From Salinivirgaceae bacterium (GTDB taxonomy: Bacteria; Bacteroidota; Bacteroidia; Bacteroidales; SZUA-534), in NCBI GenBank assembly GCA_016342715.1, contig JAEINW010000023.1:1-36009 (forward strand): 36,009 nucleotides of DNA. The letters run 5' to 3'. Within the stretch, counting starts at the first letter, position 1. Each line of letters opens with the position of its first letter. The notes beneath the pieces are model-generated. The model had not been told where the DNA came from. It was given only the letters and a program-made list of their open reading frames with translations, and did no database searches. The translations under genes were made by a program, and so were the position numbers. Positions 1 through 36,009 of this stretch are shown piece by piece.

Positions 1-72
1 CCCAACGTTACCATTGACGCATGTGCCGGTAGGCTACTCATGATGGAACATGAGATTAAATCAATTCAATAA
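1..72 (+). CDS. C-terminal end of an unidentified protein (partial)
   Basis: An open frame enters from the left edge and ends at TAA 70-72, giving 23 residues that contain DACAGRLLMMEHEI. I do not recognise the family from so short a tail. It is followed by decayed insertion-sequence material, so it may be the end of a mobile-element gene or of a chromosomal gene. The frame choice rests only on being open to the window edge. Confidence 0.3.
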   Translation, partial: PNVTIDACAGRLLMMEHEIKSIQ

Positions 73-641
73 TAAAAAAAAGAACGTTTAATAGTTATTT
101 GGACAGCCTCGTGTCGCACCTATGCTCACACACAACGAGATGGCAATGAATAGTGCGAAATTAACTGATTGAAAGCTGTCGTTTTATTCATAACCAAGTA
201 TTTGTTTTTTTTTGTTGCAATATATCTATATTTTTCAGTAAAGTCAAGACGAATGTCATAGCGGAGTCTACAAATACGGAAACTATAGTAAAAAGCACAT
301 TGACCGTATTATTTTTGAAGCCGTAGCGTTTGTTTTTACTTGTTAATCAACATTTCTAAATAAAAAGCTAAAAATGTTATTAAAATAATTGTAACTATTC
401 AGGTACATTTTTTTAGAAATGCCGTTTGCAGATAAACTCTGCTTTTTTATCAACTCATTTTCCTTGTAGTGAACTTTAAATATTTATTTATTTTCCATTC
501 ATGCGATTGTTATGAGGCTATAATTCTCAAACTCATTTTTTTGCGTAAAATTTGTTGATAACCTGATTGTACATGTTGGCAAACTAGGGTCTATCAGCAA
601 GGTATTTTAATTCCTATCTCTTTCCTTTGTAAAAAGAAATC
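73..641. other. Intergenic stretch, no gene seen
   Basis: About 570 bases of AT-rich sequence with no convincing coding frame on either strand. The only structure I can support is the small hairpin plus T-run at 428-448. Confidence 0.5.
428..448 (+). terminator. Possible weak intrinsic terminator
   Basis: GCAGA, loop TAAAC, TCTGC, then six T's. The stem has only 5 bp, and no gene lies close upstream on the plus strand except the partial frame ending at 72, so this may be chance. Confidence 0.3.
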
Positions 642-803
642 ATGGTTAATAGAAAGGATATAGAAAAAAAGAGCAAGAAAGAGTTGGTTGATTTCACCTG
701 TGAACTCTTTACTATGGTTGAAGCCTTAACTAAAACGGTTCAATCTACATATTCCGTTGAAAACGGTCATGCATTCCGGAAATTAGCGGACACTTTTCTC
801 TAA
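642..803 (+). CDS. Small ORF of 53 residues, unknown
   Basis: ATG at 642 to TAA at 801-803. The product is charged at the N-terminus (VNRKDIEKKSKKELVDF) with an amphipathic helix-like middle and no hydrophobic segment. It sits just before the convergent istB gene. Start-codon context and composition look plausible, but I recognise no family. It may be a stub of an insertion-sequence accessory ORF. Short length makes a chance ORF possible. Confidence 0.3.
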   Translation: MVNRKDIEKKSKKELVDFTCELFTMVEALTKTVQSTYSVENGHAFRKLADTFL

Positions 804-831
804 ATTTTTTTCACTGTAAATCTAAAACATT

Positions 832-1533
832 TTAATCGTTATTCTTTAAATTTTTCCTCATAGATTCTCCCTGCAATTCAATGCGATGTGAACCATTAGT
901 TAATCGATCTAAAATAGCATCGGCAATGGTGGGTTCTGCAAAACAATCATACCATGTTTTTACTGGCAATTGTGATGTTACAATTGTTGAGCTTTTTCCA
1001 TGTCTATCGTCAATAATATCCAATAGCATTGTGCATTGTTTGTTGTCAAGTTTTTTCAACCCAAAATCATCAATTACTAATAATTTAGCTCTTGATATAC
1101 TATCAGTTAACTTGAAATATGTTCCATCAGCTTTTGCGTACACAAGTTTATCAAACAGTTTATTTGCAGTTACATACATTACCTTAAATTCGTTTACGCA
1201 AGCCTGAAATCCAATAGCACAGGCAATAAATGATTTACCGACTCCGGTTGGCCCGGTAATCAGTAAATCTCTTGACTTTTTTATCCAATCGCAATTTTGT
1301 AATCTGAGGATATTGTTTTTATCTAAACCTAGATGATGTTGATAATTCAATTGTTCAAAACTTGCTTGTTGTTTAAAACTTGCTTGTTTAACTAATCGAC
1401 TGAGCCTCTTATTGTACTTATCATCAAACTCAGCATCAATAAGATGTGCAATTAGTTCGTCTGCTGTAAAATTAGCTTGTTGTGCATTTTCGGTTATTTC
1501 ACGATATGCTTTTTCAAATCCGCTAAAGCGCAT
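832..1533 (-). CDS. istB: IS21-family helper ATPase IstB (orphan)
   Basis: AAA+ ATPase of 233 residues, the usual length of the IS21 transposition helper, which assists the IstA transposase with target DNA. Walker A GPTGVGKS lies at residues 94-101 and Walker B LLVIDDFG at 151-158; the N-terminal helical region (1-80) and the C-terminal part (DRLTNGSHRIELQGESMR) match the family. In intact IS21 elements istA lies immediately upstream and usually overlaps istB. Here the upstream side (1534-2008) holds no istA, only a stub of another transposase, so this is a remnant that cannot transpose alone. The ORF itself is undamaged. Family assignment is firm. Confidence 0.9.
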   Translation of the reverse strand: MRFSGFEKAYREITENAQQANFTADELIAHLIDAEFDDKYNKRLSRLVKQASFKQQASFEQLNYQHHLGLDKNNILRLQNCDWIKKSRDLLITGPTGVGKSFIACAIGFQACVNEFKVMYVTANKLFDKLVYAKADGTYFKLTDSISRAKLLVIDDFGLKKLDNKQCTMLLDIIDDRHGKSSTIVTSQLPVKTWYDCFAEPTIADAILDRLTNGSHRIELQGESMRKNLKNND

Positions 1534-1592
1534 TGTCCTGTTTTAGCCCCTTAAATAGTTTGACTAAAATATAGATTAAAATCTATACTTTT

Positions 1593-1667
1593 ATGATTAT
1601 GAAAAAAAGAACATTTACAAAAGAAGAGAAGCTAAAAATTATGTGTATATATGATTTAGAACTGTAG
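1593..1667 (+). pseudogene. Stub of an IS3-type OrfA transposase N-terminus
   Basis: A 24-codon frame begins MIMKKRTFTKEEKLKIM and then stops. KKRTFTKEEKLKI resembles the first residues of IS3-family OrfA helix-turn-helix proteins. After about 16 residues the similarity ends and TAG follows at 1665-1667. It lies where istA would be expected for the neighbouring istB, which suggests a second element landed or recombined here. The call rests on a short motif only. Confidence 0.4.
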
Positions 1668-2008
1668 TATCAAGCCTGCGGTATGCAGATAATTGGACAC
1701 AAGAACGGCGAAGTCCTCACGTAAGTAATCAAAAAATATTTACATGTTTTGTATTGAATCTTGATACCTGTCTGCTGACAAGGCAGGCTTTGTACTTAAT
1801 ACTATAAGACAGATTTCAAAAAAGATTAATACCAGATATCTGTATCGAATTTTATTTTGAACTCAGGTTATTAATATCGGCTATCATTACACCTCCTGAT
1901 ATGATTAGCCAAATAATGGTTTGCATACCATTATTCCTTCTGTACGAAATTAGTATTAAAATTAGTGATAGAATTTTTAGAAAAACGTATTCATAATAGT
2001 TTTTGAAT
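1668..2008. other. Intergenic stretch with palindromic sequence
   Basis: No gene seen. It contains CCTG..GCAGG-type palindromic sequence around 1766-1786, similar in style to CCTGAC-GGCA-GTCAGG at 35459-35474, and two nested inverted repeats (1879-1909 and 1912-1935) downstream of the minus-strand T9SS gene. Confidence 0.4.
1912..1935 (-). terminator. Hairpin downstream of the T9SS gene pair
   Basis: Perfect 9-bp inverted repeat AATAATGGT / ACCATTATT with a 6-nt loop, about 75 bp past the stop of the minus-strand gene at 2009. There is no clean T-run, so it could be a processing or stability hairpin instead of a true intrinsic terminator. Confidence 0.35.
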
Positions 2009-2809
2009 TCAATTGTATCTATTATTTACTGAAAACCTTTTTCTCATTAATATTTCGTCTTGACAAAGTTCAATAATATAAAAGCCATCATTCAAATTTG
2101 AAATATTTATTGCGCCATTATTTGAAAGGTTTCCACCTAACATTACAAGCCCCGATAGATTGTATATTTTATAGTGAATATTACCAATACTATTCGTATA
2201 AGTGTCTATATTTATTATATCGCTGGCAGGATTCGGATAAATATAAAATGAATTATTTAAAACAGATTTATTCAATATAGCACTCGTTGGACAGGACTCT
2301 TTTTCGATACCATATGAAGAAAAAACAGAATCAATGTTTTCGCGATTTATAGGTGCTATATTTGATATTAAAGTTTTATCAGGACTTATAAGCATTAACT
2401 GAGGCCAATAGCCTATTTGCCATTCTTCATAAACCAATTGACCTCCTCCCATGCCGCTAATTGCAGGATAAATACCACCAAATTCCTCTTCAAAGTCTAA
2501 TACTTCATCATTATAATTGAAATAATTAATAGCTAAAAATACCAAGTCGCTCTTATTGCAACCATAATCGGTGTACACATTATTAAATGTTGGAACAAGA
2601 GTTAAGCATTGATAACAACTAAGACCAAAAAAATCTATACAAACATATTTGTTATTATCAAGATATGAGAATAAGTTATGCGTGTTGCCATGCACGTCGA
2701 TTACAGTAAAGTCTGATACTGTATCATTTATAATATACTGAGCATTGAGATTAAAAACCACACCCCCCAACAATAAAAATGAGAAAACTATTGCTTTAAT
2801 ATTTTTCAT
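2009..2809 (-). CDS. Secreted thioredoxin-fold protein with T9SS sorting tail
   Basis: 266 residues. A signal peptide (residues 1-23, ending LNAQ) is followed by a thioredoxin/AhpC-like domain. FFGLSCYQC (60-68) is the redox site with Cys65 and Cys68, preceded by the usual hydrophobic strand (YVCIDF); WPQLMLIS resembles the later strand that carries the cis-proline region. From about residue 186 a type IX sorting domain appears: YIYPNPASDIINI, then GFYIIELCQDE. It should therefore be secreted or surface-anchored through T9SS after SecYEG export. It overlaps the upstream gene by 4 bases (ATGA), so the two are translationally coupled. A redox-active protein at the cell surface fits the neighbouring thioredoxins. 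Substrate unknown. Confidence 0.8.
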   Translation of the reverse strand: MKNIKAIVFSFLLLGGVVFNLNAQYIINDTVSDFTVIDVHGNTHNLFSYLDNNKYVCIDFFGLSCYQCLTLVPTFNNVYTDYGCNKSDLVFLAINYFNYNDEVLDFEEEFGGIYPAISGMGGGQLVYEEWQIGYWPQLMLISPDKTLISNIAPINRENIDSVFSSYGIEKESCPTSAILNKSVLNNSFYIYPNPASDIINIDTYTNSIGNIHYKIYNLSGLVMLGGNLSNNGAINISNLNDGFYIIELCQDEILMRKRFSVNNRYN

Positions 2810-3588
2810 GGTAAAATAATTACAGTTCCCGATTTAAATAAAGTATTTTTTGAAATAATTCTATAATAATAAGTTCCACTTTTTAATTGATTTGTATTCA
2901 TATTAATGTATGAATCCGTAGCCTTGAACGGAGTTGTTGTTATTAGTTGTCCAACACCATTATACAGTTCAATACTCCCTGATTGCTGCATATTTAACTC
3001 TTTATTTATAGTAAAATAGTTTGTAGCAGGATTTGGATAGGGTAATGAAAACTGTTTTTGCATATTATTTTCGGCAATTGAAGTTGGATTACATGAATCC
3101 ATTATAAACTTAACCACAACCATTGCTGAATCTGATGGATTTTCATTATTAAAAAAAGTATATGCTACAAGAATGCATCCCAAGTTTCCATTTGGTTTAT
3201 AATGCCCCGAGAAAATGTCAGTAGTTCCATTTGCAGGGATGTTAACCGGAACAATAGATTCAAAAGTATATGGTGGAAAACAACTACTCCAGCAAAAGTA
3301 GTTTTGTGTTTCTGAAATTAATTGAATATGTCTTTTACGACATTGTACATCCAGACTACTCGATGAGGTGTTTTTTATATCAATCTCCACAAGAGCTTCG
3401 TAGGCGTAGTAATAGGTAGTATCGCCTTGAAAAATGTAGGTATGCAAGGTATCTGCTTTAACATTGCCAAAAACCTCAATGGTATCAACATTTATTAAGC
3501 TGTTTTCATGATATAATTCGATGTTTTGAGCTTTAGCCTGTAATGCTAAAAATACTATTGTGAAAAAAATAAAAAAGTACTTCTTCAT
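2806..3588 (-). CDS. Secreted protein with T9SS sorting tail, function unknown
   Basis: 260 residues. Signal peptide (1-20, ending ALQAKAQ), a beta-rich middle with no enzyme motif that I recognise, several cysteines (CRKRH, CWSSC, CNPTS) and a C-terminal type IX sorting domain (YPNPATNYFTI, then GTYYYRIIS and SGTVIILP). The middle may be an Ig-like or adhesin-like fold. It lies 3 bp downstream of the outer-membrane barrel gene and overlaps the next gene by 4 bases, so the three are probably one transcript. The CWSSC pair could form a disulfide handled by the adjacent thiol-redox proteins; that is inference. Confidence 0.75.
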   Translation of the reverse strand: MKKYFFIFFTIVFLALQAKAQNIELYHENSLINVDTIEVFGNVKADTLHTYIFQGDTTYYYAYEALVEIDIKNTSSSSLDVQCRKRHIQLISETQNYFCWSSCFPPYTFESIVPVNIPANGTTDIFSGHYKPNGNLGCILVAYTFFNNENPSDSAMVVVKFIMDSCNPTSIAENNMQKQFSLPYPNPATNYFTINKELNMQQSGSIELYNGVGQLITTTPFKATDSYINMNTNQLKSGTYYYRIISKNTLFKSGTVIILP

Positions 3589-3591
3589 TGT

Positions 3592-4551
3592 TTATATTTT
3601 TTGAGGTTCGCAATTTTTATTAAAATTAATGCTTTTTGATAGTTTAATTGAAATGGCAAATTTATTTGAAAGTTGAGTACCATTCATGTATTTATAAAGG
3701 GGTATATCGGCATATACTGAGATACCAAAACTTTCTGTAGGCATTACGTTTACTTGAGGAATAAAAAATACAACTTGTCCACCGCTTGATTCAACATTTT
3801 GCTGATTTTCACGCATTGATTTTTCTCTATACTCATATCGCAACTGCGATAATAAATTTAGTTTCTTATTAATAGAAAATGAGCCATACGCTGAAATAAT
3901 ATATAGATTACCATATTTGTAATCAAAATTATCTGATTGAATTCTGTTTGCAAATTCAGCAAAAGCCCTAAATGAGACACTATGTTTATTTATACCTTTA
4001 AACACAAATACATTTACATTGTATTTAAGACTACCTGACGATGGTTGTAATGAAATTGGTAGTTTTACATCATCAACAACTTGGTCGAATACGCCTACAG
4101 GTAATTTTACGCCTATGCCTGGTATGATGTCAAATTTTTTAAGTACTCTTTTAACGACTGCGTATTTCATACTTAATTCGGCATCGCCTAAGCCATAACC
4201 TTTCATGGACGACCAACCTTCAATATTGTATATTTTTGCCTTGTTTATAAAATAACCGATGTCAGCACGAACGCTTAACCTATTTGTAATGCCATAAGCC
4301 ATATCAAAACCAACGAAATTATAATAAGACTTATCGGGTGAAATGTCCGTTTTATCGGAACTTGAATAATACTGGTCGGAATAACTGTATTTGTAGCTTG
4401 AACCTATAAGTAATGTTTTGAAGGGTAGACCTGAAACATTTCCAAATCCACTTACTGGATTACCGGCACCGCAACACTGAGCATTTGCCTTAGAGATTAT
4501 AAAAAATGTAAAAGACAATATGACTAATATATATAGCTTAATTTTATTCAC
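3592..4551 (-). CDS. Outer-membrane beta-barrel with N-terminal CC motif
   Basis: 319 residues. A signal peptide ends near ISKANA, so mature residues start with QCCGAGNPVSG. The rest is alternating beta-strand sequence rich in Tyr and Gly, ending in a short basic tail, as expected of an outer-membrane barrel of the 'transporter' type. The paired cysteines at the mature N-terminus recall Bacteroidota barrel proteins that I have seen next to TlpA-like redoxins; that association is from memory. A metal- or thiol-binding plug is conceivable. It heads a transcript with the two T9SS genes. A 309-bp gap with strong hairpins separates it from the lipoprotein gene upstream. Confidence 0.65.
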   Translation of the reverse strand: MNKIKLYILVILSFTFFIISKANAQCCGAGNPVSGFGNVSGLPFKTLLIGSSYKYSYSDQYYSSSDKTDISPDKSYYNFVGFDMAYGITNRLSVRADIGYFINKAKIYNIEGWSSMKGYGLGDAELSMKYAVVKRVLKKFDIIPGIGVKLPVGVFDQVVDDVKLPISLQPSSGSLKYNVNVFVFKGINKHSVSFRAFAEFANRIQSDNFDYKYGNLYIISAYGSFSINKKLNLLSQLRYEYREKSMRENQQNVESSGGQVVFFIPQVNVMPTESFGISVYADIPLYKYMNGTQLSNKFAISIKLSKSINFNKNCEPQKI

Positions 4552-4662
4552 GTGTATAAACTTTAATTAATATTCTGAATTAATGCAAGTTACAGCTTTC
4601 AGCTTTAGTTTTCGTGAGCTTTGTTGCCTCACTCTCACATTATTTTTTATTAGTGTTCGGCG

Positions 4663-4758
4663 AACCCTCATCAGGAAAAACACATTACAGCTTGTTTTTT
4701 TATTAATATCCTTTTGTTTTTGCACCTCATTTATTAAACTTGCTTAAGGATGAGGGTT
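4663..4758. repeat. Long-spaced inverted repeat AACCCTCATC / GATGAGGGTT
   Basis: Two perfect 10-bp arms separated by 76 bp in the leader region of the barrel gene. Its role is unknown: it could be a structured leader, a degenerate mobile element or a protein-binding pair. Confidence 0.45.
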
Positions 4759-4806
4759 TCATCTGTGTATTGCTAATTTTTAATGGTCAGATGGAACTTA
4801 CCATTC

Positions 4807-4846
4807 GCAAATAATCATAGTCATGTGTGAGATAATGATTATTTGC
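4807..4846 (-). terminator. Strong hairpin after the lipoprotein gene
   Basis: Perfect 12-bp arms GCAAATAATCAT / ATGATTATTTGC with a 16-nt loop, starting 15 bp past the stop of the minus-strand gene at 4861. The T-run expected after an intrinsic terminator is missing on the minus strand. It may end or stabilise the upstream transcript, or serve as a binding site. Confidence 0.45.
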
Positions 4847-4860
4847 CCATGGATGTTTCA

Positions 4861-5214
4861 TTATTTAAACGGTAAAATTCTGATTTTAATTTGTTTTGAA
4901 TCGCTCTTGGTGCTATTCGCCACAGTGCAGGTTATTGTATTAATGCCTGTACAACAAGTACCTGCCATATATTCAACCTGACTACCTGAGCCATTAAGTT
5001 CACCGTGGTCGGCTTCCCAATTGTATATCAATTCATCGCCCGAAGCTGTCACAGTTATTTTTGTAGGAACCCAAACATTAAGTACTGTATCATCCGCTAT
5101 TAAACTTTCAATTGTAACATTACCAGTACCATCTGATTTTGATTCATCTTTTGTACATGAGGAACTCAAAATAGCTACTAACAATATTAGGCTGTATAAA
5201 ATCTTTGTCATCAT
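4861..5214 (-). CDS. Small lipoprotein with one Ig/PKD-like domain
   Basis: 117 residues. Lipobox LSSSC gives an acylated Cys near residue 20, followed by a Ser/Lys-rich linker (TKDESKSDG). The remainder (about 28-117) looks like one Ig-like or PKD-like beta sandwich: LIYNWEADHGEL, then the strand VEYMAG, and TCCTGINTITCTV. The CC and TITCTV cysteines could pair in a disulfide. It is 35 bp downstream of the redoxin gene and likely in its transcript. A periplasmic or surface binding role is possible; no enzyme motif is visible. Confidence 0.6.
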   Translation of the reverse strand: MMTKILYSLILLVAILSSSCTKDESKSDGTGNVTIESLIADDTVLNVWVPTKITVTASGDELIYNWEADHGELNGSGSQVEYMAGTCCTGINTITCTVANSTKSDSKQIKIRILPFK

Positions 5215-5249
5215 AAATATATTTCTTAATAAAAAGACACCTTATTTTA

Positions 5250-5765
5250 TTATTCTGATATTACTTTTTCAATTTGTTCATAAATCAAATCCTCATCACC
5301 GTTTACATACAAAGTTTTTTGCCATACAATTTCCCCTTTACCATTTAAAAGAAAAGTGTGTGGAGTAAGAGCTACATTCATGGCTCTTTTTAATTCGGAA
5401 TTTGGGTCGAGTAAGACCTCAAAGCCCCAACCATGGCTATTCGCAAAAGGGGCTACACGACTTGAGCTACGAGTATTGTCAATAGCTACTGCATATAAAA
5501 CCACACCTGTTTCATCTACCCAATCTTCATAAACTTCTGCCACAGCATCTAAATACTCACACGGACTTTTACAACAAGTTTTCCAAAAACATATTAGAAT
5601 AGGCTTATTCCCATTCGTAATTTCAGAAATATTTATTGACTGACCCTTAATGTTTTTCAGGCTAACCGAAGGTAATGTACTATCTGTATTTTGAGCAAAG
5701 CTTAGTTTTTGAACACACAAAATTAATATACACAGAAACACGATTTTATTTAATTGAGTCATCAT
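5250..5765 (-). CDS. Periplasmic TlpA/AhpC-like redoxin with odd active site
   Basis: 171 residues. Signal peptide (1-24, ending LSFAQ), then a thioredoxin-like fold: PSVSLKNIKGQSINISEI (the usual redoxin opening), PILICFWKTCCKSPC (55-69), VVLYAVAIDNTRSSS, LTPHTFLLNGKGEIVW with the cis-proline region. The common TlpA motif is WCxPC. Here Cys64 and Cys65 are followed by Cys69, so the reactive pair is either C-x3-C or uses the doubled Cys. That is a real departure, not a truncation. It overlaps the thioredoxin gene upstream by 20 bases, so the two are translationally coupled. Probably a thiol-disulfide exchanger in the periplasm. Confidence 0.8.
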   Translation of the reverse strand: MMTQLNKIVFLCILILCVQKLSFAQNTDSTLPSVSLKNIKGQSINISEITNGNKPILICFWKTCCKSPCEYLDAVAEVYEDWVDETGVVLYAVAIDNTRSSSRVAPFANSHGWGFEVLLDPNSELKRAMNVALTPHTFLLNGKGEIVWQKTLYVNGDEDLIYEQIEKVISE

Positions 5766-6222
5766 TTATAATTGTTTTTGTTAGTTCTGGTGTTGAAAGA
5801 TATCCAGTATGGCGAAAAAACTCTTTGCCATTTTTATCTAGTAATACTTGGGTAGGAATTGCTGCAATGCCATAGTATTTCATGAGAGTTTGACTTTCGG
5901 GTAATAAAATATTTAGGAATACTACATTTACCATATTGGGATATTTCTCTCGAACTTCATCCATTACCGTTTCCATTTTTCTGCAAGCTGTACAACCTTT
6001 TGCTCCAAATTCAAGAAAAGTGACTTCATAATTGAAGTCATTCATTGAATAATTAAAAAGAGAATCAATTAATGCATCTCCTGATTTTATAATTTCGGGA
6101 GATGCATTTTTTGCAATTGATTCTGATAGATATTGTGTTAGCTTATCCTTTGTTGCAAAACCAATAATTATCAGCAAGAACAAACATACAAAGACGAACC
6201 AAGACAGAATTTTTTTAAGCAT
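5746..6222 (-). CDS. Membrane-anchored thioredoxin-family protein
   Basis: 158 residues. One N-terminal transmembrane helix (about 4-22), then a periplasmic linker and a thioredoxin domain. The active site is EFGAKGCTACRKM with Cys77 and Cys80, and YGIAAIPTQVLLDKNG carries the cis-proline. This resembles the thioredoxin-like proteins that reduce or receive electrons beside DsbD/CcdA-type transporters. It starts 3 bp after the ProC-like gene ends and overlaps the next redoxin gene by 20 bases, so these three genes form a tight operon. Confidence 0.85.
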   Translation of the reverse strand: MLKKILSWFVFVCLFLLIIIGFATKDKLTQYLSESIAKNASPEIIKSGDALIDSLFNYSMNDFNYEVTFLEFGAKGCTACRKMETVMDEVREKYPNMVNVVFLNILLPESQTLMKYYGIAAIPTQVLLDKNGKEFFRHTGYLSTPELTKTIINDDSIK

Positions 6223-6225
6223 GCT

Positions 6226-6999
6226 TTACGGTTTTATTTTTTGAAACAATCCCAAAAGTTTGGTTTGATAAATTTCTAAAATTTGAGATTCATGTTCGCC
6301 TATGGGTTTTACAGGAATCAGGTCGATAACTTGTTCTGATGGAAGCTCTGATTTGTACATTAAATTTAAAGCTGCCTGTAAAGTTCGATGAACAGTGTCA
6401 ATACTTTCTTCGGAGCTCAGTCCCATTTCTACACCCAGTTTTTCCATTTCTTTCCATTGAAACCAAAAATAGGTGGGTAGCATTGCAGAGATCATTGCAT
6501 AAGCTTCCAATTTGGGTTCTTCAACTTCAAAGGTTGTTCCTAAAGTTGTTAGCAGTTCTAATAACGATTGTTTTTTGGTTAAAGAAAATTCAGGAGCAAA
6601 CGAAAGAGGGTTGTAACCTTCATTGATGTATGAAGTGGCATTGGGAATCATTCGAGCAATGTTTTTTATTATCAATTTGGAAGCAATTTTTTCAATGGTG
6701 ATTTTTGGGGCTAATGAAACCACCTGTGTGTGTGTTGAAACCGATGCTTTAATTTGTTCTAATGTTTCCATAATAACAGGTGGATGCAAGGCTATAAAAA
6801 CAATATCTTGCTTTGCCACTTCTTCGCACGATTTAGTCGATTGAATTTTTGGGAACTGTTTTTTTAGTACATTTAGAACTTCCGAGTTTGTATCGCAAAC
6901 CAGAACTGATGACAATTCAATTTGTTTATTTACTAATGCTTGCAGAAAAATTTTAGTTATTCTTCCGCCACCAATAAAACCTAAAGTTTTTGTTTCCAT
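6226..6999 (-). CDS. NAD(P)-binding protein, pyrroline-5-carboxylate-reductase-like
   Basis: 257 residues. An N-terminal Rossmann fold opens with TLGFIGGGRITKIF (nucleotide-binding loop G7-x-x-G10-x-G12), followed by VLVCDTNSEV and DIVFIALHPPVI, the pattern of ProC and related NADP-binding oxidoreductases. The helical C-terminal half (about 150-257) would form the dimer and active site (ISAMLPTYFWFQWKEM). It is not a standard proC: the surrounding genes are redox and transport genes, so the substrate may differ. It heads a tight operon with the thioredoxins. Its first codons are duplicated at 10993-11061, which suggests that the 5' end was rebuilt by recombination. Family firm, reaction uncertain. 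Confidence 0.75.
   Translation of the reverse strand: METKTLGFIGGGRITKIFLQALVNKQIELSSVLVCDTNSEVLNVLKKQFPKIQSTKSCEEVAKQDIVFIALHPPVIMETLEQIKASVSTHTQVVSLAPKITIEKIASKLIIKNIARMIPNATSYINEGYNPLSFAPEFSLTKKQSLLELLTTLGTTFEVEEPKLEAYAMISAMLPTYFWFQWKEMEKLGVEMGLSSEESIDTVHRTLQAALNLMYKSELPSEQVIDLIPVKPIGEHESQILEIYQTKLLGLFQKIKP
6939..6984 (-). repeat. Proximal copy of a 46-bp exact repeat
   Basis: These 46 bases in the 5' end of the ProC-like gene are identical to 10998-11043 in the same orientation. Beyond the right end the two copies diverge for several codons and then agree again at the start codon (TTTGTTTCCATGAT on the plus strand). The pair brackets the sulfur cassette. Confidence 0.9.
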
Positions 7000-7085
7000 G
7001 ATATTTGTTTATGATTAATAAATGATTTTGGTATTTCTCAATGTCGAAGATATATGTTTTTTGATGTAAAATTTATAATCCATAT

Positions 7086-7640
7086 TTAACTGACCTTATT
7101 TTCGGTATTATCTTTTGTTTTTTCGAGTAATACAAATGACTTATTTACAAAATATACGATTGAAACGAAACTTAATCCAATAATTGCAACATCAAAAATG
7201 GTATAGGCAACACCAACTATATGTGTTATACTATTAAATTTAATTAGCATGAACAAACCACTAACAACTGTTATTGCCATAAAAAATATTGATATTTTGA
7301 ATGCAGCGCTTCCTTTTAAATTCCTCTTTTTTAAATCTGCAAGAACAAAGCCGCCAAATAGTATAGCTAACATGCTCATTATAAAATGGTTTTTATCGAA
7401 CCACATCCGTTCGGGTAAAATGTATGAGTTGAGTTCGGGTTTTAAATATACGAGTACAAAAGCAATTGTCAATACGATGTAAACAAGAAGCAACTGCGCC
7501 GATTTTATATTGAAATAATTCTGTTTTGAATTTTGCATAAAATACATCAGATTTTGTGGAATGGCATTCTGTGCATGATTTTGAGCCAATTGCGCCTTTT
7601 GCCGGCATGATGTCGTGGCTATATTTATGAACGTTGCCAT
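7086..7640 (-). CDS. C-terminal membrane domain of the octaheme cytochrome, frameshifted
   Basis: The frame has 184 codons, but only from about residue 40 (QNYFNIKSAQLLLVYIVL) does it look like protein. It has about four transmembrane helices (roughly 48-66, 85-101, 113-133, 139-165) and a charged tail. The first 39 residues overlap the cytochrome gene out of frame and look like shadow. Deleting one base in the AAAA run at 7524-7527 would join ...DVFYAKFK of the cytochrome to QNYFNIKSAQ, giving one protein of about 760 residues with a membrane domain at its end. Possible explanations are mutation, programmed slippage or sequencing error. A separate small protein starting at an internal Met (residue 32 or 35) is the alternative. 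Confidence 0.6.
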   Translation of the reverse strand: MATFINIATTSCRQKAQLAQNHAQNAIPQNLMYFMQNSKQNYFNIKSAQLLLVYIVLTIAFVLVYLKPELNSYILPERMWFDKNHFIMSMLAILFGGFVLADLKKRNLKGSAAFKISIFFMAITVVSGLFMLIKFNSITHIVGVAYTIFDVAIIGLSFVSIVYFVNKSFVLLEKTKDNTENKVS

Positions 7641-9372
7641 AAGGTGAAGCTTCCCAATTTTCCATAGTGATTTCGTAAAAATCGGTAGCAGATTTATATA
7701 TCCGGTTGTTCATCACCCAAACCACCTGTTTGCCTTTCATCGGATAATCAATTTTATTCAACATATTGGTGGTGGCAGCAATTAGTGCATCAATTTCTTC
7801 GGGGCGATTAATTTCAATTACTTTGTCGTTATTATCATCGGTTATTTTTGCAAGTTCAGGATATTGTGTATGGTCTTTTTTAAACGCCATCCACATTTTA
7901 TACACATCACCCATCTTGGGTTGCATCAAACCTTTTTCGCCTTCTGTTAAAATTCCTGCCCACGAGGTATGTACACGGTTCACTGGATAAATTTTTCCTT
8001 TGTATTTTGCCAATTCCGGTTTAAAAGCAAAAGTTGGTTTATTATCATAGCCCATCATTTCAAGGTCTCCATAATGATTCCAGTATTTCATATTGGGACC
8101 ATAAAATGTCCATAAATGCTTGCCTTTTGTTGGGATTTTGGTTCCAGGGTTAAATACATCGCTTGCCACGTAATGCGCCGATTTTACATGTCGTTCAGGA
8201 ATGTGGCAAGTTTGACAAGCAATTTTATCGAGATGCAAATCGGGCAGCCAATTGTGTTTTGCCAGTGGAGCGCCAAATAAGCCGTTATAGTGGCAGTCGG
8301 TACAAGTGCGCATGGTGTTATTTAGGTCGTTTCGTACCATACCACCGGGGTCATCACCCTTGGCAAACTGGTGCATTTCTTTTTTGTTAATCCGCTCATC
8401 ACCAGCCATAGTTCCCGCCTGATGACAGTCAACACATTTTAAACCGGCATTTAAATGCACATCTTTTTTCGAATTAAAATCGGCTCCTCGTTTTTTGTAG
8501 CCCGGCTTGGCGTGGCACGAAAGACATGCTTTATTTTGCGGTTCGCCTGTAATCATGAGCTCCAGAGTTCCATCAGCATTAAACATATCGACATTATAAC
8601 TTACTTCAACCGTTTTGTTTTCAGCAACAGAACCTTTTACAGTTCCCAAACCCGAACCAGCCAAGGCAGCATATTTGTAATTGTATTTCTGTATTTGATT
8701 AATTCGTTTTTTATTGTTGTATTGAGGAAGATGGCAAATAAAACAATCGGCTTCAATTACACCGCTCGCCTTCCATTTTGCTTTGTAATAATCGCCATCA
8801 AGTTTGTTTTTTGCCCCATCGGTGAAACCAAATTTTGTGTCTGACATCACCTCATCGTAGCGTAAGCCATTTCGGTCGTATTCAAGAGAACCTCCACCAG
8901 GATGACAAACCCCACATTTATTTACAAAGGTGTATGAAGTAAGGTCAATAAGTTTTTCATTTGTATTTTCTTTTGTAGAAAGATATGAATATAATGGTGC
9001 CGGGGAACACCAATTTCCGCCGTAGTTTCCCGGATGTGAAACCCATTTTGCTTTATTTGTTAGCGAAATGTCTGCTTGCTCATCCTTTCCTTGTTGAAAA
9101 TGGTAGCCCATGGTTATTGTTTCATAATTGTGGCATTTTCCACAGGTTTGTTTGGGTGAATAGGGTTTGTCTACATTTTTCCCGGCAGCCGGATTAATGG
9201 TGTCGCCATCTTCGGTTAACAGGTAATATGGCGGGCATGCTCCAGTTGTCGAAACTTCTTTTTGAATATCAGAAAATTTTTTAGGTGCATCGTTCCTTGT
9301 TAAAACTAATGTGATGACCGAAAAGGCGCTTATAATAATTAAAAGGATTAGAGTGATGAATTTTGTTCTCAT
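7393..9372 (-). CDS. Octaheme c-type cytochrome, probably sulfur-compound reductase type
   Basis: 659 codons. N-terminal signal anchor (5-25), then eight CxxCH haem sites with first Cys at residues 77, 153, 210, 283, 313, 357, 386 and 600. The long gap between haems 7 and 8 and the total of eight recall octaheme tetrathionate reductase/hydroxylamine-oxidoreductase-like proteins, but no CxxCK site is present, so the catalytic haem type is open. The last 43 residues (after FYAKFK) look like an out-of-frame tail; see the membrane-domain entry at 7086. It sits downstream of a TauE/SafE permease, rhodanese and ArsR regulator, which points to sulfite, thiosulfate or polysulfide chemistry in the periplasm, with electrons from membrane quinol. 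Haem count is seen directly; substrate is inferred. Confidence 0.8.
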   Translation of the reverse strand: MRTKFITLILLIIISAFSVITLVLTRNDAPKKFSDIQKEVSTTGACPPYYLLTEDGDTINPAAGKNVDKPYSPKQTCGKCHNYETITMGYHFQQGKDEQADISLTNKAKWVSHPGNYGGNWCSPAPLYSYLSTKENTNEKLIDLTSYTFVNKCGVCHPGGGSLEYDRNGLRYDEVMSDTKFGFTDGAKNKLDGDYYKAKWKASGVIEADCFICHLPQYNNKKRINQIQKYNYKYAALAGSGLGTVKGSVAENKTVEVSYNVDMFNADGTLELMITGEPQNKACLSCHAKPGYKKRGADFNSKKDVHLNAGLKCVDCHQAGTMAGDERINKKEMHQFAKGDDPGGMVRNDLNNTMRTCTDCHYNGLFGAPLAKHNWLPDLHLDKIACQTCHIPERHVKSAHYVASDVFNPGTKIPTKGKHLWTFYGPNMKYWNHYGDLEMMGYDNKPTFAFKPELAKYKGKIYPVNRVHTSWAGILTEGEKGLMQPKMGDVYKMWMAFKKDHTQYPELAKITDDNNDKVIEINRPEEIDALIAATTNMLNKIDYPMKGKQVVWVMNNRIYKSATDFYEITMENWEASPYGNVHKYSHDIMPAKGAIGSKSCTECHSTKSDVFYAKFKTELFQYKIGAVASCLHRIDNCFCTRIFKTRTQLIHFTRTDVVR

Positions 9373-9389
9373 AATTGTAGGTTTGTATT

Positions 9390-10166
9390 TTAATAAGCGT
9401 TTATTATCATTAGTATTGCTGCAATAATGGAAGTTAGGGCAAATACAATTTTCAGTTTCTTGGGTTTGAATTTTAGTGTGAGTTTAGCTCCGATAATTCC
9501 GCCAATTAACCCTGCAAGGGCAAGAGGAAGAGCTAAACGGTAATCGAAATGGCCAGAGCTCAGATGACCCAAGAAGCCTGCCGTTGCAGTAACCAAAACC
9601 AGAGTAGTTGAAGTCCCCACGGCAATATGCATAGGCACACGAATTGCCAAAATCATCAATGGAACAAGGAATGATCCACCAGAAATACCAACCATACCCG
9701 AAACAAAACCAGTAAGTAAAACAATTGGAACTACAATCAAAAGGTTAATAGAGTAAGATTCATTTCCGGAGTTTAGTGTGAATGAAAACCTTCCTTCGGT
9801 ATTCACTTGCTTGTTAACTGGTTTTAGCATCATTACGGATGCAATTGTAATAAAAATCGCAAAGATTATTTTCAGTAATTTATCCTGAAAAATATCAGAA
9901 AACAAACCACCTAAAAAAGCAGAAACCAGTGTCATGCTTCCAATAAGAAACACTAGTTTCCAATCTGTAATTTTTTGTTTGCCAAATAAAATAGTAGCAG
10001 CAAGTGACGAAACAATCAAGATAAACTGCCCGGTAGTTGCTGCTTCATGCATCCCAATTCCCGAGAGGACCAATGCCAAAACATAAAAATTTCCACCGCC
10101 TCGCCCAGTCATTGTCATAACAGAAGCAATAGCAAAAATAATTAGAGCTAAAATCCAAACACTCAT
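9390..10166 (-). CDS. TauE/SafE-family sulfur anion permease
   Basis: 258 residues with about eight transmembrane helices and the internal two-fold repeat typical of the family: FAIASVMTMTGRGGGNFYVLA in the first half and FVSGMVGISGGSFLVPLMI in the second. Members export sulfite or sulfoacetate or import sulfur compounds. It overlaps the rhodanese gene by 4 bases (ATGA) and precedes the cytochrome by 17 bp, so the three are co-transcribed. The likely job is moving the sulfur oxyanion or reduced product connected with the rhodanese and cytochrome. Direction of transport cannot be read from sequence. Confidence 0.85.
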   Translation of the reverse strand: MSVWILALIIFAIASVMTMTGRGGGNFYVLALVLSGIGMHEAATTGQFILIVSSLAATILFGKQKITDWKLVFLIGSMTLVSAFLGGLFSDIFQDKLLKIIFAIFITIASVMMLKPVNKQVNTEGRFSFTLNSGNESYSINLLIVVPIVLLTGFVSGMVGISGGSFLVPLMILAIRVPMHIAVGTSTTLVLVTATAGFLGHLSSGHFDYRLALPLALAGLIGGIIGAKLTLKFKPKKLKIVFALTSIIAAILMIINAY

Positions 10167-10552
10167 GAATTTATTTTTTTGAAGATTTTTCCGGGCAAAA
10201 CAGCATCGATAAATGAAGCATATCCACCGGGCAGAATTCTGACATGCTCATATCCTTTGCTTTTTAGATAGGCAAAAATTACAGTACATCGCACACCCGA
10301 AGAACAAAAAATTCCAATAAATTTATCTTTTGGAATTTCATCCAATCTCACAGGAACCTCGTTTGTTGGAATTTCCAATACTTGACAATGGTGTTCCATT
10401 TTCAATTTAATTGTATCTATTTCTTCTGGCGCTCTCACGTCGAGTAAAATGGCACCTTCTTTACGAAAAAATTCTTCGGTTTCAATTTTATGTTGTCCTG
10501 TTCCAAAATATTGGAAATCCATTTGACTGATTACTTTTTCTAAGTCATTCAT
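10163..10552 (-). CDS. Single-domain rhodanese (sulfurtransferase)
   Basis: 129 residues. Rhodanese fold with ILLDVRAPEEI (35-45), the conserved Asp-Val-Arg, and the active-site loop IFCSSGVRC with persulfide-forming Cys83. The end GGYASF is the usual GG motif after the loop. No signal peptide, so cytoplasmic. It should carry sulfane sulfur as a cysteine persulfide. Together with ArsR and TauE/SafE it matches the known layout of persulfide- or sulfide-responsive operons. It is the first gene after the regulator and has its own operator-like inverted repeat just upstream. Confidence 0.88.
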   Translation of the reverse strand: MNDLEKVISQMDFQYFGTGQHKIETEEFFRKEGAILLDVRAPEEIDTIKLKMEHHCQVLEIPTNEVPVRLDEIPKDKFIGIFCSSGVRCTVIFAYLKSKGYEHVRILPGGYASFIDAVLPGKIFKKINS

Positions 10553-10571
10553 GTTAATTCTATTTTATTGT

Positions 10572-10588
10572 TTTGCCAAATAAGCAAA
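10572..10588 (-). promoter_or_regulatory. Second operator-like repeat, ahead of the rhodanese
   Basis: TTTGC-CAAATAA-GCAAA (5-bp arms, 7-bp spacer) contains the word GCCAAATAAGC, close to GCCAAATAGC in the larger repeat upstream of the regulator gene. It lies 20 bp before the rhodanese start. I infer that the same ArsR protein binds both sites. Confidence 0.45.
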
Positions 10589-10605
10589 TTACTTTATAAA
10601 AATTT

Positions 10606-10899
10606 TTAGCTCTTATTCAAAATTCTATTGGCACAACTCATAAAGTCCAAAACACAAGGAATATTTAAAGTATAAAACACATTGTTTTTATGTTTTTCCC
10701 CAACAATAATTTTATGTCGTTTTAGGATATCTAAGTGTTTTGAAACTGTGGAAATATCAACGCCAATCATTTCAGTTAGCTCTTTTACTGATAGTTTTTT
10801 GTCATGAATAGCATGAACAATAAATAAACGTGTGGGATGTGCCAAAGATTTAAAAATCTCTGCTTCCGATTGATAATCGTCAATTATATCCTGATTCAT
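10606..10899 (-). CDS. ArsR/SmtB-family repressor of the sulfur cassette
   Basis: 97 residues, normal length for the family. The winged helix-turn-helix covers about 17-78: SLAHPTRLFIVHAI, LTEMIGVDISTVSKHLDILKRH, then the wing KHKNNVFYTL. There is no metal-binding CxC in the recognition region; the only cysteines are Cys82 and Cys89 in the C-terminal helix (IPCVLDFMSCANRI). That pair could form a thiol switch for persulfide or sulfide. Known BigR/SqrR regulators use one Cys near the N-terminus plus one C-terminal, so the sensing geometry would differ here. It is the first gene of the cassette, with a large palindrome over its promoter, so autoregulation is likely. Confidence 0.87.
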   Translation of the reverse strand: MNQDIIDDYQSEAEIFKSLAHPTRLFIVHAIHDKKLSVKELTEMIGVDISTVSKHLDILKRHKIIVGEKHKNNVFYTLNIPCVLDFMSCANRILNKS

Positions 10900-10918
10900 A
10901 TTTCCTTTTTTACATGAT

Positions 10919-10955
10919 GCTATTTGGTAGAATAGCCAAATAGCTTACAAATGTA
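10919..10955 (-). promoter_or_regulatory. Promoter and palindromic operator of the sulfur cassette
   Basis: Perfect inverted repeat with 9-bp arms GCTATTTGG / CCAAATAGC and an 8-bp spacer (10919-10944). Directly upstream on the minus strand is TACATTTG (10948-10955), a match to the Bacteroidota -7 box TAnnTTTG. The predicted transcription start would fall inside the repeat, as expected for repression by ArsR. A clear -33 box was not found. Confidence 0.65.
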
Positions 10956-10992
10956 ATGAAATTGGTAAATAATTAGCTGGAGATTACCCTTT

Positions 10993-11061
10993 TTATACTT
11001 GCAGAAAAATTTTAGTTATTCTTCCGCCACCAATAAAACCTAATGATTTGTTTGTTTCCAT
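10993..11061 (-). pseudogene. 22-codon stub of the ProC-like gene
   Basis: ATG at 11059-11061 begins METNKSLGFIGGGRITKIF, nearly the same as METKTLGFIGGGRITKIF of the complete gene at 6999, and stops at TAA 10993-10995. The Rossmann glycine loop is intact, the rest is gone. The stub starts 28 bp after the stop of the permease half gene at 11090, the spacing of an operon member. It looks like the original 5' end of the ProC-like gene, cut off by insertion of the sulfur cassette; a deleted duplicate is the alternative. Confidence 0.8.
10998..11043 (-). repeat. Distal copy of the 46-bp exact repeat
   Basis: Identical to 6939-6984, same orientation, offset 4059 bp. See the stub at 10993-11061. 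Confidence 0.9.
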
Positions 11062-11089
11062 GATTATTGATTTTTAAGATTGAATTTTT

Positions 11090-11623
11090 TTACCCTTCAT
11101 TTATTTTACATTTATTTCTTTTAAAATATCTTCCCATAATTATTCCGATTAGAATAAAAACAGGTATGGTTATTAAGATTCTTAACATTGAAAATTTCAC
11201 ACCCAAGAAACCTATTTCGAAAGTTAGCATGGGTATTTTAGCTGTTGTAAAAGCACTTATGTATATGAAAACATTCACAGGCGAACAACCTTTTTTCCAT
11301 AAAAGATATGCAACCGGAAAAGCTGCATATAGTGGTCCTGCCTGAATAAATGCCAAAAGCATCACTAATAGCATTCCTTTTAAGCCCGAAGCATTGCCTA
11401 TATGTTTTTGAATTCGTTCTTTGGGAATCCAAACATCAAAAAGACCGATTAGAATAAACATTACCGGCAGAATTACGAGCATTTCTTTAAAAAACATCCA
11501 GAAATTATCTTTAAAGATTTGTTTTCCAGGATTATAATTGAAATAAAAGGAACTACCAACGAATAGCACAAAAACTAAAATAATAGGAAAATCAAATTTA
11601 TATTTCTTTAAAATAGTTTTCAT
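11090..11623 (-). CDS. Permease half gene A (PF03773-like)
   Basis: 177 residues, about five transmembrane helices. DVWIPKERIQKHIGNASGLKG and FIQAGPLYAAFPVAYLLW match one half of the ArsP/YraQ permease family, in which a full-length protein has two such repeats. It is adjacent to half gene B (6 bp spacing), so the transporter is likely a heterodimer of halves. The substrate is unknown; the family exports metalloid or organo-metal species. The cupin and ArsR upstream suggest control by the second ArsR. Confidence 0.7.
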   Translation of the reverse strand: MKTILKKYKFDFPIILVFVLFVGSSFYFNYNPGKQIFKDNFWMFFKEMLVILPVMFILIGLFDVWIPKERIQKHIGNASGLKGMLLVMLLAFIQAGPLYAAFPVAYLLWKKGCSPVNVFIYISAFTTAKIPMLTFEIGFLGVKFSMLRILITIPVFILIGIIMGRYFKRNKCKINEG

Positions 11624-11629
11624 ATTTAT

Positions 11630-12109
11630 TTACATTAAATAGTATGTAAAAGCCATAAGCGTACCTACGATAATTGCACCGAAAAAACTGAGTACATTTC
11701 TTATTATTGTAGTTTTTAATCCAAAATACCGTACTTCAATTGGAATGGTTAATATACCAACCATCATTAAGGTGGTAATAAATACAGCAATTACCGAATA
11801 ACTTACACCCGATTGTACTAAAATTCCGGCTAAAGGATATGCAATAAAACCGGGTAACAACGAAACAGAACCTATAGTTGCAGCGGAAATATAAGCTCCT
11901 AAACCAGCTTCTTTTCCAAGATATTCTATTAGTAATTTATCTGACACAAAAAATAGAACGACACTTATTATAATTATTACAGATAAGAGGGTTGGTAGAA
12001 TTCTAAAAAACTGTATCAATCCCTTATGTATTCCTTGTATTGTTTTCTTTCGATCAACAATAAAAGAGATAATAACAAGTAAGGCCGTAATTGCAAGTAA
12101 ATATTGCAT
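11630..12109 (-). CDS. Permease half gene B (PF03773-like)
   Basis: 159 residues, about four or five transmembrane helices. LIEYLGKEAGLGAYISAATIG and VSLLPGFIAYPLAGILVQSG parallel the LSADKW..ANAAGIVP part of the full-length permease at 13074. It pairs with half gene A downstream. It starts 4 bp before the cupin gene ends its stretch (12114), so cupin, B and A are one transcript. Both halves are intact ORFs with their own starts, so this is a stable split and not a frameshift. Confidence 0.7.
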   Translation of the reverse strand: MQYLLAITALLVIISFIVDRKKTIQGIHKGLIQFFRILPTLLSVIIIISVVLFFVSDKLLIEYLGKEAGLGAYISAATIGSVSLLPGFIAYPLAGILVQSGVSYSVIAVFITTLMMVGILTIPIEVRYFGLKTTIIRNVLSFFGAIIVGTLMAFTYYLM

Positions 12110-12113
12110 TCCT

Positions 12114-12431
12114 TTATTTTTTATGTTTTTGTATCTGAATACCCATAAGTTTTTCCCCTTGTAAGGTTTTCATAGAAAATAGGCCAGGCTCTGAAGCTAT
12201 GCTTTGTTTTTCTATTAGGCTAAATTTCTCTCCGTTTATATTTATATCAACCTGCCCATGCATAACTACGAATACTACATGCGATTCCATATTACATTCA
12301 GGTAGGCTTCCATTTTCAGGTAAATCAATAATGCTAATTTTAAAATCATCGCTATTGTAAAGCACATTTTTATGTCTTTCCCCGTAAGGGAATCCGTTTA
12401 ATTTTGTAAAATCTAAAATTTCCATAATCAA
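12114..12431 (-). CDS. Small cupin-domain protein
   Basis: 105 residues. A single cupin barrel is suggested by FKISIIDLPENGSLPECNMESHVVFVVMHGQVDI (two cupin-like strands with a His) and by the second stretch KFSLIEKQSIASEPGLFSMK. The metal-ligand set is reduced compared with canonical cupins. No signal peptide. It lies between the second ArsR gene and the split permease. A role in binding the transported compound or in handling a small ligand is a guess from context. Confidence 0.6.
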   Translation of the reverse strand: MIMEILDFTKLNGFPYGERHKNVLYNSDDFKISIIDLPENGSLPECNMESHVVFVVMHGQVDININGEKFSLIEKQSIASEPGLFSMKTLQGEKLMGIQIQKHKK

Positions 12432-12505
12432 ATTTTAACTTTGTTTTTGAAAAGGATTATTTTGTATAATCATTTCAGCTTTCAAAATATCTTAAGACTG
12501 TAATT

Positions 12506-12865
12506 TTATTTTTCTAATTCATTCATTATTAAAGGGCAGCAATCTTTTGCTTTGTCATGTAATTGCTCTATTGTTTTCTGAAACTCAATAAAGCTATCTT
12601 TAATTAGACCAAAATGTTTCAGATTTAAACTATAATATATATGATTACCATCTGCCAGACTATTAATAAGTTGCGCTTCCAAAAGTTTACTTAAGTGTTC
12701 GGAAATAGTAGATTTTGCAAGGGGTATTTTTTCTGAAATACTACCAGCCTGGCAAGCTTTATATCTGGACAGATGAATTATAATTTGCACTCTTGCCGGA
12801 TGCGAAAGAGCATGCAGTAAGGGAGCCAGTTTTAAAGAAATTTCCTCATAGATTGCTGTTTCCAT
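12506..12865 (-). CDS. ArsR-family regulator of the split-permease operon
   Basis: 119 residues. Winged helix: LLHALSHPARVQIIIHL, IPLAKSTISEHLSKLLEAQLI (recognition helix), then DGNHIYYSL. Cysteines are Cys38 in KACQAGS, at the place where As(III)-binding ArsR proteins carry a Cys, and Cys109-Cys110 near the C-terminus (DCCPLI). A metalloid site from these three thiols is plausible. It precedes cupin, permease B and permease A with a 74-bp gap to the cupin. It is distinct from the ArsR genes at 10606 and 15975. Confidence 0.85.
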   Translation of the reverse strand: METAIYEEISLKLAPLLHALSHPARVQIIIHLSRYKACQAGSISEKIPLAKSTISEHLSKLLEAQLINSLADGNHIYYSLNLKHFGLIKDSFIEFQKTIEQLHDKAKDCCPLIMNELEK

Positions 12866-12872
12866 TCCGTTG

Positions 12873-12884
12873 CTATTTTAATAG
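12873..12884 (-). promoter_or_regulatory. Candidate operator of the second ArsR gene
   Basis: CTATT-TT-AATAG, a perfect palindrome 8 bp upstream of the start codon at 12865. Similar in style to ArsR-type sites, but in AT-rich DNA it could be chance. Confidence 0.35.
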
Positions 12885-12922
12885 TTGTAATATAAAAACC
12901 ACAAAGTATCCTAATGATATTA

Positions 12923-13033
12923 CTACATTAAGTAATTAAAGATGAATCCTACGATTATTATTCCTGTAGCAACTATACCTACAAATGCAGTAATTAATTT
13001 CCATTTTTTGAAATAATTTTGATAGGTGTTTGT
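12923..13033 (-). pseudogene. C-terminal relic of an ArsP-like permease
   Basis: A frame open from just after TGA (13034-13036) to TAG (12923-12925) reads 36 residues with no usable start codon. KKWKLITAFVGIVATGIIIVGFIFNYLM matches in pattern the last residues of the complete permease next to it (TWKLIGIFFGTITIFIIALGYLFNFIL): WKLI, a hydrophobic helix, then G-x-x-FN. It lies just downstream of that permease's stop. I read it as the tail of an earlier permease gene whose front was replaced. Confidence 0.65.
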
Positions 13034-13073
13034 TCAACTTACCCTTAGATACAAAACCAATAATTTTTAAAAA

Positions 13074-14201
13074 TTATAGTATAAAATTGAATAGATAACC
13101 TAACGCTATAATGAATATGGTTATCGTTCCAAAGAAGATTCCGATTAGTTTCCATGTCATTACTTTTTTAAGCAAAGTAGCTTCAGGTAGCGAAAGTCCA
13201 ACTACTGCCATCATAAATACTATGGCAGTTCCCAGTGGTACACCTTTAGCGACAAAAACCTGTATAACTGGAACTATTCCAGCTGCATTGGCGTACATTG
13301 GTACAGCCAGTATTACGGCTAATGGAACAGCATACCATTTGTCTGCGGATAAATATTCAGTAAAGAAATTTTCAGGAACATATCCGTGCATGGCAGCGCC
13401 AATGGCAATACCAATAATAACATACAACAGAACTTTACGAACGATGTCCCAACCGTCTTTAATGATGGTTGGTAGTCGGTCGATGAACGGCGTTTTTTCG
13501 CCTTCCCACTTTTCATTTTCTTTAATTGCGTTCTCTTGAACCTGAAGAACCCAATCGCTTAAATACCTATCAAGTTTTAGTTTGCCTAGGATATAACCAC
13601 CAACCATACCCATAAGAATACCACTCCCTGCATAAATTGCAGTTGCTTTTAAACCGAACAGCCCCAAAAACATAGCTACCGCAACTTCATTAACCAATGG
13701 TGAAGTAATCAGGTAGGCAAAGGTAACACCAAGTGGAATACCTCCCTTTACAAAACCAATAAACAGCGGTATTGAAGAGCAAGAGCAAAAAGGTGTAACT
13801 GCACCAAAAAATGATGCAAATAAATACTCTAAGCCGTACAGTTTTTTTGTTGTGAGGTAAATTCTTAATCTGTCAACAGGAAAATATGCATTTACTGCTC
13901 CCATTAGACTGCTAATAAGAAATAGCAGTATGAGGATCTTTATTGTATCATAAAAAAAGAAGTTAACAGCTTCTCCTATATGCGATTCGGGCTTTAGTTT
14001 TATTAAGTCGAAAGTAAAATAATCAATAATGCTAGGCAGGAACTTATATAATAAAATTAATGCTGGTAAAACTATTGCTACTGAAATTAGAAGCTTAGTT
14101 CTTTTCCTTTTTTCTTGATTTTGTAGTTGAACAGGAGCATCAATGACACAAGTCTCGCATTTTACTTCGTCTTGTTTTTCTAATAAATTCAATCTTCTCA
14201 T
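13074..14201 (-). CDS. ArsP-like permease (PF03773)
   Basis: 375 residues, about eight transmembrane helices in two repeats. FFGAVTPFCSCSSIPLFIGF (132-150) carries the family's Cys139-x-Cys141-Ser-Ser motif, and VPMYANAAGIVPVI is the matching second-half loop. The cytoplasmic N-terminus has CETC (15-18), a possible metal-delivery site. ArsP proteins export trivalent organoarsenicals; some relatives move Cu or Zn. It follows arsE/F/G and a BFD-like gene, with its own copy of the arsR operator 20 bp upstream, so it is probably part of the arsenic regulon. Stop overlaps an 18-bp AT palindrome. Confidence 0.8.
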   Translation of the reverse strand: MRRLNLLEKQDEVKCETCVIDAPVQLQNQEKRKRTKLLISVAIVLPALILLYKFLPSIIDYFTFDLIKLKPESHIGEAVNFFFYDTIKILILLFLISSLMGAVNAYFPVDRLRIYLTTKKLYGLEYLFASFFGAVTPFCSCSSIPLFIGFVKGGIPLGVTFAYLITSPLVNEVAVAMFLGLFGLKATAIYAGSGILMGMVGGYILGKLKLDRYLSDWVLQVQENAIKENEKWEGEKTPFIDRLPTIIKDGWDIVRKVLLYVIIGIAIGAAMHGYVPENFFTEYLSADKWYAVPLAVILAVPMYANAAGIVPVIQVFVAKGVPLGTAIVFMMAVVGLSLPEATLLKKVMTWKLIGIFFGTITIFIIALGYLFNFIL

Positions 14202-14220
14202 TGGAAAAGTCTTTTTTTAT

Positions 14221-14238
14221 GTTCGGTAATTGACAAAC
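14221..14238 (-). promoter_or_regulatory. Third arsR-type operator, ahead of the permease
   Basis: GTTCGGTAATTGACAAAC matches 15 of 18 bases of the operator upstream of arsR (GTTCGGTATTTAACGAAC in the corresponding orientation). It lies 20 bp before the permease start, overlapping a possible TAnnnTTTG promoter element on the minus strand. Confidence 0.6.
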
Positions 14239-14264
14239 AATATTTGTAATTTTTTTTCATGCGA

Positions 14265-14492
14265 TTAACTACAGCAACTACAAGTGCAATTATTAGTTGT
14301 GGTTGAGTTTTTTAATAGCGTATTTATGTCTTCTGAACAGCATTTTCCCGATGGGTTCAATGTTGCACATTTATTTCCGGTACAGGCTTTAGTCTGAACT
14401 TGAATATCGTTGAGGGTTTTAGCCCCATTTTCTCTAGCAGTTTTTATTTCGGCCTCGGTTATATTTTTGCAATAACAAATAATATTACTCAT
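14265..14492 (-). CDS. BFD-like [2Fe-2S] protein with Cys-rich tail
   Basis: 75 residues. CYC at 6-8 and CTGNKC (37-42) give the CxC...C-x4-C arrangement similar to bacterioferritin-associated ferredoxin-like domains, which normally end Cx2C. Two further clusters follow, CC at 51-52 and CTCSCC at 69-74 near the end. The tail could bind arsenic, copper or zinc and pass it to the permease. It starts 3 bp after arsG ends, so it is co-transcribed. Cluster type is inferred; the spacing is unusual. Confidence 0.7.
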   Translation of the reverse strand: MSNIICYCKNITEAEIKTARENGAKTLNDIQVQTKACTGNKCATLNPSGKCCSEDINTLLKNSTTTNNCTCSCCS

Positions 14493-14495
14493 AAT

Positions 14496-15197
14496 CTACG
14501 CTAAAAATATTGTGAACCCCTGGTACAATCCCACTCCAATAAATAAAACGGCTATAACTCTACGAAACCACATTTCAAACACTTTAATTTTATTGTAAAG
14601 ATTAGCTATTGAACCAACACTAAAAGCAATAAGCCATGCAAAAATAATTACAGGAATACCTGTTGCAATGGCGAAAACAAAAGGCAGAATTAAACCGCTT
14701 GCACTACCAACTGTCATTGGAATAAGCATGCCAAAATAGAGCACTCCGCTATAGGGACAAAAAGCCAATGCAAATACAATCCCTAATAAAAGAACACCCC
14801 AAAAACCGCTGTTTGACTTATTCTCCATTTTCTCGCTTAGCGAACCTATTCCCGGTATTTTTAGTTTTATAATACCGAGCATAAATAGTCCGATAATAAT
14901 TAAAATTGGGCCAAGAAGTTTTTCTCCCCATTCTTGCAAAATACCTGAGAACTCGAATTGACTCGCTCCAAAGAAAAAGATTACACCAATAGTTGTATAA
15001 GAAATAGCACGACCTAAGGTGTAAACTAATCCATTAATGAAGACTTTACGCTGACTTTTAAGGTCTTTGCTAATGTAGCCAATGGCTGTAATATTAGTTG
15101 CCAAAGGGCAGGGACTTATGGCTGTCATAAGTCCCAGTAAAAAAGCCGATAGTATAGGAAATTGTGAAGTTTCCAAAAAGTTTTGTAGTACTTCCAT
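14496..15197 (-). CDS. arsG: ArsG-family efflux permease (DsbD/CcdA-like)
   Basis: 233 residues, about six transmembrane helices. SPCPLATNITAIG (28-40) and AFCPYSGVLYFG (around Cys147) are the paired CP motifs of the DsbD/CcdA superfamily. In the arsEFG system such a protein exports aromatic aminoarsenicals produced by reduction of nitrophenyl arsenicals. Here it follows arsF by 1 bp and precedes the BFD gene, matching that arrangement. A plain thiol-electron transporter feeding ArsF is an alternative role and cannot be excluded from sequence. Confidence 0.8.
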   Translation of the reverse strand: MEVLQNFLETSQFPILSAFLLGLMTAISPCPLATNITAIGYISKDLKSQRKVFINGLVYTLGRAISYTTIGVIFFFGASQFEFSGILQEWGEKLLGPILIIIGLFMLGIIKLKIPGIGSLSEKMENKSNSGFWGVLLLGIVFALAFCPYSGVLYFGMLIPMTVGSASGLILPFVFAIATGIPVIIFAWLIAFSVGSIANLYNKIKVFEMWFRRVIAVLFIGVGLYQGFTIFLA

Positions 15198-15198
15198 A

Positions 15199-15636
15199 TT
15201 ACATCATTGAATCAACGGTAGATTTAAGCTTTGCTTTAAACTTATCTGGATTTGTACGAGCATTCATAAATGCCTCATTAGTTAAATTAACAACCTTATC
15301 ACCTTTAATAATTAAAAGCGTTTGTCCACTTACTTTATATTGAGCCAACATTGGATTCTCTTTATCCTCTTCTCTGTTTATGGCTTGAAAAGAAACTTTT
15401 GTACCGTAATATTCTTTTAATGCTTCTTCGGTAACAGATTCTACTGCTTGACAAGTGGCACATCTGCGTGTTGCATGAAAGTAATAGGCTTTTACGTTGC
15501 TTGCTTGTTTGCTTTGCTTGCAAGCTACTGTAGTTTCTGAAGTGGTTTTTGTTTTCGAACTATTACAACATTGTGCTGAGATGCTTATTAAGCCAACAGC
15601 AAAAACAAAAGTTAGCGTACTAATTAATTTCTTCAT
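15199..15636 (-). CDS. arsF: ArsF-family periplasmic thiol protein
   Basis: 145 residues. Signal peptide (1-21) followed by CC at the mature N-terminus (SAQCCNSSK), a Ser/Thr/Lys linker, then a thioredoxin-like domain with YYFHATRRCATCQAVE (Cys59 and Cys62). Proteins of this kind are annotated as the ArsF subunit of nitrophenyl-compound nitroreductase. It lies between the small thioredoxin gene and arsG (1 bp), the arsE-F-G order. Which reductive chemistry it performs cannot be read from the sequence. Confidence 0.8.
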   Translation of the reverse strand: MKKLISTLTFVFAVGLISISAQCCNSSKTKTTSETTVACKQSKQASNVKAYYFHATRRCATCQAVESVTEEALKEYYGTKVSFQAINREEDKENPMLAQYKVSGQTLLIIKGDKVVNLTNEAFMNARTNPDKFKAKLKSTVDSMM

Positions 15637-15645
15637 CTGTGTGTG

Positions 15646-15918
15646 TTATTTAGTTAATAATTCTTTAATATCTGCTACAGAAGGTACTTTCCCCTTCACT
15701 ACCACTTTACCATCTACAACTAGAGCAGGGGTTGTCATCACTCCAAAATTCATAATTTCAACGATGTCTTCAACCTTAATTATATCGGCTTTAATTCCAA
15801 GCTCTTCAACAGCTTGATTGGTTAGTTTTTCGAGTGTTTTGCATTTTGCACAACCCGTTCCTAGTACTTTAATTTCCATGTTGGCTGGTTTTAAATTTTG
15901 TAAATCCATTTTATTCAA
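15646..15918 (-). CDS. Small thioredoxin-like (redox-active disulfide) protein, ArsE position
   Basis: 90 codons from the first ATG; the family usually starts at MEIKVLGTG, which is Met14 here (15879), so the shorter form of 77 residues may be correct. LGTGCAKCKTLEK is the active site (C-x2-C) and MTTPALVVDGKVV the cis-proline region. Such proteins precede arsF in ars operons of this type, so it may act as ArsE. An operator lies 13 bp upstream of the longer start, which fits either start. Cytoplasmic, no signal. Confidence 0.8.
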   Translation of the reverse strand: MNKMDLQNLKPANMEIKVLGTGCAKCKTLEKLTNQAVEELGIKADIIKVEDIVEIMNFGVMTTPALVVDGKVVVKGKVPSVADIKELLTK

Positions 15919-15930
15919 TTTTTATTATCT

Positions 15931-15955
15931 GTTCGTCATTCGCAAAATGGCGAAC
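15931..15955 (-). promoter_or_regulatory. Operator ahead of the arsE-F-G genes
   Basis: Contains GTTCGCCATTTTGCGAAT on the minus strand (13 of 18 matches to the arsR operator) inside a perfect TTCGC-AAAATG-GCGAA repeat, with an additional GTTCG at the other edge (15931-15935). It suggests that the three promoter regions of the arsenic cassette are under one ArsR. The -7 box is poor. Confidence 0.6.
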
Positions 15956-15974
15956 ATTATATCTAAATTTTTTT

Positions 15975-16274
15975 TTACAGTTTCAGAAATGCTTTAAATA
16001 AACTTTGTGCTTCAACCCAATTCTCTTTGTTGATACAGTACTTAATTTTTGGAGCTTCAATTTCACCTTGAATTAAGCCTGCATCTTTTAATTCTTTTAA
16101 ATGTTGAGAAAGAGTTGATTTGGCAATATTGAGTTCCTCATTTAAATCACCACTATAACAGCAGTTTTGATTCGATAGTAGCTCTAACACATACATACGA
16201 ACAGGATGCCCCATCGCTTTGGCGTATCTTGCTTTTCTCTTTTGCTCTTCTGTTATTACGTCTTTTTTTATCAT
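15975..16274 (-). CDS. arsR: ArsR repressor of the arsenic cassette
   Basis: 99 residues. YAKAMGHPVRMYVLELLSNQNCCYSGDL (20-44): adjacent Cys38-Cys39 lie at the DNA-binding-helix entry, where As(III)-sensing ArsR proteins place their thiols. The recognition helix is IAKSTLSQHLKELKDAGLI, then the wing KIKYCI. It is the first gene of the cassette and has a promoter with an overlapping GTTCG palindrome, so negative autoregulation relieved by arsenite or related metalloids is expected. Confidence 0.9.
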   Translation of the reverse strand: MIKKDVITEEQKRKARYAKAMGHPVRMYVLELLSNQNCCYSGDLNEELNIAKSTLSQHLKELKDAGLIQGEIEAPKIKYCINKENWVEAQSLFKAFLKL

Positions 16275-16278
16275 ATCT

Positions 16279-16324
16279 GTTCGTTAAATACCGAACAAAG
16301 GTATTTGTTTTTTCATAATTACAA
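16279..16324 (-). promoter_or_regulatory. arsR promoter with overlapping operator
   Basis: On the minus strand: TTG (16322-16324), 18 nt, then TACCTTTG (16296-16303), matching the Bacteroidota promoter pattern. Sharing the final G of the -7 box, the operator GTTCGGTATTTAACGAAC follows (16279-16296; arms GTTCG/CGAAC, spacer 8), just before the start at 16274. Confidence 0.75.
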
Positions 16325-16900
16325 TAAATGAATGTCATTTTTTTTTTGTGCGATGGAAGTTTGCACTCTTTTGTAAATGTGCAATATGTTTTTACTTTTT
16401 GAAAACGTAAATATAATTCACGTTTTTTTTTTAGTTTAATCAACAAGTTTAAACTCTGTTGCAATCAAAGATGTAGCCCTATTTATAACTGAGTAAGCTC
16501 CCTAAATTACAGATGCTTAGTCTAAGTTTAAAAAATTACTTTTTTGATAACTGACAGATAACAAGGGTTTTGCAATATGCTTAGAATTGAGAAATGAGTA
16601 AAAAACCCAAACAAAATCTTCTTGTGGAAGTTTATAATAATGAGACTATTGCATTTTACAAATAACACCTCGCTCTCTTAATTTTCGTAATTACATCGTG
16701 GGTTAAAGCCGTTCATAGTCTATTTTTGCAGTTTTTGGATTTACTATGATTTTAGCTCGTAAATTTTTGTTTCTAAAATACAAAGACCGATGACTTTTGG
16801 TCATGAGATAAGTTCGACTCGCAGCAAACAGCCGACGTTATTATAACGCTTTATGGAGTTTTTTCCCAACCAATGTTTAATACAAGCCTGTGCTTGATAC

Positions 16901-17062
16901 TTATTCTATTATTTTTCCTTGATATTTAATTAAGTGTCTTCTTATTAATCCTGTAACAGAGTCAATTTTATTATTTATTCTATAGTTTAGGTAAGTAGTA
17001 TCTCTTGTTCCAATAATTATTTTATCCTTTTTGTTAAGTGTTTCGTCAATTACACCAACCAT
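16901..17062 (-). pseudogene. Unidentified ORF remnant, 53 codons
   Basis: ATG at 17060-17062 to TAA at 16901-16903. Residues include DKIIIGTRDTTYLNYRINN and SVTGLIRRHLIKYQGKIIE, a composition that looks like real protein. The same frame stays open upstream of the ATG for 12 codons to a TAA, and these codons also look coding (SLNDIFGFKIYK), so the true start was probably lost. Family unknown. Confidence 0.4.
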
Positions 17063-17177
17063 TTTATATATTTTAAACCCAAAAATATCATTAAGACTTT
17101 ATTTTCTAATGGCGGTCATTAGAAATATATTCATCTAAACTGCTGTAAATAAATAATTTACAATGACATTTCGATAA

Positions 17178-17220
17178 AGAAAATCTAAATATTTCAACAA
17201 GTTGAAATGTAAGATTTTCT
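17178..17220. repeat. Long imperfect hairpin
   Basis: Arms of about 20 bp: left starts AGAAAATCT and ends TTTCAAC; right begins GTTGAAAT and ends AGATTTTCT, with a 2-nt loop and a small mismatched middle. It lies about 140 bp past the stop of the minus-strand stress-protein gene. A transcript end or a small palindromic repeat element are both possible. Confidence 0.5.
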
Positions 17221-17360
17221 AAATCGGGATATCTCAAATCTAGCCATTTGAAAGGCTTACGCTACGTTTTACTTTTCCAATGACTGATTTGGGTTAAAGG
17301 TATTCATTTCGGTTTTAGTCTTATGTTTTTTGAATTCTCAACGCAATATTTTTCAGATTT

Positions 17361-18218
17361 CTACTTTACGATCCATAAAGGCACTAACAGATCCTGATTA
17401 AAAAGCTCCTCAGTAACGCTTCCTACAATAAAGGAAGAGAAGGTGTTTCCGCCTTTGTCTCCAACAATAATTAGATCTACCTTGGAAGTTTCGGCTTTGG
17501 CACGCAGTTTTTCTGCAACCCCGCTCTCTCTTCCCGGAATAATTTCTGTAGTTAAGTCACCTTTATATCCAATCTTTTTTATAAATTTCTCATATTTTTC
17601 CTTTAAATGATTTTCTATCTTCAGATTGAGATGTTCTTTTGGAATGTAAGGAGAGAATTGAACCGGCACATTGTATACGTGCACCGCTTTTACTTTAGCC
17701 GCAGTGGTTCTCTGTAAATTTTCAGCCACTACAAAAACCTTTTTGCAAGCAGTTGAAAAATCTGTTCCCGCCCAAATATTGGTAATAAGCGGTTTCGCAT
17801 TTTTAGGGATAGATAGGATATTGCATTTAAGCAGACGCAGTAATTTTCCGCTAACTATTCCAATACCTTTTGACTTATTTTTATTTCCGATTAAAGCGAG
17901 CTGAATCTCATATTTGTTGACAATATAATTGATTAGGGATTCAGAATAAGGATCTTCTGAAATAAGCACTTCCCATTGTGCTGAAGATGTAAATTTTTCT
18001 TCTACCTTTTCATTTAACTCATCCCCAATTATTTCGTCAAGGTTAAGATCGCTTAACTGTTCTTCAAATAATTCCGAGATCTCATATTTTTTGATATTAT
18101 GTACAAAGTACACTTTTTTCACCTTAAGGATATCTGCAATATATGATGCATACTCAATTAAGGTGCTATCAATATCAGAAAGGTCTAAGGCTACCAGTAT
18201 GTTTTTTATTTCATTCAT
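17361..18218 (-). CDS. Two-domain universal stress protein (UspA family)
   Basis: 285 residues in two Usp domains. The first (5-138) opens NILVALDLSD and has a degenerate nucleotide loop. The second ends with LIIVGDKGGNTFSSFIVGSVTEEL, the G-x2-G-x9-G-(S/T) ATP-binding pattern. No signal peptide, so cytoplasmic. It follows the BCCT transporter by 2 bp and is likely co-transcribed; Usp proteins often accompany transporters and modulate them or sense energy state under osmotic stress. Confidence 0.9.
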   Translation of the reverse strand: MNEIKNILVALDLSDIDSTLIEYASYIADILKVKKVYFVHNIKKYEISELFEEQLSDLNLDEIIGDELNEKVEEKFTSSAQWEVLISEDPYSESLINYIVNKYEIQLALIGNKNKSKGIGIVSGKLLRLLKCNILSIPKNAKPLITNIWAGTDFSTACKKVFVVAENLQRTTAAKVKAVHVYNVPVQFSPYIPKEHLNLKIENHLKEKYEKFIKKIGYKGDLTTEIIPGRESGVAEKLRAKAETSKVDLIIVGDKGGNTFSSFIVGSVTEELFNQDLLVPLWIVK

Positions 18219-18220
18219 TA

Positions 18221-19852
18221 TTAAGATTCTTTAATGTTGTTTTTCTGATTAATATTTCGTTTTTTAACGATGGCAGAAACTATTTCCTCGTAATTTTCAA
18301 GTTCTTTTTGGGATTCCCGCTTTTTTAGTTTCTTCAGGTCTTCGCTTAAACCTTTGTAAAGTGAAAAGCACATAATTATTAAAATCACGGCAAAGGGCAA
18401 TCCTGTTACTATAGTGGCTGTTTGAAGAGCCTGTAATCCGCCGCCTATTAAAAGAACTGCAGCAACACCGCCTTCAGTAATGGCCCAAAATATTCTTTGA
18501 CCTACAGGCGCATCTATTTTGCCTCCGGAGGTTAAATTATCTACTACTAAAGATCCGGAATCTGAGGAGGTAATAAAGAATCCTGCAATTAATATTACTG
18601 CAATAATGTTAAGAATAAATGCAAAAGGATAATTTTCTAAAAACACAAACAGGGCAGTGGCAACATTATCATTCACGGCATTTGCAATAGTATCATCTCC
18701 AAGAAGCACCTGATGTAATGCTGTGCTTCCAAAAGCTGAGATCCAGAAAAAAGTTACAAGAGAAGGCACTATCAAAACGCCCAAAATAAACTCACGCACC
18801 GTGCGCCCTTTGGAAATACGGGCAATAAACATTCCAACAAAAGGTGACCAAGCAATCCACCACCCCCAGTAGAAAACTGTCCAAGCATTTTGCCAATTGG
18901 AACCGGTGTAACTTTCTGTCCAGGTTGCAACTTCAAGAAAACCAGATAAATAATTTCCGGTATTTTGTATAAATGATTTAAAAATAAAGATAGTTGGTCC
19001 TAATATCAATACTATCAGAATAAATAGCACTGCTATTCTCATATTCCATTCACTCAAAACTCTCACCCCTTTATCTACTCCCAAAACAACTGAAATGGTC
19101 GCAATTGCGGTTATTACTGTAATTAGTATAATTTGAGTTTGTACACCGCTATCTATTTCAAAAAGGTGATTTAATCCTGCCGCAATTTGTTGTACGCCCA
19201 TTCCTAAAGAAGTGGCAAGACCAAATAAAGTGGCGAGTACAGCAAAGATATCTATGGCATCTCCAATTTTTCCGTAAATTTTATTTCCTAAAAAAGGATA
19301 AAAAACCGATCTAATGGTAAGTGGAAGTCCGCGGGAATAAGTGAAATATGCAAGAGATAATCCTACCAATGCATAAACTGCCCAAGCATGAAAACCCCAG
19401 TGTAAAAAGGTAAATTTCATAGCTTCCTTGGCTGCTTCGGCAGTTCCGCCTTCTGCCATTGGTGGACTCAGGAAATGATAAATTGGTTCTGAAATACTCC
19501 AAAATAACAATCCAATTCCCATTCCTGCACTAAATAGCATCGCAAACCATGACATGGTTTTAAACTCGGGCTTTGCGCTTTGTCCTCCAATCCTTAACTG
19601 TCCAAATTTACTGAAGGCCAGATAAATCATAAATATTAGAAAAATATTTACACTTAACACAAAAAACCAACCCGCCTTATTTGCGACAAAATCCTGGGTT
19701 GCAGTAAAATAGTGTTCTGCCCTGTCTTTAAACATTAGGGTTAATGTTATTATTATTATGATGATAATAGCTGAGGTGAAAAATACAGGCCCATTTACAT
19801 CTAATCCAAAAATGGATTTTCTCTCATCACTTCTTATAATCTTCTTAGCCAT
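18221..19852 (-). CDS. BCCT-family betaine/choline/carnitine transporter
   Basis: 543 residues, about twelve transmembrane helices. GMGIGLLFWSISEP (110-123) carries the family's glycine-rich unwound segment and FYWGWWIAWSPFVGMFIARI (327-346) the tryptophan-rich substrate-binding signature. These proteins import compatible solutes with Na+ or H+. The C-terminal cytoplasmic tail (about 35 residues, highly charged) may be the osmosensor. It lies between a porin gene upstream (71 bp) and the Usp gene downstream (2 bp), a set that would take a solute across both membranes. Confidence 0.92.
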   Translation of the reverse strand: MAKKIIRSDERKSIFGLDVNGPVFFTSAIIIIIIITLTLMFKDRAEHYFTATQDFVANKAGWFFVLSVNIFLIFMIYLAFSKFGQLRIGGQSAKPEFKTMSWFAMLFSAGMGIGLLFWSISEPIYHFLSPPMAEGGTAEAAKEAMKFTFLHWGFHAWAVYALVGLSLAYFTYSRGLPLTIRSVFYPFLGNKIYGKIGDAIDIFAVLATLFGLATSLGMGVQQIAAGLNHLFEIDSGVQTQIILITVITAIATISVVLGVDKGVRVLSEWNMRIAVLFILIVLILGPTIFIFKSFIQNTGNYLSGFLEVATWTESYTGSNWQNAWTVFYWGWWIAWSPFVGMFIARISKGRTVREFILGVLIVPSLVTFFWISAFGSTALHQVLLGDDTIANAVNDNVATALFVFLENYPFAFILNIIAVILIAGFFITSSDSGSLVVDNLTSGGKIDAPVGQRIFWAITEGGVAAVLLIGGGLQALQTATIVTGLPFAVILIIMCFSLYKGLSEDLKKLKKRESQKELENYEEIVSAIVKKRNINQKNNIKES

Positions 19853-19923
19853 AAAACATGTTGTTTTTTTGATGTATTTTAATTTCTATTAGAGTTTGAA
19901 AACCTCCATATTATATATAAATT

Positions 19924-21075
19924 TTAAAAATAGTAGCCAATATTAATGTTAAACCTTGCTTCCCATTTGGCATCCGGATTCCCTTTGGCGAAATCGTCGA
20001 CAAAATTTCCACCTAACCATGAATGATTGTATCCCGTGGCATAATCAATATACGCATATACACTTGCGGCAGAGACTAATACTCCGGTTACATTCAGATA
20101 AGAATCGGTAAATCCGGAGGCTTTTTTCTGCATAAAAGCAAAATCATTATAAAACTGCAAATTTGTAATAGGCCCCCATTCTACAGGAACATTTCTGGAG
20201 ATCGCCAAAGAATACATATTAAAATCGGCAGCAACTTCATAAGGTGCTCCATAGGCAGCCATCGTAACTGTATTTGTAGGTTCACCTTGGGCATTCTTTG
20301 GGTTATGGGTAGCAGTAATAAATTGTGCTTTTCCATTCCATTTCCCTTTGCTTATTTCGTAATGAGCGGCAAAAGCAGCGTGATCTCCCATTTTTTCAGT
20401 GTCTATATTATATAGACCACCGTATTCCAGAGAAACACCCAATTTACTTGCAGATTCTTTTCCAAATTTGTAGATAAATTTTCCGTTGAATTGATTTACC
20501 TCTTTGTTTCTTCCTGTGATATCATAAGAATATCGCTTTGAAGAAGTTTCGGTATTGTTGCCAAATCTCAATTCTTCCGCATTTTTAAAGAATGCCAGTT
20601 GATATTCAAATTTCTCTCCTGTATGCAAGTATTTCACACCCATATCATGGTCATCTTCCAGCCCTACATAATAAGTCAGGCTGAAAAACCAGTTGTGAGA
20701 GTTGTATTGTTGAATTCCAAAAGGAACCTGAGTTAAACCAATATGAATTTGATTCAGTTCATTGAAATGGTAAGCTATCCAACCCTGTTTTAGGAATCCA
20801 CCTCCAAAACCTTCAGAATACAATCTGTATTCAGCATTCAGCAATATTCCTTTATAAGCTGCTTCGGTATTTATCCTGAACATATCATATCCAAAATCTC
20901 CACCACGTTTTTTCTGACCTTCTTTCCAAGAAGATAAATTATAGTTGAAACGCAATGCTCCGCCAATTTTGAGTTCTGGTTTTTCCTGAGCCATTATAGG
21001 AAATGCCATTAGCAAGGCTAATATTGCAAGGCAAAAATTTTTTGAGAATTGCAAACGAATAATTTTTTCTAACAT
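19924..21075 (-). CDS. Outer-membrane porin-like protein
   Basis: 383 residues. Signal peptide (1-29, ending PIMAQ), then many alternating aromatic beta strands and a last strand ending in Phe (RFNINIGYYF), which is the outer-membrane insertion signal. The pattern recalls phosphate- and anion-selective porins (EKPELKIGGALRFNY; GLTQVPFGIQQYNSHNWFFS). It is upstream of the BCCT transporter with 71 bp between. It could supply the solute for it; specificity cannot be read from sequence. Confidence 0.8.
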   Translation of the reverse strand: MLEKIIRLQFSKNFCLAILALLMAFPIMAQEKPELKIGGALRFNYNLSSWKEGQKKRGGDFGYDMFRINTEAAYKGILLNAEYRLYSEGFGGGFLKQGWIAYHFNELNQIHIGLTQVPFGIQQYNSHNWFFSLTYYVGLEDDHDMGVKYLHTGEKFEYQLAFFKNAEELRFGNNTETSSKRYSYDITGRNKEVNQFNGKFIYKFGKESASKLGVSLEYGGLYNIDTEKMGDHAAFAAHYEISKGKWNGKAQFITATHNPKNAQGEPTNTVTMAAYGAPYEVAADFNMYSLAISRNVPVEWGPITNLQFYNDFAFMQKKASGFTDSYLNVTGVLVSAASVYAYIDYATGYNHSWLGGNFVDDFAKGNPDAKWEARFNINIGYYF

Positions 21076-21604
21076 ATAGTGATTATAAATATCAATTAAA
21101 TTGGTAGTAAAACCATTAAATTTATGAGAAAAATAAAAAAAAACAGGAAATAAACAAATGATTGTAAGTAAAAGAGCGGCGGTAACACAATAATAGTTGC
21201 AACATGATGACTCCCGTTAAGGTACAACGGAATAAAGGATCCATGAAAAAACATTGGAGAAAGAAAAACTATACAGTGAAGAAAAATCAGCCTTACTAAA
21301 TCCTTCTGTAAGCAATTAATAGCTATTATTATAAGGTCTGCTTAAGTTAAACCTACGACATCATGCAATTGTTTGGAAAAATTATTTAGCTTCATTTTTT
21401 TAATACAAAGTTACCAAACTTCTACGAAATAGCGGATTGGAACTTTAGTTTGTTAAAATTAACAATGTCTAACTGTCTGATATGTTACTGTCAAAGATGT
21501 TGGAATATTTCAAAAAGCTCTCTCTATTTATAAACACAGCCATAACTATATTATTCGTCAGATTTGTGAAATATATGAACTTTTGTAAGCGCACTCCCTA
21601 ATCG
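21076..21604. other. Intergenic stretch upstream of the porin
   Basis: No gene seen. Short inverted repeat CCGTT..AACGG at 21214-21230. A TAACTTTG (minus strand, 21406-21413) could be a -7 box for the porin operon, but the -33 element is absent and the leader would be long. Confidence 0.4.
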
Positions 21605-22984
21605 TTACTTTTTTTCTGTTTGTAAAAGTGTAAGCATTTTCTCAATCTCATCAACCATGGTAATTGACAATCTTTCTAGTGCTTGTTTACCTGCTAAATC
21701 AAAACTTGCTCCACCACCGTTTATTTCCTGAAGTGATTTTCTGAAAATCTCGTCGCCAGTTGAGTTTATAATTAGGGCTATACTTCCACTTGCAAAAGCA
21801 GTATGAATTCCCTGCATTTCAGTTCCTTTGCGTATTTGAGCATTTGCTTCCAGAATAAAATCAGCCATATCGTCAAATTCAGTGACAATAAAATTTAGTT
21901 CGGTAATTTTTTGCTTGGCTTTTATCAGCGTTATAGGATTATTTGTTATGTTTTCAAAATTAGTTACATTCGATTGAATAAAAACATTAGCCGGTATAAC
22001 ATTTATTGACACATTTGCAGAGGGTAAATTTAGTCCTGCAAATGCATCATAAAAAGCAGTTTTGCTATCAATACCAGCAAGCGCCCAAATATCAGGTATT
22101 ATTTTGACCTGAAAATTCCCATTTTCATATATCTTTTTTATTTCAAAAGTGGTTTTGCCGTTGGCATTTGTTGGTTCAATAAAATTATACTCTATTTTAT
22201 TTATAGGCGCTTGAGCTTTTATTGGCAAGTCTTTAAAGGGTATTAGCGTTCCGTTTGCATTCATTATTTTTGCTTCAACGTTTACCTTTTTAAACGAGGA
22301 AGCATATTTACTTGATTTAATAAAATTGGGAGTGCAAGTAATTTGAAGGGCAGCCAATATGTTGTTTAATTCTATAAAAATATCAACATCAAGGTATGAG
22401 CTCATTTCCTCGTTAATATTTTTTATACCCATACCTCTAAAACTTCCAATAGAATTTCCTGCTTTAGCAAAAAAAGTAAGGGCTGTTATTATATTATTAT
22501 TTTTTAATGCCGTTTGTCCAAGTTTAAAATATTGCGATGCTTCCTTTTTTGCAATCAACTGTTTTTGCATCATAATCTGCTTGTACTTCGATTTTGAAAG
22601 ACGATAATACACCCAATATTCTTTTTTGTTTTCCCATTTTTCAAACTCTTCATATCCTTGTAATTGCGATTTTGCAAAACTGTTTATATTCGACTCAAAT
22701 GTTTGCGAAATAATTCCAGCATCTTCAATTACCTTATTGCTTGTTTCTGATACTATAGAAACTGTAATGTTTGAGGTTATGCGAGCTAATGCAGTATTAC
22801 GAGCCTTATCCATATAGTTATTGTCCGATTTTAATGCATTACCGATACCAATATAATAATCGGTATCAATGGGTGAATGCTTTACCCAAGCAGGTTGTGT
22901 TAATGTTACAACTGACACAAATAGTGACATAACTAATACTGATGCCTTTTTAATGAATAAAAAATTTAAGTTCTGTACTTCCAT
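21605..22984 (-). CDS. LPP20-like periplasmic protein
   Basis: 459 residues. Signal peptide or N-anchor (about 10-32), then a domain with YYIGIGNALKSDNNYMDKARNTALARI and many Ser/Asn residues that resembles LPP20/FlgP-type proteins (helical repeat DKAR..AL). The rest is long and beta-rich, with a late segment ADFILEANAQIRKG and GGGASFDLAGKQALERL similar to the lipoprotein partners of CsgG/FlgO. No lipobox Cys is visible. It follows the FlgO-like gene by about 180 bp and probably works with it. Confidence 0.65.
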   Translation of the reverse strand: MEVQNLNFLFIKKASVLVMSLFVSVVTLTQPAWVKHSPIDTDYYIGIGNALKSDNNYMDKARNTALARITSNITVSIVSETSNKVIEDAGIISQTFESNINSFAKSQLQGYEEFEKWENKKEYWVYYRLSKSKYKQIMMQKQLIAKKEASQYFKLGQTALKNNNIITALTFFAKAGNSIGSFRGMGIKNINEEMSSYLDVDIFIELNNILAALQITCTPNFIKSSKYASSFKKVNVEAKIMNANGTLIPFKDLPIKAQAPINKIEYNFIEPTNANGKTTFEIKKIYENGNFQVKIIPDIWALAGIDSKTAFYDAFAGLNLPSANVSINVIPANVFIQSNVTNFENITNNPITLIKAKQKITELNFIVTEFDDMADFILEANAQIRKGTEMQGIHTAFASGSIALIINSTGDEIFRKSLQEINGGGASFDLAGKQALERLSITMVDEIEKMLTLLQTEKK

Positions 22985-23163
22985 TAGCTATACATTTATT
23001 AGTTTGAAAGAATATGTTATAAGCATAAATCCGCAAGTAAGGGTTTGACTTATTTATAATTAATGTGTTAGATAAATTGTTGGTTTTTTAATCAAGTCTT
23101 CACTGTCATAACATTAAACCGTTTTACTGCGGATTCTAAATTTTCGATAATCCTCTATTTGTT

Positions 23164-24135
23164 TTATCTGCTAAATTTTAATTTTCTAAATTCAGCAAAA
23201 CTATTTTTATCATTTATAGCAATTTTTAATAATGAAATACTTTCTGCATTAGGGTCAATATCCTCGAATTTAAATGCAGCTTTTGTAGGTACTTTGCTAA
23301 TAAGCAGATGTTTTAAATAAGAGTAATTGTTTTTTGACCCAATAGCTACGTTTTTACAAATGTATTCCTGACCTAAATTGTCATATAGTTTTGTTACACG
23401 CAAATCACTAGCTAATGGTCTAAATTCTATATCGTTATTTGATTTGTTTGTAAAAATGACTTCTACAATTGCTTGTTTCGACGCTGTTAATTTAACTGAC
23501 ATAATCTCTAATTTTATATCACCAATGGAACCTTTTGCAAGTGCTTTTCCCGAAACCTCATTGTTTGATGAGCTATTTGAGGTTGAATTACTGCCTTCAG
23601 ATGGTTTGCTTATTTCTTTACCCAGCATTGTAATTAAATGGTCTTCGCGTATAATACTAACCGATGCTACAGCAAAAACATTAGCTTGATCGGTTTCTAT
23701 CATTCGGGCATTTAATCTAATGGCATCACCTCGGTCAGTTATTGTTCCTGTAACAATTGCATCAACACCCAGTAGTTTGCCAATTTGAGCTGCGGAACTT
23801 GCATCAAGCAGACCCGAAGTGCCTAACTTTTGTTCTTGTAGCACCTTATTTAGTAATTGTCTTTCAATTACCTGAAATTTGCCAGTTTTAAAAAGCTTGG
23901 TAGTCAACTCTTCTGGAATTAGTTTTCCTAATTCGGTTACTGTTCCATTTACATCGGGAAACTCCATTATAGCTATTTGAGTTTTACCTTCCTCATTAAA
24001 ACTTTTAACCATTTGTCGGGTAAGATTTTTTATTTGAACATCAAACTCTTTGGGTTTTGAGCCTCCAAACACTTGTGCATTTGCATCAATAAGTGTACAA
24101 ATTGTTAATACTGTTGCTAAAATAATTTTTGTCAT
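23164..24135 (-). CDS. FlgO/CsgG-like outer-membrane-associated protein
   Basis: The first ATG (24219) gives 351 codons, but Met29 at 24135 starts a good signal peptide (MTKIILATVLTICTLIDANAQ), so I take 323 residues. IAIMEFPDVNGTVTELGKLIPEELTTKL and KFQVIERQLLNKVLQEQKLGTSG match FlgO/CsgG families, as does GKLLGVDAIVTGTITDRGD. The C-terminal 120 residues form a separate beta-rich part after a Ser/Asn linker. Homologues attach flagella or curli export in other phyla; here no flagellar genes exist, so the role is more likely envelope assembly or secretion. Confidence 0.75.
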   Translation of the reverse strand: MTKIILATVLTICTLIDANAQVFGGSKPKEFDVQIKNLTRQMVKSFNEEGKTQIAIMEFPDVNGTVTELGKLIPEELTTKLFKTGKFQVIERQLLNKVLQEQKLGTSGLLDASSAAQIGKLLGVDAIVTGTITDRGDAIRLNARMIETDQANVFAVASVSIIREDHLITMLGKEISKPSEGSNSTSNSSSNNEVSGKALAKGSIGDIKLEIMSVKLTASKQAIVEVIFTNKSNNDIEFRPLASDLRVTKLYDNLGQEYICKNVAIGSKNNYSYLKHLLISKVPTKAAFKFEDIDPNAESISLLKIAINDKNSFAEFRKLKFSR

Positions 24136-24181
24136 ACGATTAATTTTTTTGTATGTTGAAAATGGAAAAAACACTTTTGTA

Positions 24182-26680
24182 TTATGCTTCTTCATAATTT
24201 GATCCTGCCGATTCTTCACGCTTTACACCCCAGTTGTAGCCACAATGCAAGCAAGCACGATGGTCAGTATAATGATCAGTAAGTTCGGTGGTTTTAGTAT
24301 GTACTTTGTTGTAGTAGTTTGTTTGTACATTACCCGATGTTGAACTGTGCGAGAATCGATTTTGTGTTCCAGTAGTTACGCTGGCTGTACGCCCATGGTA
24401 TGATGAACCTTCATTTAAACCTACATTCATATTATGGCAATTAGGACATCGATTATATCGAATATTGGTTTTGTGTAAAAACCACCATGCACCAAATACC
24501 AGAGTACTAACAATAGCTGCTATTAAAAACTGATCCATCAACAGCGCCATCCAAATAAGGTATAAATAGGCAGCAAAGCCATAAATTAAAAAATTCAGAA
24601 ACAGTACAGTACCATTTCCCAGAAATTTGGTGTAGCTTAATAATACCGTAAGCGGATTAATCACCAGATGCGGAATAGAAAAAATGAGGAATACTACTAT
24701 TATAATAATTAGGAATTTGATTATCCAAGCTACAATTTTTGTAAACCATCCCATGTTCTTAAATTTTTTCCACCATTTAAATTCAAGTTCCTTGCCTTTA
24801 TAGTACGAAAAACTTAGGAGTCCAAAAGGTTCAAATTGCCTGACATCTTGTGTAAAAGGAAATTTATCAATTAGTTTTACTCGCGATGTTTTTTCACGAA
24901 GGTTATACGCTACGGCTTGGTTGTTTGCATTTATGTCAAAAAATATTCCGTTGTATTCTTTGCTGTTATCAATTAATGAAATATGCTTTAGGTAAGCTTT
25001 TTTTATACCATTATTGGTAATTATTGATTCAAAAGGGCCATACCTTTTTTCTAACTGCTTTAAAGTTTTGCCCACCATTTTATTCTTAACATTGCTCAAT
25101 GTAGTGGGATAAATAAAACTTTGATTTATTTCGGGAATCGAGCTTATAAATGGAGCATCAAACCTATAATAGGGTACATAACCAATTTTACCTGAAGCAC
25201 GTTTAATTTGCACCATATCTTTTTTGTCAGCCTCTTTACTTACAAAATAATTAAGTACGGTTGCTTTTTCGCCTGCTTTAATAGAATCGGTAAATGCCTT
25301 GGTAGTGTAATTAGTAAAAAAAGGTGTTGTTTTATCAATAATTATATTTTTCGCACCGCTAATATCACGGTAATCAAGATAACCCATGTTACCATTTTGG
25401 GTTTTTACCTTTACCCACCAACGCCCCTTACGTGCTATAGGTGTTAATTTATTTCCAGCATATAATGGTTTGTACGCACCTTTCTCCTTAGCGCTTTCAC
25501 CAACAAAGGCATCAAACATAAGATCAGTATTGGTATTAAGCACCCAGTTTGAAGCATTAAATTCAAATTCAGGGCTTTTAAATTTACTTATATTAATTGC
25601 TGCAAATAAAATTGCTATTCCTATAATACTAAATACTATAGCTCTTAGCATTTGTCGCATATATTTTGGCACATTATTTCCCTGTGTATCAACTACTCCT
25701 TTAAGTTCATTATATCGAGCTAATACCTTTTTATTTTGAGGATTTAATTTTTTAATTTGTTTAAGGCCCCATTTTGAATTTTTAATATCTTCAACCGTAT
25801 CTGGCCATCGATACTCATAGCCATCAACCACCTCTTTTCCTGACCAAAGGTCAAAAAGTTGCTCAAGGAGCTCTGAAGCTGATTTATCGTTTCCTGTTAA
25901 GTTATTATCTTCCAAATAATCTCTATTCACAGCCAACGCCTCTTGCATTTCCTTCATTCTATCATTATAGTATTCGTCATTTGTGCCCACCTCTTGAGCC
26001 ATTTTAATGTAATTTTCCGATTCTTCTATTTGCTTTTCTGTTTCCGGATAATAACGATTCGATCCATCTTCTTGCTTTTCAACACCTGTCCATCCCAGCA
26101 TTGCCATATCAAGCATGTATCTAACAAAGAGTTCGTCTTTTTCCTCTTTTTGGTCTTCGCTGAGTTCGGAATCTTTTAAAACAGCAAATATTTCTTTTGC
26201 CTTATCATGGTAAGCTTCTTCAATATAACATTCTAAAAGCATTATCATTGCATCTTCGTCGTTTGCTATATTCACTACCAACTCAAAATACTCAATAGCC
26301 TTGATGTAATCATTATTATCCTTGGCCAGCATTCCAAGCAAGCGCAGAGCCTCATAATTATTGGAATCTATATTTAATATCTGCTCACATAACTGTAACA
26401 CTTTATCTGTGTCATTATTTATATAGTGTGTATAGCACAGGTAAATTAAGTAGTCTGGTTCATTGGGGTTTAGCGCAATGGCCTTTTGAATAGCAGTAAG
26501 CGATTCTTCAGATTTTTCTATTTTGGAATAAGCTTTGCTTAATAAATAGAAAGCTTCGGCATTGTTTTCATTGGAATTAACTATTTGCTGTAAGAGATCA
26601 ATGGCTGCACTGAATTTTCCATTAGTAATAAATTCTTCGGCCTGCTCTATTTCATTGGTAAAATCTGACATTGTAGGCAT
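24182..26680 (-). CDS. TPR protein with SH3-like domains, membrane helices and C-terminal zinc ribbon
   Basis: The ORF runs to 26755, but the first 25 codons look like leader; I start at MPTMSDF (26680; MSDF at 26671 also possible), giving about 832 residues. Order (numbered on the longest frame): TPR repeats (32-200), acidic linker, a transmembrane helix (about 370-386), two SH3-like segments (WWVKVKTQNGNMGYLD and MVQIKRASGKIGYVPYYRF), a cluster of hydrophobic helices (about 670-770), and a C-terminal domain with CPNC and CLHC pairs, a likely zinc ribbon. The combination is unusual. It precedes the FlgO-like gene by 46 bp. Family unknown. Confidence 0.6.
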   Translation of the reverse strand: MPTMSDFTNEIEQAEEFITNGKFSAAIDLLQQIVNSNENNAEAFYLLSKAYSKIEKSEESLTAIQKAIALNPNEPDYLIYLCYTHYINNDTDKVLQLCEQILNIDSNNYEALRLLGMLAKDNNDYIKAIEYFELVVNIANDEDAMIMLLECYIEEAYHDKAKEIFAVLKDSELSEDQKEEKDELFVRYMLDMAMLGWTGVEKQEDGSNRYYPETEKQIEESENYIKMAQEVGTNDEYYNDRMKEMQEALAVNRDYLEDNNLTGNDKSASELLEQLFDLWSGKEVVDGYEYRWPDTVEDIKNSKWGLKQIKKLNPQNKKVLARYNELKGVVDTQGNNVPKYMRQMLRAIVFSIIGIAILFAAINISKFKSPEFEFNASNWVLNTNTDLMFDAFVGESAKEKGAYKPLYAGNKLTPIARKGRWWVKVKTQNGNMGYLDYRDISGAKNIIIDKTTPFFTNYTTKAFTDSIKAGEKATVLNYFVSKEADKKDMVQIKRASGKIGYVPYYRFDAPFISSIPEINQSFIYPTTLSNVKNKMVGKTLKQLEKRYGPFESIITNNGIKKAYLKHISLIDNSKEYNGIFFDINANNQAVAYNLREKTSRVKLIDKFPFTQDVRQFEPFGLLSFSYYKGKELEFKWWKKFKNMGWFTKIVAWIIKFLIIIIVVFLIFSIPHLVINPLTVLLSYTKFLGNGTVLFLNFLIYGFAAYLYLIWMALLMDQFLIAAIVSTLVFGAWWFLHKTNIRYNRCPNCHNMNVGLNEGSSYHGRTASVTTGTQNRFSHSSTSGNVQTNYYNKVHTKTTELTDHYTDHRACLHCGYNWGVKREESAGSNYEEA

Positions 26681-27010
26681 ATTTTTTGGTTTATTATCAG
26701 AGTAATAATTAATATTATTGATTATAAGCAAGCAAATTATTGCTAAATAAAACAATAAGCAAATTTTTTTTATCAGATTGAATATTTTAAGTCCTTTTCT
26801 TCTCTTGATTATTTTACGCCTAACGAGTCGTCAAAACAAATAAAAAGAGAGGAGCTTTTGATGCTTTTGGAAGGTCTTTCATTTAGTACAATGAGCAAAA
26901 AAAAGCGGTACAAATTTGGTTGATTTTCACAGTTAAAAATATGTTTATATTCTATGTATATCAATGGTTTAGTGGTATATTTGAGCATGAAAAATCAGCA
27001 ATAAAACGAG
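26681..27010. other. Intergenic stretch containing an IS66 tnpB tail
   Basis: Between the TPR gene and the tnpC relic. Apart from the tnpB remnant at 26837-26923 I see no gene. Confidence 0.4.
26837..26923 (+). pseudogene. C-terminal remnant of IS66 TnpB
   Basis: 28 residues end at TGA 26921-26923 and read QIKREELLMLLEGLSFSTMS, then KKKRYKFG. EELLMLLEGL and the basic tail resemble the end of IS66 accessory protein TnpB (R-x-E-L-x-x-L-L-E-G-L). It sits where tnpB should be, just before tnpC, so I read it as the same element. The rest of tnpB is gone. Confidence 0.5.
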
Positions 27011-27876
27011 GTGTTTATAATAGAATCCTTAATGGCAAAAACGGCTCTTTTGGAACGAAGTCTTGCTGATAAAATTTCTTCTATTTCTAAACGTGATTCC
27101 ACTATATTAGATAAAGACTCTGCTATTTTAAAACTTACCGCTGACCTTGAAGCTGCTACGTTTCAAAACGAGCAGCTACGAAGAATGATTTTTGGTTCTA
27201 AAAGAGAGCGTTTCATACCTGCCCTGGATTCTCATCAATTAACCCTTGAATTTGAGCCTAAAATTGCAGAAATAGAGGATACCGTTAAAGCTGAAGGAGA
27301 GCTTATTCGTATTGCATTTGAACGTAAAAAGCATAAAAAAGAGCACCGGGGTCGTATGGTATTGCCAACACATTTGCCTGTTGTGGAAACTATTATTGAA
27401 CCATCAGAAGACACTACTGGCATGGTGTGTATTGGTAAGGAGATTACAGAAGAGTTGGATTATACACATGCAAAACTGCACATCAATCGCATCATCCGCC
27501 CAAAATACATTACTAAAGAAAATACTGCAGGGAATCAAAAACAAGTAATTCCGAATTAAATCGGTCCATTCCAAAATGCATTGCAAGTGCGGCTTTATTG
27601 TCGATGAATTTTACTGATAAATACGTCTTTCACTTACCACTGTATCGAATACTTAAGCGAATAGTTCTGATGGGGGTTCCATTGCCCAGTTCCACATTAG
27701 AATCATGGGTAAAATTAGGCGCTCAATTATTACTGCCACTCTACGCAGTCAATCGATTACATGTTACGAAAAATAAAGGATGGGTTAATATTGGTATAGA
27801 TAAGGACACTGCAGAATTCAAAGAATTCGAATTAAGATTTTCAATATTTTTTACTCTTGTCATAAAGCTTGCCTAG
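27011..27876 (+). pseudogene. Truncated, frameshifted IS66 transposase TnpC
   Basis: The first frame (27011-27559, likely start MAKTALL at 27032) has the TnpC N-terminal coiled coil (ALLERSLADKISSISKRDS, ILKLTADLEAATFQNEQLRRMIFGSKRERF). A frameshift near 27550 moves the continuation into another frame: RSIPKCIASAALLS, then DKYVFHLPLYRIL and PSSTLESWVKLGAQLL (from 27561). Both are typical TnpC segments. The catalytic part after about 27815 is missing. Dead element. Confidence 0.75.
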
Positions 27877-28172
27877 TCGGTAGGCATGGGAAAACGTTGA
27901 AAATCAGATTCCTTTTAGGGTTGGGGTAATGCTTGTTTTTAACTTTCCCCGATTTCGTGCCTTTTTATACTGGACTTACTAATAATAATACATTATTTTT
28001 CTTAAGTAAGTATATTATTTTTTTAACACCTCTGAAAAAAATTGGCAAAAAGAACTATCATGTTTATCTAATTGCTTAGTATTGAGTGGTAAAGCGTTTA
28101 AATAGTTGTAAATTAAAACAAAGAAAAGAACAAATTACGTTAAATAAACGTATTACAACTAAAACCACAAAA

Positions 28173-28568
28173 ATGATTGTATTAGATACAAATTATGCAT
28201 TAGTAACTTATGATGAGGAAAATAAGTTAGCTATGATTGAGTGGAAAGCAAAATGTACTATTGAAGAATATCAAGGAGCATTTTTAAAACTAATTGATCT
28301 ACAGAAAACAAAACCAATAACAAGGTATATTTCGGATATAAGAAAGCAAAGCATTCTCAGTCCGTCTGATAGAAAATGGTTTGAAGATGAAGCCTTACCA
28401 ATGGCCGTAAAACAAGGATTAAAAGCTGCTGCTGTAGTTTTTGATGGGAATTCTTTTAAAAAATACTATATCAATATTGTTATAAAAACAATTAATAAAT
28501 TTGGCTTTCCGGTTAAGGTTTTTAACGATTTACAAGCAGCAAAGGATTGGGTAATGACAATTTCATAA
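28173..28568 (+). CDS. STAS/SpoIIAA-like protein, paralogue 1
   Basis: I start at MIVLDTNYA (28173) because it matches the next gene's start and length; the upstream ATG at 28086 adds an unlikely basic extension. 131 residues in an alternating alpha/beta pattern: YALVTYDEENKLAMIEWKA, then a helix, ITRYISDIRKQS, GLKAAAVVFDGN. The fold resembles STAS/SEC14-like domains used in regulation or lipid binding. No enzyme motif. It is a tandem copy of the next gene, about 70% identical by hand count. Role unknown. Confidence 0.7.
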   Translation: MIVLDTNYALVTYDEENKLAMIEWKAKCTIEEYQGAFLKLIDLQKTKPITRYISDIRKQSILSPSDRKWFEDEALPMAVKQGLKAAAVVFDGNSFKKYYINIVIKTINKFGFPVKVFNDLQAAKDWVMTIS

Positions 28569-28664
28569 GTTGATTATTAGTAAAATAATATATATATATT
28601 GTTAAATAAGATACAATATAACCTTGATTATTGTTAGTGAGTGTTAAACTAAAAAAATAATAGA

Positions 28665-29060
28665 ATGGTATTACTAGATAAAAATTATGCTCTTGTTACT
28701 TATGATGAAGAAAATCAGTTAGGTATTGTAGAATGGAAAGCAAAATGCACCCCAGAAGAATATCAAAGTGCTTTTATGGCTCTTCTTGAAAAGCAAAAGA
28801 GCAAGCCAATAACTCGTTATATTTCTGATATTCGAAAGCAAAGTGTAATAAGTCCTATGGATAGAAAATGGTTTGAGAAGGAGGCTTTACCACAAGCTGT
28901 AAAACAAGGATTAAAGGCTGCTGCAGTTGTTTTTGATGGTAATGCATTTAAGAAATATTATATTAATGTTATTTTAAACACAACCAATAAATATAAATTA
29001 CCCATGCAAGTTTTTAACCATATGGATGAAGCAAAAGATTGGTTAATGAAAACTGTTTAA
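28665..29060 (+). CDS. STAS/SpoIIAA-like protein, paralogue 2
   Basis: 131 residues, same length and frame layout as the preceding gene. Conserved blocks: NYALVTYDEEN, EWKAKCT, KPITRYISDIRKQS, DRKWFE, AVKQGLKAAAVVFDGN and FKKYYIN. Differences cluster in the C-terminal helix. The 96-bp gap has its own AT-rich leader, so separate transcription is possible. Its stop overlaps the convergent quinone reductase gene by 4 bases. Recent tandem duplication or two-component pairing are both possible. Confidence 0.7.
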   Translation: MVLLDKNYALVTYDEENQLGIVEWKAKCTPEEYQSAFMALLEKQKSKPITRYISDIRKQSVISPMDRKWFEKEALPQAVKQGLKAAAVVFDGNAFKKYYINVILNTTNKYKLPMQVFNHMDEAKDWLMKTV

Positions 29061-29638
29061 AACTGATTTAATCCAAGTTGCTCAGCTTTTTTAAGCCATT
29101 TAATTCTATTTTCCTCAGTCGATCCTTTAATAGTTCTGAATGAGACGCTTTTTACTGGGCTAAAACCGCAAAATTTAAGAATAGATTTTTTCATTGAGTT
29201 GTGTCCCGGTTTTCGTAAAAATAAATTGTAATAAAAACCAGGGGAATCCATAGTTACAATAATACTTGCTGATTTACCTTTCATTAGCTTTTTTGGAAGT
29301 GGCGAATTATTTTGATAATCAAAAGTGAAACCTGGCAAAAACAAACGATCAATGAATCCTTTTAGTAAAGCAGGATATGTTCCCCACCAATTTGGGTAAA
29401 CAAAAACAATATGATTTGCTTCCTTTATTAATTCCCAGCTTGCCAATAAATCGGGTTCCAATTCTGTTCTTGTTTGATACCCATTCTGTAAAATGGGATT
29501 AAAACTAAGATCGTATAAATTTAGAATTTTAGCACTTGCTAGTTCTAATTTTACTGCTCCTTTGAAATAATTTTCTGCCAAACTATTGCAGAAACTCTCT
29601 TTATTTGGATGACCATTAATAATAAGTATTCTTTTCAT
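29057..29638 (-). CDS. NAD(P)H:quinone reductase-like flavoprotein
   Basis: 193 residues, flavodoxin-like fold. RILIINGHPNKESFCNSLAE is the FMN/FAD phosphate loop; HIVFVYPNWWGTYPALLKGFIDR and GFTFDY are typical of the MdaB/NQO1/KefF group. It should reduce quinones by two electrons and avoid semiquinone radicals. Single gene, convergent with the STAS-like pair (4-base overlap). Confidence 0.85.
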   Translation of the reverse strand: MKRILIINGHPNKESFCNSLAENYFKGAVKLELASAKILNLYDLSFNPILQNGYQTRTELEPDLLASWELIKEANHIVFVYPNWWGTYPALLKGFIDRLFLPGFTFDYQNNSPLPKKLMKGKSASIIVTMDSPGFYYNLFLRKPGHNSMKKSILKFCGFSPVKSVSFRTIKGSTEENRIKWLKKAEQLGLNQF

Positions 29639-29772
29639 TTATCAATAACTTTATTTTTATTTTGACAATGTTAATGCTTTTAAAAAATATTATTTTATAA
29701 TAATCGATATAACAGGTATTTATGTCGGTAAAAGTTTGGTTTAAAAAGTGAGATAATATTTTTTAAAAAGTA

Positions 29773-29802
29773 TTTGATAGTTCTGAAATTAAATTATCTT
29801 TG
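29773..29802 (+). promoter_or_regulatory. Promoter of the RRM/cold-shock operon
   Basis: TTTG (29773-29776), 18 nt, TATCTTTG (29795-29802), a full match to the Bacteroidota promoter pattern. The leader to the first start (29865) is about 55 nt and AT-rich, with room for cold-dependent RNA structure. Confidence 0.7.
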
Positions 29803-29864
29803 CAAATAATTAATTACGATGATTTAACACCCAATGCTTAGATTGTCTCTTTTAACTAAATAGA

Positions 29865-30101
29865 ATGAAATTATTTATAGGCAATCTAGACGACAAAATT
29901 CAATCCTCACATTTAAGAGAAGCTTTTCAGGAATTTGGAAAAGTGAATTCTGCCAAAGTAATAAAAGATAAAAGTACCGGAAAGTCAAAGGGTTTTGGCT
30001 TTATTGACATGCCCAACAAAGAAGAGGCAGTAAAGGTAATTGAAGATGTAAATGGTGGTAAATGGGAAGGTAAAGTTATTACCATCCGTGAGGCCTATTA
30101 A
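29865..30101 (+). CDS. Single RRM RNA-binding protein 1
   Basis: 78 residues, one RNA recognition motif. RNP-2 LFIGNL (3-8) and RNP-1 KGFGFIDM with the aromatic residues that stack on RNA are intact. Short Bacteroidota RRM proteins like this act as RNA chaperones. It lies 31 bp before the second RRM gene, with a cold-shock gene after that; one operon from the promoter at 29773. Confidence 0.9.
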   Translation: MKLFIGNLDDKIQSSHLREAFQEFGKVNSAKVIKDKSTGKSKGFGFIDMPNKEEAVKVIEDVNGGKWEGKVITIREAY

Positions 30102-30132
30102 ACAGGGCAATTTTTTTTTTTAAACAATCAAT

Positions 30133-30429
30133 ATGAAAATTTACGTAGGAAATTTACAGTATAGTGTAGATGAAGAAGATTTAAAAGAAATCTTCGCAGA
30201 ATATGGTGATGTTAGTTCTGTAAAACTAATTACCGATAAATTCACTGGAAAAAGCAAAGGGTTTGCTTTTGTTGAAATGGAAAATAACGAGGCAGGAAAA
30301 TCTGCAATTGAAGCTTTGAACGATGCAGAATTAGAAGGAAGAAACATGAAAGTTGATGAAGCTCGTGAACGTGAAGAACGTCCAGGAAATAATGAAAGAA
30401 GAACATTTAACAAGCCAAGCTATAATTAA
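30133..30429 (+). CDS. Single RRM RNA-binding protein 2
   Basis: 98 residues. RNP-2 IYVGNL and RNP-1 KGFAFVEM; the C-terminal 20 residues are an Arg/Glu/Asn-rich tail ([14 protein letters not shown]). Divergent from the first RRM protein, with the Ala in RNP-1 replacing Gly. Likely acts with the cold-shock protein encoded 4 bp downstream. Confidence 0.9.
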
Positions 30430-30433
30430 TATA

Positions 30434-30631
30434 ATGAGAGGAACTGTAAAATGGTATAATGAAACAAAAGGTTTTGGTTTCATTACAAGAGAGGGTGAAA
30501 ATGATATTTTTGTTCACCGTTCAGGATTAAAAAACAGTTTTGGAGCTTTAGATGAAGGTCAGGAAGTTGAATTCGAAGTTGAAGAAGGTGAAAAAGGCTT
30601 ACAAGCAATTAATGTTGAAGTTGTAGGTTAA
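30434..30631 (+). CDS. Cold-shock domain protein
   Basis: 65 residues from [18 protein letters not shown]; the upstream ATG at 30353 overlaps the RRM gene and gives a foreign N-terminus, so I chose 30434. RNP-1 KGFGFI and RNP-2 DIFVHRSGL are intact and length is standard. It binds single-stranded RNA or DNA. It is the last gene of the operon, followed by a terminator at 30657. Confidence 0.9.
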
Positions 30632-30656
30632 TTTTTTACCCATTAAGATATTTGAG

Positions 30657-30680
30657 AGCCGCATTATGCGGCTTTTTTTT
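30657..30680 (+). terminator. Intrinsic terminator of the RRM/cold-shock operon
   Basis: AGCCGC, loop ATTAT, GCGGCT, then eight T's (30673-30680). Best intrinsic terminator in the window, 25 bp after the cold-shock stop. Confidence 0.85.
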
Positions 30681-30806
30681 GCTTGTAATCATTCTATACT
30701 ATTGTGTATTGGTTGAATATTTAGTTATTTTCATACCAACTTTTTCTATTTTTAAGTACATTGCACTTGAGATATCTAACACATAATTTCATAACGAATT
30801 AGTACC

Positions 30807-31394
30807 ATGTTTAAGAATTATTTAAAAAAGAAATCTAAAATAGGATTGGCAGTAGATGCTGCCATTGTTATACTTTTTATCTTACTTTTAATACCTGCTA
30901 CTAGAAAAGAGGTAGCGGCTTTAATATTAAAGCCAACTCTTTTTATTCATCAACCAAAAGTAAATAACAATAAACCAATTATAAGTGATAATGCATATGA
31001 TTGGAAACTGCAAAACTTGGCTGGAGAGAAAATAAAATTAAGCACATTTGAGAATAATGTATTGATTATTAATCTTTGGGCAACATGGTGTCCACCTTGT
31101 ATTGCTGAGATGCCTGATTTACAAAGACTATATAATGATTATGGTGATAAAGTTTCTTTTTTATTTGTTAGTAACGAAAGCGATGCCACGATTAAAGAGT
31201 TTATCGATAAAAAAGGATATACATTTCCTGTTTACACACCACTTACTCAATATCCCAATGATTTTGAAACCAATACTATTCCAACAACCTACATAATATC
31301 TAAAAAAGGTGAACTTGTAATTAATAAAACAGGTGTAGCTCAGTGGAATAGTAAAAGAATAAGGCAAATTTTAGACGTATTAATTAATCAATAA
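30807..31394 (+). CDS. Membrane-anchored TlpA-like thiol-disulfide protein
   Basis: 195 residues. N-terminal transmembrane helix (about 12-30), then a periplasmic thioredoxin domain with INLWATWCPPCIAEMP (Cys95, Cys98), FVSNESDATIKEF and NTIPTTYIISKKG (cis-Pro). Canonical TlpA/ResA type, probably reducing periplasmic disulfides such as those of cytochrome c apoproteins. It is 11 bp before the gate-domain transporter gene. Confidence 0.88.
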   Translation: MFKNYLKKKSKIGLAVDAAIVILFILLLIPATRKEVAALILKPTLFIHQPKVNNNKPIISDNAYDWKLQNLAGEKIKLSTFENNVLIINLWATWCPPCIAEMPDLQRLYNDYGDKVSFLFVSNESDATIKEFIDKKGYTFPVYTPLTQYPNDFETNTIPTTYIISKKGELVINKTGVAQWNSKRIRQILDVLINQ

Positions 31395-31405
31395 CAATTA
31401 CTGAT

Positions 31406-32686
31406 TTGGTTTTAAATTATATTTGGATCGGTTTTTTTCTTGTAGCATTTGTTGTTGCACTACTTCGTTTAATCGGATATATTTTTCGTGATTTTTTTGC
31501 CGACACATTAAGTGTCATTTTTACTGAAGCCGATTTGCATGTATTTAAAGATATGGTGGATGCTTCGTTTAATATGGCAACCACCAGTGTTAATTTAATT
31601 ATCGCTCTTATTGGTGTAATGGTTTTTTGGCTAGGGATTATGAAAGTGGGCGAGGATGGAGGAGCAATTAAAATAATTTCAAGAATATTTGGACCATTTT
31701 TTAATAAACTTTTTCCTGAATTACCTAAAAACCATAAGTCAATAGGAGCCATGATAATGAACCTATCGGCAAATATGTTGGGTTTAGATAATGCAGCTAC
31801 TCCTTTAGGTTTAAAAGCTATGGGAGAATTACAGGAGGTGAATGATAAAAAGGATACGGCATCGAATGCACAGATAATGTTTTTAGTTTTGAACACCTCG
31901 GGTTTGACTGTTATACCAGTAAGTATTTTGGCCTACAGAGTAGCTGCCAATTCCGAGATGGTTTCAGCAATATTTATTCCTATTTTATTAGCAACCTATT
32001 TTTCAACCTTGGCAGGGTTAATTTCAGTTTCAATTTATCAAAAAATAAATCTTTTTAATAAAACAATTCTAGCATATTTGGGTAGTGCTACGGCTGCAAT
32101 TCTTGGCTTACTTTGGTGGATTTCAGGTTTAACGCAAACTCAAATTAATACGGTTTCCTCATTTGGTGGAAATATGATTATTTTTTTAATAATAATATCC
32201 TTCTTGTATTTGGGTTTTCGAAAACGAATTGATGTTTATAATTCATTTATCACAGGAGCTAAAGATGGTTTTAATGTGGCAATAAAAATCATTCCTTATT
32301 TAGTGGCTATGTTAGTTGGTATTGGAGTGTTTAGAGCATCAGGAGCTATGGATTTATTAATTGGTGGAATTAAATACCTGGTAGGTTTTACCGGACTAAA
32401 TACTGAATTTGTTGATGCTTTGCCTGTTGCATTTATGAAACCATTGAGTGGGAGTGGAGCACGCGGAGCAATGCTTGAATTATATAAAAATTTTGGACCC
32501 GACTCATTTCCAAGTTTATTAGCATCGGTTTTTCAAGGATCGACAGAAACTACTTTTTATACTTTAGCCGTATATTTTGGCGCTGTAAATATTACTAGAA
32601 CACGTTACGCCGTAGTTTGTGGCTTAATAGCTGACTTTGCTGGAATAATTGCAGCAATTTTTATTTCGTATTTATTTTTCAAGTAA
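31406..32686 (+). CDS. SpmA/SpmB-like nucleoside-recognition (gate) membrane protein
   Basis: 426 residues, about ten transmembrane helices. The start is TTG at 31406; no in-frame ATG precedes it. Two gate domains are visible: VFWLGIMKVGEDGGAIKII... followed by MNLSANMLGLDNAATPLGLKA, and in the second half PLSGSGARGAMLEL and QGSTETTFYTLAVYFG. These are the fused form of the spore maturation proteins SpmA and SpmB, present in non-sporulating Bacteroidota too. Likely a transporter; substrate unknown. Its last base overlaps the next gene start by 1 base. Confidence 0.82.
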   Translation: MVLNYIWIGFFLVAFVVALLRLIGYIFRDFFADTLSVIFTEADLHVFKDMVDASFNMATTSVNLIIALIGVMVFWLGIMKVGEDGGAIKIISRIFGPFFNKLFPELPKNHKSIGAMIMNLSANMLGLDNAATPLGLKAMGELQEVNDKKDTASNAQIMFLVLNTSGLTVIPVSILAYRVAANSEMVSAIFIPILLATYFSTLAGLISVSIYQKINLFNKTILAYLGSATAAILGLLWWISGLTQTQINTVSSFGGNMIIFLIIISFLYLGFRKRIDVYNSFITGAKDGFNVAIKIIPYLVAMLVGIGVFRASGAMDLLIGGIKYLVGFTGLNTEFVDALPVAFMKPLSGSGARGAMLELYKNFGPDSFPSLLASVFQGSTETTFYTLAVYFGAVNITRTRYAVVCGLIADFAGIIAAIFISYLFFK

Positions 32687-33192
32687 TGATGTATAATAAG
32701 CCCATATGGTCGCCAAATGTAATACTAATGAATGTTACCGATAATATTGAAGAAGTAACATTAGAAACTATTGCACTTATAAAAAAATTAGACCCATCAA
32801 TTTTGCTTATTGGCCTTTATATAAATCATAAATATAAAGAAATAAAGGAATCTCAAATTATTCTATCAAACCCCGATTATTCAATTTATAAGGAAGTTTT
32901 AAAAAATGAACAAACCATCCCATCCCGACTTTTAAGTGCAGGTGCTAGGCATGTTTATTATATTGTTCCTAAAACAGCAAATTACCGCCAGGCATTTGTA
33001 AATTTAATTGATATTCTTGGATACAATTTTCCTATAATTTGTATCGCAGCTGGTTTAGCAAACGATATTGATTCGCCAGCAATTGTTGATTTTGAAAACT
33101 CAATAAAAGAAAAGATTGTAAATAGAATTACAATCTCTGAATTGAAAAAGAAAGAAATAACATTTGAAGGGCGAAAATTTAAAATTCTATAA
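32686..33192 (+). CDS. Unidentified protein next to the gate-domain transporter
   Basis: 168 residues. Starts within the TAATG junction of the upstream gene, so translation is coupled. Alternating hydrophobic strands (VILMNVTDNI, PSILLIGLYI, HVYYIVPK, NFPIICIAAGLANDI) suggest an alpha/beta fold in the cytoplasm. No P-loop and no known catalytic motif. It may be a regulator or enzyme connected with whatever the transporter moves. Family unrecognised. Confidence 0.6.
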   Translation: MMYNKPIWSPNVILMNVTDNIEEVTLETIALIKKLDPSILLIGLYINHKYKEIKESQIILSNPDYSIYKEVLKNEQTIPSRLLSAGARHVYYIVPKTANYRQAFVNLIDILGYNFPIICIAAGLANDIDSPAIVDFENSIKEKIVNRITISELKKKEITFEGRKFKIL

Positions 33193-33261
33193 GTAAACTG
33201 TAACAATTCGTATTTGTTAACGACATACTCAGTATTACAGAAAACATATAATTGATAAAAA

Positions 33262-35295
33262 ATGAAAACAAAAAATTTATTATTTCTAGCAGGAGTTTTA
33301 TGGCTTTTGCAATCATGTGTTGATACAGAAAATATGAAACAAAAACCAATTGACATTGCCAATATGGATTTAAGTGTAAATCCGGGCGATGATTTTAATT
33401 TATATGCCAATGGAGGCTGGAAAAAAAACAATCCAATTCCTGAGGATAAAAGTAGATATGGAGCATTCGATGCTTTGGCAGATGAGAATGAAAAGCAAGT
33501 AAAAGAATTGGTTGTTCAAATTGCCAATGGAACGCACGAAAAAGGTTCTGTTGATGAAAAAATTGCCACTTTCTATAATACAGGTATGGATACTGCAAAA
33601 ATCGAAGAACTTGGATTACAACCATTAGAAGAAGACTTTGCAAAAATTGATGCACTTGCATCTGTGAGTGATGTTCAGCAAATGATTCAACTCTTTCATA
33701 AAAGATACATATCTGCTGGTTTTGGAATTTATGGTAGTGCCGATCAGAAAAATAGCGATATGGTAATTTCATATTTATATCAGAGTGGTTTAGGCTTACC
33801 TGATAGAGATTATTATTTAAGCGATGCCGAAAGATTTGTTGAAATCAGAACTAAATATTTAACACATCTTGAGAATAGTTTTAAACTTATGGGTGAAAAT
33901 GAATCGATAGCCAAAGATTATGCATCAAGAGTTATGGACATGGAAACCCGTTTTGCAAAAGCGTCTATGGATAGACTTGATAAAAGAGATCCACATAAAA
34001 CATATAATAAAAGAACTTTTGATGAACTAAAAAACGAAACAAAGAACTTTAACTGGGAGACCTATTTTAATGCCATTGGTATTGGAAATCCGGGCGAAGT
34101 AATTGTTTCGCAACCTGATTTTATTGCTGAATTTGATAAAATGCTAGTGGAAACGTCAATAGATGATTGGAAAATATATTTCAAATGGCACTTACTTAAT
34201 GATGCATCAAACTATTTATCAGAAGATTTTGTAAATGAGAGTTTTGATTTTTATGGTAAAGTTTTAAGTGGAACCCCCGAATTGCGTCCAAGATGGAAAC
34301 GTGTGTTAAATGCTACAAATAGTTCTTTAAGTGAAGCTGTAGGACAAGTTTATGTTAAGAAATATTTTCCACCAGAAGCAAAAGAACGCATGCTTAAATT
34401 GGTTGAGAACTTGCATATTAGTCTTGGCGAACGTATGAAGAATTTAGAATGGATGGGAGAAGACACCAAGAAAAATGGTTTAGAAAAATTAGCTGCAATA
34501 AGTGTTAAAATTGGATATCCTGATAAATGGAAAGATTATTCGGAATTACAAGTTGAAAACGATGCATATATATTAAATATGTATAGAGCAAGTGAATTCG
34601 GCTTTAAAGAAATGATTGCAAAGATTAACAAAGCAGTTGACAAAGCAGAATGGCATATGCCTCCACAAATGGTAAATGCATATTACAGTCCAACCATGAA
34701 CGAAATTGTTTTCCCAGCCGCAATATTACAACCCCCATTCTTTTATAAAGATGGTGATGATGCAGTTAATTATGGAGCAATTGGCGTTGTAATAGGTCAT
34801 GAAACCACTCATGGTTTTGATGATAAAGGAAGGTATTACGATAAAGATGGAAATTTGAATACCTGGTGGACAGATGAAGATGCAGAACGTTTTAATGCAA
34901 GAGCTGAAGTGCTTGTTAATCAATTCAATTCATTTGTTGTTCTTGATAGTGTTTACGCCAATGGAAAATACACATTAGGAGAAAATATTGCAGATTTAGG
35001 AGGTGTTAATATTGCTTATAATGCTTTTAAGAAAACGGAACAATGGAAAAATCAGCAAGAAAAAATTGATGGTTTTACACCCGATCAACGATTTTTCTTA
35101 GCATATTCGCATGTTTGGGCATCAAACATTCGTGATAAAGAAGCTTTGCGCAGAGCTCAAGACGACGTTCATTCTATGGGAAGACACCGAGTGGTTGGAC
35201 CTTTAAGAAATGTGCCAGAGTTTCATGCAGCTTTTAATATTAAACCTGATCAGTTTATGTATTTAGCTAAAGAGGAGCGAGCTGAAATTTGGTAG
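33262..35295 (+). CDS. M13-family (neprilysin-like) zinc metallopeptidase, lipoprotein
   Basis: 677 residues. Lipobox LLQSC at the N-terminus indicates a lipoprotein. The catalytic site is HETTH at 513-517 with zinc ligand Glu574 and Asp578 in ENIAD, and NAYYSP upstream is the substrate-binding motif. It cleaves peptides in the periplasm or at the surface. M13 proteins often end in Cys-x-x-Trp; here the end is ERAEIW, so the usual C-terminal Cys is absent. It stands alone, with a possible hairpin (35323-35341) after the stop. Confidence 0.93.
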   Translation: MKTKNLLFLAGVLWLLQSCVDTENMKQKPIDIANMDLSVNPGDDFNLYANGGWKKNNPIPEDKSRYGAFDALADENEKQVKELVVQIANGTHEKGSVDEKIATFYNTGMDTAKIEELGLQPLEEDFAKIDALASVSDVQQMIQLFHKRYISAGFGIYGSADQKNSDMVISYLYQSGLGLPDRDYYLSDAERFVEIRTKYLTHLENSFKLMGENESIAKDYASRVMDMETRFAKASMDRLDKRDPHKTYNKRTFDELKNETKNFNWETYFNAIGIGNPGEVIVSQPDFIAEFDKMLVETSIDDWKIYFKWHLLNDASNYLSEDFVNESFDFYGKVLSGTPELRPRWKRVLNATNSSLSEAVGQVYVKKYFPPEAKERMLKLVENLHISLGERMKNLEWMGEDTKKNGLEKLAAISVKIGYPDKWKDYSELQVENDAYILNMYRASEFGFKEMIAKINKAVDKAEWHMPPQMVNAYYSPTMNEIVFPAAILQPPFFYKDGDDAVNYGAIGVVIGHETTHGFDDKGRYYDKDGNLNTWWTDEDAERFNARAEVLVNQFNSFVVLDSVYANGKYTLGENIADLGGVNIAYNAFKKTEQWKNQQEKIDGFTPDQRFFLAYSHVWASNIRDKEALRRAQDDVHSMGRHRVVGPLRNVPEFHAAFNIKPDQFMYLAKEERAEIW

Positions 35296-35795
35296 AAAAA
35301 AATATTATATTTTAGGAGCTTGACTCAAAAGGGGGTTGAGTATCCTTAAAAATTACATATTGAAAGTAAAAATAAAATAGAACGCTGATGACACGGATTA
35401 TTGCTGATAATCACAGATAAAATATGTGTATATCTGTTTTTTTTTAGCGTAATCCATGCCTGACGGCAGTCAGGAGCGTTCTCTTATTTCAACTTAGCGA
35501 ACCTTGCTTGCAAGCTCATGAGCTCTTGCGAATAACAAAGCGATCTCGTGAGCGATAGCGAATAATTTGAAAGTGTACAGATAACGTTTTTCACTTTTTA
35601 GACACTCTCAGTTTAACTAAGCAATTCCAGTTTACTAATATTCCTGAAATTACAGTCTTACTGATTTAAAGAAATGAAATACAATTTGTTTTTTTTATAG
35701 AATGTATTGCGTCGCATGTGGAAATATACCGACCTGAAGGTCAATCTCTGGCATTCGGAACAAAATATTAAATTAGCAGCTTAAAAATAAGAGTT
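35296..35795. other. Intergenic stretch with short palindromes
   Basis: No gene seen. Contains ACTCAA-AAGGGGG-TTGAGT (35323-35341) after the peptidase gene, CCTGAC-GGCA-GTCAGG (35459-35474), GCTTGCAAGC (35506-35515) and AGCTCATGAGCT (35513-35524). The run around 35380-35475 looks like one of the dispersed repeats found between Bacteroidota genes. Confidence 0.45.
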
Positions 35796-35984
35796 ATGCT
35801 AAAAACGATTACCGATAAATTAAAGGACCATATCAATTTTAGTTATTCCTGTTTTGAACGAATAGTTTTCCTAGGTTACCTTCGTAATCTATTCGTGGAG
35901 GGAAGTGTAATCAATTTATTGCGTAACCTTGGATTTAAAAATAATACTATGACAAATTTAAAAAAAGATTCGAACAAGAAGTAA
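35796..35984 (+). CDS. Short ORF, probably the front of a longer protein
   Basis: 62 codons: MLKTITDKLKDHINFSYSCFERIVFLGYLRNLF, then VINLLRNLGFKNN and a lysine-rich end. NFSYSCFERIVFLGYLRNLF looks like the well-formed start of a larger protein that is cut short by the stop at 35982-35984. I do not recognise the family. Confidence 0.4.
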   Translation: MLKTITDKLKDHINFSYSCFERIVFLGYLRNLFVEGSVINLLRNLGFKNNTMTNLKKDSNKK

Positions 35985-36009
35985 CACTTCGTAATTTAAG
36001 TAACAGAAC

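Follow-up and report, generated by a model that had tools for sequence, protein, structure and literature searches.

A duplicated ProC-like 5' end, probably a recombination scar, in a sulfur and redox gene cluster of a Salinivirgaceae bacterium

The 5' end of a ProC-like gene is present twice in a 36,009-nucleotide stretch of DNA from Salinivirgaceae bacterium (assembly GCA_016342715.1, contig JAEINW010000023.1, positions 1 to 36,009; hereafter, the window), once at the start of a complete gene and once as a 22-codon stub. We consider this duplication to be a scar left when two ProC-type loci recombined and one of the gene copies was cut at codon 21, and put the probability of this reading at about 0.57. 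Comparison with relatives suggests ordinary gene shuffling, in a cluster that varies greatly, and not a mobile element of a new kind.

The two copies share an exact direct repeat of 46 bp in the same orientation, at 6939-6984 in the complete gene and 10998-11043 in the stub (both minus strand; offset 4059), as reported in an earlier note on this DNA. No other exact direct repeat of at least 24 bp was present in the window, and the longest such repeat in 100 simulated Markov-1 sequences averaged 16.1 bp and never exceeded 20 bp, which rules out a chance origin. The complete copy (6226-6999, minus strand) reads METKTLGFIGGGRITKIFLQ... from position 6999 and encodes 257 aa. The stub (10993-11061, minus strand; METNKSLGFIGGGRITKIFLQV-stop) lies 28 nt behind the permease gene permB. 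A terminator at the stub was considered and rejected, as no terminator-like site was present; promoter-like sites numbered 3, versus 2.7 in shuffled sequences.

Likeness between the copies exceeded the 46 bp, with 77% identity over a 94-nt frame; both copies start with ATG GAA ACA, and a 3-bp indel between the start codon and the repeat leaves the stub with one extra codon. The homology reached through the start codon on the 5' side and stopped sharply at codon 21 on the 3' side. Because of the extended likeness, the common start and the indel, the copies appear to be a pair of diverged ProC 5' ends, not a single segment copied recently. The earlier note placed the difference between the copies at codons 4-6; the additional codon of the stub is a correction to this. 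Its proposal that the left, complete copy brought its own front end seems, if anything, to be reversed: the stub's front end is the odd one, and the start of the complete copy agrees with its own clade, both being weak indications.

The complete gene encodes a P5CR-like oxidoreductase (PF03807, 6.1e-11), which scored 104.3 bits against the pyrroline-5-carboxylate reductase family TIGR00112 (ProC), below the curated cut-off of 196.75, and matched 15 P5CR sequences among solved structures, which shed no light on the duplication. A plasmid home for this gene was rejected, all 17 plasmid records showing less than 60% identity (best, 32.8%). Thioredoxin and redoxin genes, assigned from profile matches and the neighbourhoods of relatives, lie behind it (5250-6222, minus strand). 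The 46-bp repeat falls inside the best-conserved DNA of the gene, the first 60 nt being the bin of highest, or tied highest, conservation in all six relatives compared (identities of 93% in L017, 90% in L056, 85% in both L058 and L057, 78% in L018 and 76% in L019). Such a conserved 5' stretch is likely to suit a crossover.

Between the repeat copies, we found an ArsR-type regulator gene (10606-10899; NF033788, 72.7 bits, above the cut-off of 55), a rhodanese gene (10163-10552; PF00581, 3.6e-8), a TauE/SafE permease gene (9390-10166; PF01925, 3.1e-45) and two cytochrome pieces, all on the minus strand and, as had been noted, with no recombinase among them. The ArsR-rhodanese-TauE trio, similar in gene content to other such trios, presumably resembles BigR-type sulfur operons; its regulator scored 43.8 bits against BigR NF040642, below the family cut-off of 155. 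An inverted repeat, GCTATTTGG-N8-CCAAATAGC, read by eye ahead of the ArsR gene (10919-10944), is likely to be an operator; L027, L089 and L091 have a motif resembling it, again seen by eye, ahead of their ArsR genes.

The remaining gene, described as an octaheme cytochrome, has eight CxxCH motifs; the ORF concerned (7393-9372, minus strand) is only the front of the gene. It resembles relatives to about codon 614, where, as assembled, a gap of about 185 nt shifts the frame and breaks the gene; the ORF at 7086-7640 (minus strand), whose latter part corresponds to the C-terminal membrane part, is out of frame with the front here and in a single frame with it in relatives. The cytochrome scored 35 bits against TIGR04315 (tetrathionate-reductase-family octaheme cytochrome), below the cut-off of 375, and no solved structure matched at E 0.01. 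With its cytochrome gene broken, the assembled cassette is not intact, and inferring metabolism from this genome calls for caution.

On the other side of the stub, permB (11090-11623; PF03773, 2.6e-12) and permA (11630-12109; PF03773, 2.5e-8) are two half-size ArsP_1 permease genes on the minus strand, rather than the pieces of a split permease, and adjoin in relatives too (e.g., L030, L057 and L062-L070). The next ORF (12114-12431, minus strand), called cupin-like in the earlier note, had no Pfam match and no family; L067 and L075 have matches to it, at 34% and 39%, next to permA/permB.

The relatives were samples, namely 393 genomes of a larger order and one contig scan with 44 loci, many loci being short or lying at contig ends, and the relatives listed included no further genome of the window's genus; loci of the window's own genome were left out of all counts of ProC places. 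With the cassette absent, permB preceded an intact ProC-like gene, an arrangement that the earlier note had proposed to look for, in L030 (51 nt from the alignment end; ORF gap, 47) and L106 (158 nt; ORF gap, 115), and with one rhodanese gene between in L057. A thioredoxin gene followed ProC in L017, L057, L059, L105, L161 and L162, though at only 10 of 74 places overall. These rows agree with parts of the permease-ProC-thioredoxin order that had been suggested as ancestral, although the whole operon was found in no single relative. In the five relatives nearest by ProC, neither permB nor the cytochrome was matched, the two order-level genomes being presumed part of the sample searched for the cytochrome.

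The cytochrome adjoins ProC in other lineages: at 10 of 67 places, ProC had it, or its membrane part, no more than 800 nt upstream (upstream counts leave out the 8 of 75 places with at most 500 nt upstream), and therefore a cytochrome-ProC donor would need no special element. The trio occurred without the cytochrome in L027, L088, L089, L091 and L117, and rhodanese-TauE has a second occurrence within the window's own genome. All five genes together were found at no other place, the trio and the cytochrome being found apart in fetched loci of which many were too short for the whole unit, and neither unit nor stub was present at any of the 75 ProC places (L115, where a contig end cuts the ProC start, cannot be judged). 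This counts against the proposal of ArsR-rhodanese-TauE/SafE-cytochrome as one inserted unit, which the earlier note suggested seeking elsewhere with the same flanks. In L031, the end of permB, the cytochrome and ProC stand in one row with no stub, close to the arrangement (cassette between intact permease and intact ProC) named in the earlier note as contrary to insertion. Overall, the insertion interpretation is partly supported: the cassette-free permB-ProC rows and the five nearest kin speak for it, L031 and the absence of the unit elsewhere in these loci against it. Literature searches returned no publication on this sulfur gene cluster, which does not show its absence from print.

Recombination would have started from two loci, with the ProC-like gene behind permA-permB in one and behind the octaheme cytochrome in the other, joined via the common, highly conserved 5' end of that gene. 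An illegitimate junction ahead of the trio would have cut the permB-side copy at codon 21, giving rise to the stub, while the other copy would have stayed whole, ahead of thioredoxin-redoxin. Most likely, this would have come about without a dedicated recombinase, by homology-facilitated illegitimate recombination (HFIR) or by one crossover with incoming DNA; the route is inferred, as are the recipient side and how many events took place. The window itself holds two divergent ProC 5' ends and an abrupt 3' end of the stub, and both permB-ProC and cytochrome-ProC neighbourhoods exist in relatives. The recombination reading is further supported by the trio without cytochrome, by homology past the 46 bp, by the great variability of the ProC neighbourhood and by the upstream ORFs, in which no recombinase or integrase was found among the 25 commonest of 78 families (115 ORFs of 137 scanned, leaving out 13 second copies of loci already included and 9 more from L010, L012, L013, L050, L157, L158 and L160; a family outside these 25 would match no more than 2 of the 115).

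Against recombination of this kind, no donor locus was found. The 46 bp are also mismatch-free between the window copies, versus 3 mismatches in 46 in L056 and 3 in 44 in L017, an identity that could be accounted for just as well by an attachment core or a very recent event. Moreover, the window ProC is not kin to the nine cytochrome-linked ProC genes: a constraint placing it in one clade with these was rejected (p-AU 4.6e-49), a harsh constraint, as two of the nine themselves lie elsewhere in the tree. The donor ProC would therefore have needed to be close to the recipient's. The ProC tree behind this test, the second one built, left out L014, L053, L168, L177-L180 and pieces shorter than 160 aa, except two gapped rows.

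HFIR is documented (PMC5361080, PMC3240628), although its rarity where it was measured (PMC3240628, PMC5361080) also counts against this reading, and it usually leaves junctions with 3-10 bp of microhomology (PMC3240628). In its products, one side of a foreign block adjoins a homologous anchor and the other is joined illegitimately, and a resident remnant can stay behind, as proposed for Vibrio orphan immunity genes (PMC5361080). Here, the block closes on its cytochrome side with a ProC 5' end that shares homology with the stub, and on the other side the stub stops abruptly at codon 21, the sequence beyond having no long match in the fetched loci. Unlike in those products, the remnant would be the anchor gene's own 5' end.

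Two complete ProC genes may instead once have stood in this order, the permB-side one later shrinking by deletion to 66 nt. We regard this as unlikely, although ProC decay by deletion was observed in kin (L055, L056/L059 and L058), a stretch is missing from the cytochrome of this block as well, and some genomes have two ProC places (L022 with L034; L023 with L035; G278; G414, with L019 and a cut-off start in L115). Two whole ProC genes side by side were seen in none of the 64 loci searched, and the rest of the gene left no trace between the stub and the ArsR gene, a stretch whose homologues in the fetched loci were the window itself and matches of 14-18 nt.

It is rather improbable that a 4.06-kb integrative element with no integrase of its own (CIME-like) entered the ProC 5' end at a 46-bp attachment core, restoring the gene with its own front end. 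As in IMEs and CIMEs at protein-gene 5' ends, a direct repeat lies at both ends, one copy completing the target gene, and its 46 bp are within the 8-60 bp range of tyrosine-recombinase attachment repeats; some elements use a gene's 5' end without disrupting it, and decayed ones can lose the integrase (PMC5704250). The exact identity amid diverged flanks and the raised G+C content (37.7-40.1% in the five 1-kb windows starting at 7500-9500, versus 29.2-36.9% in the others of 2000-16999) also fit. However, the stretch has no recombinase (a CIME has lost it), neither the same unit (75 ProC places) nor other elements at the same target (25 of 78 upstream families) were seen in other genomes, the modules occur separately, likeness is not confined to the core, and the start of the complete copy, on weak evidence, fits its own clade. 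That the assembly was chimerically joined at the repeat, and the arrangement is an artefact, seems very improbable: the draft genome is in 358 contigs, and relatives' contigs do start or end in or near the same conserved stretch (L017, L034 and L115), but the stub continues into non-ProC sequence, which misjoining two ProC genes would not produce by itself, and genome completeness is 98.4% with 1.4% contamination.

We also think it very doubtful that the 4,059-bp stretch is a small, integrase-less mobile sulfur cassette using the conserved ProC-like 5' end as attachment site and moved in trans or by host homologous recombination; if so, cassettes of this sort would feed a hotspot, namely the variable surroundings of ProC in Bacteroidales. 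If recombination between two ProC-type loci is the right reading, the window would be an example of redox and sulfur gene cluster reshuffling in Bacteroidales, in which the half-permease pair, ArsR-rhodanese-TauE and the octaheme cytochrome would swap places around the ProC-like gene, with its conserved start as the crossover point.

The longest exact direct repeat of the window measures 46 bp (6939-6984 and 10998-11043, offset 4059), versus at most 20 bp in simulated sequences, and the duplicated ProC 5' end around a sulfur block described in the earlier note is thus real. One copy lies in the 5' end of the complete ProC-like gene (6226-6999, reverse strand; 257 aa), and the other in a 22-codon ProC stub (10993-11061, reverse strand), which starts 28 nt behind the half-size permease gene permB. 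On the 5' side, the copies are alike past the 46 bp (77% over 94 nt, with ATG GAA ACA common to both and a 3-bp indel); on the 3' side, the likeness of the stub to the complete ProC ends sharply at codon 21. No additional copy was found in the own genome (5.54 Mb, 358 contigs), except for a 24-nt match on contig C133.

The genes between the two copies encode ArsR, rhodanese, TauE/SafE, and octaheme cytochrome. A single open frame (819-874 aa, stop to stop) spans the cytochrome together with the membrane part that follows it in eight relatives; one more relative, G385, has a stop within its cytochrome. When aligned with the cytochrome of locus L172 (72% identity over a 577-aa part), that of the window exhibited, downstream of the eighth heme motif, a gap of about 185 nt with a shift of frame, so that the reverse-strand ORFs 7393-9372 (front piece) and 7086-7640 (membrane part) are two pieces of one broken gene. 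The own genome contains a second rhodanese-TauE pair (L087, G000:C245), 60% and 67% identical to that of the window. An IS21-type IstB gene lies at 832-1533, and IS66 transposase domains occur in a short ORF at 27011-27559; both are outside the cassette.

One scan of the genomes' contigs yielded 44 loci. Under set thresholds, in samples of 393 genomes of the order, with the own genome counted each time, ProC was found in 34, permB in 15, the rhodanese in 10, and the cytochrome in 9. Outside the window, there were 75 distinct ProC places, 67 of them with an upstream stretch longer than 500 nt. In 10 of these 67, ProC was preceded within 800 nt by the cytochrome or its membrane part, and in three by permB, at 51 nt (L030), 158 nt (L106), and 611 nt (L057). 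The order permB then ProC without cassette, implied by the earlier note, was found in L030 and L106; L057 has a rhodanese ORF in between. Additional upstream partners were ArsP permeases, rhodaneses, and thioredoxins. A window-type TauE (at least 45% identity) was present within 8 kb upstream at 1 of the 75 places (L027), and a thioredoxin followed ProC within 200 nt at 10 of 74.

No stub separate from a ProC gene was found among the ProC places outside the window; the two loose matches were a ProC start truncated where its contig ends (L115) and a weak match in L085. L031 reads permB end, an ORF judged cupin-like by eye, an ORF of 82 aa, cytochrome, thioredoxin, a 68-aa ORF, and ProC, with no stub in this row. 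L027 reads permA-permB-ArsR-rhodanese-TauE, without stub or cytochrome, its own ProC lying about 5 kb further on. Among the 13 fetched loci with window-type TauE, several of which overlap and some of which are short, the cytochrome was also present in one (L172; TauE 46%, about 7 kb apart). The same framework, without permA/permB or cassette, was observed in L105 (G103:C172): ArsR, thioredoxin-like genes, CcdA-like, ArsP, ProC, thioredoxin, redoxin, and four more genes.

In a tree of 63 ProC proteins, whose bootstrap was not settled and which included two rows under half filled, the window grouped with L017, L056/L059, L058, L161, and L162 (support 88/97). None of these five nearest genomes had a permB match, found in 1 of the 12 genomes searched (that of L057). 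The cytochrome match was absent from three of the five when searched; the other two, G313 and G162, presumably part of the sample, were not among its nine matches. Among the five, G410 (L058) has an ArsR-rhodanese-TauE trio on another contig (L117). A thioredoxin gene stands behind ProC in L017, L059, L161, and L162; none was found behind that of L058. Seven residues precede FIGG in 36 of 61 readable starts, as in the complete copy, and eight in two, as in the stub: L057, the permB-side start (METNKS), and L049, where the position of the start is uncertain. The leader of the complete copy resembles that of L056 (1.6% of 2000 shuffles were as good, versus 42% for the stub leader) and scored higher still with L161; the stub leader scored highest with L035, and also 12.0 with clade members L161 and L058. 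These start lengths and leader scores, a weak basis, mildly contradict the proposal that the complete (left) copy brought its own front end, and speak mildly for its having received no foreign one.

In all six relatives compared, no bin of ProC was better conserved than its first 60 nt, and mismatches to the window within the 46-bp stretch, as read from the alignment, numbered 3/46 in L056 and 3/44 in L017. Given this strong conservation, an exact match between two related ProC genes could arise here with no copying. The stub is unchanged, though presumably free of selection, which argues for a recent event.

A fair rival is that a second whole ProC gene later decayed, since ProC deletions occur in L055, L056/L059, and L058, and some genomes have two ProC places. 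L058 seemingly has two internal deletions and L056 one, with a frameshift; L055 and L059 are also affected. Insertion of the cassette as an integrative element, with the 46 bp as an att core in the ProC 5' end, agrees with the length of the repeat and with the documented use of the 5' ends of genes as targets (PMC5704250). However, insertion of one such five-gene unit, as proposed in the earlier note, was not shown: the unit was not found a second time, it contains no recombinase, and no integrase was among the 25 of 78 families listed for 115 ORFs upstream of ProC, where any family outside the 25 matches at most 2 of the 115. An assembly fault at the repeat is unlikely, even though relatives' contigs begin or finish in or near the same ProC 5' stretch. 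Such boundaries were seen at L115 (end of G414:C42, a second ProC 5' end of that genome) and at the starts of L017 and L034.

The favoured route is that two ProC-type loci would have recombined with one illegitimate junction, as in homology-facilitated illegitimate recombination. As described in PMC5361080 and PMC3240628, this process has one homologous and one illegitimate end, is rare where measured, and can leave remnants upon displacement. The duplicated ProC 5' end is thus most likely a scar of module shuffling, and the ProC 5' stretch, judging from its conservation, is a natural place of homologous exchange.
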